54,843 nucleotides of DNA from an uncultured Paraprevotella sp. (lineage in GTDB: Bacteria > Bacteroidota > Bacteroidia > Bacteroidales > Bacteroidaceae): NCBI GenBank assembly GCA_947177395.1, contig CAMWUI010000017.1, positions 1-54,843 of the forward strand. The letters are read 5' to 3'. A program made the translations under genes and the position numbers. The notes under the pieces are model-generated. The model ran no database searches, was not told the origin of the DNA, and saw nothing but the letters and a program-made list of their open reading frames with translations. The stretch's first letter is position 1, and the number at the start of each line of letters is the position of its first letter. Positions 1-54,843 of the stretch are shown here, in pieces.

Positions 1-24
1 ATCCCCAACCCCCCCCGGTGTTGT

Positions 25-62
25 GGGGTGTGGTGTTGTGGGTGGGCGGGGGTGTGGGGGGG
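25..62 (+). other. Putative G-quadruplex motif
   Basis: Four G-runs follow closely: GGG at 40-42, GGG at 44-46, five G at 48-52 and seven G at 56-62, with loops of 1, 1 and 3 bases. A further GGGG lies at 25-28. This fits the usual G3+ short-loop pattern for a stable quadruplex on the plus strand. A function is not shown. Confidence 0.5.
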
Positions 63-236
63 TCGCTCCTGTCTGGGGGCTTTAAAATTAATTGCCGACT
101 TGCGTTGCAGCCCCGCTTCCTTGTTGTCATAGAAAACATCGGGTCGGAAAGATGGCGGGGAGGATAAGGCTGTCGGGGCGGCCATACGATTGCATGCGGA
201 AGCATCCCGGGGCTGTTTTTGCTGCAGCACGTGAAC

Positions 237-351
237 AACTGATGCGACAGCCGTATGATAACTGATGCGACAGCCGTATGATAACTGATGCGACGGTCGT
301 ATGATAACTGATGCGACGGTCGTATGATGACTGTTGACACAGTCTTATCAT
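237..351 (-). repeat. 23-bp tandem repeat array, copy A
   Basis: Four near-identical 23-bp units (237-259, 260-282, 283-305, 306-328) and one diverged unit (329-351). Read on the minus strand, each has the core catcatacgaccgtcgc or a close variant. The same family, in the opposite orientation and with more units, occurs at 21396-21579. Sequence on both sides of the arrays is also shared, so this is a dispersed element and not a chance microsatellite. There are no unique spacers, so it is not a CRISPR array. Confidence 0.9.
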
Positions 352-414
352 AGCTGTTGATACAACAGTGGCATAAGCATTGGGGGAAAATCCGTTCCGC
401 TAAATATACGGGCT

Positions 415-460
415 TAAAAAAACAGCAGCCGGACAAAAGGTATCCCTTCTGTCCGGCTGC
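415..460 (-). terminator. Rho-independent terminator of the rubrerythrin-like gene
   Basis: A perfect 11-bp stem, GCAGCCGGACA (425-435) with TGTCCGGCTGC (450-460), is followed on the minus strand by a T-tract (the A-run at 415-422). It lies about 20 bp past the stop codon of the minus-strand gene. Confidence 0.9.
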
Positions 461-478
461 AATATGAGTGGCAACGAT

Positions 479-1030
479 TTACTTGTCGCCGAAATAGCGG
501 TTGTACAAGCCCAGGAAACCACGGCCGTGGCGAGCTTCGTCCTTAGCCATTTCGTGAACGGTGTCGTGGATGGCATCCAGATTCTGTGCCTTGGCCATCT
601 TGGCGATGTCCATCTTGCCGGCACATGCGCCGCTTTCGGCTTCCATTCTCTTCTTCAGGTTGGTCTTCGTATCCCATACCATGTCGCCCAGCAACTCGCA
701 GAAGCGTGAAGCGTGGTCAGCTTCTTCAAAAGCGTAACGCTTGAAAGCCTCGGCGATTTCGGGATAACCCTCACGGTCGGCCTGGCGGCTCATGGCCAGG
801 TACATGCCGACTTCGGTGCATTCGCCTTCGAAGTTGGCCTGCAAGCCTTTCTTGATTTCAGGATCCACGTCTTTTGCTATACCGATGACATGTTCCGTCA
901 CAAATGTCAGTTCTGTGTCAGTCATTTCATTGAACTTTGAGGCAGGTGCCTTACACTGCGGACATTGTTCCGGGGCTTCCGTACCTTCGTGGATATAACC
1001 ACAGACCGTACAAACAAATTTTTTTACCAT
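479..1030 (-). CDS. Rubrerythrin family protein with N-terminal rubredoxin domain (NADH peroxidase type)
   Basis: Predicted non-haem iron peroxidase of 183 residues. The N-terminus is a rubredoxin-like knuckle with C7, C10, C23 and C26 (CTVCGY and CPQC). A ferritin-like four-helix domain follows, with the expected carboxylates and histidines ([27 protein letters not shown]). In classical rubrerythrins the rubredoxin part is at the C-terminus; this reversed order is the reverse-rubrerythrin arrangement known from anaerobes, where it reduces hydrogen peroxide with electrons from NADH through partner proteins. No export signal is seen, so it should act in the cytoplasm. It is a single-gene unit with its own promoter at 1138-1169 and terminator at 415-460. 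The family assignment is firm; the electron donor is inferred. Confidence 0.93.
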
Positions 1031-1137
1031 ACTTTTTACGTGTTAATTAATAAACAGTCATTTAGTTCTTTATATGCCTTAACCGGCCGTTTTAGCCTAC
1101 GTCGGCAACCGCTGTGATTGCCCGCGCTTTGCTATTA

Positions 1138-1169
1138 CAAAGATAAAACAAATTGCGGGATGTCCACAA
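1138..1169 (-). promoter_or_regulatory. Promoter of the rubrerythrin-like gene
   Basis: On the minus strand TATCTTTG (1138-1145) matches the Bacteroides -7 consensus TAnnTTTG, and a TTG (1167-1169) lies 21 bp upstream as the -33 element. The leader to the start codon at 1030 would be about 100 nt, long enough to hold regulation. No clear hairpin was found in it. Confidence 0.6.
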
Positions 1170-1284
1170 CTTTTCTCCTGAAAAAATGCTGTGGCCCGAT
1201 ATGTATTTCCCCTGTTTGTCCCCATCAAGGTTCCTGTCCGCAACCTTATCTTCCTATCTTATGTCCTTTCTCATTTTTATTTTC

Positions 1285-1292
1285 TATCTTTG
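1285..1292 (+). promoter_or_regulatory. -7 box upstream of nadE
   Basis: TATCTTTG matches the Bacteroides -7 consensus and ends 22 bp before the chosen nadE start at 1315. This supports a start there and not at the longer upstream in-frame positions. The -33 element is not obvious. Confidence 0.6.
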
Positions 1293-1314
1293 TCCCGAAC
1301 TAAAAATGAAGTAT

Positions 1315-3243
1315 ATGAACTACGGTTTTGTGCGGATTGCTTCGGCTGTTCCCGGTGTGAAGGTGGCTGATTGCAAATATAACGCCCGGCAGATAGAAAG
1401 CCTGATAGCTCAGGCTGAAGGCAAAGGTGTGGAAATCATCTGTTTCCCGGAACTGTGTATTACGGGATATACCTGCGGGGATTTGTTCTCGCAGCAAATG
1501 CTGCTCGACGAGGCGGAAATGGCGCTCATCGGGCTGATGAACTTCACGCGTTCGCTGGACATTATTTCCATCGTAGGATTGCCCGTCGCTTACCGGGGCA
1601 CTCTGCTCAATTGTGCGGTCGTTCTTCAGAGAGGCAAGATATTGGGGGTTGTTCCTAAAACCTATCTGCCCAATTACAAGGAATTTTACGAGCAGCGCTG
1701 GTTTACTTCCGGTGCGGTGCATCCGGATACGTGCGTGCTCATCTGCGGACAGCAGGCGCGCCTGAGCCGCCATTTGCTGTTCCGGACTCCATCCTGTTGT
1801 TTCGGTGTGGAACTGTGTGAAGACCTCTGGTCTCCGATTCCTCCCAGCAGCGAACTGGCGCTTCAGGGAGCGGAAATTATCTTTAATCTGAGTGCCGACA
1901 ACGAGGGGATCGGCAAGCATGTCTATCTGCAATCGCTGGTGGCGCAGCAGAGTGCGCGTTGCCTGGCCGGTTATGTGTTTGCCGGTTGCGGATTTGGCGA
2001 AAGTACTCAGGATGTGGTTTTCGCAGGAAAGACGATGATATATGAAAACGGAACTCTGCTGGCCGAAGGAGAGCGTTTCTCTCTGAAAGAGCAATTGACA
2101 GTCAGTGAGATTGACGTGGAGAAACTGCGTGGGGAAAGACTGAGGAACACTACTTTTGCCGCCAGCATCGCACACGGCGGGCAGCATGCCCAACCGGTCG
2201 TTGCGGACAGTGAGTTCTTTGTTCCGAAGGAGTTCGAAATCACACGTGCCATACCGGCTCATCCGTTTGTCCCGGGCGGACGGGCTCTGGATGAAAGGTG
2301 TGAAGAAATATTTGCCATTCAGGTGAGCGGACTGGCCAAACGTTTGGTGCACACGCATTCGCAGATTGTCGTGCTGGGCATTTCCGGCGGGCTGGATTCT
2401 ACGCTGGCCTTGCTGGTGTGTATCAGAACCTTTGATAAGTTGCGCCTTTCGCGCAAGGGCATTGTGGGTATCACCATGCCCGGTTTCGGCACCACTGGTC
2501 GTACTTATCGGAATGCCGTCAACCTGATGAAGAGTCTGGGTGTCACTATCCGTGAAATAAATATCAAGGATGCCTGTCTGCAACATTTCTCTGACTTGGG
2601 AATGGATCCGGATGTGCATGACGTCACCTATGAAAACAGTCAGGCGCGGGAGCGGACACAAATACTGATGGACGCCGCCAATCAGATGAACGGCCTTGTC
2701 GTGGGAACGGGCGATTTGTCGGAACTGGCTCTGGGGTGGGCTACCTACAACGGCGACCACATGAGCATGTACGGTGTGAATGCCTCCATTCCTAAGACGC
2801 TGGTGAAGCATCTGGTGACTTGGGTGGCCGGGACGCTGGAAGAAACGTTGGCCAAGGAAACGTTGCTCGACATCGTGGATACTCCTATCAGTCCGGAACT
2901 GATACCGGCGGACGAGAACGGGAACATACAGCAGAAGACGGAAGACTTGGTGGGCCCTTATGAGTTGCATGACTTCTTCCTTTATTATACGCTCCGTTAC
3001 GGCTTCCGTCCTTCCAAGATATATTATCTGGCCCGGAAAGCATTCAATGATCTGTATTCGGAAGATGTGATAAAGAAATGGATAACAGTGTTCTATCGTC
3101 GTTTCTTCTCTCAACAGTTCAAGCGTTCCTGTCTGCCGGATGGTCCGAAGGTCGGCAGTTGTTCTCTGAGTCCAAGGGGAGACTGGCGTATGCCGAGCGA
3201 TGCTTCGGCTACAGCTTGGATCGAAGAGTGTGACCAACTATAA
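1315..3243 (+). CDS. nadE: Glutamine-dependent NAD+ synthetase
   Basis: Last step of NAD+ synthesis: ATP-dependent amidation of deamido-NAD+ with ammonia from glutamine. The 642-residue protein is the long two-domain type. The N-terminal nitrilase-like glutaminase domain has the catalytic triad E46 (CFPEL), K115 (VPKTY) and C168 (VELCEDLW). The C-terminal synthetase domain has the SGGLDS ATP-pyrophosphatase loop near 357-362 and GTGDLSELALGWATYNGDH. The open frame extends upstream to 1153, but that part crosses the -7 box at 1285-1292. ATG at 1315 (MNYGFV) gives the usual family N-terminus; ATG at 1306 is an alternative. A GH2 gene follows after 10 bp, so the two are probably co-transcribed. 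Confidence 0.96.
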   Translation: MNYGFVRIASAVPGVKVADCKYNARQIESLIAQAEGKGVEIICFPELCITGYTCGDLFSQQMLLDEAEMALIGLMNFTRSLDIISIVGLPVAYRGTLLNCAVVLQRGKILGVVPKTYLPNYKEFYEQRWFTSGAVHPDTCVLICGQQARLSRHLLFRTPSCCFGVELCEDLWSPIPPSSELALQGAEIIFNLSADNEGIGKHVYLQSLVAQQSARCLAGYVFAGCGFGESTQDVVFAGKTMIYENGTLLAEGERFSLKEQLTVSEIDVEKLRGERLRNTTFAASIAHGGQHAQPVVADSEFFVPKEFEITRAIPAHPFVPGGRALDERCEEIFAIQVSGLAKRLVHTHSQIVVLGISGGLDSTLALLVCIRTFDKLRLSRKGIVGITMPGFGTTGRTYRNAVNLMKSLGVTIREINIKDACLQHFSDLGMDPDVHDVTYENSQARERTQILMDAANQMNGLVVGTGDLSELALGWATYNGDHMSMYGVNASIPKTLVKHLVTWVAGTLEETLAKETLLDIVDTPISPELIPADENGNIQQKTEDLVGPYELHDFFLYYTLRYGFRPSKIYYLARKAFNDLYSEDVIKKWITVFYRRFFSQQFKRSCLPDGPKVGSCSLSPRGDWRMPSDASATAWIEECDQL

Positions 3244-3253
3244 TCGTTCTGTC

Positions 3254-6190
3254 ATGAAACACCGTTGCGTACAGATATGTCTGCTCTGTCTGGTTGCTTT
3301 GTTGCAGGGCGAAGATTTGTTTTCACAGGAACAACTTGATTTGTCCGGAACTTGGGAGTTCCAGATAGACCGGCAGGACCGTGGAATCTCGGAACGATGG
3401 TACGACAGGGAGCTGGACGACCGGATTCAGTTACCCGGCAGTATGCCGCAGCGGTTGAAGGGCGACTTGTCGTCTGTAGATACCCGGTGGACCGGTTCGC
3501 TCTACGACAGTTCCTATTACTACAATCCCTATATGGAGAAGTACCGCCGGGCGGAGAATTTCAAACTTCCGTTTTTCCTTACGCCTGACAGACATTATGT
3601 GGGCGTGGCCTGGTACAGAAGGACCGTTGATATCCCTAAGGGATGGAAAGGAAAATGTGTCATGCTCACTCTGGAGCGTCCGCACATCAAGACCACATTG
3701 TGGGTAAACGGGAAGAAAATCGGTGAGGACAACAGTCTGTGCGTGCCTCATTGCTACGATTTAACCGGCAGTGTCCGAACGGGAAAGAACACAATCGCCG
3801 TCCGTATAGACAATCATGCGGAGGAAGTGTGCGTGGGCGCGGATTCGCATAGTGTGACGGACCAGACACAAGGTAACTGGAACGGAGTCGTGGGACGTAT
3901 GGAACTTCAGGCATGCTCCCGTATTTATGCCGAAGATATACAGGTTTATCCGGACATTCATAACAGGCAGGCTACTGTAACCTTGCAGTTGAGAAAACAG
4001 CATGTAAAGGACGGAATGCCTGTGAAAATCGAACTGTTGGCCAGGAGTTTTAATTCAGACAAGGAACATGAAACGGAACCGGTGGTGAAAGAAATCGTGC
4101 TGAATGGCAAACAGACCGAGGTGACTATCGTCCTGCCCATGGGAGAAGGTATGCAATTGTGGGATGAATTCAATCCTGCATTATATGAATTGACGACTAA
4201 AGTCTCGTTCCGGGGAGGAACTGACACGCGGAAGCGCACTTTCGGTATGCGTGAATTTAAAATCGAGGGTAAGTCTTTTTACGTGAACGGGCGAAAAACT
4301 ATGTTGAGAGGAACGGTGGAAAACTGCGATTTCCCCAATACCGGATATGCGCCGATGGGTGAGGCCGAATGGGAAAGGGTGTTTCGCATTTGTCGCCGGT
4401 ATGGATTGAATCACATGCGTTTCCATTCTTATTGTCCGCCGGAGGCTGCTTTCGCGGCGGCGGACAAAGTGGGGTTCTATCTGCAACCGGAAGGCCCGAG
4501 TTGGCCCAATCACGGTGTGAAACTGGGTAATGGGATGTATATAGACGAATACCTGATGTCGGAAACCCGGCGTATGAATAAGGAATACGGCAATCATGCG
4601 TCTTTCTGCATGCTGGCATGCGGCAATGAGCCAGCCGGTAATTGGGTGAAATGGGTCAGCAGATTTGTTGATGAATGGAAGAAGACCGACAGCCGTCATG
4701 TGTACACCGGAGCATCGGTTGGCGGCGGATGGGCGTGGCAGCCCCGCAACATGTTCCATGTCAAGGCCGGTGTCCGCGGGCTGGATGAATGGAGGCGGAG
4801 CGCACCGGAGAGTACGTTCGACTTCCGTGCCAAGCTCGATACGGTAAAGCAGCCGTTTGTGTCTCACGAGACAGGGCAATGGTGTGTCTTTCCCGACTTT
4901 GAAGAGATAGAGAAATACACGGGAGTCAACAAAGCAAAGAATTTTGAGATTTTTCGCGATATGTTAGAGGAAAATCACATGGGGAGAATGGCGCATAAGT
5001 TCATGATGGCTTCCGGAAAGTTGCAGGCCTTGTGTTACAAGCACGAACTGGAACGTACCTTGCGTACACCTGACTATGCCGGTTTCCAGTTGCTGGCCTT
5101 GAACGATTATTCGGGACAGGGGACTGCATTGGTGGGTGTGACGGATGTATTTTTCGAAGACAAAGAGTATTGCAGTGCCGAACAGTTCCGGGAGTTCTGT
5201 TCGCCTACGGTATTGCTGGCACGTATACCGAAGTTTACATACTGGAATGACGAACCGTTTACGGCGAGTGTGGAAGTCGCCCATTTCGGGAAAGCCCCTA
5301 TCCGTCAGGCGGAAATTTCCTATACCATTAAGGATATATATAATAAGGTATACGCACACGGCAAGGTCTGTCGTCGGGATATACCTTTGGGTAACAATAT
5401 CAGGTTGGGGGATATTCCTTTGTTCTTGACTCCGGAACAGGAAGCCCGTAAATATGTTCTTGAAGTTTCCCTAAAAGGCGTTTACGATACGGAAGGGGAA
5501 ACGGCGGAAGAGGTGTGCAGCCGGAATCATTGGGATTTCTGGGTGTATCCAAAATCCGCTTTGCGACAGGAGGTGCCGGCGGACATTTACATCACCGATT
5601 CGCTCGATGACAAGGCGGAACAAATCCTGCGCGAGGGTGGGAAAGTGCTCGTCACGGCAGCTGGGAAAATCACTTATGGAAAAGACATTGTGCAGCATTT
5701 CATTCCGGTGTTCTGGAATACAAGCTGGTTCAAGATGCGCCCGCCTCACACGACGGGGCTATATGTGGAAAGCAGCCATCCCCTGTTCCGCCGCTTTCCG
5801 ACGGATTACCATAGTGACTTGCAATGGTGGGCCTTGGTTAACCGCAGGCAAGTCATGCAGTTTACGGAATTCCCGGCAGAGTTCCAGCCCATCGTGCAGA
5901 GCATAGATACATGGTTCCTGAACCGTAAAATTGGTATGTTGTTTGAGGCGCAGGTAGGAAACGGGCGTCTGATGATGACGACGATGCCCCTGACGCTCGA
6001 TGAGAAATATCCGGTTGTCTGCCAGATGCGCAAAGCTGTGCTCGACTATATGGCTTCGGAGGATTTTCGTCCGAGACACACTGTAGACATCCAGCGGATA
6101 AAAGACTTGTTCGTCAAGGAGGCACCCAAAGTGGACATGTATACCAAAGATTCTCCCGATGAACTGAAGCCCAAACTGAAACAGCAGTGA
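3254..6190 (+). CDS. Glycoside hydrolase family 2 protein (beta-galactosidase-like), secreted
   Basis: Predicted exo-acting glycosidase of 978 residues. A signal peptide covers about the first 20-25 residues (MKHRC...ALLQG). A jelly-roll sugar-binding domain, an immunoglobulin-like domain and a TIM barrel follow in the order typical of GH2. The acid/base is E459 (ACGNEPAGN) and the nucleophile E539 (VSHETGQW). The C-terminal third is beta-rich and not assigned. The open frame extends to 3200, but ATG 3254 gives the signal peptide and lies 10 bp after the nadE stop. The substrate cannot be read from sequence; beta-galactosidase, beta-glucuronidase and related activities all occur in GH2. No SusC/SusD pair is nearby, so this is not a standard polysaccharide utilisation locus. 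Confidence 0.88.
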   Translation: MKHRCVQICLLCLVALLQGEDLFSQEQLDLSGTWEFQIDRQDRGISERWYDRELDDRIQLPGSMPQRLKGDLSSVDTRWTGSLYDSSYYYNPYMEKYRRAENFKLPFFLTPDRHYVGVAWYRRTVDIPKGWKGKCVMLTLERPHIKTTLWVNGKKIGEDNSLCVPHCYDLTGSVRTGKNTIAVRIDNHAEEVCVGADSHSVTDQTQGNWNGVVGRMELQACSRIYAEDIQVYPDIHNRQATVTLQLRKQHVKDGMPVKIELLARSFNSDKEHETEPVVKEIVLNGKQTEVTIVLPMGEGMQLWDEFNPALYELTTKVSFRGGTDTRKRTFGMREFKIEGKSFYVNGRKTMLRGTVENCDFPNTGYAPMGEAEWERVFRICRRYGLNHMRFHSYCPPEAAFAAADKVGFYLQPEGPSWPNHGVKLGNGMYIDEYLMSETRRMNKEYGNHASFCMLACGNEPAGNWVKWVSRFVDEWKKTDSRHVYTGASVGGGWAWQPRNMFHVKAGVRGLDEWRRSAPESTFDFRAKLDTVKQPFVSHETGQWCVFPDFEEIEKYTGVNKAKNFEIFRDMLEENHMGRMAHKFMMASGKLQALCYKHELERTLRTPDYAGFQLLALNDYSGQGTALVGVTDVFFEDKEYCSAEQFREFCSPTVLLARIPKFTYWNDEPFTASVEVAHFGKAPIRQAEISYTIKDIYNKVYAHGKVCRRDIPLGNNIRLGDIPLFLTPEQEARKYVLEVSLKGVYDTEGETAEEVCSRNHWDFWVYPKSALRQEVPADIYITDSLDDKAEQILREGGKVLVTAAGKITYGKDIVQHFIPVFWNTSWFKMRPPHTTGLYVESSHPLFRRFPTDYHSDLQWWALVNRRQVMQFTEFPAEFQPIVQSIDTWFLNRKIGMLFEAQVGNGRLMMTTMPLTLDEKYPVVCQMRKAVLDYMASEDFRPRHTVDIQRIKDLFVKEAPKVDMYTKDSPDELKPKLKQQ

Positions 6191-6202
6191 CGTCAGTCGG
6201 GG

Positions 6203-6676
6203 TTACTCGTGATGGTAAGGCTCGTTGTTCAGGATAGTCATAGCCCGGTAAATCTGTTCCACAAATATCAGGCGTATCATCTGGTGGGAAAAAGTCATTT
6301 GGGATAATGAAATCTTTTCGTTGGCTTCCCGGTAGATGCGGGGAGAGAATCCGTAAGGACCGCCTACAACAAATACCAGACGCTGGGAGACAGTGTTCAT
6401 TTTCTTCTGCATCCACTTGGCGAATTCCAACGAACGGAACTCTTTGCCGTGCTCGTCCAGCAGGACGATGTGGTCGCCCGGAAGAAATGCTTTCAACAGC
6501 ATATCCGCCTCTTTCTCCTTTTGTTGATCAGGCGACAGGCTTTTGGTATTCTTCAGTTCGGGAATCACTTTCAATTCGAAGGACAGATAGTGTCCCACGC
6601 GGCGGCTGTATTCATCAATAGACGCTATGAAATGCGGATCGGTGGTTTTGCCCACAACGAGTAACAGGACTTTCAT
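6203..6676 (-). CDS. rlmH: 23S rRNA pseudouridine-1915 N3-methyltransferase RlmH
   Basis: SPOUT-class methyltransferase of 157 residues that modifies helix 69 of 23S rRNA on assembled ribosomes. Diagnostic features are LDEHGKEF, the SAM-binding knot motif GGPYG, LSQMTFSHQMIRL and the C-terminal PYHHE. The chosen start is the ATG at 6676 (MKVLLLVVGK), which matches the family N-terminus; the open frame extends to 6715 but the extra 13 residues look unnatural. A -7 box ends only 4 bp before this ATG, so the mRNA may be leaderless. The gene is convergent with the GH2 gene (12-bp gap) and divergent from nadC. Confidence 0.95.
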   Translation of the reverse strand: MKVLLLVVGKTTDPHFIASIDEYSRRVGHYLSFELKVIPELKNTKSLSPDQQKEKEADMLLKAFLPGDHIVLLDEHGKEFRSLEFAKWMQKKMNTVSQRLVFVVGGPYGFSPRIYREANEKISLSQMTFSHQMIRLIFVEQIYRAMTILNNEPYHHE

Positions 6677-6680
6677 GTTA

Positions 6681-6688
6681 CAAAGATA
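6681..6688 (-). promoter_or_regulatory. -7 box of rlmH
   Basis: Read on the minus strand this is TATCTTTG, a full match to TAnnTTTG. It ends 4 bp before the rlmH ATG, so transcription would start at or within a few bases of the start codon. The -33 element is weak. Confidence 0.5.
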
Positions 6689-6732
6689 GTGATAATCTCG
6701 CACATTTTTTCGCAATATTCAGCGAATTGTCT

Positions 6733-6740
6733 TACCTTTG
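6733..6740 (+). promoter_or_regulatory. -7 box of nadC
   Basis: TACCTTTG matches the Bacteroides -7 consensus, 37 bp before the nadC ATG. A T-run around 6704-6711 is a possible -33 region. The promoter is back to back with that of rlmH. Confidence 0.6.
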
Positions 6741-6777
6741 TCCTATATAATCGAGTTTTACATAAAAATATAAGAAT

Positions 6778-7626
6778 ATGCTTTCAGTTGAAGAATTGAA
6801 CGACCGGTTGATAGATTTGGCTTTTGCCGAAGATATCGGCGATGGAGATCACACCACTTTGTGCTGTATACCGGACGACGTGATGGGAAAATCTAAACTT
6901 TTGATAAAGGAAGAGGGCGTGCTGGCCGGTGTGGAGATTGCCAAACAGGTGTTTTGCCGTTTTGACGACACGATGCAGGTGGAAGTTTTTATTCAGGACG
7001 GTGCCCATGTAAAACCGGGCGATGTGGCAATGATCGTGACCGGTAAGGTACAGAGTCTGTTGCAGACCGAGCGCCTGATGCTGAACATCATGCAACGCAT
7101 GAGTGGAATAGCCACGATGACCGCCCGTTATGTGGAGCGTTTGAAAGGGACGAACACTCGGGTGCTGGATACCCGCAAAACGACTCCGGGCATGCGTATG
7201 CTTGAAAAAGAGGCCGTGAAAATCGGTGGCGGAGTAAATCACCGTATCGGTCTGTTCGATATGATTCTGCTGAAGGACAATCATGTGGACTTCGCCGGGG
7301 GCATAGAGAACGCCATCGACCGTTGTCATGCTTATTTGAAAGAAAAAGGCAAGGATCTGAAGATAGAAATAGAGGTGCGTAACTTTGACGAGTTGGAGCA
7401 AGTGCTTCGTATCGGCGGGGTACACCGTATCATGCTGGATAACTTCACGCCGACTGACACGAAGAAAGCCGTGGAAATGGTGGGCGGACGTTACGAAACG
7501 GAGTCGAGCGGCGGTATTACGTTCGATACTTTACGCGATTATGCCGAGTGCGGGGTGGATTTTATTTCTGTGGGCGCTCTGACACACTCTGTCAAGGGAT
7601 TGGACATGAGTTTCAAGGCTTGCTGA
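6778..7626 (+). CDS. nadC: Nicotinate-nucleotide pyrophosphorylase (carboxylating), quinolinate phosphoribosyltransferase
   Basis: Converts quinolinate and PRPP to nicotinate mononucleotide, CO2 and pyrophosphate in de novo NAD synthesis. It has 282 residues, the normal length. Family signatures are in order: FAEDIGDGDHTT near the N-terminus, ERLMLNIMQRMSGIAT, DTRKTTPGMRMLEKEAVKIGGG, HRIGLFDMILLKDNH, and ESSGGITFDTLRDYAECGVDFISVGALTHS at the C-terminus. The catalytic arginine and lysine positions appear intact. nadE lies 3.5 kb upstream. It has its own promoter. Confidence 0.96.
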   Translation: MLSVEELNDRLIDLAFAEDIGDGDHTTLCCIPDDVMGKSKLLIKEEGVLAGVEIAKQVFCRFDDTMQVEVFIQDGAHVKPGDVAMIVTGKVQSLLQTERLMLNIMQRMSGIATMTARYVERLKGTNTRVLDTRKTTPGMRMLEKEAVKIGGGVNHRIGLFDMILLKDNHVDFAGGIENAIDRCHAYLKEKGKDLKIEIEVRNFDELEQVLRIGGVHRIMLDNFTPTDTKKAVEMVGGRYETESSGGITFDTLRDYAECGVDFISVGALTHSVKGLDMSFKAC

Positions 7627-7757
7627 CAATTTGGATTCGGCAATATCATGACAGAACGGCATTCGGAAGGTTCTCCGGGTGCCGTTGTGTTAACGGGAGG
7701 ATACAGTCGGGGGCTTTTTCGGCTGTCCAAAATAGATTTAGTTAAAAACAGATAGAC

Positions 7758-9410
7758 ATGAGTTTAAGAATTTTATTGGCCGCCGTGCTGACTGGGCTTT
7801 ATTCCGGAGCGGAGGCTTGCACCAATCTTATCGTAGGAAAAGGAGCCTCGGCCGATGGCTCGGTTATTGTTACATATAACGCCGATGATTATGGCAGTTT
7901 TGGTTTTTTGTGTCACTATCCTGCCGCCCGGCATAAGAAAGGAGAAACACGTTCCGTTTACGATTGGGAAACAAACAACTATCGGGGAGAAATCGAGGAG
8001 GTTGCAGAGACATACAACGTAATCGGCAATATGAACGAGCATCAGCTTACCGTGGTGGAAACTACTTTCGGCGGGCGCGAGGAACTGGTGGATTCTACGG
8101 GACTGCTCGATTACGGCAGTCTGATCTACATCGCTCTGCAACGTTCCCGTACGGCTCGCGAGGCCATCGGGGTGATTACGGAACTAGTGAAAAAATACGG
8201 TTATGCCAGCGAAGGGGAGAGTTTCACGCTGGCTGATTCCAATGAGGCTTGGATTATGGAGATGATAGGAAAAGGGCCGGATGAGAAAGGTGCCGTGTGG
8301 GTGGCTGTCCGTATTCCGGACGACTGTGTGTCGGCACATGCCAATCACAGCCGCATCCGTCGCTTCCCGCTGAAAGACAAGGATAACTGCCTGTATTCGC
8401 CGGACGTAATTTCCTTTGCCCGTAAAAAAGGTTATTTTAAGGGAAAGGATGCCGATTTCTCATTTTCGGAGGCTTATGCTCCGGCAGACTTTAGTGCGCT
8501 GCGTTTCTGTGAGGCTCGTGTATGGAGCTTCTTCAACCGTTGCAGCCGAGGTATGGAAAAGTATCTGCCCTATGCCTCCGGTACGGATCCGAAGGCTGAG
8601 CCGATGCCGCTCTATATCGTGCCGTCCTCTAAACTGAGCGTACAGGATGTGAAGAACATGATGCGTGACCATTACGAGGGTACTCCTTTCGCACTGGACA
8701 ACGATCCCGGTCAAGGGCCGTATGAAGCACCCTACCGTCCAACACCGCTGACGTGGGAAGTAGACGGGAAAAACTATTTCAATGAACGTCCTATTTCCAC
8801 CCAGCAGACGGCTTTCACTTTGGTGGCGCAGATGCGTTCCTGGCTACCGGCCTATGTGGGCGGTGTGTTGTGGTTCGGGTGCGACGACCCCAATATGATT
8901 GCCTATACACCCGTGTATTGTTGCACTGACAGGGTACCGGAGTGTTATTCCAACCAGTTGGCCGATGCATGCACGTTCTCGTTTAAAAATGCTTTCTGGG
9001 TGTGCAACTGGGTGAGCAACATGATATATCCCCGGTACAATCAGCTGTTCGGCGATTTAGCCGCAGTGCGCAACAGACTGGAGAATGATTATGGAAGTTT
9101 GCAGGAAAAGGTAGAGAAGGAGGCTGTGGCTTTGGCTGCTGGAAGTAAGGGTGAGCCTGAAGCTCGCAAATATCTCACGGCTTATACGGATCGGGTAGCT
9201 CAAGGCATGCTCGACCAATGGATGGAGTTGGCCAAATATTTGATTGTAAAATACAACGACCAGGCAATAAAGCGTGAGAAAGACGGTGTATATGAACGTA
9301 CGGAGGGCGGATTCGTGAAGCCGGTGATTCGTCCCGGATTCCCTGAAAGATATCGTCGGCAGATTGTGAAAGAGACCGGTGACCGCTTTTTGGTGCCGCA
9401 AGGCAAATAA
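7758..9410 (+). CDS. C69-family dipeptidase, exported
   Basis: Member of peptidase family C69 (older name U34), N-terminal-nucleophile dipeptidases related to PepD. It has 550 residues. The first 20 residues form a signal-like hydrophobic segment ending in GAEA, and C21 starts the motif CTNLIVGKGASADGSV. C21 is therefore the expected nucleophile, exposed after cleavage. Other family features are LADSNEAWIMEMIG and the conserved HANHSRIR. The likely role is hydrolysis of dipeptides in the periplasm. A 131-bp gap separates it from nadC, and a strong terminator follows at 9430-9484. Confidence 0.9.
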   Translation: MSLRILLAAVLTGLYSGAEACTNLIVGKGASADGSVIVTYNADDYGSFGFLCHYPAARHKKGETRSVYDWETNNYRGEIEEVAETYNVIGNMNEHQLTVVETTFGGREELVDSTGLLDYGSLIYIALQRSRTAREAIGVITELVKKYGYASEGESFTLADSNEAWIMEMIGKGPDEKGAVWVAVRIPDDCVSAHANHSRIRRFPLKDKDNCLYSPDVISFARKKGYFKGKDADFSFSEAYAPADFSALRFCEARVWSFFNRCSRGMEKYLPYASGTDPKAEPMPLYIVPSSKLSVQDVKNMMRDHYEGTPFALDNDPGQGPYEAPYRPTPLTWEVDGKNYFNERPISTQQTAFTLVAQMRSWLPAYVGGVLWFGCDDPNMIAYTPVYCCTDRVPECYSNQLADACTFSFKNAFWVCNWVSNMIYPRYNQLFGDLAAVRNRLENDYGSLQEKVEKEAVALAAGSKGEPEARKYLTAYTDRVAQGMLDQWMELAKYLIVKYNDQAIKREKDGVYERTEGGFVKPVIRPGFPERYRRQIVKETGDRFLVPQGK

Positions 9411-9429
9411 GCGGAACCGCATTTGAAAT

Positions 9430-9484
9430 GCCATCCTTCCCGCTGGAATATTCCAAAGGGAGGGATGGCTTCTTTGTTTTTATT
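9430..9484 (+). terminator. Terminator after the C69 dipeptidase gene
   Basis: A 12-bp stem, GCCATCCTTCCC (9430-9441) with GGGAGGGATGGC (9458-9469) and one G-U pair, is followed by a T-rich tract to 9484. It sits between convergent genes and may serve only the plus-strand gene. Confidence 0.85.
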
Positions 9485-9498
9485 TCGGCTGTTCCGGT

Positions 9499-10674
9499 TC
9501 AGGAAAAACGTTTTTTGAGCCATCCCCGTATCGGTTCGTCATACAGGCGGAGAGCGGCATAGGCGATGCACAGATCTATGAGGAACACCGATGACACGAC
9601 CGTGATATGGGTGCTTGCCGTGGCATCCGGGTGGTTCTCTATCCAGGCCCACAGTACGTACATCATTGGATAGTGGGTGATATAAAGCGGGTAGGATATT
9701 TCACCTAGAAAATTGCATATGGCTACGGAACGCAGTCCGCAGATGCGGCTTCCGGCTCCAACGGCCACTATCAGTGGAAAGAGTAGCAAGGCGCAGAATG
9801 CATTGTAGACTCCGTCCATCCAGGCATGTGTCCAGCCGCCTACGCAGGGCATACATAAGGCTGCGGCAATCAACAGGGAACACCACCAGAATCCTCCTTT
9901 CACATGTATAAAACGTCCCAGTCGGGAAAGTAACAGTCCAGCGCAGAACGAATAACCCATCCGTGCCATACCGATGTATACCTGTTCGGGGCAGAAAAAG
10001 AACCCTCCGTTGAGTGAGAGCGGGAAATCGTGTGCTTCCAGAATGCCCGTCAGATTGAGACTCAGTGCAGCGTCTGTCAGCATGGCGGCGAACAGCAATA
10101 CCACGATAGTTAGGCCCCGTTTCGACAGGCGACGGAGGAACAATGCATAAAATATGTTGCCGATGTATTCGAAAATGAGCGACCATACTGGTATATTGAC
10201 AGAAGAAAGTTCGTCGGTCCCCCGTACGCTCATGGATGCCGGTTGCGGGATGAGGAAGGCACTTAACAGAGCCGAACCCAGCAAGGCCCACCAGGCGGTT
10301 TCAGACACCCGGGGGAAAGCGGGACAGTCGCTGAAATAGAACAAAGCCGTTCCCAGTAACATGCTTAGGAACACCAGCGGCTGGAGCCGTATCAAGCGGC
10401 GTTTGAAGAACGTGCTGACCGACATGCGTCCGTTCTGCCAGCGGTCGTCGTAAGCATAACCGATGACGAAGCCCGAGAGCGCGAAAAAGAAATCCACGGC
10501 CAGATAACCGTGGTTGAGCAGTTTATCTACGGGGTTCATGGAGTAGCACTCCGCGATATGGAAGCATACTACCAGTACGGCGGCGACGCCGCGCAGACCA
10601 TCCAGTATTTCATAGCGGGGTTTGATAGCAGTAGTTGTTGGTGTTTTCATCGTATAACGGATTGTTGGGTTCAC
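9499..10674 (-). CDS. Acyltransferase family 3 membrane protein (OafA/YrhL-like)
   Basis: Predicted inner-membrane O-acyltransferase that moves acetyl or similar groups to surface sugars. It has 391 residues and about ten hydrophobic segments. The N-terminal signature is LDGLRGVAAVLVVCFHI followed by LAVDFFFALSGFVIGY, typical of this family; the histidine and arginine in it are the expected active-site residues. The C-terminal ITHYPMMYVLW also fits. The start could be ATG 10674 or ATG 10650 (MKTPTT). There is no glycan cluster beside it, so the acceptor is unknown. It is a single gene, convergent with the dipeptidase gene. Confidence 0.9.
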   Translation of the reverse strand: MNPTIRYTMKTPTTTAIKPRYEILDGLRGVAAVLVVCFHIAECYSMNPVDKLLNHGYLAVDFFFALSGFVIGYAYDDRWQNGRMSVSTFFKRRLIRLQPLVFLSMLLGTALFYFSDCPAFPRVSETAWWALLGSALLSAFLIPQPASMSVRGTDELSSVNIPVWSLIFEYIGNIFYALFLRRLSKRGLTIVVLLFAAMLTDAALSLNLTGILEAHDFPLSLNGGFFFCPEQVYIGMARMGYSFCAGLLLSRLGRFIHVKGGFWWCSLLIAAALCMPCVGGWTHAWMDGVYNAFCALLLFPLIVAVGAGSRICGLRSVAICNFLGEISYPLYITHYPMMYVLWAWIENHPDATASTHITVVSSVFLIDLCIAYAALRLYDEPIRGWLKKRFS

Positions 10675-10797
10675 TACATGTTTTTATGCTGCAAAGGTCG
10701 GTATTTTCCGTAAACGAAACAATGCTTAATATTAGCCATTTTGATGGAAAAAAATGTTGTCTCTTGGATTTTTGGAGGCTTGTTCGGTAAAAAAGGT

Positions 10798-10805
10798 TAC
10801 TTTTG
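10798..10805 (+). promoter_or_regulatory. -7 box of the LuxR-type regulator gene
   Basis: TACTTTTG matches TAnnTTTG and lies 26 bp before the chosen ATG at 10832. It falls inside the upstream extension of the open frame, which supports the shorter start. The -33 match is poor. Confidence 0.5.
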
Positions 10806-10831
10806 CAGCTGTCTGTAACAAAAGAGTCGTC

Positions 10832-11599
10832 ATGGAACAAATAACCGACAAACTGGTTTCCACCCTTATCCGGCAGGATTTTTGTATGCGGGAAGAGGAG
10901 GAATATGTGCTGGAGAGTTATAAAAGGTATGCGGAATCTTATGTCAGGCTGGATAACAGTCTGGTGATTATTTCCGACTTCCGGACCAATAGGAGTTATC
11001 TTTATGCAGGACGTTTCGGAGAGATGTTCGGTGTGCCAGTACCCAATGTCTCCATCAATTCAGCTTTTGAAGACTGTATTTTCTCTCAGATACACCCCGA
11101 CGATTTGAAAGAGCGTCATTTGCTGGAATTGGATTATTTCCGGTATCAGAAAGGAATCCCTGTGGTTGAGCGCAACCGATATAATACGGTTTGTCATGTG
11201 AGAATGAAAGATGTGGACGGTGTCTGGAGACGTGTGACGCACCGTACCTGTTACGCAGCCAGTTATTCGAACGGTAGTGTCTGGTTGGCGCTTTGTTTTT
11301 ATGCTCCGACGGCAGGGCCATATACCTGTCCGGGGATAGGAGGACGGGTTGTGGATAACACTACCGGCGAAGTGCTTCAGGACAGGACATCATTCCGTAA
11401 GTGTAGTTTCGTCTTGAGCCGGCGGGAAACAGAAGTATTGCAACGGATAGCCCAAGGACGGAGCAGCAAGGATATAGCCGATGAACTGCATATAGCTGTG
11501 TATACGGTATATCGCCATCGGCAGAACATTATCCGTAAGTTACAGGTGGCCAATACCACTGAAGCTGTCCAGGCGGCTTTGGTAGTCGGGTTGATATAA
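10832..11599 (+). CDS. LuxR-family transcriptional regulator with PAS-like N-terminal domain
   Basis: Predicted DNA-binding regulator of 255 residues. Residues 1 to about 150 look PAS-like (SLVIISDFRTNRSYLYAGR, then IHPDDLKERHLLELDYFRYQ). The last 65 residues are a GerE/LuxR helix-turn-helix: LSRRETEVLQRIAQGRSSKD, then IADELHIAVYTVYRHRQNII. There is no receiver domain and no membrane segment, so it should be a cytoplasmic one-component sensor; its ligand is unknown. The open frame extends to 10754, but that part crosses the predicted promoter. It stands alone between the divergent acyltransferase gene and the phosphoglucomutase gene. Confidence 0.88.
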   Translation: MEQITDKLVSTLIRQDFCMREEEEYVLESYKRYAESYVRLDNSLVIISDFRTNRSYLYAGRFGEMFGVPVPNVSINSAFEDCIFSQIHPDDLKERHLLELDYFRYQKGIPVVERNRYNTVCHVRMKDVDGVWRRVTHRTCYAASYSNGSVWLALCFYAPTAGPYTCPGIGGRVVDNTTGEVLQDRTSFRKCSFVLSRRETEVLQRIAQGRSSKDIADELHIAVYTVYRHRQNIIRKLQVANTTEAVQAALVVGLI

Positions 11600-11660
11600 G
11601 CTGTTATAAATAATTAGGTAATATTCTGTCTCTTTTTCCTCGTCTATCGTTTTTTATTCT

Positions 11661-11668
11661 TATCTTTG
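11661..11668 (+). promoter_or_regulatory. -7 box of the phosphoglucomutase gene
   Basis: TATCTTTG is a full match to the -7 consensus, 47 bp before the ATG at 11716. T-rich sequence lies where the -33 element would be. Confidence 0.6.
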
Positions 11669-11715
11669 TAGGGTATTTAATGTAATTGAATTTTATTTTT
11701 TAACAGACAATAATT

Positions 11716-13473
11716 ATGGATAATGAATTGATTAAGGCTTGTGAGGCCAAGGCGCAGCAGTGGCTTTCTTCTTCCGTTTACGATGCCGCCACTCAGGCGG
11801 AAGTCCGTCAGATGCTGGAGGATGCGGATAAAACCGAACTGATAGAAGGATTTTACAAGAATCTCGAGTTTGGTACGGGAGGTCTGCGTGGAATCATGGG
11901 TGTGGGCACCAACCGTATGAATATCTATACAGTGGGCGCGGCCACTCAAGGACTGTCCAACTATCTAAACAAGAACTTCAAGGATATGGAGCTGATTTCC
12001 GTAGTAGTAGGACACGACTGCCGTAACAACAGTCGTCTCTTTGCGGAAGTTTCTGCCAATATATTTGCCGCAAACGGTATTAAAGTGTACCTGTTTGATG
12101 ATATGCGTCCTACACCCGAAATGTCTTTTGCCATCCGGCATTTGGGATGTCAGAGCGGTATTATCCTGACGGCGTCGCACAATCCGAAAGAGTACAACGG
12201 TTACAAGGCTTATTGGGATGACGGTGCGCAGGTGTTGGCACCGCATGACAAAGGAATCATAGACGAAGTGAATCTGGTGTCGGCCGAGGATATAAAGGGA
12301 TTGAATACGACGTTGGATGTCGCTAATCCGCTTATTCAGTTGATAGGAGAAGAAATCGACAAAATATATCTGGAGAAAATAAAGACGATTTCCATTGATC
12401 CGGAAGTTATCCGACGTCAAAAGGATATGAAGATTGTTTATACGCCGATTCATGGAACGGGAATGATGCTTATCCCGCGCTCCCTGAAGATGTGGGGCTT
12501 CGAGAATGTGCACACGGTGCCCGAACAGATGATAAAGGATGGTAACTTCCCGACAGTCGTTTCTCCCAATCCAGAAAATGCGGAAGCGTTGACAATGGCC
12601 ATTAATTTGGCTAAAGAGATTGATGCGGACATCGTGATGGCCTCCGATCCGGATGCGGACCGTGTGGGTATGGCATGCAAGAACAGTGCGGGGGAATGGG
12701 TGTTGGTGAATGGCAATCAGACCTGCATGCTTTTCCTTTATTATATCATCAAGAACCGTATCGCCACAGGAAAGATGAACGGTAATGAGTTTATCGTAAA
12801 GACAATTGTGACAACGGAGCTTATCAAAGCCATTGCTGATAAGAATAAAGTGGAGATGTTTGATTGTTATACCGGTTTTAAATGGATTGCCCGCGAGATT
12901 CGTTTGAATGAAGGAATCAAACAGTATATCGGTGGCGGAGAAGAATCATACGGTTTCCTGGCACAGGATTTCGTTCGTGACAAGGATGCGGTTTCCGCTT
13001 GCTCGCTGTTGGCGGAGATCTGTGCTTGGGCAAAGGATCAGGGTAAGACTTTGTTTGATGTCTTGATGGATATTTATCTGGAATACGGATTCTCGCTCAA
13101 TCATACGATTAATGTAGTGAAGCCAGGCAAGAGCGGTGCGGATGAAATCAAGGCTATGATGGAGAACTTCCGTGTGAATGCTCCGAAAGAGATTGCAGGT
13201 TCGCCCGTAGTTTTGACGAAAGACTATCTGACGCTGAAAGCTGTGGATGACAAAGGAAATGTTACGGATATCCTTCAGCCGGAGACTTCAAATGTTCTGC
13301 AATGGTATACGGCTGACGGCAGTAAGGTGAGTGTCCGTCCTTCCGGAACCGAACCGAAGATTAAGTTTTATCTTGAGATAGCCGGTGAAATGGCATGTCC
13401 GAAATGTTATACGGCTGTTAACAATGAAGCTATGGCCAAGGTGGATGCCATCAAGACTTCCTTAGGTTTGTAA
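11716..13473 (+). CDS. Phosphoglucomutase/phosphomannomutase (alpha-D-phosphohexomutase)
   Basis: Interconverts hexose 1- and 6-phosphates through a phosphoserine intermediate, linking glycolysis to nucleotide-sugar synthesis. At 585 residues it has the length of the PgcA-like group. All four domains are marked: the phosphoserine loop LTASHNPKEYNG with S154, the metal loop DPDADRVG, the sugar-specificity loop GGGEESYG, and the phosphate-binding loop RPSGTEPKIKF near the C-terminus. Glucose or mannose preference cannot be settled from sequence. It is monocistronic, with a promoter at 11661 and a terminator at 13498-13527. Confidence 0.94.
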   Translation: MDNELIKACEAKAQQWLSSSVYDAATQAEVRQMLEDADKTELIEGFYKNLEFGTGGLRGIMGVGTNRMNIYTVGAATQGLSNYLNKNFKDMELISVVVGHDCRNNSRLFAEVSANIFAANGIKVYLFDDMRPTPEMSFAIRHLGCQSGIILTASHNPKEYNGYKAYWDDGAQVLAPHDKGIIDEVNLVSAEDIKGLNTTLDVANPLIQLIGEEIDKIYLEKIKTISIDPEVIRRQKDMKIVYTPIHGTGMMLIPRSLKMWGFENVHTVPEQMIKDGNFPTVVSPNPENAEALTMAINLAKEIDADIVMASDPDADRVGMACKNSAGEWVLVNGNQTCMLFLYYIIKNRIATGKMNGNEFIVKTIVTTELIKAIADKNKVEMFDCYTGFKWIAREIRLNEGIKQYIGGGEESYGFLAQDFVRDKDAVSACSLLAEICAWAKDQGKTLFDVLMDIYLEYGFSLNHTINVVKPGKSGADEIKAMMENFRVNAPKEIAGSPVVLTKDYLTLKAVDDKGNVTDILQPETSNVLQWYTADGSKVSVRPSGTEPKIKFYLEIAGEMACPKCYTAVNNEAMAKVDAIKTSLGL

Positions 13474-13497
13474 TACGGACGTCGGTATGATATGCGT

Positions 13498-13527
13498 GCT
13501 CCTGGCTGCTACGGCCGGGAGCATTTT
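13498..13527 (+). terminator. Terminator after the phosphoglucomutase gene
   Basis: Stem GCTCCTGGC (13498-13506) with GCCGGGAGC (13514-13522), one G-U pair, 7-nt loop, followed by ATTTTTC. Confidence 0.85.
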
Positions 13528-13569
13528 TCAGTAATATAATAATCTCTATACCTTATTATAATTTATAGG

Positions 13570-14343
13570 ATGTTCTGGTTTGCTTTTAAAAGAAATGAGT
13601 TGCTGGTTGAACGAAAGCAGGATGGTTCTTATACCGTTCCAGATGATGATTCGTTTCCGATGGGAGAGGCAGAACCGGAAGCAATACATGGTTTTGCATC
13701 CTTCCATGGGGTATCCTGTAAGGCAGTCAGGATGGCGGAAAACGTGCCGGTCGGTATAGGGCAGGAATGGGTGGATTTGCGCTCCTTGTTCGATTTATTG
13801 CCACCGGAACTTTATCAGATGGCCGGTAAGGCTTCCGAGATTCTTTATTGGGACAGTCAGACGCAATTCTGCGGTGTGTGCGGTGCTCCGACGGTATGGC
13901 ATTCGGAAATCAGTAAGCAGTGTACTTCGTGCGGTCAGCTTCTTTGGCCTCAGTTGGCTACAGCCATTATCGTACTGGTAAGGCGTGGCGACAGCATACT
14001 TATGGTGCGTGCCCATAATTTCCGTGGCAGTTTCTACGGTCTTGTTGCCGGATTTGTGGAAACAGGGGAGTCTTTGGAAGAGTGTGTGCGTCGCGAAGTA
14101 TGGGAGGAAACTCGTGTCCGGGTGAAAAACATCCGTTATGTAGCCAGTCAGCCCTGGCCTTATCCCTGCGGACTGATGGTAGGTTTCTGCGCTGATTATG
14201 ATAGTGGCGATATACAATTGCAAAAAGAAGAACTGGTAACCGGAGGCTGGTTCGACCGTTCGGCTTTGCCCCAGTTGCCCGGCAAAGCTTCTTTAGCCCG
14301 GCAGTTGGTAGACTCTTGGTTGGCCGGTCGGTTGCCTGAGTAG
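13570..14343 (+). CDS. nudC: NAD(H) pyrophosphatase, NudC-like Nudix hydrolase
   Basis: Predicted to split NADH to NMNH and AMP; in other bacteria NudC also removes NAD caps from RNA. It has 257 residues. A zinc ribbon is formed by C101, C104, C118 and C121. The Nudix box runs from about G161 (GFVETGESLEECVRREVWEE). Downstream is SQPWPYPCGLMVGF, the NudC-specific SQPWPFPxS-type motif that separates this group from other Nudix enzymes. The N-terminal domain is diverged, as usual in the family. It follows the phosphoglucomutase terminator and is probably a separate unit, though no clear promoter was found. Confidence 0.9.
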   Translation: MFWFAFKRNELLVERKQDGSYTVPDDDSFPMGEAEPEAIHGFASFHGVSCKAVRMAENVPVGIGQEWVDLRSLFDLLPPELYQMAGKASEILYWDSQTQFCGVCGAPTVWHSEISKQCTSCGQLLWPQLATAIIVLVRRGDSILMVRAHNFRGSFYGLVAGFVETGESLEECVRREVWEETRVRVKNIRYVASQPWPYPCGLMVGFCADYDSGDIQLQKEELVTGGWFDRSALPQLPGKASLARQLVDSWLAGRLPE

Positions 14344-14398
14344 AAGTTTGCTTTTTCCGGTCTTTTAGGACGGTTGAGCAACTTTTCTTTTTCTCTTA

Positions 14399-14429
14399 TT
14401 TGCCGTCGTGTATTATTTTACTATTTTTG
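14399..14429 (+). promoter_or_regulatory. Promoter of the acidic-tailed hypothetical gene
   Basis: TTTG (14399-14402), 19-bp spacer, TATTTTTG (14422-14429): a textbook Bacteroides promoter. Transcription would start about 14434, some 24 nt before the ATG at 14458, and it rules out the longer open frame starting at 14374. Confidence 0.8.
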
Positions 14430-14457
14430 TGCGCGAATTCAACTAATAAGATTACGT

Positions 14458-15210
14458 ATGCAAAAGAATACTTACGGAATAGAATCGATTCTTGATTTAA
14501 ATGCCAATAATATTTGGGGGGTTGACGAACATGAGTTGGCAGAATTGTGGGGAAGGGAAATGAAAGAGGAAGGCTTTGCAAGTTCGGAGGATAAACTCCT
14601 GAATGTTATTCGTCTTGCCTTCGATGTGAATCATTTCAATAAGGATAATGAACGTGAGGCGGCTTTGTATAAAGATGGAGAATATGTGATTATCTCCCGC
14701 ACGGATGCCCGTAAGGGGAGTGTGGCGATACGTAAGAAAACAATCCGTCGCATAACAGATTTGTCGTATGAAAATATCAAACACATATCGGCGGAGGCTT
14801 TGCTGTCGCTTATCGAATGTAATTTTGGTGGTGGCTGGGATTCCATTTCTTTGGCTATTCGGGATATTATAGAATCAGGCTTTGATATAAGTACGACGAC
14901 ATTGCCGGCCACCCGTATTCATGCTGTGGGAGGAACGTTGGAGCGAAAGGTGAACGACGGGTACGACGTATTGGAAATACCGAAAGGAACATGGGTGGAA
15001 GCCATTTTTGCCAAGAAGAAAGAACCGCAGGAGAAGTTGCGGTTCATTCCGGAGCCTGAATACGATGAAGATGGAAACAGGCGTATCGTGGAAGAGGATA
15101 ATGTGAACGAGGATGAGGAAGATGACGAGAATAATGATGAGACATATTATGGAAGTTATACTCCCGAAGCGGAAGTGAAGGATGTGGATGAGGAACTTTC
15201 GGAAGAGTAA
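14458..15210 (+). CDS. Hypothetical protein with acidic C-terminal tail
   Basis: Not recognised. The 250-residue protein has no signal peptide or membrane segment. Residues 1 to about 190 look like a folded alpha/beta region, including GWDSISLAIRDIIESGFDIS. Residues 200-250 are very acidic, with long runs of E and D plus N (around EDEEDDENNDE). Such tails occur in nucleic-acid mimics, chaperones and proteins that bind basic partners, but nothing here decides between these. The start at 14458 is set by the strong promoter at 14399-14429. The symporter gene begins 12 bp after its stop, so it probably heads an operon with the symporter and the CyuA-like gene. Confidence 0.75.
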   Translation: MQKNTYGIESILDLNANNIWGVDEHELAELWGREMKEEGFASSEDKLLNVIRLAFDVNHFNKDNEREAALYKDGEYVIISRTDARKGSVAIRKKTIRRITDLSYENIKHISAEALLSLIECNFGGGWDSISLAIRDIIESGFDISTTTLPATRIHAVGGTLERKVNDGYDVLEIPKGTWVEAIFAKKKEPQEKLRFIPEPEYDEDGNRRIVEEDNVNEDEEDDENNDETYYGSYTPEAEVKDVDEELSEE

Positions 15211-15222
15211 ACGCTTTCTTGC

Positions 15223-16674
15223 ATGAGCAGATTTTATATTATGGGCACAGTATTGGCTTATTTCGGCCTGCTGTTGCTCATATCTTTTTTTACAGGGAAG
15301 AAATCCGATAATGAAGCTTTTTTTCGAGGGAATCGGCAATCACCTTGGTATCTGGTTGCTTTCGGCATGATCGGTGCGTCGTTATCGGGTGTGACATTTG
15401 TGTCTGTGCCCGGTATGGTGAGGACGGCCGGATTTACTTATTTGCAGACTTGTCTGGGATTTTTCTTTGGCTATCTGGTCGTGGCATACGTGCTTCTTCC
15501 CTTGTATTACAAACTGAATCTGACAAGCATCTATACCTTTCTGGGGATGCGGTTTGGAAAGACGTCCTACCGTACCGGAGCTTCTTTTTTCCTGTTAAGT
15601 AAATTGCTGGGAGCATCGGCACGTTTGTATCTGGTCTGTGTCATATTGCAGCAGTATTTGTTTGACCGAATGCATATTCCGTTTGTCGGAACGGTGGCAG
15701 GGGTACTGTTGTTGATATGGCTGTATACGAAACGCACCGGTATAAGAACCATCGTGTGGACGGACGCTTTGCAGACCTTTGCATTGTTGTCCGTTTTGTT
15801 TTTGTTGTTGGGACTGGTGGCGGATAAACTGGATTATTCGTTTGGTGAGGCGTTGAGAAAAGTGTGGGACAGTCCGTACAGCAGGGTTTTCGTATGGGAC
15901 GACTGGATGTCCCGCAATCATTTTGTGAAACAGTTCTTCAGCGGTATTTTCATAGTCGTTGTCATGACCGGTCTGGATCAGGATATGATGCAGAAGAATC
16001 TTACCTGCAGGACATTGAAAGAGGCGCAGCGCAACATGTGTTGCTATGGCATAGCTTTTTTGCCTGTGAATTTTCTGTTTTTGTCTTTGGGAGTAATGTT
16101 GGTCTGGTTGGCTTCTTCCATGAGTATGGAACTTCCGGCTGCGGGAGATGAGATTGTTCCCCTTTTCTGTACGGGAGGAAGTATGGGAACACCGGTGCTT
16201 CTGTTGTTTTGTATCGGAGTCATTGCTGCGGCTTTTTCAAGTGCCGATTCAGCTTTGACGGCCTTGACGACGACATGTTGTGTCGATTTGTTTGAAGAAC
16301 CGGAAAATGTCGTATTGCGCAAGCGGGTGCATGCTGTCATATCGTGCCTGTTCGTTGTTTGTATTCTGCTGTTCCGGTATTTTAATAACACCAGTTTGAT
16401 AGATGCCGTTTATGTGATAGCCTCTTACACATATGGGCCGCTATTGGGATTGTTCGCGTTCGGGCTTTATACCCGGCGTATGCCTCGGGAACGGTATGTG
16501 CCGGTTGTCACTTTATTGTCTCCCATACTTTGTTATGTGGTTTCGTTCTGTACGAAACATTATATGGGATATTCCTTTGGGTATGAATTGTTGATGTTCA
16601 ATGGCCTGTTGACATTCGGAGGTTTGTGGCTATTGTCTGTAAATAAATGTAGTTATGAGTTTGTCGAAGATTGA
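15223..16674 (+). CDS. Sodium:solute symporter (SSS family)
   Basis: Predicted Na+-coupled importer of 483 residues with about 13 membrane segments. Family marks are GKKSDNEAFFRGNRQSPWYL after the first segment, FGMIGASLSGVTFVSVPGMV in the second, and AAFSSADSALTALTT near residue 340, the usual sodium-binding serine-rich segment. The solute cannot be read from sequence. Its 3' end overlaps the CyuA-like desulfidase gene by 20 bp, so the two are translationally linked and the solute may be an amino acid or a sulphur compound; this is inference. Confidence 0.9.
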   Translation: MSRFYIMGTVLAYFGLLLLISFFTGKKSDNEAFFRGNRQSPWYLVAFGMIGASLSGVTFVSVPGMVRTAGFTYLQTCLGFFFGYLVVAYVLLPLYYKLNLTSIYTFLGMRFGKTSYRTGASFFLLSKLLGASARLYLVCVILQQYLFDRMHIPFVGTVAGVLLLIWLYTKRTGIRTIVWTDALQTFALLSVLFLLLGLVADKLDYSFGEALRKVWDSPYSRVFVWDDWMSRNHFVKQFFSGIFIVVVMTGLDQDMMQKNLTCRTLKEAQRNMCCYGIAFLPVNFLFLSLGVMLVWLASSMSMELPAAGDEIVPLFCTGGSMGTPVLLLFCIGVIAAAFSSADSALTALTTTCCVDLFEEPENVVLRKRVHAVISCLFVVCILLFRYFNNTSLIDAVYVIASYTYGPLLGLFAFGLYTRRMPRERYVPVVTLLSPILCYVVSFCTKHYMGYSFGYELLMFNGLLTFGGLWLLSVNKCSYEFVED

Positions 16675-17950
16675 AAGGGAAAGTATCATCCGCCTGATAA
16701 AACATCAGGTAGTTCCGGCTATAGGATGCACGGAACCTGTATGTGTGGCTCTCTGTGCCTCGAAAGCCACGGAGGCACTTGGGAGCGAACCGGTCGCATT
16801 GAAAGTATGGCTGAGTGCGAATATCCTGAAAAACGCCATGGGAGTGGGAATCCCCGGTACAGGAATGGTGGGCCTGCCCATCGCCGTGGCTTTGGGAGCT
16901 TTGGTCGGTAAGTCTGAATATCAGTTGGAAGTGTTGAAAGACTGCACACCGGCGGATGTGGAACGTGGACGGGCGTTTATAGACGAGCGTCGTATCCGAA
17001 TTGCTTTGAAAGAAGGAATTGAAGAGAAACTTTATGTTGAGGTGTGCGCAGAGTCAGCTTCGGGTGACGAGGCTGTGGCGGTGATAGCCGGTGAACATAC
17101 CCGTTTTGTCCGTGTTATCCGAAACGGAGAGGTTGTATGGCAAGACGAACATACTCGGAAAGAGGACAGCGAATGTCCGGATTGCAGTCTGACCTTGCGT
17201 AAGGTCTATGAGTTTGCCATGGAATCCCCGTTGGAAGAAATCTCTTTTATATTAGAAGCAAGAGATTTGAATAAAGCGGCGGCTCAAAAAGCATTGGAAG
17301 GCAGTTACGGACATGAATTGGGAAAGACGTTGAGTCGTCCGCTTGGACGGGGCATTCTGGGGCATACCATCTTTTCCCATATTCTTTCCAGCACCTCCTG
17401 TGCCTGTGACGCCCGTATGGCAGGAGCTATGATTCCGGTCATGAGTAATTCCGGAAGCGGCAACCAAGGCATTTGTGCGACCCTGCCGGTAGTGGTGTTT
17501 GCTGAGGAGAATCATAATACGGAAGAGGAACTGGTGCGGGGATTGATATTAAGTCATCTGACGGCTATTTATATTAAGCAGAGTCTGGGTGTGCTTTCAG
17601 CCTTGTGCGGTTGTGTTGTGGCGTCCACAGGTTCCAGTTGCGGTATTACGTATCTGATGGGAGGCGGTTATGAGCAGATTTCCTATGCGGTCAAAAATAT
17701 GATAGCCAATCTGACCGGCATGATCTGTGACGGTGCAAAGCCCAGTTGCGCATTGAAATTGACAAGCGGAGTATCTACGGCTGTCTTGTCGGCTATGCTG
17801 GCGATGCAGCAGAAGTGCGTTACCAGTGTGGAGGGCATTATTGACGATGACGTAGACCGCAGTATCCGTAATCTGACAAGTATCGGTGCGGAGGCGATGA
17901 ATGAAACAGACAAGAAAGTTTTGGAGATAATGACCCATAAGAGTTGTTAA
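16655..17950 (+). CDS. cyuA: L-cysteine desulfidase / serine dehydratase alpha-like protein (CyuA, UPF0597)
   Basis: Member of the CyuA/YhaM family, in which characterised enzymes use a 4Fe-4S cluster to convert L-cysteine to pyruvate, ammonia and sulphide. It has 431 residues. Conserved cysteines sit in GCTEPVCVALCAS near the N-terminus, SSTSCACDARMAG, and GNQGICATLPV; SGSGNQG is the family's glycine-rich motif. It is cytoplasmic. The start codon lies inside the symporter gene (20-bp overlap). The family is clear, but some members may act on serine or other amino acids, so cysteine as substrate is likely rather than shown. Confidence 0.87.
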   Translation: MSLSKIERESIIRLIKHQVVPAIGCTEPVCVALCASKATEALGSEPVALKVWLSANILKNAMGVGIPGTGMVGLPIAVALGALVGKSEYQLEVLKDCTPADVERGRAFIDERRIRIALKEGIEEKLYVEVCAESASGDEAVAVIAGEHTRFVRVIRNGEVVWQDEHTRKEDSECPDCSLTLRKVYEFAMESPLEEISFILEARDLNKAAAQKALEGSYGHELGKTLSRPLGRGILGHTIFSHILSSTSCACDARMAGAMIPVMSNSGSGNQGICATLPVVVFAEENHNTEEELVRGLILSHLTAIYIKQSLGVLSALCGCVVASTGSSCGITYLMGGGYEQISYAVKNMIANLTGMICDGAKPSCALKLTSGVSTAVLSAMLAMQQKCVTSVEGIIDDDVDRSIRNLTSIGAEAMNETDKKVLEIMTHKSC

Positions 17951-17984
17951 AGCTGTTGCCTGATCGTATTTTTTTCTTCTACAC

Positions 17985-18017
17985 TTGGGGGATAGATGGC
18001 TTTTTGTCGTAACTTTG
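17985..18017 (+). promoter_or_regulatory. Promoter of map
   Basis: TAACTTTG (18010-18017) matches the -7 consensus, with a TTG at 17985-17987 some 22 bp upstream, slightly longer than usual. The ATG of map is at 18041. Confidence 0.55.
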
Positions 18018-18040
18018 TTGTGGATTAACGATAGATAAAG

Positions 18041-18898
18041 ATGGTTAGGAAGATAAAACCCAACTGGATTGTTCCTGCAGGAGCGGAGTTTACGGAGATG
18101 GATAAGAAGATTCTTTATTATCAGAATAAAGGATGTCTGGTGCCTTCCCGTAAACTGATAAAGACACCGGAACAGATAGAAGGAATTCGCCGTAGCGGGG
18201 TTATTAATACCGGAGTGCTTGACCTGGTTGCCAGCGAGATAAAGGCGGGTATGAGTACATTGGATATAGACCGACTGGTGTATGATTACACCGTGGGGCA
18301 TGGAGCCATTCCAGCTCCGTTGAACTATGAAGGTTTTCCCAAAAGCTGTTGTACATCGGTCAATGAAGTGGTTTGCCACGGTATTCCTAATGAGTTTGAA
18401 ATACTGGAAGAAGGGGATATTGTTAATGTTGATGTCTCCACAATCCTGGATGGGTATTACAGCGATGCGTCCCGCATGTTCGTAATTGGTCGGACGACAC
18501 CAGAGAAACAGAAACTTGTCGATGTGGCCCGTGAATGTTTGGAGGTCGGCATGAATGCGGCTCGTCCGTATTGTTTTGTCGGCGACATAGGGAATGCTAT
18601 AGCCAACCATGCTCATAAAAACGGTTTCACGGTCGTGCGTGATTTGTGCGGTCATGGTGTCGGACTGGAATTTCATGAAGAACCGGACGTGGAGCATTAC
18701 GGGCGCAAGGGGACCGGTATGCTGCTTGTTCCGGGGATGGTATTCACCATCGAACCCATGATAAACATGGGGGACTGGAGGGTGTTCGTGGATGAAGATG
18801 ACGATTGGACGGTCGTGACGGAAGACGAGTTGCCCAGCGCCCAATGGGAACATACTTTCCTGATGACAGATGCCGGGTTGGAAATATTGACTTATTAG
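18041..18898 (+). CDS. map: Methionine aminopeptidase type I
   Basis: Removes the initiator methionine from new proteins. It has 285 residues, slightly long because of about 45 extra residues before the catalytic domain. The five metal ligands are visible in NVDVSTILDGYYSDASRMF (two aspartates), GHGVGLEFHEEP (histidine), FTIEPMI (glutamate) and AQWEHTFLM (glutamate). The N-terminal extension contains MDKKILYYQNKGCLVPSR and no zinc-finger cysteines. It lies 39 bp upstream of tsaD; both are core genes and may be partly co-transcribed. Confidence 0.95.
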   Translation: MVRKIKPNWIVPAGAEFTEMDKKILYYQNKGCLVPSRKLIKTPEQIEGIRRSGVINTGVLDLVASEIKAGMSTLDIDRLVYDYTVGHGAIPAPLNYEGFPKSCCTSVNEVVCHGIPNEFEILEEGDIVNVDVSTILDGYYSDASRMFVIGRTTPEKQKLVDVARECLEVGMNAARPYCFVGDIGNAIANHAHKNGFTVVRDLCGHGVGLEFHEEPDVEHYGRKGTGMLLVPGMVFTIEPMINMGDWRVFVDEDDDWTVVTEDELPSAQWEHTFLMTDAGLEILTY

Positions 18899-18920
18899 CG
18901 GTAATTACGATTTAATCCGT

Positions 18921-18928
18921 TATCTTTG
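18921..18928 (+). promoter_or_regulatory. Candidate -7 box of tsaD
   Basis: TATCTTTG is a full -7 match and ends 9 bp before the tsaD ATG, giving a leader of only a few bases. The -33 region is weak, so the site could be fortuitous. It lies inside the upstream in-frame TTG extension starting at 18926. Confidence 0.4.
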
Positions 18929-18937
18929 CGGAGGAAT

Positions 18938-19963
18938 ATGGAAAAAGATGTTATTATATTAGGTATAGAATCCAGTTGTGACGATACTTCGGCCGCTGTT
19001 TTGAAAAACGGCGTGTTGCTTAGTAACGTGACGGCGAGCCAGGCCGTCCATGAAGCATATGGAGGGGTCGTACCGGAATTAGCGTCTCGTGCCCATCAGC
19101 AGAATGTAGTGCCGGTCGTGGACCAGGCACTGAAAAAGGCAGGGATAACAAAGGAAGAACTCTCGGCCGTGGCCTTTACGCGTGGTCCCGGATTGATGGG
19201 CTCGTTGTTGGTCGGCGTATCTTTTGCCAAGGGATTGGCACGTTCTTTGGGAATTCCCTTGATTGATGTCAATCATCTGCAAGGGCATGTGCTGGCTCAT
19301 TTCATCAGGGAAAAAGACGGGGAGAATCATATTCCGGATTTCCCATTCCTCTGTCTGTTAGTGAGCGGCGGCAATTCCCAGATAATAAAAGTAAAAGCAT
19401 ATAACGAGATGGAAGTGCTCGGGCAGACGATAGACGATGCTGCAGGCGAGGCTATTGACAAATGTTCCAAGGTAATGGGGCTGGGATATCCCGGTGGTCC
19501 AGTTATCGACCGGCTGGCGCGTGCCGGTAATCCGCAGGCATTTTCCTTTGCCCGTCCTCAGATAGCCGGATACGATTACAGTTTCAGCGGCCTGAAGACT
19601 TCTTTCCTTTATTTCCTGCGCGACCGTTTGCAGGAAAATCCGGATTTCATCGAACAGAATAAAGAAGATCTGGCCGCATCGCTGGAGCATACGATTGTAG
19701 ATATTCTAATGAAGAAACTACGGCTGGCCGCTAAGGACACACATATCCGGCAAGTTGCTGTTGCCGGTGGAGTCTCTGCCAACAACGGGTTGCGGAATGC
19801 CTTTGCGGAGCATGCCCGTAAATATAAATGGGACATATTTATTCCCAAATTCAGTTACACGACAGATAATGCCGCGATGATAGCCATCACCGGTTATTTT
19901 AAATATCTGGACAAGGATTTCTGTCCGATAGATTTGCCGGCTTATTCACGGGTTACAGTATAA
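18938..19963 (+). CDS. tsaD: tRNA N6-threonylcarbamoyladenosine synthase subunit TsaD
   Basis: Transfers the threonylcarbamoyl group to A37 of tRNAs reading ANN codons, with TsaB and TsaE. The 341-residue protein begins ILGIESSCDDTSAAV, the family hallmark. The metal-binding histidines are H113 and H117 (NHLQGH). Further signatures are LVSGGNSQI, GQTIDDAAGEAIDKCSKVMG, FSGLKTSF, AGGVSANNGLR and FSYTTDNAAMIA. ATG 18938 is preferred over the in-frame TTG at 18926, because the family starts just before IILGIE. pncC follows after 18 bp. Confidence 0.96.
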   Translation: MEKDVIILGIESSCDDTSAAVLKNGVLLSNVTASQAVHEAYGGVVPELASRAHQQNVVPVVDQALKKAGITKEELSAVAFTRGPGLMGSLLVGVSFAKGLARSLGIPLIDVNHLQGHVLAHFIREKDGENHIPDFPFLCLLVSGGNSQIIKVKAYNEMEVLGQTIDDAAGEAIDKCSKVMGLGYPGGPVIDRLARAGNPQAFSFARPQIAGYDYSFSGLKTSFLYFLRDRLQENPDFIEQNKEDLAASLEHTIVDILMKKLRLAAKDTHIRQVAVAGGVSANNGLRNAFAEHARKYKWDIFIPKFSYTTDNAAMIAITGYFKYLDKDFCPIDLPAYSRVTV

Positions 19964-19981
19964 TAAAAACGTCATAATGAT

Positions 19982-20485
19982 ATGAGTGTAGAAACTAGAA
20001 TTATAAGCAGAGAGATCTGTGTGAAATTGTGGAAAGCGGGAGAGACTCTTTCTACGGCTGAAAGTTGCACGTCAGGCCAGATTTCATCGGCCATTACTTC
20101 TGTTCCGGGGAGTTCGACTTATTTTAAAGGCGGCGTGGTGTGCTATACGAATGAAGTGAAGAGTAAGCTGCTGGGCGTAGATGCCGAACTGATAGAAGAA
20201 AAAGGGGCAGTGAGCGAGGAAGTCGTTCGCGCAATGGTTAATGGAGCGAGAAAAGTTCTTGATACGACGTATGCCATTGCAGTGACGGGATATGCCGGTC
20301 CGGGGGGAGGAGATGAAGCATCCGTTGGCACCATCTGGGTTGCAGTCGGGGATGCGGAAGAAATCATAACCCGTAAGTTAGAGGGAGATGAAGGCCGTGA
20401 TGTCAATCTCTCCCGGGCTACATTTGTGGCTTTGCAGATGATGCTTGACCTGCTTAAAAAACGTTATCCGGCCGAAGAAGAGTGA
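19982..20485 (+). CDS. pncC: Nicotinamide-nucleotide amidohydrolase (CinA C-terminal domain, PncC)
   Basis: Deamidates NMN to nicotinate mononucleotide, recycling the by-product of DNA ligase and other NAD-consuming reactions. At 167 residues it is the stand-alone CinA C-terminal domain, without the N-terminal MoaB-like part found in full CinA. Motifs: TAESCTSGQISSAITSVPGSS, with the catalytic serine and lysine region, YFKGGVVCYTNEVKS, GAVSEEVV, AVTGYAGPGGGDEASVGTIW. It follows tsaD closely and is probably co-transcribed. Confidence 0.93.
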   Translation: MSVETRIISREICVKLWKAGETLSTAESCTSGQISSAITSVPGSSTYFKGGVVCYTNEVKSKLLGVDAELIEEKGAVSEEVVRAMVNGARKVLDTTYAIAVTGYAGPGGGDEASVGTIWVAVGDAEEIITRKLEGDEGRDVNLSRATFVALQMMLDLLKKRYPAEEE

Positions 20486-20502
20486 TTTTTTTTGCGAAAG
20501 GC

Positions 20503-20533
20503 TTGTTTATATGCTTTTTAAGTATTAATTTTG
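20503..20533 (+). promoter_or_regulatory. Promoter of the rpmB-rpmG-DUF4295 operon
   Basis: TTG (20503-20505), 20-bp spacer, TAATTTTG (20526-20533). Transcription would start near 20538, leaving a 45-nt leader to rpmB. Confidence 0.75.
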
Positions 20534-20582
20534 CACCCTGTTTGAAAGAAGCTAATAGGAATAACAAAAAAGGAAGATAGAA

Positions 20583-20843
20583 ATGTCGAAAATTTGTCAG
20601 ATTACCGGAAAAAAAGCCATGAATGGCAACAACGTATCCCATTCAAAGCGTCGTACGAAAAGAACCTTTGATGTGAACTTGTTTACTAAGAAGTTCTACT
20701 ATGTAGAGCAGGATTGCTGGATTAGCCTGAATATTAGCGCTGCCGGTTTGCGTTATATTAACAAGGTAGGTCTTGACGCAGCATTGACCAGTGCTGTCGC
20801 TAAAGGTTATTGTGATTGGAAAAGCATTAAAGTAATTGCTTAA
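20583..20843 (+). CDS. rpmB: 50S ribosomal protein L28
   Basis: Ribosomal protein bL28, 86 residues. The start [22 protein letters not shown] is the family signature, followed by [19 protein letters not shown]. It is strongly basic. First gene of a three-gene operon with rpmG and the DUF4295 gene, 20 bp upstream of rpmG. Confidence 0.97.
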
Positions 20844-20863
20844 ACTAAGGAGATTATAGGATT

Positions 20864-21052
20864 ATGGCAAAAAAGGCTAAAGGCAACCGTGTGCAGGTGA
20901 TTTTGGAATGCACGGAAATGAAAGAGAGCGGTCTTCCCGGAACATCTCGCTATGTTACCACGAAGAACAGAAAAAACACTCCTGAGAGATTGGAAATCAA
21001 GAAGTACAATCCGATTTTGAAAAGAATGACTGTACATAAGGAAATTAAATAA
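20864..21052 (+). CDS. rpmG: 50S ribosomal protein L33
   Basis: Ribosomal protein bL33, 62 residues. It contains [38 protein letters not shown] and [14 protein letters not shown]. The zinc-binding second pair of cysteines found in some L33 forms is missing, so this is the zinc-independent form. It is basic and lies between rpmB and the DUF4295 gene. Confidence 0.97.
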
Positions 21053-21061
21053 AGTAGAACT

Positions 21062-21220
21062 ATGGCAAAAAAAACCGTGGCAACCCTCCAGACTGGTAAA
21101 ACAGATGGACGTTCCTATACAAAAGTTATTAAGATGGTAAAGAGCCCGAAGACCGGTGCTTATGTTTTTGACGAGCAGATGGTACCGAACGAGGCTGTGA
21201 AGGACTTCTTCAAGAACTAA
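21062..21220 (+). CDS. DUF4295 family protein (Bacteroidota ribosome-associated small protein)
   Basis: A 52-residue basic protein, MAKKTVATLQTGKTDGRSYT onward, ending KDFFKN, recognised as DUF4295. It lies 9 bp after rpmG and before the operon terminator, the usual place in Bacteroidota. My recollection is that a protein of this kind was seen in a Bacteroidota ribosome structure and named bL38; I state this with reserve. The position beside two ribosomal protein genes supports a ribosomal role. Confidence 0.88.
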   Translation: MAKKTVATLQTGKTDGRSYTKVIKMVKSPKTGAYVFDEQMVPNEAVKDFFKN

Positions 21221-21244
21221 TTATTAATTCTTATATAGTGGTTG

Positions 21245-21279
21245 GTCCCTTTTCTCAGATACGAGAAAAGGGACTTTTT
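21245..21279 (+). terminator. Terminator of the rpmB-rpmG operon
   Basis: Perfect 12-bp stem GTCCCTTTTCTC (21245-21256) with GAGAAAAGGGAC (21263-21274), then TTTTT. Confidence 0.92.
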
Positions 21280-21395
21280 GCGTTGTTGCGGGCGTGTTCC
21301 ATTGTGCCGGGCGGTGCCGGTGTCCGGGGTGTTATCCAAAGCAATCGTGTTTGCACAGCGGAAGCTTTACCGATAGTTATGATAAGACTGTGTCA

Positions 21396-21579
21396 ACAGT
21401 CATCATACGACCGTCGCAACAGTCATCATACGACCGTCGCAACAGTCATCATACGACCGTCGCAACAGTCATCATACGATCGTCGCAACAGTCATCATAC
21501 GACCGTCGCAATAGCCATCATACGACTGTCGCATCAGTTGTCATACGGTTGCCGCATCAGTTATTCACATGCTGCGGCA
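21396..21579 (+). repeat. 23-bp tandem repeat array, copy B
   Basis: Seven full 23-bp units (starts 21396, 21419, 21442, 21465, 21488, 21511, 21534) and one degenerate end unit (21557-21579). The core is catcatacgaccgtcgc, with drift to cgactgtcg and cggttgccg in the last units. It matches array 237-351 in inverted orientation. The left junction (about 21377-21418) is almost identical over some 40 bp to copy A, and the right junction (catcagttattcacatgctg) is clearly related, so the two are copies of one element that differ in unit number. Confidence 0.92.
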
Positions 21580-21736
21580 ATAACAGTCCGGGATTCCTTA
21601 TGTACGCAGATGTATGATTGTCCCGACTGTTTTCATAGTTACATGTCTTTTACATGAGTTCACTTCCGATAATTCTCTCTGTTGTTTTCCTATAGACCCG
21701 ATATTCACTCATCCAAAACGGCTGTTATATCAACTT

Positions 21737-21759
21737 TTTCTCCGTTTTCAACGGAGAAA
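21737..21759. promoter_or_regulatory. Perfect dyad at the ftsY promoter
   Basis: TTTCTCCGTT (21737-21746), loop TTC, AACGGAGAAA (21750-21759). No T-tract follows on either strand, so it is not a normal terminator. It overlaps the expected -33 position for the -7 box at 21774-21781, which suggests an operator. Confidence 0.5.
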
Positions 21760-21773
21760 TGAAAATCTTGTGC

Positions 21774-21781
21774 TATATTTG
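21774..21781 (+). promoter_or_regulatory. -7 box of ftsY
   Basis: TATATTTG matches the -7 consensus, 24 bp before the ftsY ATG at 21806. Confidence 0.6.
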
Positions 21782-21805
21782 TATGATTTATATATTATTG
21801 ATATT

Positions 21806-22768
21806 ATGGGTATATTCAGCTTTTTTTCAAAAGAGAAGAAGGAAGACCTGAATAAGGGCTTGGAGAAGACAAAGGAGAGTTTTTTCGGTAAACTGACACG
21901 GGCCGTAGCCGGCAAATCAAAGGTTGATGACGAGGTGCTGGATAACCTGGAGGAAGTGTTGGTTACGTCCGATGTGGGGGTGGATACGACATTGAAAATT
22001 ATAGAGCGTATAGAGAAACGTGTGGCACGCGACAAGTATGTGACAACTTCGGAACTGAACGGGTTGTTGCGCGACGAGATAGTATCTTTGCTTACGGAGA
22101 ATAATTCGGATGACACGGAAGGGTTTGTCCTTCCGGTGAATAAAAAGCCGTATGTGATTATGGTCGTGGGTGTTAATGGGGTTGGAAAGACTACGACCAT
22201 CGGGAAGCTGGCTTATCAGTTTAAAAAAGCCGGAAAGCGGGTTTACCTAGGCGCGGCGGATACATTCAGGGCGGCAGCCGTGGAACAGCTGGTGATCTGG
22301 AGTGAACGCATAGGGGTGCCTGTCGTGAAACAGCAGATGGGCAGCGATCCGGCTTCTGTTGCATTTGATACGCTTAGTTCGGCTGTGGCCAATGATGCAG
22401 ATGTTGTACTGATAGATACGGCAGGACGTTTGCACAACAAGAAAGGTCTCATGGACGAGTTGACCAAGATAAAGAGGGTGATGCAGAAAGTTGTGCCGGA
22501 TGCGCCTCATGATGTCATGCTGGTGTTGGACGGCAGTACGGGGCAGAATGCTTTTGAGCAAGCCAAACAATTTACGTTGGCTACGGAAGTCACCTCCATG
22601 TCCATAACTAAACTGGACGGAACGGCTAAAGGCGGAGTAGTCATCGGTATTTCAGATCAGTTTAAAATACCGGTTCGTTATATCGGGCTGGGGGAAGGCG
22701 CGGAAGATTTGCAGCCGTTCAACCGTAAGGAATTTGTGGATTCCCTGTTTGGAAACAGTATGAAGTAA
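21806..22768 (+). CDS. ftsY: Signal recognition particle receptor FtsY
   Basis: SRP GTPase that docks ribosome-SRP complexes at the inner membrane. It has 320 residues. The N domain starts MGIFSFFSKEKKEDLNKGLE, with a short basic-amphipathic N-terminus and no long acidic A domain. The G domain has GVNGVGKTTTIGKLA (about 121-135), DTFRAAAVEQL, DTAGRLHNKKGLMDEL, TKLDGTAKGG and GLGEGAEDLQPF. The frame is open back to 21614, but ATG 21806 gives the family N-terminus and lies after the -7 box. rimO follows after 8 bp. Confidence 0.96.
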   Translation: MGIFSFFSKEKKEDLNKGLEKTKESFFGKLTRAVAGKSKVDDEVLDNLEEVLVTSDVGVDTTLKIIERIEKRVARDKYVTTSELNGLLRDEIVSLLTENNSDDTEGFVLPVNKKPYVIMVVGVNGVGKTTTIGKLAYQFKKAGKRVYLGAADTFRAAAVEQLVIWSERIGVPVVKQQMGSDPASVAFDTLSSAVANDADVVLIDTAGRLHNKKGLMDELTKIKRVMQKVVPDAPHDVMLVLDGSTGQNAFEQAKQFTLATEVTSMSITKLDGTAKGGVVIGISDQFKIPVRYIGLGEGAEDLQPFNRKEFVDSLFGNSMK

Positions 22769-22776
22769 ATAGTGGT

Positions 22777-24084
22777 ATGGGATTGAAGAAAAAAAGGATA
22801 GATATCATCACATTGGGCTGTTCGAAGAATCTCTTTGATTCAGAGCGCCTGTTGTACCGCTTGGAAGCGGAGGGATATGAGGTTCGTCATGATCCGGAAA
22901 CAATAGGTGGAGAAATAGCGGTGGTTAATACCTGTGGATTCATCGGGGATGCCAAAGAGGAAAGTGTCAACATGATTCTGGAATTGTGTCAGGCGAAAGA
23001 GGAAGGGCGGATCAAACGTTTGTATGTGATGGGGTGTCTTTCGGAGCGTTATTTGAAGGAATTGCAGGAAGAAATCCCGCAGGTAGATAAGTTTTACGGG
23101 AAGTTCGACTGGATGAATCTGTTGGAAGAACTTGGGCATATTGGCCGCATGGAGAAACAGATAGAGCGTACGCTGACGACTCCTTCCCATTATGCGTACC
23201 TGAAAATATCGGAAGGATGCGACCGGAGTTGTTCTTATTGCGCCATACCTGTTATAACGGGCAGGCATGTGTCCCGGCCGATGGAGGAGATTGTCGAAGA
23301 AGTGAAGTTGCTGGTGGCGAAAGGAGTCCGTGAATTCCAGATTATAGCTCAGGAGTTGACCTATTATGGTATTGACTTGTATGGCAAACAATGCCTGCCG
23401 GATTTGATAGAACGTATTTCCGACGTGCCGGGGGTGGAATGGATTCGGTTGCATTATGCATATCCGGCTCATTTTCCGAATGAACTGTTGAGAGTAATGC
23501 GTGAACGCAAAAATGTCTGTAAGTATTTAGATATAGCTCTGCAGCATATAAGCGATTCCGTGTTAAGCCGGATGCGTCGCCATGTCACCAAACAGGAAAC
23601 TTATGCGCTGATCAGGCGCTTGCGGGATGAAGTGCCCGGTATTCATCTGCGTACGACCCTGATGGTCGGTTATCCGGGAGAAACGGAAGAGGATTTCAAA
23701 GAATTGCTCACTTTTATCAAAGAGGTGCGTTTCGAGCGGATGGGGGCTTTTGCTTATTCGGAAGAGGAAGGAACCCATTCGGCGGAGACTTATAAAGATG
23801 ATGTGCCTCAGGATGTGAAACAGGCGCGTCTGGATAAACTGATGGCTGTGCAGCAGCGTATTTCGGCTGAAATAACGGCAGAGAAGGTGGGAAAGGTCTT
23901 CAACGTGATTATTGACCGGGTGGAAGGCGATTATTATGTGGGAAGAACGGAATTTGATTCACCGGAAGTGGATCCGGAGGTCTTGATACCTGTGGCGGAC
24001 GCTGAGTTGACTCTCGGAGAATTCTATCCGGTTAAGATCGATGAAACCGATGATTTTGATTTATATGGACATATATGTAACTGA
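22777..24084 (+). CDS. rimO: Ribosomal protein S12 methylthiotransferase RimO
   Basis: Radical-SAM enzyme that methylthiolates an aspartate of ribosomal protein S12. It has 435 residues. The N-terminal UPF0004 domain carries the auxiliary cluster cysteines in LGCSKNLFDSE, NTCGFI and MGCLSER. The radical-SAM motif is C148, C152 and C155 (CDRSCSYC). A C-terminal TRAM domain covers about the last 65 residues (VEGDYYVGRTEFDSPEVDPE). IAQELTYYGIDLYG is RimO-like and separates it from MiaB. Probably co-transcribed with ftsY. Confidence 0.95.
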   Translation: MGLKKKRIDIITLGCSKNLFDSERLLYRLEAEGYEVRHDPETIGGEIAVVNTCGFIGDAKEESVNMILELCQAKEEGRIKRLYVMGCLSERYLKELQEEIPQVDKFYGKFDWMNLLEELGHIGRMEKQIERTLTTPSHYAYLKISEGCDRSCSYCAIPVITGRHVSRPMEEIVEEVKLLVAKGVREFQIIAQELTYYGIDLYGKQCLPDLIERISDVPGVEWIRLHYAYPAHFPNELLRVMRERKNVCKYLDIALQHISDSVLSRMRRHVTKQETYALIRRLRDEVPGIHLRTTLMVGYPGETEEDFKELLTFIKEVRFERMGAFAYSEEEGTHSAETYKDDVPQDVKQARLDKLMAVQQRISAEITAEKVGKVFNVIIDRVEGDYYVGRTEFDSPEVDPEVLIPVADAELTLGEFYPVKIDETDDFDLYGHICN

Positions 24085-24099
24085 TTTAATATTGGCGGT

Positions 24100-24372
24100 T
24101 TGAATAATAAGGATTTTATATTGGAATTGTCGCGGCGTCTTGGTTACACGGGAAAAGAGACCGCTTCTGTATTGTCTGCTTTGGTTGCGGAGATGACGGA
24201 GCAATTGGTGGATGAAAACGTGATATCCATTCAGGGGTTCGGCATGTTTGAAGTGAAGAAAAAGCTGGAACGTGTTGTTGTGAATCCTACTACACAGCAG
24301 CGTATGTTGGTGCCGCCTAAGTTGGTAGTCAATTTTCGGCCGAGTCCGTTGTTGAAAGAAAAAATGCAGTAA
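24100..24372 (+). CDS. HU-family DNA-binding protein (TTG start)
   Basis: Small HU/IHF-fold protein of 90 residues: NNKDFILELSRRLGYTGKET, VLSALVAEMTEQLVDENVIS, IQGFGMFEVKKKLERVVVNP. The beta-arm that intercalates into DNA is shorter and less basic than in standard HU. There is no ATG upstream in frame before a stop at 24082, so translation most likely begins with TTG at 24100. It lies 15 bp after rimO and 12 bp before a second HU-fold gene, so the ftsY-rimO-HU-HU set is probably one transcript. Confidence 0.88.
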   Translation: MNNKDFILELSRRLGYTGKETASVLSALVAEMTEQLVDENVISIQGFGMFEVKKKLERVVVNPTTQQRMLVPPKLVVNFRPSPLLKEKMQ

Positions 24373-24384
24373 CAAGGTATTCCG

Positions 24385-25869
24385 ATGGATAGAAAAGTTC
24401 TATTGCAGGATTTGGCCGACGGGCTTGTAAGGCGGCGCGGATTGACAAAGAAAGACGCAGAACAGTTTGTACGTACTGTGTTCGATATGGTATCCCAGTA
24501 TCTTGAAGTTGACAAACTTGTTAAGATAAAAGGATTGGGTACGTTTAAAGTCATTCAGGTCAGCAGTCGTGAAAGCGTGAATGTGAATACGGGTGAGCGT
24601 ATCCGCATAGACGGTCATGCCAAGGTTACGTTTGTACCGGATGCGGTGTTGAAGGATGAGGTGAATAAACCATTTATTCATTTTGAGACAGTGGTTATTA
24701 ACGATTCAACTCCGTTGGAGGATATGGAACGGATGGATGCTGTGGAAGTGCAAGAGGAAGAAGCGGAAGATTGTAACGACGGTGTTGTGAACGAGAGCAT
24801 GTCCGAGCGGAACGGCGTGTCGGAAAGTCTGAAGGAAGAGCAGGAACATCCGGAGGTTGTCTGTGAAAATGCACCGTCGGAAGAAATCTTGGTCGATGTA
24901 GATTTGGAACAGCCGGAGCCGGTAGTGGAAGAGAATCCGGTTTGCCAGGAAGAGGATGATGCTCCGGTTTCTGAATTATTGCAGGAGGCGGAAGTGTCCG
25001 GTGTAGATACAGAAAATTCGGTGGAGGAAAATTCCAGTGAAGATGTTGCACCGGAATCTCCTTTGCAGGAAGCGGAAGATACTCCGGACGAAGCGACGAC
25101 AGTTCCTCCTCAAGATACCTCTATGTCCGTGGAACACTTGCAGACTGACTATCAGCGTGTGGAGCATCAGAAAGTAGAGGATTTGAATGTGGCCTCCCAG
25201 CGTGTGGAACATCAGACGATAGAAAATCAGCATATCGTCCAGCAGGAAAGGGAACTTTCAGAGAAAAAAGGTATGCGTATAACGCCTTGGGGAATGGTCG
25301 GTCTTTTGTTTCTGGTGTTGATATTGATGCTGGGAAGTTATTACGCAGGGTATTACGGTCTGTTGTGTCCCACATGTACGTATGAACGACTTGCCAGGCC
25401 GAAGCCAGAAACAACGGTTAAAGGCAAGGCTCCATCTGTACAGGCTGTTGCGCCCGTTGTAAAACGCGATACGACAACAGGAGTGATAAGTGAAGTCTCG
25501 AAAGAAGAACCCGCAGATCGGGTGGCGGGTGTACGCAGGGATACAATGCGGCAAGGCGTTGCAAAGGAGACGGCAGTCGGCGGGAACGCGAAAGAAACTG
25601 CTAAACGGAACGAGGTGGCAAAGGAGAAGGAGCCTGCATCCACTTTGTCAGGCTATGACCAGGTGCCGGGCGCCAAATATGTGATAACTGGAACACGCAG
25701 GACGACGGTAATCCAGCCGGGACAGACATTGCGCAGCATTGCCTTGGAAGAATATGGCTCCAAAGGCTATGCATCTTATATTATAGTACATAATGGTATA
25801 AAAGATCCGAATAGAGTGGAGGCAGGAAAAATTCTTAAACTTCCTGAATTGGAAATGCGTAGACGGTAG
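24385..25869 (+). CDS. HU-fold DNA-binding domain fused to a transmembrane segment and a LysM-like domain
   Basis: A 494-residue protein. Residues 1 to about 95 form an HU/IHF-like domain (LLQDLADGLVRRRGLTKKDA, IKGLGTFKVIQV, NVNTGERI). Residues 110-290 are a long acidic linker rich in E, V and P, with quasi-repeats QRVEHQ near 250-275. One membrane segment follows at about 299-320 (MVGLLFLVLILMLGSYYAGY), then a basic spacer, and a LysM-like domain at about 437-490 (IQPGQTLRSIALEEYGSKGY, then NGIKDPNRVEAGKILKLP). By topology the N-terminus is in the cytoplasm and the LysM part in the periplasm, so the protein could link DNA to peptidoglycan. This role is inference. A terminator follows. Confidence 0.88.
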   Translation: MDRKVLLQDLADGLVRRRGLTKKDAEQFVRTVFDMVSQYLEVDKLVKIKGLGTFKVIQVSSRESVNVNTGERIRIDGHAKVTFVPDAVLKDEVNKPFIHFETVVINDSTPLEDMERMDAVEVQEEEAEDCNDGVVNESMSERNGVSESLKEEQEHPEVVCENAPSEEILVDVDLEQPEPVVEENPVCQEEDDAPVSELLQEAEVSGVDTENSVEENSSEDVAPESPLQEAEDTPDEATTVPPQDTSMSVEHLQTDYQRVEHQKVEDLNVASQRVEHQTIENQHIVQQERELSEKKGMRITPWGMVGLLFLVLILMLGSYYAGYYGLLCPTCTYERLARPKPETTVKGKAPSVQAVAPVVKRDTTTGVISEVSKEEPADRVAGVRRDTMRQGVAKETAVGGNAKETAKRNEVAKEKEPASTLSGYDQVPGAKYVITGTRRTTVIQPGQTLRSIALEEYGSKGYASYIIVHNGIKDPNRVEAGKILKLPELEMRRR

Positions 25870-25877
25870 TTACAGTG

Positions 25878-25916
25878 AAAAGTTTCTTAAATTATATATT
25901 TGGGAAACTTTTTTTA
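25878..25916 (+). terminator. Terminator after the HU-LysM gene
   Basis: Stem AAAAGTTTC (25878-25886) with GAAACTTTT (25904-25912) and a run of T to about 25916. Confidence 0.85.
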
Positions 25917-25927
25917 ATACATTTATA

Positions 25928-25958
25928 TTGGTCATACCTGTCAAATACTGTATTTTTG
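25928..25958 (+). promoter_or_regulatory. Promoter of the BatI operon
   Basis: TTG (25928-25930), 20-bp spacer, TATTTTTG (25951-25958). It lies 41 bp before the moxR start and directly after a terminator, so it is the natural promoter of the whole operon. Confidence 0.8.
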
Positions 25959-25999
25959 AAGAAAAATAGAAGCATTGTATAGAAATAAATATAAATTAT

Positions 26000-26995
26000 A
26001 TGGCTGAATCGATAGATATTCGTGAATTGAATGAGCGTATTGAGCGCCAAAGTGCCTTTGTGACGAATCTGATGACCGGTATGGATCAGGTTATTGTCGG
26101 TCAGAAACATCTGGTGGAGTCTTTATTGATAGGACTTTTGAGTGACGGGCATGTATTGCTGGAGGGTGTGCCGGGATTGGCGAAGACATTGGCGATAAAA
26201 ACATTGTCGGAACTGATAGAGGCTGATTTCAGTCGTATCCAGTTTACTCCGGACTTGTTGCCGGCCGATGTGATAGGTACGATGGTGTATAGTCCGAAAG
26301 AAGAAAATTTTCAGGTAAAGAAAGGGCCTGTGTTTGCTAATTTCGTATTGGCGGATGAGATAAACCGTGCACCGGCTAAGGTGCAGAGTGCTTTGCTGGA
26401 AGCCATGCAGGAGCGTCAGGTCACTATTGGTAAGGAAACATTCGTTTTGCCCCGTCCGTTTCTGGTAATGGCCACTCAGAATCCGATTGAGCAGGAAGGT
26501 ACATATCCTCTGCCGGAAGCACAGGTCGACCGTTTCATGTTGAAGGTCATTATCGATTATCCGAAGCCGGAGGAAGAAAAACGTATTATCCGCCAGAATA
26601 TAAAAGGAGACAAAACCGAAGTTAGACCGCTCTTGTCTACGCGGGATATTCTGGAAGCACGTGATATTGTCCGTCAGGTATATGTCGATGAAAAGATAGA
26701 GCAATATATTGTCGATATTGTATTTGCTACTCGTTTCCCGGAAAAATACGGATTGGATGATATCAAGAATTATATAGAGTTCGGCGGTTCACCGCGTGCT
26801 TCCATTAATTTGGCTTTGGCAGCCCGTGCGTATGCTTTCATTAAACGTCGCGGTTATGTGATACCGGAAGATGTGCGTGCTGTTGCTCACGATGTGTTGC
26901 GTCATCGTATCGGTTTGACATATGAGGCGGAAGCGTCCAATGTGTCCAGCGATGAAATAGTAAGTAAGATATTGAATAAAGTAGAAGTTCCTTGA
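26000..26995 (+). CDS. MoxR-family AAA+ ATPase (BatI operon)
   Basis: AAA+ ATPase of 331 residues, thought to act as a chaperone for von Willebrand factor A (vWA) domain partners. Walker A is GVPGLAKT (56-63), Walker B LADEINRAP (about 117-125), sensor 1 MATQNPIEQEGTYPLPEAQ, and arginine-finger region EAQVDRFMLK. First gene of an operon with a DUF58 protein, BatA-E and others. In Bacteroides fragilis disruption of the bat operon reduces aerotolerance (Tang and Malamy's BatI operon). Cytoplasmic. Confidence 0.94.
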   Translation: MAESIDIRELNERIERQSAFVTNLMTGMDQVIVGQKHLVESLLIGLLSDGHVLLEGVPGLAKTLAIKTLSELIEADFSRIQFTPDLLPADVIGTMVYSPKEENFQVKKGPVFANFVLADEINRAPAKVQSALLEAMQERQVTIGKETFVLPRPFLVMATQNPIEQEGTYPLPEAQVDRFMLKVIIDYPKPEEEKRIIRQNIKGDKTEVRPLLSTRDILEARDIVRQVYVDEKIEQYIVDIVFATRFPEKYGLDDIKNYIEFGGSPRASINLALAARAYAFIKRRGYVIPEDVRAVAHDVLRHRIGLTYEAEASNVSSDEIVSKILNKVEVP

Positions 26996-27003
26996 TTTCA
27001 GTT

Positions 27004-27873
27004 ATGGAGACCAGCGAAATTCTGAAACGAGTCCGGCAAATCGAGATAAAGACACGCGGTTTGTCTAACAATATCTTTGCCGGAGAATACCATTCCGCAT
27101 TCAAAGGGCGCGGTATGGCTTTTTCAGAAGTACGTGAATATCAGTATGGCGATGACATACGTGATATAGACTGGAACGTTACGGCCCGTTTTAACAAACC
27201 GTATGTCAAAGTGTTTGAAGAAGAACGGGAACTGACGGTAATGCTTTTGGTGGATGTGTCCGGGAGTTTAAACTATGGGACGGTAAAGCAGATGAAGCGT
27301 GAGATGGTGGCCGAGATAGCGGCTACATTGGCGTTTTCTGCGATACAGAATAATGATAAGATAGGTGTGATCTTCTTTTCCGACCGGATTGAAAAGTTTA
27401 TTCCTCCCAAGAAAGGACGGAAGCATATCTTGTATATAATACGGGAATTGCTGGATTTTCGTCCAGTCAGTCAGCGGACAGAGGTAAAACAGGCGGTGGA
27501 ATATCTTATGCAGGTCATCAAGAGAAGGTGTACAGCTTTTCTTTTGAGTGATTTTATCGACAATACGGATTTCACCACCTCGTTGACTGTTGCAAACCGC
27601 AAGCATGATATTGTGGCTATACAGGTATATGACCGGCGTCTGGCTGAGTTGCCGGACGTTGGCCTTATGAAGGTCGTGGATGCAGAAAGTGGGTTGGAGC
27701 ATTACATTGATACCTCCAGTGGAAAGTTGCGTAAAGCGCATCGTGCCTGGTGGACGAGTCGTCAGACTGCTTTGGTGAAACTGTTTACACACAGTAAGGT
27801 TGATTATGTATCAGTTCGTACAGATCAGGATTATGTGTCGGCTTTGATGGCTTTGTTTGCCCAACGGAATTAA
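27004..27873 (+). CDS. DUF58 domain protein with vWA-like fold
   Basis: A 289-residue cytoplasmic protein with the DUF58 signature HSAFKGRGMAFSEVREYQYG, then DDIRDIDWNVTARFNKP, and a vWA-like core VMLLVDVSGSLNYG that carries the DxSxS metal site. Proteins of this type pair with MoxR ATPases. ATG 27004 (METSEILKRV) is preferred; an in-frame TTG at 26992 overlaps the moxR stop. The gene is 8 bp after moxR. Confidence 0.92.
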   Translation: METSEILKRVRQIEIKTRGLSNNIFAGEYHSAFKGRGMAFSEVREYQYGDDIRDIDWNVTARFNKPYVKVFEEERELTVMLLVDVSGSLNYGTVKQMKREMVAEIAATLAFSAIQNNDKIGVIFFSDRIEKFIPPKKGRKHILYIIRELLDFRPVSQRTEVKQAVEYLMQVIKRRCTAFLLSDFIDNTDFTTSLTVANRKHDIVAIQVYDRRLAELPDVGLMKVVDAESGLEHYIDTSSGKLRKAHRAWWTSRQTALVKLFTHSKVDYVSVRTDQDYVSALMALFAQRN

Positions 27874-27887
27874 TTAAATAAGAGTAT

Positions 27888-28985
27888 ATGAGAGTAGTAT
27901 ATATGTCTTCTTTCCGATGGATATTGTTTGTGTTGCTGTTTGTTCTTCCATGTGTGGAGAGGGTGGCAGCTCAGGTAACAGTAGATGTGAAGATCGATTC
28001 ATTGGAGTTTTTTATCGGGAAGCAAGCGCATATCCAGTTGGATGTAAGTTGCGATGCGGCTTCGTCCGTCCGTTTTCCGGCTTATTCCCCCAGGAAAGAA
28101 CTTATACCGGGGGTGGAGGTGATTGATGTTGCCGTACCCGATACTCAGTATTTGAATGAGGGCAAGCGTATGCAGATATCAGGTCGTTATACAATAACGT
28201 CCTTTGATTCGGCATTCTATTATCTACCTCCTTTTATCGTTGAGGTCAATGGCAAGGAATATGAGTCCAAGAGTTTGGCTTTGAAAGTATTGTCACCGGA
28301 GGTTGATACAATCCATATAGATCGTTATGCTCCTCCGTATGAAACGATGGGATTGCCATACGAATGGGATGACTGGCAGGAGGTGTTCTTCTGTTCCCTC
28401 GTATTGTTGCTGTTGGTATTGGTGACGACTTATCTTTATATCCGATATCGGGATAACAAACCGATTATCAAGATTATCAAACTGACTCCGGTTGTGCCGC
28501 CGCATCAAAAAGCACTGAAAGAAATCGATCGTATCAAGGCGGAGAAAAAATGGGCTCAGGAAGATTCGAAAGCATATTATACGGAATTGACAGATACGCT
28601 CAGGGTATATATCGAAAGTCGTTATGGTTTTAATGCCATGGAAATGACTTCTGGGGAAATTATAGATCGGTTGTTGCAGAATCTAGACAGGCAGGCGTTG
28701 GACGAATTGCAGGAACTGTTGCATACGGCTGATTTGGTGAAATTTGCCAAGTATAACGCATTGATTAACGAGAATGACCGTAATCTTTTGAATGCCATAC
28801 AGTTTATTGACAAGACTAAACTTGAGGAGGAAATTGATGAACGTCCACGGCCTCAGAAGGTGACTGTGGAGCAGAAAAGAAGTCGAAAAGCATTGCTGAT
28901 TATGCAGATAATGTTAATAATAGGTTCGTTGGGAGCTGTCGGGTTATTTGCATATACGATGTGGTTATTGGTACAATTATATTAG
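27888..28985 (+). CDS. BatI operon membrane protein with N-terminal signal (function unknown)
   Basis: A 365-residue protein between the DUF58 gene and batA, a place where related operons also have a protein of this sort. It has an N-terminal signal peptide (SFRWILFVLLFVLPCVERVAAQ), an extracytoplasmic beta-rich domain of about 130 residues, a membrane segment near 168-187 (VFFCSLVLLLLVLVTTYLYI), a cytoplasmic helical part that begins with a charged stretch (HQKALKEIDRIKAEKKWAQE), and a last membrane segment near 340-362. The middle part resembles the cytoplasmic tail of the BatD-like protein. The enzymatic role, if any, is unknown; a structural part of the Bat complex is likely. Confidence 0.8.
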   Translation: MRVVYMSSFRWILFVLLFVLPCVERVAAQVTVDVKIDSLEFFIGKQAHIQLDVSCDAASSVRFPAYSPRKELIPGVEVIDVAVPDTQYLNEGKRMQISGRYTITSFDSAFYYLPPFIVEVNGKEYESKSLALKVLSPEVDTIHIDRYAPPYETMGLPYEWDDWQEVFFCSLVLLLLVLVTTYLYIRYRDNKPIIKIIKLTPVVPPHQKALKEIDRIKAEKKWAQEDSKAYYTELTDTLRVYIESRYGFNAMEMTSGEIIDRLLQNLDRQALDELQELLHTADLVKFAKYNALINENDRNLLNAIQFIDKTKLEEEIDERPRPQKVTVEQKRSRKALLIMQIMLIIGSLGAVGLFAYTMWLLVQLY

Positions 28986-29005
28986 AGAAGGGGGATTTGT
29001 TTGAT

Positions 29006-30004
29006 ATGACATTTGCACATATAGAATACTTGTTGTTATTGCTGTTGTTGGTGCCATACTTCTTGTGGTATCTGTTCAGACACAAAGAGTCCGAGCCTTC
29101 AATGCGCGTGTCCTCTGCATTGGTGTATCAGTATACGCCGAAAAGTTTTCGTGCCCGGTTGATACATCTTCCTTTTGTTCTTCGTGTCGTTTCCTTTATT
29201 ATGATAGTTCTGGTGTTGGCCCGTCCGCAGACATCCAATAACTGGAAAGATACCGAGATAGAAGGTATTGATATCATGTTGGTGGTGGATGTTTCTACGA
29301 GTATGTTGGCGGAGGATTTGAAGCCCAATCGTCTGGAAGCTGCAAAGTCGGTTGCTTCTGATTTTATCAAAGGTCGGCCGAGCGATAACATCGGTCTGAC
29401 GATTTTTGCAGGAGAAGCTTATACCCAATGTCCTATGACAACCGATCATGCTGTGTTGCTGAATTTATTTCGGGATGTGAAATGCGATATCGCGCAGAGA
29501 GGGCTGATATCAGACGGTACAGCAGTGGGGATGGGTATTGCCAATGCCGTTTCCCGCCTGAAGGAGAGTAAGGCAAAGAGCAAAGTGATAATATTGTTGA
29601 CCGACGGAACGAATAATTCCGGTGATATTTCGCCTCTGACAGCGGCAGATATTGCAAAAACGTTTGGTATTCGCGTATATACAATCGGAGTGGGTACGAA
29701 TGGGCTGGCTCCTTATCCTTATCCTGTGGCCGGAGGTGTGCAATATGTGAATTTGCCGGTAGAGATTGATACCAAGACTTTGGCTAAGATTGCGGATGTG
29801 ACGGAAGGCGCATTTTACCGTGCGACAGATAATGAAAAATTGAAAGAAGTCTATCAGAAAATAGATAAGCTTGAGAAAACGAAAATGAATGTAAAGAAGT
29901 ACAGTAAACGCTATGAAGCATATCAGCCGTTTGCACTTATCGCGGCAATCTGTCTGTTGCTTGAGTTATTGTTGAGAATATCTGTACTGAAAAGAATACC
30001 ATAA
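29006..30004 (+). CDS. batA: BatA, membrane-anchored vWA protein
   Basis: A 332-residue inner-membrane protein. Two N-terminal membrane segments (HIEYLLLLLLLVPYFLWYLF and about 53-72), then a vWA domain with an intact metal site DVSTSM in MLVVDVSTSMLAEDLKP and LTDGTNNSG, and a membrane segment near the C-terminus (FALIAAICLLLELLLRI). Start: ATG 29006 (MTFAHIEYL), 20 bp after the previous stop; an alternative ATG at 28961 overlaps the preceding gene. It is expected to work with BatB and the MoxR ATPase. Confidence 0.92.
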   Translation: MTFAHIEYLLLLLLLVPYFLWYLFRHKESEPSMRVSSALVYQYTPKSFRARLIHLPFVLRVVSFIMIVLVLARPQTSNNWKDTEIEGIDIMLVVDVSTSMLAEDLKPNRLEAAKSVASDFIKGRPSDNIGLTIFAGEAYTQCPMTTDHAVLLNLFRDVKCDIAQRGLISDGTAVGMGIANAVSRLKESKAKSKVIILLTDGTNNSGDISPLTAADIAKTFGIRVYTIGVGTNGLAPYPYPVAGGVQYVNLPVEIDTKTLAKIADVTEGAFYRATDNEKLKEVYQKIDKLEKTKMNVKKYSKRYEAYQPFALIAAICLLLELLLRISVLKRIP

Positions 30005-30015
30005 TGTGCTGAAGT

Positions 30016-31038
30016 ATGTTTAGATTTGAAGAACCTTTTTATTTATACGCCTTGGCACTGATTCCTCTGTTAGTGGCGATACATTATTTTACGAACTACA
30101 GGAGGTACAAACGTTTGCGTATTTACGGAGATCCGGAACTTTTGAAAGAGTTGATGCCGGATGCTTCCCATTGGCGTCGGGAATTGAAGATATGGCTTAC
30201 AATAATGGCTTTCACTTTGATTGTACTGACGTTGGCCCGCCCTCAGTTCGGAACGAAAGTAGATACCCGTACCCGTCAGGGAATAGAAGCTGTGATAGCG
30301 GTGGATGTATCCAATTCCATGATGGCGGAAGATGTGAAGCCCAGCCGGTTGGACAAAGCGAAAATGTTGTTTAGCAATATGGTGGACGGAATGCAGGATG
30401 ATAAGGTGGGGTTGATTGTTTTTGCAGGTGATGCATTTATTCAGTTACCGATAACAAGTGATTATGTTTCCGCTAAAATATTTTTGGATAATATGCAGCC
30501 GGGTATGGTGGCCATGCAAGGTACGGATTTGCGTCGTGCCATAGAATTGGCTGGAAACTGTTTCACTCTCAATAAAAATACCAGCAAGGCTATTTTTATC
30601 ATTACAGATGGCGAGGATCATGAGGGGGGAGCTGTGGAAGCCGCTGCGGCCGCTGCGGCAAAAGGAATCAAAGTGTATGTGCTCGGTATTGGTTCTCCTT
30701 CCGGTGCGCCCATTCCTATGCCCGGAGTGGGTAAATATCTGATGGACAATGAAGGAAATACAGTTATTACGAAACTGAACGAGCAGATGTGTCGTGAAGT
30801 GGCTCAGGCTGGACAGGGTGTCTATATTTATGTCGATAATAGTTCTTCGGCTCAGTCTGCGTTGGCTAAGTATGTCGATAAACTGGCCAAGCAAGATATA
30901 GAGACGACGGTGTTTTCCGAATATGATGAGCAGTTTCAGGCTGTGGCGTTGCTCGCATTGTTTCTGTTGATGATTGAAGTGTGTATCTGGGAACGTAAGA
31001 ATCCGTTTTTCAAACGGTTTAAACTTTTTAATAAGTGA
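30016..31038 (+). CDS. batB: BatB, membrane-anchored vWA protein
   Basis: Paralogue of BatA, 340 residues. N-terminal membrane segments (LYALALIPLLVAIHYF and IWLTIMAFTLIVLTLARP), vWA domain with DVSNSM in VIAVDVSNSMMAEDVKP and ITDGEDHEGG, and a C-terminal segment ALLALFLLMIEVCIW. The stretch after the metal site is alanine-rich (EAAAAAAAKG). It lies 11 bp after batA. The gene for the TPR protein BatC starts 4 bp after its stop. Confidence 0.93.
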   Translation: MFRFEEPFYLYALALIPLLVAIHYFTNYRRYKRLRIYGDPELLKELMPDASHWRRELKIWLTIMAFTLIVLTLARPQFGTKVDTRTRQGIEAVIAVDVSNSMMAEDVKPSRLDKAKMLFSNMVDGMQDDKVGLIVFAGDAFIQLPITSDYVSAKIFLDNMQPGMVAMQGTDLRRAIELAGNCFTLNKNTSKAIFIITDGEDHEGGAVEAAAAAAAKGIKVYVLGIGSPSGAPIPMPGVGKYLMDNEGNTVITKLNEQMCREVAQAGQGVYIYVDNSSSAQSALAKYVDKLAKQDIETTVFSEYDEQFQAVALLALFLLMIEVCIWERKNPFFKRFKLFNK

Positions 31039-31042
31039 GAGA

Positions 31043-31771
31043 ATGAGATTTATACATTATAAATATGGATTGATCGCCGTCCTGTTGCTGATGGTTATGC
31101 CCGCATGGGCGCAACGTGTGGCTCGTCAGCTTGTTCGTCATGGGAATCGATTGTATAAAGATAGTCTTTATACAAAAGCGGAAGTAGATTACAGGAAAGC
31201 AATCGAACAGTCACCGGCTTTTGCTCTGGCACGCTATAACCTGGCAGCCAGCCTTATGCGTGAGAACAAACTGGAGGAAGGACTGAAAGAGATGGAAATG
31301 GCGGCCAAGGGATTAGACACGCCCTCAAGGAAGGCAAAAGCCTTTCACAATGTAGGAGTTATCTTACAGGCTTCCGAGAAATATGCAGAAGCCATCGAAG
31401 CTTATAAAGAAGCATTGCGTAATAATCCGGAGGACGATGGAACCCGTTATAACCTGGCTCTTTGTCAGCACATGCTGAAAAATAATCCTCAACAGGATCA
31501 GCAGAATCAGGATCAACAGAACGAGGGACAGGATAAGACCAACGAAGAGAAGAAAGATTCAGAGAAGGAAAATCAGTCGGAAAGTGATGCATCACAGGAA
31601 CAGAAACAAGACGAAAAGCCGACTCCGGAGAATGAATCTCAGAATAATATGTCGAAAGAGAATGCGGAACAATTGCTGAAAGCCGCGATGCAGGACGAGA
31701 AAGATGTTCAGGACCGCATGAACAAACAGCAGAAGAGTGCGCAAAAGCGTCGGCTGGAAAAACAATGGTAA
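31043..31771 (+). CDS. batC: BatC, TPR protein
   Basis: A 242-residue exported protein. It has a signal peptide (YKYGLIAVLLLMVMPAWAQ), about three tetratricopeptide repeats (for example NRLYKDSLYTKAEVDYRKAI and SEKYAEAIEAYKEALRNNPE), and a low-complexity Q/E/N/K-rich C-terminal half (QQDQQNQDQQNEGQ and on). ATG 31043 gives the signal peptide; the frame is open back to 30974 inside batB but that part is unlikely. It probably serves as a periplasmic scaffold for the Bat complex. Confidence 0.9.
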   Translation: MRFIHYKYGLIAVLLLMVMPAWAQRVARQLVRHGNRLYKDSLYTKAEVDYRKAIEQSPAFALARYNLAASLMRENKLEEGLKEMEMAAKGLDTPSRKAKAFHNVGVILQASEKYAEAIEAYKEALRNNPEDDGTRYNLALCQHMLKNNPQQDQQNQDQQNEGQDKTNEEKKDSEKENQSESDASQEQKQDEKPTPENESQNNMSKENAEQLLKAAMQDEKDVQDRMNKQQKSAQKRRLEKQW

Positions 31772-31837
31772 CAGGTTCGTCTTAATGTGGTTGAGATATA
31801 GAAGAGTATATAAATGAAAGAATGCATATTGACGGAT

Positions 31838-33661
31838 ATGATAAAAAGGAGTGTTTTTTTATTATTTAGTTTCATGGCATGTGTTTGTGCTTGGGCAGAT
31901 GTGAAAGTGACTGCTTCGGCTCCGAATGCAGTGGTCGTAGGAGAAGACTTCCATTTTAGGATTACTATAAATTCGCATGACGCGACTGACTTTCATGCAC
32001 CGGACATGTCTGATTTCGACGTACTGATGGGGCCGAGCCGTTCGAGCAGCAGTAGTATTCAGATTATCAATGGGAATACAACCAGGAGTACAACGCTGAC
32101 GATGACATATATTCTCAGTGCCAAGAAAGAAGGCTCTTTTACCATAAAACCTGCAGCTTTCACCGTTGGCGGGACAAAATATTCTTCCAATGCCGTTACT
32201 ATAAAAGTGTTACCGCCCGACAGAAATGCAAACAGGCAGGGTAACCGTCAGCAAAATAATGCCCAGGCTCCCCGAACACAGTCGGCCGGAGAAAATATCA
32301 GCGGCAAGGATTTGTTTATAACAGTAACCGCCAATAAGAAACGGGTGTATGAACAGGAAGCGGTTGTTCTTACCTATAAAGTATATTCGAAGGTAAATCT
32401 GGCCAGTCTGGTAGAGGCTCCGAATGATATGGAGGGATTCCATGTGCAGGAGGTTCCGCTGCCGAATGAAAAGTCGTTGACAATGGAGCATTATAACGGT
32501 TCCAATTATCAGACGGCTGTGTGGAGACAATACGTACTTTTCCCTCAGCGTACGGGAAAACTCACCATACCGGCTATTAAGTATGAGGCCGTTGTGCGCC
32601 AGCAGGACAGAACTATGGATCCGTTTGATGCGTTCTTTATGGGAGGACGTTCAATGATAGAGGTAAAGAAGACGATCATGGCTCCGGCCATTACCTTACA
32701 AGTGGATGCTTTGCCGGAACGTCCGGCTAATTTCTCCGGTGCTGTGGGAGATTTTACCGTTACCGGTTCTTTGTCTCCGGATAAACTGAAGACGAACGAG
32801 GCGGTGACTATGAAACTGACTGTATCCGGTAAAGGGAATATGAAGTTGATAAAGACTCCGGTAATCGCTTTCCCTAAGGATTTTGAAGTATATGATCCTA
32901 AGGTTACGGATGATATCAAAGTGAGTAAAAATGGAGTGGCCGGTAAAAAAACGTTCGAATATCTTTCTGTGCCACGCCATGCTGGTAAGTATGAAATTCC
33001 AGCGGTGGATTTCTGTTATTTTGAGCCGACAAGCGGCACTTATAAGACAGTCTCGACTTCTGCTTATACTATAGAGGTGGAAAAAGGTGCATCGGGTGTG
33101 GCAAGCCAGACAGATTACATGACCAAGGAGGATTTGAAACTGTTGGGCTCCGATATCCGATACATTAAGATGGGAACTGTGAGATACCGCCCTCGCGGTA
33201 TGTTCTTTTTCTCTACTGTATACTATTGGGGAAGTTATCTGTTGGCTCTGTTTGTTTTCGGGTTGACTTTGTTCGTTTTCCGCAAGCGGGCCATAGAGAA
33301 TGCAAATGTGGCCAGGGTGCGCGGCAAGAAAGCAAACAAGGTTGCCGTGAAACGTTTGAAACATGCAAAATCTTTGTTACATGGTAATAATCAGGAAGCT
33401 TTTTACGATGAGATTATGAAGGCTTTGTGGGGATATGTCGGGGACAAACTGACATTGCCGGTTGCAGAACTTAACAAGGATAATGTGCAGGGCAAATTAC
33501 AGGACAAAGGTGTGGATGAGACTTTGGTTACAGATTTTCTTGCTGCATTGGATGATTGTGAATTTGCACGTTTCGCACCGGGAGATGCCGGCGAGACGAT
33601 GGACAGACTTTATGCAAGGGCAAGCGATGTGATTAACAGAATGGAAAATACCATAAAATAA
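31838..33661 (+). CDS. batD: BatD-like protein with immunoglobulin-type domains
   Basis: Exported membrane protein of 607 residues. A signal peptide (MIKRSVFLLFSFMACVCAWA) is followed by beta-rich repeats with VVVGEDFHFRITINSHDATD and KKRVYEQEAVVLTYKVYSK, typical of BatD. One membrane segment lies at about 465-485 (YYWGSYLLALFVFGLTLFVF), then a cytoplasmic helical tail with HAKSLLHGNNQEAFYDEIMK. An alternative start is ATG 31814, which would add eight residues before the signal. It belongs to the BatI operon; the gap to batC is 66 bp. Confidence 0.9.
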   Translation: MIKRSVFLLFSFMACVCAWADVKVTASAPNAVVVGEDFHFRITINSHDATDFHAPDMSDFDVLMGPSRSSSSSIQIINGNTTRSTTLTMTYILSAKKEGSFTIKPAAFTVGGTKYSSNAVTIKVLPPDRNANRQGNRQQNNAQAPRTQSAGENISGKDLFITVTANKKRVYEQEAVVLTYKVYSKVNLASLVEAPNDMEGFHVQEVPLPNEKSLTMEHYNGSNYQTAVWRQYVLFPQRTGKLTIPAIKYEAVVRQQDRTMDPFDAFFMGGRSMIEVKKTIMAPAITLQVDALPERPANFSGAVGDFTVTGSLSPDKLKTNEAVTMKLTVSGKGNMKLIKTPVIAFPKDFEVYDPKVTDDIKVSKNGVAGKKTFEYLSVPRHAGKYEIPAVDFCYFEPTSGTYKTVSTSAYTIEVEKGASGVASQTDYMTKEDLKLLGSDIRYIKMGTVRYRPRGMFFFSTVYYWGSYLLALFVFGLTLFVFRKRAIENANVARVRGKKANKVAVKRLKHAKSLLHGNNQEAFYDEIMKALWGYVGDKLTLPVAELNKDNVQGKLQDKGVDETLVTDFLAALDDCEFARFAPGDAGETMDRLYARASDVINRMENTIK

Positions 33662-33678
33662 TATAGGAGGATTGAGAA

Positions 33679-34425
33679 ATGAGAAAACTTCTGTTGTTAT
33701 TTTGTATGGCGGGCATGATGTCTGTCGGAATGTCTGCCCAGACCAAATCGGAAGCAGATAGTGCTTTTGTACACGAGGAATATGAAAAGGCAATTGCTAT
33801 ATATACCGGGTTGCTGGAGCAGGGGGAGAGCGCGGATATATATTATAATATAGGTAACTGCTATTACAAGACCGATCAGATTGCCAAAGCCATCCTTAAT
33901 TATGAACGTGCGGCTTTGCTTGATCCGGGAGATGCAAATATCCGCTTTAATCTGGCGATGGCCCGTAATAAGACGGTGGATAAGATCATACCTCATACGG
34001 AAATGTTTTTCATTACTTGGTTTAACCAGATAACAGACTGGATGAGTATTGACGGGTGGGCATATACGGCGATTGTTTTATTTGTGTGCATGCTCGGGGC
34101 GTTATTATTCTATTTTTTGATGAATCGTGTCATTTGGAAAAAGATATTCTTTTATACGGCTGTTGTATGTTTGCCTCTGGTGATTCTGTGTAATGTGTTT
34201 GCCCGTCGCCAGAAAACCCGTTTGACCGAACGTACGGTGGCTGTTGTCATGCAACCGTCTGTGGTGGTGCGCAGCACACCGACCCAGTCCGGGACAGATT
34301 TGTTTATTCTGCATGAAGGAACGAGGGTAGAGATTACGGATGATTCAATGGAAGAATGGAAGGAAGTGAAACTGGTGGACGGGAAAGTCGGTTGGGTACT
34401 TTCTTCAGATATAGAGCGGGTATAA
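33679..34425 (+). CDS. batE: BatE, TPR and SH3-like domain protein
   Basis: A 248-residue protein: signal peptide (LLLLFCMAGMMSVGMSAQ), two TPRs (SAFVHEEYEKAIAIYTGLLE and DIYYNIGNCYYKTDQIAKAI), two membrane segments at about 126-146 and 153-172, and a C-terminal bacterial SH3-like domain (VVVRSTPTQSGTDLFILHEG, VDGKVGWVLSSDIE). The SH3 part suggests contact with peptidoglycan. It ends the classical batA-E order. Confidence 0.92.
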   Translation: MRKLLLLFCMAGMMSVGMSAQTKSEADSAFVHEEYEKAIAIYTGLLEQGESADIYYNIGNCYYKTDQIAKAILNYERAALLDPGDANIRFNLAMARNKTVDKIIPHTEMFFITWFNQITDWMSIDGWAYTAIVLFVCMLGALLFYFLMNRVIWKKIFFYTAVVCLPLVILCNVFARRQKTRLTERTVAVVMQPSVVVRSTPTQSGTDLFILHEGTRVEITDDSMEEWKEVKLVDGKVGWVLSSDIERV

Positions 34426-34429
34426 AGAT

Positions 34430-35122
34430 ATGGACTGGCAGGCACTGATAGAGTGGGACCGGCAGTGTTTGCTGGCACTGAACGGTAGCGATTCTCTTTT
34501 CTGGGACGGAGTTATGTTGGCAGCCACGTCAACATGGACTTGGATTCCGGTAGCAGTTCTTTTGTTGTATGTATTGCTGAAGAATAATACTCTGCGTGAA
34601 GTCCTGATGATTGTGCTGCTGATAGCTCTGGTTATTACCTTGGCAGACCAGTTTGCTTCCACTGTCTGCAAACCGTACTTTCGGCGTTTTCGTCCCACTC
34701 AGGATCCGGAGCTGATGTATTTAGTGGATGTGGTGAACAACTACCGGGGAGGGCGTTACGGTTTTATCTCCAGTCATGCCGCCAATACATTCTCCGTCTG
34801 CGTGTTTCTGTCTTTGCTTTTTCGTCGGAAGTCCATGTCCGTGACTCTCTTGTTATGGGCTCTTCTTTGCAGCTATTCACGTATCTATCTGGGCGTGCAT
34901 TATCCGGGGGACATAGTGTGTGGAGCTGCTTCAGGGATTTTGATAGGAGTGGCGGTTTATTATTTATATGTATTTCTGAAAAAGCGCTGGTTGCCCAGCC
35001 GCATGCCTGTTTCCTCTAAGTTTACCTCTACCGGCTATCTGGTGACAGATCTTTATCTGGTTATGTCCGGGATGTTCCTGAGTTTTGTCTATATTCTGAT
35101 TCGGGGAGCGTTTTATGCCTGA
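34430..35122 (+). CDS. PAP2-family phosphatase, membrane protein
   Basis: Phosphatidic acid phosphatase type 2 family, 230 residues and about six membrane segments. The three active-site motifs are present: KPYFRRFRP (81-89), SSHAANTF (114-121, SSHA in place of the usual PSGH), and SRIYLGVHYPGD (150-161) with H157. Likely substrates are lipid or undecaprenyl phosphates. It lies 4 bp after batE and so is probably transcribed with the BatI operon. Convergent with the next gene, with only 10 bp between stop codons. Confidence 0.92.
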   Translation: MDWQALIEWDRQCLLALNGSDSLFWDGVMLAATSTWTWIPVAVLLLYVLLKNNTLREVLMIVLLIALVITLADQFASTVCKPYFRRFRPTQDPELMYLVDVVNNYRGGRYGFISSHAANTFSVCVFLSLLFRRKSMSVTLLLWALLCSYSRIYLGVHYPGDIVCGAASGILIGVAVYYLYVFLKKRWLPSRMPVSSKFTSTGYLVTDLYLVMSGMFLSFVYILIRGAFYA

Positions 35123-35132
35123 TAGCATGTCC

Positions 35133-35777
35133 CTATATTAGGTATGGATTACTGTTTCGCTCTGTAGCTATCGTAGTAGGTTCTCCATGTCCGGGATAGA
35201 CTTTCGTATCAGAGGGTAATGTGAGAATTTTATCGGTAAGGCTTTTGATAAGTGCGGTATGATTTCCTCCGGGCAAATCTGTACGGCCGATGCTTCTGTG
35301 GAATAATGAATCTCCGGAAAACAGAATTTTTTCTTCTTCACAATAGAAACAAATTCCACCGGGGGTATGCCCAGGAGTGTGTATGACTTTCAGCCTGTGT
35401 GTTCCGAAACTTATTTCGTCTCCGTCTTCCAGCAGGCGGCCGGCACCGGGCATGTTATCTTCACACGGTATGCCCAGGAAGTTCATAGTCTGTTCTTTCA
35501 TCGTGTGATACAAAGGAGTGTCTGCGGAGTGAAACTCCGGTGCGGCTCCATATTCCTGTGCAACGAAGCCGCAGCCGAATGTGTGGTCGAAGTGTGTGTG
35601 AGTACACAAATGATGTTTTACCCGCAGTTGAGCCTTTTCGATATAAGCGGCCATCAACTGTTTGTCCCGGGGAGAATATGCGCCGCAGTCGATGATGACC
35701 GCTTCGTGGCTCTCATCATTTACAATGTGGCAGTTCTCGCAAATCATATTCATTACAAGCGTCTTGATGGTAAGCAT
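35133..35777 (-). CDS. Metallo-beta-lactamase-fold hydrolase (glyoxalase II-like)
   Basis: A 214-residue cytoplasmic hydrolase with the binuclear metal motif H60-T-H62-F-D64-H65 (THTHFDH), then HTPGHTPGG, SGDSLFHRSIGRTDLPGG and YPGHGEPTT. It belongs to the hydroxyacylglutathione-hydrolase-like branch. The thioester substrate is unknown; Bacteroides lack classical glutathione, so the name glyoxalase II should not be taken literally. Last gene of the minus-strand run behind rsmG. Confidence 0.92.
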   Translation of the reverse strand: MLTIKTLVMNMICENCHIVNDESHEAVIIDCGAYSPRDKQLMAAYIEKAQLRVKHHLCTHTHFDHTFGCGFVAQEYGAAPEFHSADTPLYHTMKEQTMNFLGIPCEDNMPGAGRLLEDGDEISFGTHRLKVIHTPGHTPGGICFYCEEEKILFSGDSLFHRSIGRTDLPGGNHTALIKSLTDKILTLPSDTKVYPGHGEPTTIATERNSNPYLI

Positions 35778-35801
35778 GAGTTTATTCTCCTTTTAATTTA
35801 T

Positions 35802-36422
35802 TCAGATGGACACGTATATAACCTTTTTAGTTTCGAAAAATTCCTCTTCGTAATAATCGTTCAGATTGGTAATCAAAGAACGATTTTTTACGGGAACGAT
35901 TTCTTTCTCCAATTCACCGCCTTTCAGACAGATAAGGCCGTTGGGCAAAGCATTTTTTTGTTCTTTGGCTATGTTCTTACGCACAATTTTCAGCAAGTCG
36001 GTCAGAGGCATTACAGCCCGGCTCACCACGAAGTCGAACTTGCCCTTCTCTTCTTCGGCCCTGCAATGTCTTGTCGTGACGTTCGCCAATTCAAGTGCGG
36101 AAGCGATTTCCGTGCAGACCTTAATCTTTTTGCCGATACTGTCTACCAGATGGAATCGGGTGTCGGGGAAAAGAATGGAAAGCGGAATGCCGGGAAATCC
36201 TCCTCCCGTCCCCAGATCCATAATCTGTGTGCCGGCCTTGAAACGCACCACTTGGGCTATGCCCAGCGAATGTAGCACATGATGTTCATACAGGTTATCG
36301 ATATCTTTGCGGGAGATAACGTTAATTTTGGCGTTCCATTCGTGGTAGAGCGCATCCAATGCCGCGAATTGCTCTTTCTGCCGTTCGGTCAGGTTGGGAA
36401 AATATTTAAGAAGAATATCCAT
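35802..36422 (-). CDS. rsmG: 16S rRNA 7-methylguanosine-527 methyltransferase RsmG
   Basis: A 206-residue SAM-dependent methyltransferase acting on G527 of 16S rRNA. Signatures: NLYEHHVLHSLGIAQ, the SAM loop DLGTGGGFPGIPL (69-81), LVDSIGKKIKV, and VSRAVMPL. The start codon is 3 bp after the stop of the DUF3298 gene, so these are translationally close. Loss of RsmG gives low-level streptomycin resistance in several bacteria. Confidence 0.96.
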   Translation of the reverse strand: MDILLKYFPNLTERQKEQFAALDALYHEWNAKINVISRKDIDNLYEHHVLHSLGIAQVVRFKAGTQIMDLGTGGGFPGIPLSILFPDTRFHLVDSIGKKIKVCTEIASALELANVTTRHCRAEEEKGKFDFVVSRAVMPLTDLLKIVRKNIAKEQKNALPNGLICLKGGELEKEIVPVKNRSLITNLNDYYEEEFFETKKVIYVSI

Positions 36423-36425
36423 ATC

Positions 36426-37214
36426 TTATTTGAATTTTATAACTTGCTCAAGCAATGAGCGGGGGATGGACAGAGTTATTTCACCAGTCTTGTGAGGAGC
36501 GATTTCAGATTCGTTGAACAGGAATTTTATTTCGTTCTTGCCGGGGCGGAAGTTGTCCGGAACATACAGCCGACTGTTGCAGAGTATGCCTTTGGCATTC
36601 AACTGGGCCAGTGACACACAATTGAACTTTTTCTGCAATTCGCGCATCAGCAATGGTTCGACAACGTGCTCATAACCGGGTTTGAACATATCGGCGACAT
36701 TGATTCTTTCGCCATTGCGGGCATCAAAATTCAGGAAAGTCCGGAGAGAAGATTTACGGTTTGTCCCTTTCTTGTTTTCGATGAGTATCTCGTATGTTAT
36801 GATGTTCGGATAAATGCTTTTTTCTTCCGCACGTACATAATGGCGGTATTGATACCACTCTTTGTCCGTGTCGGGATGGGCCGCATAGCTACCGGCACAT
36901 TCCTGACTATACAGTCTGTTTTGTTCGTTGGCGAACGAGTCGACGGCGACTTTCACATCCAGACTGTCATATCCGAATACTTGCGAAACAATCTGGCTGT
37001 TTACTTTTCGGGCCACGTCCTCGGGAGATACGGCCTCTTCAATCATGATGTCAATCTCGCACGTAGGGCTCTTTTTATCTGTCGCCAGCTGTTTGCTGTT
37101 TTTCCATTGTACTTTGCGTGTATCCAGATTTCGGCTGTTGTCTTGTCCGCATGCGCAACACAGGCAAATGGCGCCTCCGACCATCCAGGCTATGAATAAA
37201 TTCTTCTGTATCAT
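36426..37214 (-). CDS. DUF3298 lipoprotein
   Basis: A 262-residue lipoprotein. The N-terminus is a lipoprotein signal (MVGGAICLCCACGQ; the acylated cysteine is one of C19, C20 or C22). The mature part contains the DUF4163/DUF3298 pattern seen in RsiV and PdaC: SIYPNIITYEILIENKKG, LRTFLNFDARNGERINVADM, FKPGYEHVV and YVPDNFRPGKNEIKFLFN. Such domains bind or process cell-wall sugars in some proteins, but the role here is unknown. It sits between the NhaC-type gene (25 bp) and rsmG (3 bp). Confidence 0.85.
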   Translation of the reverse strand: MIQKNLFIAWMVGGAICLCCACGQDNSRNLDTRKVQWKNSKQLATDKKSPTCEIDIMIEEAVSPEDVARKVNSQIVSQVFGYDSLDVKVAVDSFANEQNRLYSQECAGSYAAHPDTDKEWYQYRHYVRAEEKSIYPNIITYEILIENKKGTNRKSSLRTFLNFDARNGERINVADMFKPGYEHVVEPLLMRELQKKFNCVSLAQLNAKGILCNSRLYVPDNFRPGKNEIKFLFNESEIAPHKTGEITLSIPRSLLEQVIKFK

Positions 37215-37239
37215 AATATTTTTAGTTATGGTGAGATTT

Positions 37240-38535
37240 CTATGAATATCGTGCGGGGTAACGCAACAGGATGCTCAACAGGGCGCATAGACCCATAATC
37301 ATGGGATAGTACAAGTAAGGAATGATGTTGACGGGGTTGATGGAGGCCAGACCGGCAGCCATCAGCATTTGGGCCCCGTACGGAATCAGCCCTTGTGTCA
37401 TGCACGAGAACGTATCCAGTATACTGGCACTCTTTCGTCTGTCGACTCCGTACCGTTCGGAGATTTCTTTTGCAATGGGGCCTACGGTGATGATTGCCAC
37501 CGTATTGTTGGCCGTACACAGGTCTGTGAGGCAAACCAGTGCGGCGATGCTCAGTTCGGCTCCCCGCTTGGAAGTTACTTTCCGCGTGAGACGGCTGATG
37601 ATATATTCGATACCTCCATTGTGCTTGATAAGTTCCATGAGGCCTCCCGCCAGCAATGTTATGATGATGAGTTCTCCCATGCCTGTTATGCCTTGTCCCA
37701 TGGACTGGAACCATCCGTAGAGGGAATAGGAGTCGTCCGCCATTCCGATGACGCCTGTCATCAGAATGCCGGTTGTCAGTACGAGCAATACGTTGATGCC
37801 CCTTGCCGCAGCTAATAGTACAATCAGATAAGGCGTGACTTTCACCCAGTCCACGGGCGGCAGTTCGCGGGGAGATTGCAGGTCGGCTCCCATGGTGACA
37901 TACAGTATCAGCGTGATGAGGGCGGCCGGCAATACGATGAGGATATTGACCTTGAACTTGTCTTTCAATTCGCAATCCTGACTGCGAGTGGCAATGATGG
38001 TCGTGTCCGAAATAAAAGAAAGGTTGTCGCCGAAATAAGCGCCTCCCACTACAATGGCCACCATGACTGGCAGACAGCATCCGGTCCTTGAAGCGATGCC
38101 GGCAGCAATGGGTGTCAATGCCACGATGGTCCCGACAGATGTGCCTATGGAAAGAGAAATGAAACAAGCGGACAGAAACAGGCCGGCCATCAGAAGATTG
38201 TCGGGCAGAAGCCATAGCGACAGGTTGACAGTCGCATCTATCGCTCCCATTTGTTTGGCGGATGCGGCAAAGGCACCGGCAAGGAGGAATATCCACAGCA
38301 TGAATATCAGGCTGGGATGACCTGCTCCCCGAGAGAATATCTTCAGTCTTTCGTCCAGAGACAGGCGGGGAGTGGAAAGAACGGCATACATGCAGGTGAC
38401 AAGAAAAGCCACCGTGATAGGGACGCGGTAGAAATCACCGGCGGCAAGACTGGTGGCCAGATACAGAAGCAGAAAGACCAATAGCGGACTTAAAGCCCAT
38501 TTGCCCTTAGTGTTATCACGTTCCTGTCGGTGCAT
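37240..38535 (-). CDS. Na+/H+ antiporter, NhaC family
   Basis: Inner-membrane antiporter of 431 residues with about 11-12 membrane segments. NhaC-type marks are LSIGTSVGTIVALTPIAAGI, VAIVVGGAYFGDNLSFISDTTIIATRSQDC, and SILDTFSCMTQGLIPYGAQM. It exports sodium or exchanges organic acids in some relatives. ATG 38535 (MHRQERDNTKGK) is preferred over the upstream frame reaching 38589, which runs back over the end of the LacI-type gene. It lies 10 bp downstream of the LacI-type gene on the same strand. Confidence 0.9.
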   Translation of the reverse strand: MHRQERDNTKGKWALSPLLVFLLLYLATSLAAGDFYRVPITVAFLVTCMYAVLSTPRLSLDERLKIFSRGAGHPSLIFMLWIFLLAGAFAASAKQMGAIDATVNLSLWLLPDNLLMAGLFLSACFISLSIGTSVGTIVALTPIAAGIASRTGCCLPVMVAIVVGGAYFGDNLSFISDTTIIATRSQDCELKDKFKVNILIVLPAALITLILYVTMGADLQSPRELPPVDWVKVTPYLIVLLAAARGINVLLVLTTGILMTGVIGMADDSYSLYGWFQSMGQGITGMGELIIITLLAGGLMELIKHNGGIEYIISRLTRKVTSKRGAELSIAALVCLTDLCTANNTVAIITVGPIAKEISERYGVDRRKSASILDTFSCMTQGLIPYGAQMLMAAGLASINPVNIIPYLYYPMIMGLCALLSILLRYPARYS

Positions 38536-38545
38536 ACAGAATCTC

Positions 38546-39613
38546 TTATTTACTATAATAGATATAATTTTCAGCCGAAAGCAGTTCAATCGGCATATAG
38601 TGGTCCCGGGGAGTCTCCTGTTTCAGCACAACGTGGTTAAACATGGTTTTCACGCAGTCATAGCCTTGCCTCCACGGATGCTGGGCAATCAGGAAAGATA
38701 TGGAGCCTTTTTGCAGACATTCCACGTTCCGCTCTATCATGTCATATCCCACCAGTGAGAAATCGCGCCGGTTTTTGCGTAGCAGGTATTCTGCCGGAAT
38801 GTATGCCAGCGAACTGAACGTGATACCGTTTCTGATGTGTGGATTATCAATGAAGAACCGTTCCAGTTGTTCGTTATAGCTGCGATTGCCGTCCAACTGT
38901 ATGATGAGTTCCTTAATCTGGCAGTCAGGAAGATGTTCCTGTATGTAGTGGCGGAATCCTATTTCGCGGAATTCCTGTTGCTTGGAAGCGATGCGGTTGT
39001 TTTTCATAAACTTTATCAGCACGATATCCTTGCAGTACTGCGATGCCAGCATTAGGATCCGGGCCGCAAAACGTCCGCTTTTCAACGGGTCCTGTCCGTA
39101 AAAGGTCAGGGCTTTTATCTCCGGGATATTGGAGTCTAAGAAAATGAATGGTATATCCTGTTTGATCAGCTTGGCACAGAATGTCTCGGTCACATTGTGG
39201 TCCTGTGGGACGATGATGATGCCGTCCGGTTTTTCCTGCAGGACCTTCTGCGATGCTTTTGCGAAAGATTCGGAGCGGAACTGGTTATAATAGGTGATAT
39301 ACAATGTCAGGTGAAAATCATTATATTTGGTGATAGCGTCTTTCAGCCCGTCTTCCACTTGCGACCAATAAGCATCCTGGTCGTGTTCCGGCAATATGCA
39401 GTGAAAACAATATTTCTTGTTGGAAGCCAATGCACTGGCATACATATTGGGCTGGTAATCGATTTGTTTCAAGACGCCCTCTACCTTGATTCGGGCTTTT
39501 TTGGATACATTGGGGCGGCCGTGCAACACCCGGTCGACAGTCCCGACCGAGACTCCGGCCTGTTCTGCAATGTCTTTTATGCGTATCTTTTCAGATGGGT
39601 TCACTTCTACCAT
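38546..39613 (-). CDS. LacI-family transcriptional regulator
   Basis: A 355-residue regulator. The helix-turn-helix is at 9-56 (RIKDIAEQAGVSVGTVDRVL, then HGRPNVSKKAR, with DYQPN at the hinge), followed by a periplasmic-binding-protein-like effector domain (residues 65-355; DGIIIVPQDHN, FIFLDSN, FSLVGYDMIERN). It is divergent from the KDG kinase and KDPG aldolase genes, and probably controls them in response to a sugar acid or its phosphate. A candidate operator is at 39767-39781. The downstream NhaC-type gene may be transcribed with it. Confidence 0.92.
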   Translation of the reverse strand: MVEVNPSEKIRIKDIAEQAGVSVGTVDRVLHGRPNVSKKARIKVEGVLKQIDYQPNMYASALASNKKYCFHCILPEHDQDAYWSQVEDGLKDAITKYNDFHLTLYITYYNQFRSESFAKASQKVLQEKPDGIIIVPQDHNVTETFCAKLIKQDIPFIFLDSNIPEIKALTFYGQDPLKSGRFAARILMLASQYCKDIVLIKFMKNNRIASKQQEFREIGFRHYIQEHLPDCQIKELIIQLDGNRSYNEQLERFFIDNPHIRNGITFSSLAYIPAEYLLRKNRRDFSLVGYDMIERNVECLQKGSISFLIAQHPWRQGYDCVKTMFNHVVLKQETPRDHYMPIELLSAENYIYYSK

Positions 39614-39745
39614 GGTCGTGTTTGCTTATGTCTATGTAGATACGAAGATAATAATTTTGTCGCACTTACCCTTTATCTTTTGCCTAAAATCCTATGAAAA
39701 ATGAAGTTTTTTGCAGGGGAGAGGGGAATATATTAAAAAAATGCC

Positions 39746-39753
39746 TAAATTTG
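39746..39753 (+). promoter_or_regulatory. -7 box of the kdgK-kdgA operon
   Basis: TAAATTTG matches the -7 consensus. Transcription would start near 39758, with an 80-nt leader. Confidence 0.5.
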
Positions 39754-39766
39754 TTGTGCTTTTGTA

Positions 39767-39781
39767 TGCGTTGAGAACGCA
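39767..39781. promoter_or_regulatory. Candidate LacI-type operator
   Basis: A perfect dyad TGCGTT-GAG-AACGCA, about +9 to +23 from the predicted start of transcription, a usual place for a repressor site. The centre is not the CG found in many LacI operators, so the assignment is tentative. Confidence 0.45.
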
Positions 39782-39840
39782 CACGGCAGACAACACATTA
39801 AATAAACCGATAAATAACTTATAAATCTTAATTCTTAGCT

Positions 39841-40863
39841 ATGGGCAAGATTGTCACGATGGGCGAGATTATGCTCCGTTTGTCTACGCCCGGACAAACG
39901 CGGTTTGTACAGACCGATACATTCGATATCAATTATGGAGGAGGAGAGGCCAATGTGGCCGTCAGTGTGGCCAATTACGGGCACGAAGCATATTTTGTAT
40001 CCAAGTTGCCGGCGCATGAGATAGGTCAGGCGGCGGTGAACGCTTTGCGGCGTTATGGGGTGCATACGGATTATGTGGCCCGTGGAGGAAACCGGGTGGG
40101 CATCTATTATCTGGAGACGGGAGCGTCCATGCGGCCTTCGAAAGTCATATACGACCGTGCCGGTTCTTCCATAGCGGAAGCGGAACCCGGTGATTTTGAT
40201 TTCGATGCCATCATGGAAGGAGCCGACTGGTTTCACTGGAGCGGTATTACTCCAGCTTTGTCAGAGCAGAGTGCGGAGTGTCTGAGACTGGCCTGCGTGG
40301 CGGCCAAAAAGCATGGAGTCACGGTGTCCTGCGACTTGAACTTCCGCAAGAAACTGTGGACTCCCGAACAGGCACAGCGGGTGATGCGTCCGCTCATGCA
40401 ATTCGTAGATGTGTGTATCGGCAATGAAGAGGATGCCGAACTTTGTCTTGGATTCAAGCCAGATGCCAATGTCGAGGGCGGAAACACGGACGCCGAGGGA
40501 TATAAAGGCATATTCAAGGGAATGATGGAAACGTTTGGCTTCAAGTATGTCATATCCACCTTGCGCGAGTCTTTCTCTGCTACGCACAACGGCTGGAAAG
40601 CCATGATATACAACGGAGAGGAGTTCTATGTGTCCAAGCGTTACGACATCAATCCCATCATAGATCGTGTGGGAGGCGGTGATTCCTTCTCGGGCGGCAT
40701 CATCCACGGGCTGCTCACGATGAAGACACAGGGCGAGGCGCTGGAGTTCGCCGTGGCTGCGTCGGCCCTGAAACATACCATTCCGGGAGACTTCAATATG
40801 GTGTCGGCCGACGAGGTGGCCGCACTGGCCGGAGGGGCGGCAAACGGGCGCGTACAGAGATAA
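39841..40863 (+). CDS. kdgK: 2-keto-3-deoxygluconate kinase (PfkB family)
   Basis: Phosphorylates 2-keto-3-deoxygluconate to KDPG in the breakdown of uronic acids such as those of pectin or alginate. It has 340 residues. PfkB features: GGGEANVAVSVANYGHEAYF near the N-terminus, and VGGGDSFSGGIIHGL with catalytic base D281 near the C-terminus. The next gene encodes KDPG aldolase, 36 bp away, which makes the KDG rather than ribose or fructose assignment strong. It is divergent from a LacI-type regulator gene. Confidence 0.93.
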   Translation: MGKIVTMGEIMLRLSTPGQTRFVQTDTFDINYGGGEANVAVSVANYGHEAYFVSKLPAHEIGQAAVNALRRYGVHTDYVARGGNRVGIYYLETGASMRPSKVIYDRAGSSIAEAEPGDFDFDAIMEGADWFHWSGITPALSEQSAECLRLACVAAKKHGVTVSCDLNFRKKLWTPEQAQRVMRPLMQFVDVCIGNEEDAELCLGFKPDANVEGGNTDAEGYKGIFKGMMETFGFKYVISTLRESFSATHNGWKAMIYNGEEFYVSKRYDINPIIDRVGGGDSFSGGIIHGLLTMKTQGEALEFAVAASALKHTIPGDFNMVSADEVAALAGGAANGRVQR

Positions 40864-40899
40864 GTTCTTCTTCGGGTTACAATTAAAAACAAATACGAT

Positions 40900-41571
40900 A
40901 TGGCAAGATTCGATAAGGTTGCAGTATTGCAGAAGATCGGTGAGACGGGCATGGTGCCTGTGTTTTACCACAAGGATGCCGAAACGGCCAAGCGGGTGAT
41001 AAAGGCCTGTTACGACGGTGGCGTGCGGGCGTTCGAGTTTACGAACCGCGGGGATTTCGCACAGGAAGTGTTTGCCGAATGTGTGAAGTTTGCTGCACAG
41101 GAATGTCCGGAACTGGCGTTGGGAATCGGTTCCGTTGTGGATGCCCCGACCGCGGCCCTTTACATACAGTTGGGAGCCTGCTTTGTGGTGGGGCCGTTGT
41201 TCAATCCGGACATTGTGCCGGTTTGCAACCGCCGCTTGGTTCCTTATTGCCCCGGTTGCGGCACGGTGTCCGAGGTCGGACGGGCGCAGGAACTGGGGTG
41301 CGACCTCTGCAAGCTCTTCCCCGGCGACGTTTACGGTCCGGCCTTTGTGAAAGGCATGATGGCTCCCTGTCCGTGGACAAAACTTATGGTGACGGGTGGC
41401 GTGGCTCCTACGGAGGAGAATCTCACTGCCTGGATCAAGTCCGGTGTCTACTGCGTGGGCATGGGTTCGAAGCTCTTCCCGAAGGATAAGGTGGAAGCCG
41501 GCGATTGGGCGTATGTGACGGATATGTGCCGCAAGTCGTTGGCTTATATTGCCGCGGCACGCAGGGGCTGA
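40900..41571 (+). CDS. kdgA: KDPG aldolase (2-keto-3-deoxy-6-phosphogluconate aldolase)
   Basis: Splits KDPG to pyruvate and glyceraldehyde 3-phosphate, the last step of the uronate and Entner-Doudoroff routes; the family also takes 4-hydroxy-2-oxoglutarate (Eda). It has 223 residues. The Schiff-base lysine is K138 ([12 protein letters not shown]) and the proton-transfer glutamate E46 (AFEFTNRG). Follows kdgK and ends in a strong terminator at 41613-41660. Confidence 0.94.
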
Positions 41572-41983
41572 CGATTATTGTCACTCTTTTGCTTGATGCA
41601 ATAAATATGATAGAGGCTGTGGCGTAACGGAAGGTTACGTTACAGCCTCGCTCTTTTTTTATGGAACAGCGGATTTTGCAAGATGCCCGTTCACGAGCGT
41701 GCGGAAACACTTGTTCCTGTCGTTGGATGAAGGCGTAGAGTCATGGATAGAGCTGGTTACGGCGTGTGTACAGATGACTTCTGTAGTTGTCCACTGTCCG
41801 CGTCCTGGGGCGGCAACGTGTGGCTTTCCGAGTGAACAATTGTTTATTTCCCGAGTGGAGTGTTGTTCACTTGGGGTAGTGGAGTGCTGTTCACTTGGGC
41901 TGTGGAGTGCTGTTCACTTAGGGTAGTGGAGTGCTGTTCACTTGGGGTAGTGGAGCGCTGTCCACTTGGGCAGTGGAGTGTTG
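41572..41983. other. Intergenic region: terminator, unassigned stretch and 24-bp repeats
   Basis: Holds the kdgA terminator (41613-41660), about 190 bp with no recognisable gene, and the 24-bp array from 41854 on. The open frame 41699-41926 has a repeated VECCSLG unit that is only a translation of the array. Confidence 0.75.
41613..41660 (+). terminator. Terminator of the kdgK-kdgA operon
   Basis: A 16-bp stem GAGGCTGTGGCGTAAC (41613-41628) with GTTACGTTACAGCCTC (41634-41649), two G-U type pairs, followed by T7 at 41654-41660. Confidence 0.92.
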
Positions 41984-41990
41984 CTACAAT
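41854..41990. repeat. 24-bp tandem repeat array at the 3' end of the outer-membrane protein gene
   Basis: Six imperfect units starting at 41854, 41878, 41902, 41925, 41949 and 41972; the third and fifth are 23 bp and the last is partial. The core is agtggagtgctgttcact, itself an imperfect dyad (AGTGGA with TTCACT). The last unit covers the stop codon (41984-41986) of the minus-strand gene, so the array lies in its 3' untranslated end. A further AGTGAACA at 41831-41838 can pair with the TGTTCACT of any unit. Confidence 0.85.
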
Positions 41991-44701
41991 AATTTGAATC
42001 TTATTGTGCCGATGATGTTCCTGGGCCTTAGCTGCGAGGTTTGGGTGTAGATGTCCAGTCCACTGTAGTTGACACGGGTGTAGCGGCGCTGGTCGAAGAT
42101 ATTGTTCATTTGCAGTTCGAGGTCGACGTGCTTCAATTTCAGTTTGGCTGTGGCATCACCGAACCAGGCATGGCGGTTCTCGGTGGTCAGATTGTTATAG
42201 TTGTCCTCCACTGAGGCGGCAAGGGTGAGTTGCTTGGTCACATAGACATTCACTTTCAGTCGCTGGGAGGCCGATCGCACAGTCTGAGCCGGGTTGTCGA
42301 TGGATCCGTTGGTCTGGCTGATGTTCCATGAGTAGCCGCTGCTCAGCACGAAGTTGAGCCACGGCAGGGGTGTTATGGTGCCGCCTGCGCCGGCACTGGC
42401 GGAGCGCGAGTGGAAAGGGTAGACCGTGCCGCCGATGAGCCGTTCGCTGGTGGAGTAGCCGTAACCGCAGAAGGCACGGAGCGTGGACTGAAGCCAGTCG
42501 AAACCCTTGCTGCCGTCGAAACCGAGTTTATAGCTGTCAGCCTCCGTACGCCGGTCTACGGCCTGCACCACGCTCGTTGCACCCTCGTAGCTGGTGCCAT
42601 AGGTTTGGTTGTCGCGGGTGTGACTGTAGCTGCCGTTGAGGCGGAGGAAGGTGGCGGTGAGCGAACTGCGGTAGCCGATGCTGGCTCCGGCCCCCATGCG
42701 GTCGGTTTCGGACAGTTGCTCCACGTAGGAACGCTGGAACGAACGGTAGTTGTTCATAATATATCCGCTATAGATGCCGCCGGGGTCGCCCACTGTCTTT
42801 GAGTAGTTGGCGCTGACATTGGCTGTCCAGTCGCACCACTCATAGTTGGCCGAGACGTTGGGCGTGACAAGCAGGTGGACATAGCTGTGCTTGTCTTCGC
42901 GGATGCGGTCGTCAAGGGTCTGTGTGTAGAGGTTCAGCGGACAGCCCAACGACAGTCGCCAATGGCCTTGTACGAATTTATAGTGCTGTCCGATAACCAC
43001 TTCATAGGTATTGTACCAAAGGTCGTTGCGCAATGAATGGTTGCCCGCCTCGAAACCGTCGAGGTCTGTCTCTATGCCGTGCAGACTGGCATGTGCCATC
43101 ACGCCGTAGTTCAGCGTGAACGCTCCGAAGCGGAAGTCATAGTTCGTGTGGAGGTTGCCTGCGATGTGGCGTGAGGTCACGTCCTGCCGGTAGCCGGTCG
43201 ATGTGCCCTCTTGCAGAGAGTCTATATCGACGGCGAGCGTGTTCGGGCGTTGCGAGTAGCCTGCGGAGAAGTGAAGGTCGAGCGTGTGCCTGCCTATGTT
43301 GCGGATGGTGTTGAACGTGTTTGAGACGGAGAGTCGAGGGCGGTCGAAATGCTGGCGCACACGTTCGTCTCCATAACCCATGGGAGCGGTTCCAGTGCGT
43401 TCGGACGAAAGCAGTCCTTCCACGTGGTCGCTGTTCCAATGGGTGTCGAATTTCAGCACATTGGCCACGAAGCCGTTGGGTGCGTTCCAGTTGTAGCGCG
43501 CCTGGACATTCAGATTGTTTATTTTTGTTTCGCTGGTCATGGTCTCAGACGTGAGCAGTCTGCTGTTGTCGCCCGTAAAATGGTCGCTCTCACTGCTACC
43601 TTCGCAGCGGATACGGTCGTTGTAGTAGGCTATATTCAGACCAGCCTCCGTGTCCGTGAAAAGTTTCTCTAGGTGATTCATGGTCAGAATATGGGAATGG
43701 TTGTCGAATGTGCGCTGCTGCGGAAGACCGGAACCGCCGGGCATGACGGCATCCGTGGGGCAGAAGGGGTAGAGGTTGACACTGTTGATGCTGGAATAGT
43801 GCTGTGTCAGTTCTTTCGACACGTCGTTACCCGTGTTGTTGCCCTTATACAGTGTCATGTTCTGCCGCCGCTTGGCGAAGTACATGCTCACGGCCTCGGC
43901 AGTCCAGAGCGGGTTCTTGCCGATGGTGTTCTGTCCGTCGGATAACGGATGCGGGCCGAAGCCCCAGCCGCCGGACCGTTGTATGCCGCCGCCCAACATG
44001 GTGTTGACGGCTAATGTCCCTTTCGCCGAGTTCTTCAGTTTCAGGTTAATTGCCACGTCGTTAGTCAGCGTCTTCCCTTGCAGGGCTTTCACGGGCTGGT
44101 GGTTCTCCAGCACCTGCACAGTGGCCACGTCCTGTGCGTTGATGTTGTTCGTGGCCAGTCCGTAGCGGCCTTGCAGCAAGTCCATCTCCTCCACGTAGAA
44201 CTTCTTGATGGCTTTACCGTTGTATTTGATGCCGCCATTGTCGGACACCTCGATACCCGGCATCCGCTTCAGCACATCGGCAATCACGCGGTCGCCCTGC
44301 TGCTGATAGGCTCCGACGAGGTAGTTGAGCGTGTCTCCGCTCTGCCGTATCTTCTGCGCACGAACGGCCACTTCCTTCAGTTTTACCGATTCTTCCTTTA
44401 CGCTGAAGTTGAGCCTTTGGGAACGGTTCGCAATCACTTTGGCCATCTGTCCGATGTTCATTCCTGCTGCAGTCACGGTGAGCGAATCGGTTTTGCTCTG
44501 GATTTCCAGTTTGTATTCCCCCTTGCTATTCGTATTGGCAGAGGCAATTATGATACCTGTCTCTTTCTGTGATACCATCACATACGCATCCACAGCCTTG
44601 CCCTGTGCGCCGAGCACTGTCCCCTCGATTATGGTCTGTGCAAGCGACAGGGTGCAAGCCGCGGTGAAAACGGCAACCAACGCAATTACTCTCTTCATCA
44701 T
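41984..44701 (-). CDS. Outer-membrane plug-and-barrel protein with carboxypeptidase-regulatory-like domain (TonB-receptor-like)
   Basis: A 905-residue protein. Signal peptide 1-21 (ALVAVFTAACTLSLAQ), carboxypeptidase-regulatory-like beta domain about 22-100 (IEGTVLGAQGKAVDAYVMVS), plug-like domain about 105-215 (SGDTLNYLVGAYQQQGDRVI, LKRMPGIEVSDNGGIKYNGK), and a long beta barrel to the C-terminus (GTIRFKLL). The N-terminal domain order fits the large barrel proteins commonly found beside GLPGLI genes in Bacteroidota. Start: ATG 44701, or ATG 44698. Third gene after the promoter at 46399, 66 bp after the GLPGLI gene. A 24-bp array meets its stop codon. Cargo unknown. Confidence 0.9.
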   Translation of the reverse strand: MMKRVIALVAVFTAACTLSLAQTIIEGTVLGAQGKAVDAYVMVSQKETGIIIASANTNSKGEYKLEIQSKTDSLTVTAAGMNIGQMAKVIANRSQRLNFSVKEESVKLKEVAVRAQKIRQSGDTLNYLVGAYQQQGDRVIADVLKRMPGIEVSDNGGIKYNGKAIKKFYVEEMDLLQGRYGLATNNINAQDVATVQVLENHQPVKALQGKTLTNDVAINLKLKNSAKGTLAVNTMLGGGIQRSGGWGFGPHPLSDGQNTIGKNPLWTAEAVSMYFAKRRQNMTLYKGNNTGNDVSKELTQHYSSINSVNLYPFCPTDAVMPGGSGLPQQRTFDNHSHILTMNHLEKLFTDTEAGLNIAYYNDRIRCEGSSESDHFTGDNSRLLTSETMTSETKINNLNVQARYNWNAPNGFVANVLKFDTHWNSDHVEGLLSSERTGTAPMGYGDERVRQHFDRPRLSVSNTFNTIRNIGRHTLDLHFSAGYSQRPNTLAVDIDSLQEGTSTGYRQDVTSRHIAGNLHTNYDFRFGAFTLNYGVMAHASLHGIETDLDGFEAGNHSLRNDLWYNTYEVVIGQHYKFVQGHWRLSLGCPLNLYTQTLDDRIREDKHSYVHLLVTPNVSANYEWCDWTANVSANYSKTVGDPGGIYSGYIMNNYRSFQRSYVEQLSETDRMGAGASIGYRSSLTATFLRLNGSYSHTRDNQTYGTSYEGATSVVQAVDRRTEADSYKLGFDGSKGFDWLQSTLRAFCGYGYSTSERLIGGTVYPFHSRSASAGAGGTITPLPWLNFVLSSGYSWNISQTNGSIDNPAQTVRSASQRLKVNVYVTKQLTLAASVEDNYNNLTTENRHAWFGDATAKLKLKHVDLELQMNNIFDQRRYTRVNYSGLDIYTQTSQLRPRNIIGTIRFKLL

Positions 44702-44767
44702 GATATCACTCTTTCTCCAGCAGCCCGTACGGTTTGTCAGGAATTTCTGTTGACTGTATTTCTGTAG

Positions 44768-45730
44768 TTATTCCAATTCTATAGGATTGTAAGGCGTATA
44801 TATCGATACGGCTTCCCCTACAACCATATTTCCGGCGGCATCCATTGATGCCTTGTGATAGTCCGCAGCCTTAAACCAGTTCTCATTGAATGTCTTTTGC
44901 AGTTTCCACACTTTCTCACGGGTGGAGCTGCGGTAGTTCTTGAAGTCGTACTTGGAAATGGGGAATGGCCTTGACGATATTTGCACAGCCTCGAAACGAT
45001 AGACCCCATCCGTATCTTGCAGTTTTAGTATGAGGCCTGGCAAACCGCCGAACTTCCACGGGCCGGCCTGTACGGGGATGTCAGGTGCGAACCATGCCAC
45101 GAAGTCACGACCTCGCCAGTGGCAACTGGCTTTCTGGCACTGGTGACCGAGTATTGTCTGTCTCTCAGGCTCTATTTTCCACTGCTGCAAAGGATATGGC
45201 TCCGTGTACCAGGAATTGTATTTATCCAAATATCGTGGCATTGTGGCATACTCCGTCAACCTGCCGTTTGAGATGAAGAGATCAGAGCATTCATATTCAC
45301 TCCACGTCCCATAATTCTTACCTCCATTACCAAGGAAGTTGGGGACTGAACTTGCTCCGGGGTGGGCTTTTAGCCATGCTGCCTTCAAAGAGTCGGACCG
45401 GAAGTAGAAGTCGCTGTAATACTTTGTCACGTGCTTTCCTATGTCTAAGCGTTGTTGGTCGATATAGGTGTTCTCATCCTTTATATCGTCGGCATTGAAG
45501 GCATACCAGATCCGGATGCGTGTCGTGTCTACGACAGTCATTTTGCCCGCCTTCCTGTGAATCGGAATGGGACAATGGGCGTTTTTGGGTTGTGCCCAGA
45601 CAGCGCAACATGCCAGATTCATTATGAAGCAGACGATAAAGGGTTTCTGTTTCAATTGTCGTTTTACTATATCTGCGGATACAGTCATGGCTTGCGGGCA
45701 TAAAGATGCCAGCGGGAAAGTGCGTTTCAT
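44768..45730 (-). CDS. GLPGLI family protein, exported
   Basis: Member of the Bacteroidota GLPGLI family (function unknown), 320 residues. The signature is PWKFGGLPGLILKLQDTDGV near residue 225. Two possible starts: ATG 45730, or ATG 45688 (MTVSADIVKR), where the export segment (FIVCFIMNLACCAVWAQ) would be nearer the N-terminus. Other features are GHQCQKASCHWRGRDFVAWF and a repeated W/Y-rich pattern. In related genomes these genes very often sit beside a barrel gene like the one downstream, so the two probably work together. It lies 40 bp after the lipocalin-like gene and is likely in the same transcript. Confidence 0.88.
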   Translation of the reverse strand: MKRTFPLASLCPQAMTVSADIVKRQLKQKPFIVCFIMNLACCAVWAQPKNAHCPIPIHRKAGKMTVVDTTRIRIWYAFNADDIKDENTYIDQQRLDIGKHVTKYYSDFYFRSDSLKAAWLKAHPGASSVPNFLGNGGKNYGTWSEYECSDLFISNGRLTEYATMPRYLDKYNSWYTEPYPLQQWKIEPERQTILGHQCQKASCHWRGRDFVAWFAPDIPVQAGPWKFGGLPGLILKLQDTDGVYRFEAVQISSRPFPISKYDFKNYRSSTREKVWKLQKTFNENWFKAADYHKASMDAAGNMVVGEAVSIYTPYNPIELE

Positions 45731-45770
45731 AAAGATAATGGTTTTAGAGGTTAAAAAGGAGTCGTGGAAT

Positions 45771-46298
45771 TTATTTTGAAGTATGATTCTTCATGATATA
45801 CCTTTCCATCAGTTTCTGTATATCCTCGGGGGATTCCTGGGCCGCTTTGCATTTTTCCAAAATATGGCGTGTGAGTTTCTCCGGCATATCCGTAACTTTC
45901 TTCCACTCGTCATAACGGTTCTGCCAACGGCCTTTGAAGGTGGTCTTGCTTGTCATTTTTATCAGATCCGTTGCGTCGCGCCCCATTTCGATGTATTTCC
46001 CGTTCTTGAAAGAATATGTCCCGTATTCATGCGGATAGATGACATAGCGTCCTTTTCTGTCCCTGATAATCTCCGCACAGGCATATGCGCCGTCAGCACA
46101 ATAGATCTTAACCTGATTGTAGCTGTCACAGATGTAGTTACGGTCTTCACCATCGTATTTGAACGATGTCATTATCCATACCCCTATGATGTCCTTGTCC
46201 GTAACCTTCTGCTGTGCCATGGTCCTGCCGGGGCACAGCAACGCAAGGAACATGACCGACAGGAATACTGCGATTCCCTTTACATAATTCTTTTTCAT
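45771..46298 (-). CDS. Small exported lipocalin-like protein
   Basis: A 175-residue protein with a signal peptide (GIAVFLSVMFLALLCPGRTM, then AQQ). The mature part looks lipocalin-like: IIGVWIMTSFKYDGEDRN, VKIYCADGAYACAEIIRD, GTYSFKNGKYIEMG, KTTFKGRWQNRYDEW. It then ends in a basic helix (KLTRHILEKCKAAQESPEDI). The core pattern is close to that of the sensor domain of the regulator encoded upstream (46515-47543). A related DUF such as DUF4488 is possible. First gene of the operon driven by the promoter at 46399-46429. The ligand is unknown. Confidence 0.78.
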   Translation of the reverse strand: MKKNYVKGIAVFLSVMFLALLCPGRTMAQQKVTDKDIIGVWIMTSFKYDGEDRNYICDSYNQVKIYCADGAYACAEIIRDRKGRYVIYPHEYGTYSFKNGKYIEMGRDATDLIKMTSKTTFKGRWQNRYDEWKKVTDMPEKLTRHILEKCKAAQESPEDIQKLMERYIMKNHTSK

Positions 46299-46314
46299 TA
46301 CTGAGTGTTTTTAT

Positions 46315-46342
46315 GGTCGGTCCTCTTGTCTGCGGACCAACC
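46315..46342 (-). promoter_or_regulatory. Hairpin in the 5' leader of the lipocalin-GLPGLI-barrel operon
   Basis: On the minus strand GGTTGGTCC pairs with GGACCGACC (one G-U), loop 10 nt, ending 16 bp before the ATG at 46298. No T-run follows, so it is not a terminator. It may affect translation of the first gene. Confidence 0.5.
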
Positions 46343-46398
46343 GGATTATCAATACGATTTCCATGTCTGGTGTGACCGTGCCAGAAGGATTTCGATAG

Positions 46399-46429
46399 CA
46401 AAGATAGGAGGATGCTTGTATGTGCTCAA
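46399..46429 (-). promoter_or_regulatory. Promoter of the lipocalin-GLPGLI-barrel operon
   Basis: On the minus strand: TTG (46427-46429), 20-bp spacer, TATCTTTG (46399-46406), a full consensus match. Transcription would start near 46394, giving a leader of about 95 nt with the hairpin at 46315-46342. It lies 85 bp after the stop codon of the regulator gene. Confidence 0.8.
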
Positions 46430-46437
46430 GAAAAGTT

Positions 46438-46500
46438 GTTTGCATTTATTTGGCAAATGATTCGACAAGGTTCCCCAGCGTTTGCATTTGGTTTGCAAAC
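46438..46500. promoter_or_regulatory. Paired 21-bp palindromes upstream of the promoter (probable activator sites)
   Basis: Site 1 at 46480-46500 is GTTTGCA-N7-TGCAAAC, perfect in its 7-bp arms. Site 2 at 46438-46458 is a weaker copy, TTTGC-N9-GCAAA after the first base. The two starts are exactly 42 bp apart, four turns of DNA, so both would face the same side. Site 2 lies 8 bp upstream of the -33 element; the centres are near -54 and -96. Confidence 0.65.
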
Positions 46501-46514
46501 GTAGAGTAATTCAT

Positions 46515-47543
46515 TTATAGTGAGCGGATAAAATCGTCCCAGTCCTTACTGCTGCCTTTCTTGCCAAAGACCTTCATGTACAATCTGCTTCGGATGCTGC
46601 TGATGCTGCTTTTATCCTTGCAAAGCACGTTGGCCATCTCGGACGGAGTGGCGTTCAGCTTTAGTAGCAGGCATACCCGAAACTCAATTGCCGACATATT
46701 GCAAAGCGTGAGCAAGGTGTTTGTAAAACGCGGATAGACACTTCTGAGCCTCTCTTCGATATCATGCCAGTCGTCTTTGGTGAAGCACTCGCCATGGCTG
46801 ATCTTCTTACGAATCCAGATGTAAAAATCGCTCTTGCGGAACTCCTCCTCTACGGTGTTCAGTGCCTCGCGTACGGTTGCGGGGAGTGTCTGTCGTTCCT
46901 GTTCTATCAGCCGGAGTTCCTGTTCGACGCGCTTCTTGCGGCTGTGGAGATGATGCAGGTAGTTGGCCGTCATCATCAGCATGAATATCAGGCACAGCAG
47001 GACATACATCAAGGTGTGATTGGAAACCTGCAGTTCCCGTTCTGCATTCGAGAATACGTATCTGCGGGAATAGTCCACTCCGTCATTCTTCTCGCTGCGG
47101 ATAATATTGACAATTTCCTTCAACCTTTGCTCCTCGAAATCATAGGTTCGCTTCCATGTGCGCTGGACACCCGTTTCCTGAATCATTATCGACGTGTCGC
47201 TGTTTATGACAAACGGATGTGCCGAGCCTTCCTGTAGATAAACAATTTCGTCCTTGCCTTTCCTGACCAGAGTATATTGTTCCGTTTTGCCGGCAATGAA
47301 CATAGTGCCGGTGGGAGCTATTATCAATTGGCATTCATACAAACAGCTGTCATCGTAGACGCGCAACCATCCTATATCGTTTTTCGGATAGTCGACCTTG
47401 CTGCTATCCGAAAATACCATGTAATCCAAAACCCATGGGCCATTGACAGTAAAATCCTCTTGCTTCTTTGTCAGCGAACAAGAGAACAGCGTAATGGCCA
47501 TGGTTGCAAGCAGAAGAAACGGAAGAACAGACTGTCTTTGCAT
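46515..47543 (-). CDS. Membrane-spanning transcriptional regulator: lipocalin-like sensor, membrane helix, coiled coil, helix-turn-helix
   Basis: A 342-residue one-protein sensor-regulator. Residues 1-21 are a signal-like segment ending in a lipobox (ITLFSC, C22). Residues about 30-135 are beta-rich and lipocalin-like (GPWVLDYMVFSDSSK, LRVYDDSCLYECQLIIAP). A membrane helix is at about 177-197 (LMYVLLCLIFMLMMTANYLH), a basic coiled coil at about 200-235 (SRKKRVEQELRLIEQERQTL), and a C-terminal DNA-binding region at about 275-342 (MSAIEFRVCLLLKLNATPSE, MANVLCKDKSSISSIRSRLY). The C-terminal part resembles the region that follows TPR sensors in other Bacteroidota regulators. Its own promoter is at 47569-47600. 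It most likely controls the three genes downstream. Confidence 0.85.
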   Translation of the reverse strand: MQRQSVLPFLLLATMAITLFSCSLTKKQEDFTVNGPWVLDYMVFSDSSKVDYPKNDIGWLRVYDDSCLYECQLIIAPTGTMFIAGKTEQYTLVRKGKDEIVYLQEGSAHPFVINSDTSIMIQETGVQRTWKRTYDFEEQRLKEIVNIIRSEKNDGVDYSRRYVFSNAERELQVSNHTLMYVLLCLIFMLMMTANYLHHLHSRKKRVEQELRLIEQERQTLPATVREALNTVEEEFRKSDFYIWIRKKISHGECFTKDDWHDIEERLRSVYPRFTNTLLTLCNMSAIEFRVCLLLKLNATPSEMANVLCKDKSSISSIRSRLYMKVFGKKGSSKDWDDFIRSL

Positions 47544-47568
47544 ATCAGCGATAGATTTTATATCACAT

Positions 47569-47600
47569 CAAAGGTAATGTTTTCGTCCGATATGTACAAA
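47569..47600 (-). promoter_or_regulatory. Promoter of the membrane-spanning regulator gene
   Basis: On the minus strand: TTTG (47597-47600), 20-bp spacer, TACCTTTG (47569-47576), a full match. Transcription would begin near 47564, leaving about 20 nt before the ATG. Confidence 0.8.
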
Positions 47601-47717
47601 GCTTTTCCTCAATTAGTTCGTAATTAATAAGTTCGCGAGTAATCAACGTATGTTCTTCTTCCATTATATTTGTCAACTCTAGTTTTTCCATGAAAAATAG
47701 AATGGCTTTGTTGTTTT

Positions 47718-47757
47718 AAAAAAGGCATGTCCACAGCGATGGCGGACATGCCTTTTT
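47718..47757 (-). terminator. Terminator of the TlpA-like gene
   Basis: Stem GGCATGTCC (47724-47732) with GGACATGCC (47744-47752), flanked by A6 on the left and T5 on the right, so it can stop transcription from either side. It separates the TlpA-like gene from the regulator gene. Confidence 0.88.
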
Positions 47758-47793
47758 CAGAATCTAAAGATAGGGGAGTATTATTTGTTCTGC

Positions 47794-48852
47794 TTATTCA
47801 GCCAGTTTCTCCGCTATCATGTTTGCCAGTTCTTCTCCTCTCAACTTCTTGGCGATGATGGTGCCGTCCTGATCGATCAGCAATGTGAAAGGAATGCTGT
47901 TGATGGCATACAGCTTTTTCACCGTGTTTTCCCATCCGTTCAGTTCCGAAGCCTGGGGCCAAGTCATGCCCATACGCTGGATGGCATCCTTCCAACTGGT
48001 TTCATTCTGATCGAAAGATATACCTATGATTTCGAGCCCTTTGTCATGATACTCTTTATATACTTCCACCACGTTGGGCATTTCGGCCATGCAGGGACCA
48101 CACCAGCTGGCCCAGCAGTCAATCAGCGTAAGCTTGTTTTCCTTTACCACTTGTGAGAGAGTCAGCTCGTTTCCGTTTATGTCCGTGACGGTAAAGTCGA
48201 TGATTTTGTTTCCGGCTTCGGTGACCAGCTGGGCTTTCTGCTCTTCTTCTATGGACACGATGATGGGCTGGTTTCTATAGGTGTCAGGCATGCTTTCAAT
48301 GATCTGCAGGCATTCTCCCGGCGTCATGTCGCCATAGTGGATAAGGAACACGACAAAACCGGCGGCCTTGTCGGCATTCTCGGTGATGGTGCGGCGGGCG
48401 ATGTCAGTGATCTGTTTGTTTACTTCTTCGATTTTGGAACCCATGCCCTCCGATTCATACAGGTTTCTCATTTCCTTTGCGAGGGGAGCGATCTCATCCG
48501 AATATTTCTGATAAATATCGTTGTTCTTCGTGCCGCCTACATGTTCTGTTTCGGCGACTTTTATCTGAATGGTGCCCGGTTCGATGAAGAAAAAACCTTG
48601 ATGTTGCTGTTTGTCGTTGCTGTACATGTAAGCGCAGAAGAGCGTGCTGTCAGCCGTGCCCTCCATCTTGAATGTGTTGCCCTCCAGACGGAGTGTGTCG
48701 GATGGAACGAATTGTCCGTTTTCAAACTTGGCGATGATGATGGAGTCGCCGTCCTGGGCTCCTTCGATTTCACCTTGCAGCTTAAAGCTGTTCTTTTGGC
48801 AGGAAGCAAAAAAAGTTGCGCATGCCAGCAGCAGGAATGAGATTTTTTTCAT
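47794..48852 (-). CDS. TlpA-like thiol-disulfide oxidoreductase lipoprotein with DUF4369 domain
   Basis: A 352-residue lipoprotein. Signal with lipobox (LLLACATFFASC, C18). The N-terminal half is a DUF4369-type beta domain (FKLQGEIEGAQDGDSIIIAK). The C-terminal half is a thioredoxin fold with the redox pair WCGPC near residues 248-252 (DCWASWCGPCMAEMPNVVEV) and IPFTLLIDQDGTIIAKKLRG. It should reduce or exchange disulfides of envelope proteins. The frame runs open to 49320 across prs, but this is a shadow; ATG 48852 gives the lipoprotein signal. Confidence 0.93.
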   Translation of the reverse strand: MKKISFLLLACATFFASCQKNSFKLQGEIEGAQDGDSIIIAKFENGQFVPSDTLRLEGNTFKMEGTADSTLFCAYMYSNDKQQHQGFFFIEPGTIQIKVAETEHVGGTKNNDIYQKYSDEIAPLAKEMRNLYESEGMGSKIEEVNKQITDIARRTITENADKAAGFVVFLIHYGDMTPGECLQIIESMPDTYRNQPIIVSIEEEQKAQLVTEAGNKIIDFTVTDINGNELTLSQVVKENKLTLIDCWASWCGPCMAEMPNVVEVYKEYHDKGLEIIGISFDQNETSWKDAIQRMGMTWPQASELNGWENTVKKLYAINSIPFTLLIDQDGTIIAKKLRGEELANMIAEKLAE

Positions 48853-48880
48853 GTGATAAAACTGAATAAGATAAATTATG

Positions 48881-48924
48881 AAAGACTGTTGTCCGGCATT
48901 TCTTTTGTCGGGACAACAGTCTTT
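48881..48924 (-). terminator. Terminator of prs
   Basis: Perfect 14-bp stem AAAGACTGTTGTCC (48881-48894) with GGACAACAGTCTTT (48911-48924), about 15 bp after the prs stop codon on the minus strand. Confidence 0.85.
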
Positions 48925-48938
48925 ATCGGTTCCGGATA

Positions 48939-49880
48939 TTAAATAAGGTATTGCGAACTGATGGATTTGTTGCTTTCTACGCGCCGGATAGTTTCCGCAA
49001 TCAGTTCCGCAATGCTCAGTTGCTTCACTTTGGCACAGCGGTTGGAGTAGGGGATACTGTCGGTGAAGACCATTTCTTCCAGCGCACTTTCCTGTATCCG
49101 TTCGGAAGCCGGGCCGGACATGACGCAATGCGAGGCTATGGCACGTACGGAGACAGCGCCTTTCTCTTTCATCAGGTTGGCGGCCTTGGTAATGGTTCCG
49201 GCCGTATCCACCATGTCGTCGACGAGAATGACGTTGGCGTTTTTCACATCGCCGATGATTTGCATGCTGCCGACTTCGTTCGGTTTGCTGCGTGTCTTGT
49301 TGCACAGGACGAGCGGACAATTCAAGTATTTGGCATAAGTGTTGGCTCTCTTGGAACCTCCCACGTCAGGGGTGGCTATTACCAGATTTTCCAGATTCAA
49401 TGATTGGATATAAGGCAACAGGACACTGGATGCATACAAATGGTCGACCGGAACATTGAAGAATCCCTGCTCCTGGTCGGCATGCAGGTCCATCGTTATA
49501 AGTCGGTCGATGCCTGCCACGCTCATCATGTCCGCTACCAGTTTGGCACCGATGGAGACACGAGGCTTGTCTTTACGGTCCTGCCGGGCCCAGCCGAAAT
49601 AAGGAACAACGGCGTTTATGCTTTTGGCCGATGCCCGTTTGGCTGCGTCAATCATCAGGAGCAGTTCCATCAGGTTGTCCGAATTGGGAAATGTCGATTG
49701 TACGAGGAATACATCGCGTCCGCGGATGGATTCTTCATACGAGACTGAGAATTCACCGTCGGCAAAATGGGTTATGACCAGATTGCCCAGCGGACATCCT
49801 AAGCTGGCGCATATTTTCTCTGCCAGGTAGCGTGATTTGGTTCCCGAAAAAACCATGAAAGAATTAGAATCGCTCATCAT
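48939..49880 (-). CDS. prs: Ribose-phosphate pyrophosphokinase (PRPP synthetase)
   Basis: Makes PRPP from ribose 5-phosphate and ATP for purines, pyrimidines, histidine and NAD; NadC encoded in this window uses PRPP. It has 313 residues. Signatures: GNLVITHFADGEFSVSYEES, PYFGWARQDRKDKPRVSIGA, ITMDLHADQEQGFF, and the PRPP loop VILVDDMVDTAGTITKAA. Start at 49880 or the second methionine at 49877. Confidence 0.97.
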   Translation of the reverse strand: MMSDSNSFMVFSGTKSRYLAEKICASLGCPLGNLVITHFADGEFSVSYEESIRGRDVFLVQSTFPNSDNLMELLLMIDAAKRASAKSINAVVPYFGWARQDRKDKPRVSIGAKLVADMMSVAGIDRLITMDLHADQEQGFFNVPVDHLYASSVLLPYIQSLNLENLVIATPDVGGSKRANTYAKYLNCPLVLCNKTRSKPNEVGSMQIIGDVKNANVILVDDMVDTAGTITKAANLMKEKGAVSVRAIASHCVMSGPASERIQESALEEMVFTDSIPYSNRCAKVKQLSIAELIAETIRRVESNKSISSQYLI

Positions 49881-49925
49881 TTTTTTATAAAGACGTTAAA
49901 TATAAGGTTTTTGTTTATTGTTCTG

Positions 49926-50534
49926 TCAGCTGACTGCCTTTCGCAGTTTTCTGAAGTGACTGATTACTTCTTTGTAATCCCGGGTGGAGTGGATATTGAA
50001 ACGGTTCCACAAGTCACCCAAAATAACGACTCCGCCGAAGCCGTAGTCTTTCAACTGGGGTATGTTTTCCATCGTGACTCCTCCCAGCGCCATCACTTTT
50101 TTGTCTATCTGTCCTTTGCGGGCGGCCTCTTCCAGTTCGGCTGCGGTAAAGACGGCTCTGTATTCACTTTTGGATATGCTGTCATAAATAGGGCTGAGAA
50201 ACAGGTAACTACAGTCCTTTTTGTGCTGCACCAGTTCTTCCATCGAATGGCAGGAGCGGCTGACATGTCCCTTGTAGCCGGCGGGCAGATCGGGGTTACG
50301 CTGATTCAGATGTATGCCTTTCAGCCGGAATTCTTCCTTCAGGTAAAAAAAATCGTGGGTAACAATTTGTTTGTGGTATTCTTCCGGAATCAGGGTCAAC
50401 AGTCTTTCGGAATAAATCGGTTCGCTGTCCGGTTTCCGCAAGTGCAGATAATCGAGCCCTTCTTCAAACAAAGAAGTTAGTATTTTATCTTCTTCAACGA
50501 AGAAATCGGGCGGCGTCAATAATATTAATTTCAT
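49926..50534 (-). CDS. Thiamine phosphate synthase-like protein (ThiE/TenI family)
   Basis: A 202-residue TIM-barrel protein of the ThiE/TenI family: LILLTPPDFF, GLDYLHLRKPDSEP, GIHLNQRNPDL, VSRSCHSMEEL, LFLSPIYDSISKSEY, ALGGVTMENIPQLKDYGFGG. The residues that bind the pyrimidine and magnesium in true ThiE are partly changed, and the protein is closer to the TenI or single-domain ThiE-like branch, so thiamine synthesis is not certain. No other thi gene is near. A -7 box lies at 50562-50569. Confidence 0.85.
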   Translation of the reverse strand: MKLILLTPPDFFVEEDKILTSLFEEGLDYLHLRKPDSEPIYSERLLTLIPEEYHKQIVTHDFFYLKEEFRLKGIHLNQRNPDLPAGYKGHVSRSCHSMEELVQHKKDCSYLFLSPIYDSISKSEYRAVFTAAELEEAARKGQIDKKVMALGGVTMENIPQLKDYGFGGVVILGDLWNRFNIHSTRDYKEVISHFRKLRKAVS

Positions 50535-50561
50535 GGGGCAACTCGCTTACTTCTCGTTGTG

Positions 50562-50569
50562 CAAAGGTA
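50562..50569 (-). promoter_or_regulatory. -7 box of the ThiE/TenI-like gene
   Basis: TACCTTTG on the minus strand, 27 bp upstream of the ATG at 50534. The -33 element is weak. Confidence 0.5.
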
Positions 50570-50688
50570 ACAAAAAAAGGTATCGCTGCATAAACTTTCT
50601 GTTTATATTTTACGATTATCTGCATTGTTCCGTACGGATGTCGGTTCTCATTTCTGCTGTTTTATTCGATTTTTAGTGTGATAATTTC

Positions 50689-50696
50689 TATCTTTG
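50689..50696 (+). promoter_or_regulatory. -7 box of the tricorn-like protease gene
   Basis: TATCTTTG, a full -7 match, 28 bp before ATG 50725. It also argues for that start over the upstream in-frame codon at 50707. Confidence 0.6.
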
Positions 50697-50724
50697 CAAC
50701 TATTATTTGATTAATCTGTTTATT

Positions 50725-53700
50725 ATGAAAACAAGACTGTTTGCATTGATTTGTTTGATGTTGTCTTTCCAAGGGAAAGTGTTTGCCGCGGCTGACGCTC
50801 CGTTGTGGATCCGTTGGAGTGCGGTCTCTCCGGATGGAAAAAACATCGCGTTCTGTTATCAGGGAGACATTTATCTGGTATCTTCGTCCGGAGGAGCTGC
50901 CCGTCAACTCACCGCGAATACTTCGTATGATTATGCGCCGGTATGGAGTCCGGACGGCAGGCACATAGCTTTTGCCAGCGACCGCGAAGGGAGTATGGAT
51001 GTATATCTGACATCGCCGGAGGGCGGGGCACCCCGGCGTCTGACGACTCACTCGGGCAAGGAAGTGCCGTTGGCGTTTGCCGATGCGGAGCATGTTTTGT
51101 ATAGTTCCTATGGCACGCCTTCGACAGAAAACATACTGTTTCCTTCCGGCAGTTTTTTCCAGGTATATAGCGTGGATATAAAGGAAGGCAGCCGTCCGAC
51201 TGTTTTCTCCGATTTGCCTATGGCCGATCTAAGCGTGGGACGCGACGGCCGTATCTTATATAATGATGTGAAAGGTTACGAGGACTATTGGCGTAAACAT
51301 CAGACATCAAGCATTTCACGCGATGTATGGATGTATGACGGCAAGCAGTATACCCGGCTGACCACGTTCAAAGGGGAAGACCGCGACCCCGTGTGGGCGC
51401 CCGACGGTAAGGGATTTTATTATCTGAGCGAACAGGACGGTACGATGAACGTGTATTTCCGTCCGTTGGCCGGAACACAGCAGCAGGAGAAAAAGATAAC
51501 GAATTTCAAGAATAATCCCGTGCGTTTTCTTTCCGTTGCGGACAACGGTTTGCTGGCCTATTGTCAGGACGGGGAACTGTACACCCAGGCGCCGGGTGGC
51601 AAGCCGGCCAAAGTGAACATCCGGATTGTGAAAGACGCCATGTCACGCGAGGTTGTGAAGAACTATCTGACGTCAGGTGCGCAGCAGGTGTCGGTATCTC
51701 CTAAAGGGAAAGAGATAGCGTTTGTCATGGGAGGCAATGTCTATGTCACTTCGCTTGATTATTCCACGACGAAGCAGATTACCGATACGCCGGAACTGGA
51801 GCGTACCGTGGACTTCGGACCCGACGGGCGTTCGCTGGTGTATGCTTCGGAGCGCGACGGAGTGTGGCAGATTTACCAGACAACGATTGTGGACGAAAAA
51901 GAAAAACAGTTCACTTATGCGACAGAACTTAAGGAAGAACGGCTGACCGACGGGAAATATACGGCTTTTCAACCCCTGTATAATCCCAAGGGCGGTGAAG
52001 TGGCTTTCCTGAAAAACCGTACGGAGTTGTGTGTCATCGATCTGAAATCGAAAAAGGTGCGTACAGTGATGGATGGAAAGTACCAGTATTCTTATACCGA
52101 CGGCGACCAGTCGTTCTGCTGGAGTCCGGACGGCAAGTGGTTGCTGACGGAGTACATCGGCACAGGGGGATGGAACAACAAGGATATCGCTCTCGTGAAG
52201 GCCGACGGCAAGGGGGAAATTCACAATCTGACCAACAGCGGGTATTCGGAATCAGCTCCCCGATGGGTGCTGGACGGTAAGGCCATGCTTTTTGCCAGCG
52301 ACCGGGCCGGTTACCGGGCGCATGGTTCATGGGGAGCGGAACGTGACGTCTACATCATGTTCTTCGATCTCGATGCCTATGAGCGTTTCCGTATGAACAA
52401 GGAAGACCTTGCCCTGCTGGAGGAGAAAGAAAAACTTGAGAAGGAAGAAAAGGACAAGGCCGAGGCAAAGAAGAAAGAACAGGAAGACAAGAAAAAGAAG
52501 AAGTCGAAAGATGACAAGGCCGATAAGAAAGGCGAGGGAGACAAGAAGCCGGAGGAAAAGAAGGATGAAAAACAATTGACCTTCGACTTTGAACATTTGG
52601 ATGAACGTACCATTCGTCTCACGCCTTATTCTACGTCGCTGGGTGACTTTATCTTGAGTAAGGATGCCACCAAACTTTATTATCTTGCTCCTCATGAGGG
52701 ACACGGGGCTTTGTGGATCCAGCATCTGAAGGATTATCGCAACGAACTGAAAAACCGGAATATGGACTGGGCTTCCCTGAATGTGGATAATGATGTCAAG
52801 TATGCCTACTATGCCAGCGGCGGACGTATCCGGAAGATGGATATCGGAAACGGGAATGTGAGCGATATCGGTTTTGAGACGTTCCAGACCAACAAACCCG
52901 CCGAGGTGCGTAAGTATCTGTTCAATCATATATGGAAACAGACCAAGGACAAACTGTATGTGAAGGACATGAACGGTGTGGACTGGGACGGTATATACAA
53001 GACGTATTCCCGTTATTTGCCGCACATCACCAATAGCTACGATTTTGCCGAGATGGCGAGTGAGATGCTGGGTGAGTTGAACGTGTCTCACACGGGATGC
53101 CGCTACGGAGGTGTCAACTATGCCCTCAACACGGCCTCGCTCGGACTTTTCTATGACCGTGAATACAAAGGGGACGGTCTGAAGATAAAGGAAATTATGC
53201 CGGGAAGTCCTTTTGCCGTGCGCAAGACCGAGGTGGAACCGGGTTGCATCATCATGGCTATCGACGGCCAGAAGATCAAGGCGGGCGAGGATTATTATCC
53301 GCTGTTGGCCGGAAAAGCCGGACGGTATACACGCCTTACGGTGGAGAAGAACGGCAAGACATTCGACGTGACGGTCAAACCGGTTTCTTCCGGCAGTGAG
53401 TCCGTTTACCTGTACAAGCGCTGGGTAGACCGTAACCGGAAGATGGTGGACAAGCTCTCCGGCGGTCGGCTGGCTTATGTCCACATCAAGGCGATGAACG
53501 GCGAAAGTTTCCATACGCTGTATAAGGAATTGCTGAGCGACGAGAACCGCAACAAGGATGCCGTTATCGTGGACACGCGTCACAATGGCGGCGGCTGGTT
53601 GCATGGGGACATCTGTGTACTGCTGAGCGGACAGCGTACCATACAATATAAGCCCCGCGGTCAGTTTATCGGCAACGATCCTTTCGACCGCTGGGTGAAA

Positions 53701-54030
53701 CCCTCGTGCATGCTTATCTGTGAGGACAATTATTCAAATGCCCATGGTACGCCGTGGATGTATAAGGAGCTTGGACTCGGTAAATTGGTCGGTGCTCCCG
53801 TGCCCGGTACGATGACGGCCGTATGGTGGGAACATGTCAATGAGTATGTGTTCGGTATACCGCAGGTGGCTTCGGTGGACAACCGGGGCGAATATCTGGA
53901 GAACCAGCAGCTGGAACCGGATGTGGAGGTGTATGCGATGCCCGAGGATGTGCTTTCCGGCGTAGACCGTCAGCTGGAGCGTGCCGTATCCCTGATGCTG
54001 GAAGAAGTGGCCGCTAATAAAAAGAAATGA
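50725..54030 (+). CDS. Tricorn-like S41 protease with beta-propeller and PDZ domains
   Basis: A 1101-residue exported protease. Signal peptide (ALICLMLSFQGKVFAA), a beta-propeller of PD40-type repeats from about residue 30 to 560 (AVSPDGKNIAFCYQ, VWSPDGRHIAFASDREGSMD), then a charged K/E/D insert at about 565-616. A PDZ domain at about 805-890 (MPGSPFAVRKTEVEPGCIIM) and an S41 catalytic domain (VVDTRHNGGGWL-like region, then EDNYSNAHGTPWMYKEL with likely nucleophile S1004) follow. The order is that of archaeal tricorn protease, which degrades peptides released by the proteasome; here the protein is exported, so the substrate is probably envelope or dietary peptides. ATG 50725 is preferred over 50707. 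Confidence 0.92.
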   Translation: MKTRLFALICLMLSFQGKVFAAADAPLWIRWSAVSPDGKNIAFCYQGDIYLVSSSGGAARQLTANTSYDYAPVWSPDGRHIAFASDREGSMDVYLTSPEGGAPRRLTTHSGKEVPLAFADAEHVLYSSYGTPSTENILFPSGSFFQVYSVDIKEGSRPTVFSDLPMADLSVGRDGRILYNDVKGYEDYWRKHQTSSISRDVWMYDGKQYTRLTTFKGEDRDPVWAPDGKGFYYLSEQDGTMNVYFRPLAGTQQQEKKITNFKNNPVRFLSVADNGLLAYCQDGELYTQAPGGKPAKVNIRIVKDAMSREVVKNYLTSGAQQVSVSPKGKEIAFVMGGNVYVTSLDYSTTKQITDTPELERTVDFGPDGRSLVYASERDGVWQIYQTTIVDEKEKQFTYATELKEERLTDGKYTAFQPLYNPKGGEVAFLKNRTELCVIDLKSKKVRTVMDGKYQYSYTDGDQSFCWSPDGKWLLTEYIGTGGWNNKDIALVKADGKGEIHNLTNSGYSESAPRWVLDGKAMLFASDRAGYRAHGSWGAERDVYIMFFDLDAYERFRMNKEDLALLEEKEKLEKEEKDKAEAKKKEQEDKKKKKSKDDKADKKGEGDKKPEEKKDEKQLTFDFEHLDERTIRLTPYSTSLGDFILSKDATKLYYLAPHEGHGALWIQHLKDYRNELKNRNMDWASLNVDNDVKYAYYASGGRIRKMDIGNGNVSDIGFETFQTNKPAEVRKYLFNHIWKQTKDKLYVKDMNGVDWDGIYKTYSRYLPHITNSYDFAEMASEMLGELNVSHTGCRYGGVNYALNTASLGLFYDREYKGDGLKIKEIMPGSPFAVRKTEVEPGCIIMAIDGQKIKAGEDYYPLLAGKAGRYTRLTVEKNGKTFDVTVKPVSSGSESVYLYKRWVDRNRKMVDKLSGGRLAYVHIKAMNGESFHTLYKELLSDENRNKDAVIVDTRHNGGGWLHGDICVLLSGQRTIQYKPRGQFIGNDPFDRWVKPSCMLICEDNYSNAHGTPWMYKELGLGKLVGAPVPGTMTAVWWEHVNEYVFGIPQVASVDNRGEYLENQQLEPDVEVYAMPEDVLSGVDRQLERAVSLMLEEVAANKKK

Positions 54031-54068
54031 GTAGCTGAAGTTTAATAGTCATTATAAAATTTAACTTT

Positions 54069-54722
54069 ATGAAGAAAGTATTATTGCGCAGTGTCCTGTT
54101 GCTGTTTTTGTGTCTGACGGCAGGGCCGGGAAGTGCCCAGGGACTGGGAGATTTGTTGAAACAGGTGGGTACGAGTGTAGCCGGCCAGTCGGACGATTCT
54201 TCCGGCCAGCAGAACGTGGTTGCGTCTCTGTTGGGTAGCCTGATAGGTACGGATAAGGTTTCGGCCAAGGCATTGGTCGGCAAGTGGGACTACAGCGGTC
54301 CGGCCGTGGCGTTCGAGTCCGACAATTTCCTGAAAAAGGCAGGCTCGGCTATCGTATCGCAGACCGTGGAAAAGAAGATGCAGACGCATCTGACTAAGTT
54401 AGGATTTACACCCGGTAAGGTGAAATATACCTTCAATGAGGATGGTACATATGCCATGACGTTGAAGAACCGCACCTTTACCGGAACGTATAAGTTAGAC
54501 GGAGCTACGATTACGTTTACTCCCAAAGGACTTATCTCCAAACCGGTAACGGCCAACATGAAGGTGGTCGGCAATCAGATGCAACTGACCTTCAAGGCCG
54601 ACAAACTGCTTGACTTTCTGGGCACGGTGGGTGCGGCAGCCAGCAGTACGGTGCTGAAGTCCGTGGGCACACTGGCCGGTAGCTATCAAGGCATGCAACT
54701 GGGTTTCCGTTTCGGCAAGTAA
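54069..54722 (+). CDS. DUF4923 family exported protein (lipocalin-like)
   Basis: A 217-residue protein with signal peptide (VLLRSVLLLFLCLTAGPGSA). The mature part has LVGKWDYSGPAVAFESDNFL, a helix AIVSQTVEKKMQTHLTKLGF, VKYTFNEDGTYAMTLKNRTF and TGTYKLDGATITFTPKG, matching DUF4923 as I recall it. The fold is probably lipocalin-like. It lies 38 bp after the tricorn-like gene and is likely transcribed with it. Function unknown. Confidence 0.85.
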   Translation: MKKVLLRSVLLLFLCLTAGPGSAQGLGDLLKQVGTSVAGQSDDSSGQQNVVASLLGSLIGTDKVSAKALVGKWDYSGPAVAFESDNFLKKAGSAIVSQTVEKKMQTHLTKLGFTPGKVKYTFNEDGTYAMTLKNRTFTGTYKLDGATITFTPKGLISKPVTANMKVVGNQMQLTFKADKLLDFLGTVGAAASSTVLKSVGTLAGSYQGMQLGFRFGK

Positions 54723-54761
54723 ACAGCTGGTTCCGTTCTGCCGTGGGCAGGCTGGATATCA

Positions 54762-54799
54762 AAAGAGGCTGTCTAACAAGTTTAGGCGGCCTCTTTCTC
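54762..54799 (+). terminator. Terminator after the DUF4923 gene
   Basis: Stem AAAGAGGC (54762-54769) with GCCTCTTT (54789-54796). The wording AAAGAGGCTGTCTAAC resembles a stem-loop common after Bacteroides operons. Confidence 0.75.
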
Positions 54800-54843
54800 T
54801 TTATGGTGCAGGCAAAAAAATAAGGCTTTCATGCTGAAATTCA

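Follow-up and report, generated by a model that had tools for sequence, protein, structure and literature searches.

The stretch of DNA analysed here (the window, 54,843 nucleotides) derives from an uncultured Paraprevotella sp. and comprises positions 1-54,843 of the forward strand of contig CAMWUI010000017.1 (GenBank assembly GCA_947177395.1). Part of it carries four consecutive genes on the minus strand, coding for a putative regulator (REG), a small lipocalin-like protein (LIP), a GLPGLI family protein and a protein probably of the outer-membrane plug-and-barrel type (BAR). In coding order, the features of the locus are as follows:

46515..47543, minus strand: REG, 342 aa (open reading frame, full-length homologues in relatives, hydropathy)
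47478..47543, minus strand: signal region of REG, with a lipobox-like Cys22 at its end (conservation of the Cys column)
47028..47468, minus strand: predicted periplasmic sensor domain of REG, about residues 26-172 (homology to LIP)
46950..47012, minus strand: predicted internal membrane helix of REG, about residues 178-198 (hydropathy above 1.6)
46569..46715, minus strand: putative helix-turn-helix of REG, about residues 277-325 (conservation, weak library matches)
46480..46499, minus strand: candidate distal operator pair, half-sites at an 11-bp period (repeat comparison)
46438..46457, minus strand: candidate proximal operator pair, separated by 9 bp from the TTG of the -33 box (repeat comparison, conserved spacing)
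46399..46429, minus strand: Bacteroidetes-type promoter, with TTG at 46427-46429, a 20-bp spacer and TATCTTTG at 46399-46406 (recognised in relatives)
45771..46298, minus strand: LIP, 175 aa, probably secreted, a lipocalin-like relative of the REG sensor (open reading frame, homology, weak family matches)
44768..45730, minus strand: GLPGLI family protein, 320 aa, whose true start may be internal (TIGR01200)
41984..44701, minus strand: BAR, 905 aa, probably of the outer-membrane plug-and-barrel type, with a CarboxypepD_reg-like start (Pfam, alignments)

A sequence-only reading of this DNA had proposed that the four genes follow one another on the same strand, that a single promoter serves the last three, that probable operator sites are present and that the regulator spans the membrane. 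All four open frames are indeed present in that order, spaced on the coding strand by 216 bp (REG-LIP), 40 bp (LIP-GLPGLI) and 66 bp (GLPGLI-BAR), and one recognisable promoter lies in front of the last three. The candidate operators are two 20-bp repeats, 85% alike, of a type conserved in relatives. As for REG, hydropathy gives an internal helix, and profile comparison reveals that its periplasmic domain is homologous to the product of the adjoining gene.

REG was found in 74 of the 301 genomes of the family. After removal of six near-duplicate loci (L079, L089, L090, L147, L149 and L152), a tree of 87 sequences separated two clades, A (58 sequences) and B (29 sequences). Two stretches of the protein are hydrophobic, residues 4-25 and residues 171-199, and the internal one has a membrane-helix-like counterpart in all 46 members of REG set A3. 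The column of Cys22 holds a cysteine in 55/58 clade A and 11/29 clade B sequences, and by its sequence the signal is of the lipoprotein type; a further cysteine, at residue 71, occurs in 51/58 clade A sequences. The sensor domain matches LIP in hhalign (98.1%, E = 8.6e-14; 96.6% in a separate comparison). The most conserved part of REG, in sets A1 and A3 alike, is the C-terminal region that we read as a helix-turn-helix on the strength of weak matches to DUF6377 (12 of 46 members at E <= 0.1, best E = 0.0064) and HTH_38 (3 of 46).

For LIP, too, family matches are weak. Among 39 members, DUF4488 was matched in four (best E = 5e-5) and Lipocalin_4 in nine (best E = 6e-4), while the LIP of the window scores under the Pfam gathering cut-offs of both (17.3 against 27 bits and 18.0 against 22.4 bits, respectively). 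These matches point, weakly, to a lipocalin-like fold for LIP and the N-terminal domain of REG. PDB searches with the single sequences and profiles of REG and LIP gave either nothing or chance-level matches, none of the profile matches being better than E = 0.27. In particular, the LIP profile A4 matched no PDB chain at E up to 10, and no VtrC-like relation was detected among these chains, which we take to include the VtrC structures. LIP is probably secreted, judging from its sequence, and no membrane-like segment was found after residue 30 in any of the 39 members. Three columns of the alignment hold cysteines, in 34, 37 and 38 of the 39 sequences.

In the 87-sequence tree, LIP lies within 3 kb after REG in all 56 uncut clade A loci and in none of the 27 of clade B. 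In most clade A loci no other gene stands between the sites and LIP, and LIP stays adjacent to REG while the other cargo changes freely between loci. With a mean identity of 56%, LIP is also more conserved than the REG sensor (40%).

The sites behind REG consist of half-sites of the TTTGCA/TGCAAA type, paired with an 11-bp period. After five loci that were identical or nearly so had been dropped, 71 of 81 loci were found to have such a pair in the first 300 bp downstream of REG, against 4 of 682 control places; the strict downstream pair is absent in the remaining 10 loci. For the gap between REG and LIP, nine duplicate or near-duplicate loci were dropped, and a locus contributed no gap if its LIP end was over 1.6 kb away from REG or if no start was identified; of 54 gaps, 46 remained after exclusions. 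A promoter was recognised in 42 of the 46, with a 20-bp spacer in 36 and a distance of 9 bp between site and promoter in 35. In one locus (L214), REG and LIP are separated by a gap of 24 bp that contains no site. Half-site pairs also lie upstream of REG itself in 38/52 clade A loci, as expected for autoregulation of REG, and in 1/28 clade B loci; the REG of the window has no such pair, and autoregulation is therefore not universal. It should be noted that, when folded as RNA, the repeats of the window can form hairpins as well (-18.4 kcal/mol, z -2.1), and thus may have a role in RNA.

In the window's own genome, the half-site pair alone (TGCMAA-N5-TGCMAA) gave eight matches, against none in the control. 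Three of these lie at the two REG-LIP loci of this genome; of the other five, four were viewed with their flanks and had, by eye, no promoter at the expected place, and the combined site-plus-promoter pattern was therefore used instead. The latter occurs twice in this genome, each time between a REG and a LIP, the match in the window covering 46399-46455. Among the 301 genomes of the family, the pattern was found in 40, and the reversed-pattern control in none. On this scale the sites track the regulator, in support of the sequence-only reading: REG is present in 39 of the 40 pattern-positive genomes against 35 of the 261 pattern-negative ones, and 50 of the 61 places with the pattern have a REG at a distance of 2.5 kb or less. 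The strict pattern is absent in 35 of the 74 REG genomes, and 11 places have no listed REG nearby, including one in G232, a genome that lacks REG. The pattern also occurs at loci without an adjacent REG; in L193 it lies beside a Reg_prop/Y_Y_Y-type protein.

The third gene is certainly a GLPGLI family member by sequence, since it matches TIGR01200 with 143.9 bits (E = 6e-42), over the curated cut-off of 50, and Pfam Porph_ging with E = 7e-9. BAR may belong to the TonB-dependent receptor-like barrel proteins. Its N-terminus scores 28.4 bits against CarboxypepD_reg, just under the Pfam cut-off of 32.3, and parts of its residues ~100-250, taken as the plug region, align at about 20-32% identity with many open frames of about 1000 aa. 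Relatives of BAR with 67-69% identity occur in three genomes (G003, G004 and G008). GLPGLI was found in 60 of 151 genomes of the family and in 4 of 18 of the genus, G003 and G004 being two of these four.

The four genes had been presented as a candidate module. When their order was sought in other genomes, most relatives were found not to keep the genes together, an outcome that the sequence-only reading had named as counting against it: GLPGLI or BAR was present in the stretch examined at only 2 of the 47 REG-LIP loci of an 80-locus set, and for most relatives a fixed four-gene unit is rejected. The conserved unit is REG-LIP with the LIP promoter, and GLPGLI-BAR is an optional cargo. The looser claim, that REG is tied to GLPGLI-barrel genes, stands, as the linkage recurs in other genera above chance expectation. 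In the 151 genomes, at least seven REG loci, some of them close relatives and therefore not independent, have a GLPGLI match at 9 kb or less, where no more than 0.91 would be expected (P ~5e-5). Arrangements observed elsewhere are REG-LIP-GLP-GLP-BAR in L204, with the pattern before LIP; REG-GLP-GLP-BAR in L211 and L213 and REG-GLP-BAR in L212; and REG-LIP-(118 aa)-GLP-BAR-GLP-GLP-BAR in L214. In G008, contig C23 carries operator-LIP-GLP-GLP-BAR, and C61 a REG split over two frames, then a site and the start of another barrel-type gene; the two contig ends do not overlap, so that their linkage is unproven. Thioredoxin-like genes are among the cargo of clade B REGs.

The interpretation that we favour, and regard as reasonably probable, is that REG is a one-component membrane sensor that activates the LIP promoter together with the cargo behind it, and that LIP feeds back on REG. 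The lipocalin-like N-terminal domain would lie in the periplasm and the helix-turn-helix in the cytoplasm, where it would bind pairs of TTTGCA/TGCAAA half-sites one helical turn apart, some 9 bp before the -33 box. Bound there, REG would activate, rather than repress, the LIP promoter, and in this genome LIP, GLPGLI and BAR, in that order, would share one transcript. LIP would act back on REG by binding either the same small hydrophobic ligand or REG itself. The cargo may serve to export or import the sensed ligand, as the sequence-only reading had proposed.

The strongest competitor, which we hold to be a real though lesser possibility, makes LIP an effector only: LIP would scavenge the ligand and REG would sense it alone, the shared domain reflecting a shared ligand with no contact between the proteins. 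The missing LIP near clade B REGs, its first place behind the sites in most clade A loci and its higher conservation fit this, but taken alone it leaves unexplained why LIP stays adjacent to REG amid freely changing cargo. In another reading LIP is an obligate periplasmic partner, and the ligand would be bound by a heterodimer of REG and LIP, the two together making up the sensor in the manner of VtrA and VtrC; the constant presence of LIP beside REG in the uncut clade A loci speaks for it. This follows the logic of VtrA/VtrC and ToxR/ToxS, as described in PMC9214523, where a tethered factor is accompanied by an adjacent lipocalin-like periplasmic protein, and the cysteines conserved in LIP and at residue 71 of clade A REGs are in its favour as well. 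Nevertheless, we consider it rather doubtful, because clade B REGs do without a nearby LIP and because LIP is in most cases preceded by a promoter and sites of its own, with a frame that does not overlap that of REG. In a distance correlation, LIP goes with the sensor (partial r 0.42) no more closely than with the cytoplasmic half (0.45), so that nothing in it points to a special contact between LIP and the sensor; as a test of coevolution, this approach was uninformative.

That GLPGLI-BAR stands beside REG-LIP by chance, under a promoter of its own, appears unlikely. Genomes G003 and G004 do carry GLPGLI-BAR, and REG, LIP and the site-plus-promoter pattern were sought there and not found; moreover, 45 of the 47 REG-LIP loci have no such cargo in the stretch examined. 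Against this stand the excess of REG loci near GLPGLI, some of these loci being close relatives, and the variant sites seen by eye directly before GLP in L211-L213. Least probable of all is that the repeats are part of the REG terminator or the site of another regulator, REG not acting on the operon: the distal pair of the three clade B loci tested (L113, L123 and L145) does form a strong hairpin (-16.2 to -18.4 kcal/mol) with a T-run behind it, and L193 and similar loci have the pattern without an adjacent REG, but no terminator-like site was found between REG and LIP in the window, pairs also precede REG and genes elsewhere, and pattern-positive genomes with a single exception contain REG.

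REG, with its recognisable site and its presence in 74 of 301 genomes, offers a handle on when some of the GLPGLI genes, frequent in this family, are switched on, and a route to the signal. In the open-access PMC literature no role for GLPGLI proteins was found, nor any mention of DUF6377, DUF4488 or Porph_ging/PF09697. GLPGLI proteins appear as PhoP targets in Riemerella (PMC9603813), and two GLPGLI genes in a PG0720 table for Porphyromonas (PMC8757827); here the family is tied to a linked regulator and its site.

Among known systems, REG resembles the transmembrane transcription regulators or TTRs (PMC10269533), one-component regulators that span the membrane and bind DNA, as REG is expected to do. 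In the accessible text of that survey, TTRs are enriched in Bacteroidota, those of Bacteroides are mostly hybrid two-component types (~72%), lipocalin is named for co-component partner proteins only, and no family like REG-LIP is seen. Likewise, the available portions of the open-access PMC literature on GLPGLI, co-component signalling and lipocalin- or TPR-type regulators of Bacteroides and Prevotella gave no description of REG-LIP. The closest parallel would be VtrA/VtrC, as an analogue and with no claim of homology; systems of this type and of the ToxR/ToxS type sense small hydrophobic molecules, according to PMC9214523, and in them a small periplasmic protein of lipocalin type is encoded next to a transcription factor tethered to the membrane. 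A heterodimer that binds a lipid or a bile acid is a further mark of the VtrA/VtrC superfamily. The pairing of a tethered factor with a small periplasmic neighbour is present here too, as REG has a predicted membrane helix and LIP is its neighbour in 56/56 uncut clade A loci. However, in VtrA/VtrC the helix-turn-helix is N-terminal and the periplasmic domain C-terminal, an order reversed in REG; many partner genes overlap that of the regulator (PMC9214523, Table 1), whereas LIP usually has its own promoter and sites; LIP shows no membrane-like segment after residue 30; and the sensor of REG is itself homologous to LIP, which sets REG-LIP apart. Tentatively, the Prevotellaceae may have evolved, separately from the enteric line of VtrA/VtrC and ToxR/ToxS, a large family of lipocalin-type sensors that span the membrane. 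In one clade the sensor would be paired with LIP, its secreted relative, under the control of the regulator itself, and the family would have recruited GLPGLI-barrel and thioredoxin-like cargo repeatedly. On this reading the unexplained GLPGLI proteins would gain a signal and a dedicated regulator, and the cysteines conserved in LIP and REG, together with the thioredoxin-like genes among the clade B cargo, would suit a periplasmic thiol or a redox-linked ligand. The comparison suggests that the pairing of a membrane regulator with a lipocalin-like periplasmic protein also arose in bacteria other than the enteric ones from which it was described.

The membrane-spanning regulator REG, the small lipocalin-like protein LIP, a GLPGLI protein and the plug-and-barrel protein BAR are encoded on contig C17 of a 2.65 Mb genome. 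Their open reading frames follow one another in tandem on the minus strand, bearing out the order proposed in the sequence-only reading:

46515-47543, minus strand, open reading frame of REG
45771-46298, minus strand, open reading frame of LIP
44768-45730, minus strand, open reading frame of the GLPGLI protein
41984-44701, minus strand, open reading frame of BAR

The intergenic gaps 3' of LIP measure 40 bp and then 66 bp, and no terminator-like sites were found on the minus strand of the four-gene region. Directly 3' of the BAR stop codon there is a 24-bp tandem repeat of 5.4 copies (41854-41980). The GLPGLI protein exceeds the Pfam cut-off for PNGase_F-II_N (29.8 vs 27.6 bits), hinting at a fold in common with the N-terminal domain of a glycosidase.

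Hydropathy analysis of REG showed a signal segment near the N-terminus and a single internal helix at about residues 171-199; all 46 aligned members have an internal helix-like segment. Profile comparisons show homology between LIP and the stretch N-terminal of this helix (probability 96.6% in one, and 98.1% with E=8.6e-14 in another), and plain BLAST also links some REGs to the LIP of the window (L208, E=1e-9). The best-conserved block is C-terminal of the helix and, judged from its pattern, we read it as a helix-turn-helix; library matches are weak both here (DUF6377 and HTH_38) and for the lipocalin part. Three LIP columns hold cysteine in 34, 37 and 38 of 39 members (residues 56, which is Ile in the window, 74 and 150), and the conserved cysteines could form a disulphide.

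REG (E<=1e-40) was present in 74 of the 301 genomes of the family, while in other families of the order matches occurred in five of 24 genomes, all of them weak and covering no more than the C-terminal region. A scan of named genomes gave 149 loci encoding a relative; the best 80 of these, which were used here, come from Prevotella, Paraprevotella and further Bacteroidales, many from rumen or other herbivore gut samples according to their titles. A tree of 87 REG sequences (84 distinct) split with full support into 58 rows (clade A) and 29 rows (clade B). LIP follows within 3 kb downstream in 56 of the 58 clade A rows and is absent from 27 of the 29 clade B rows, the other two rows on each side being cut by contig ends; most of the genomes were assembled from metagenomes, and neighbours are hidden where contigs are cut. 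A lipobox-like Cys22 occurs in 55/58 clade A and 11/29 clade B sequences. If genes shorter than 150 aa are passed over, the next same-strand gene belongs to one of three clusters at 23 of 28 clade B loci. The six cluster members that were scanned resemble thioredoxins (Redoxin, AhpC-TSA, in some cases with DUF4369). A DUF4369/AhpC-TSA gene of this typical clade B neighbour type also lies upstream of the window REG, on the same strand (47794-49320).

The gap between REG and LIP was compared side by side in 54 script-extracted cases (46 non-redundant). Across the 46 gaps, half-sites of the type TTTGCM/KGCAAA have a density of 2.54 per 100 bp, vs 0.48 per 100 bp in 384 intergenic stretches elsewhere in these loci. 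A promoter TTG-N17-22-TAnnTTTG was found in 42 of the 46 gaps, those of L065, L077, L081 and L135 being the ones where it was not recognised; its spacer is 20 in 36 gaps, 19 in three, 21 in two and 22 in one. In 35 of these 42 gaps, 9 bp separate the strict half-site pair from the promoter TTG downstream of it; the distance is 10 bp in three gaps and 7 bp in one, and the remaining three have no such pair upstream of the TTG. Pairs, with an 11-bp period, occur within 300 bp downstream of REG at 47/54 clade A and 24/27 clade B loci, against 4/682 control places, and upstream of REG at 38/52 clade A vs 1/28 clade B loci; the window REG has no pair upstream. Folding was tested for three clade B loci (L113 11015-11060, L123 10945-10985, L145 10930-10970); in each, the distal pair forms a strong hairpin with a T-run behind it, and may for this reason have a second role as a terminator.

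In the 301 genomes the combined site-plus-promoter pattern matched at 61 places, spread over 40 genomes, and a reversed control pattern at none. REG is present in 39 of the 40 pattern-positive vs 35 of the 261 pattern-negative genomes (Fisher P about 3e-27, the events counted not being independent because the species are related). Fifty of the 61 places have a listed REG no more than 2.5 kb away. The other 11 include one ahead of a LIP gene in G008 and one in G232, the genome that lacks REG; the G232 match does not resemble a genuine site. Among the rest that were fetched, a thioredoxin-like gene lies downstream in L193, L196, L199 and L200, and a barrel gene in L198. Near-identical site-plus-promoter stretches precede like operons with no adjoining REG in three genomes (L193, L194, L195), and are possibly trans targets or targets of a different regulator; the L193 operon contains a DUF4369/AhpC-TSA gene, and its third protein is of the Reg_prop/Y_Y_Y type. 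The window's own genome has only two matches, one before the window LIP and one before a second LIP, 3' of a second REG on contig C20 (L056, 6230-7927), whose proximal half-sites are of GCC rather than GCA type.

The expectation that the four genes would stay together is not borne out in most relatives. REG is linked to GLPGLI and BAR in several loci, and G003, G004 and G036 carry GLPGLI-BAR with no match to REG, LIP or the site-plus-promoter. BAR relatives accompanied by GLPGLI have 67-69% identity in G003, G004 (with an in-frame stop) and G008, where the pattern stands upstream of LIP-GLP-GLP-BAR (GLP, GLPGLI gene), and 59% in G036. REG-LIP is kept in G010 with the last 200 residues of BAR, and in G017 an N-terminal REG part adjoins the BAR tail (L066 8680-9710), a decayed copy of the locus; because these BAR remnants persist, REG and BAR were probably once neighbours there as well. 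GLPGLI or BAR is also close to REG in L065, L099, L116, L151 and L153, and further linkages involve divergent GLPGLI and BAR:

L204: REG-LIP-GLP-GLP-BAR
L214: REG-LIP-(118 aa)-GLP-BAR-GLP-GLP-BAR
L211, L213: REG-GLP-GLP-BAR
L212: REG-GLP-BAR
L215: REG, sites, 637-aa thioredoxin-like gene, BAR, row of ten GLPGLI genes (8201-16865)

L211-L215 lie outside the REG tree; the REGs of L211-L213 and L215 look clade B-like, since the LIP profile matches them strongly. GLP's own promoter is preceded in L211-L213 by variant sites, read by eye, in which TGCAAG half-sites recur with an 11-bp period. In 151 genomes, at least seven REG loci have a GLPGLI hit no more than 9 kb away, vs at most 0.91 expected, although L211-L213, three of them, are alike and the independent events thus fewer than seven.

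From this anatomy and its conservation we infer DNA binding, a direction of regulation, a ligand and a function for LIP. A periplasmic signal would bind the lipocalin-like domain and alter REG, which, still in the membrane, would bind the paired sites and recruit RNA polymerase to the LIP promoter; the constant position of the sites, just upstream of the -33 box, fits an activator. LIP would be exported to the periplasm, to bind the same ligand or touch REG, and GLPGLI and BAR, here presumably co-transcribed with LIP, would have their role at the outer membrane, acting on this ligand.

Numerous membrane regulators of Bacteroidota are described in the TTR survey (PMC10269533), and the accessible part of it, within a check of open-access papers, contains none of the REG-LIP type. 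The nearest known logic, as far as the accessible text of PMC9214523 goes, is that of VtrA/VtrC and ToxR/ToxS; its main text has no word starting with "Bacteroid". We do not place REG-LIP in this group, since no sequence relation was found and the domain order in REG is opposite.
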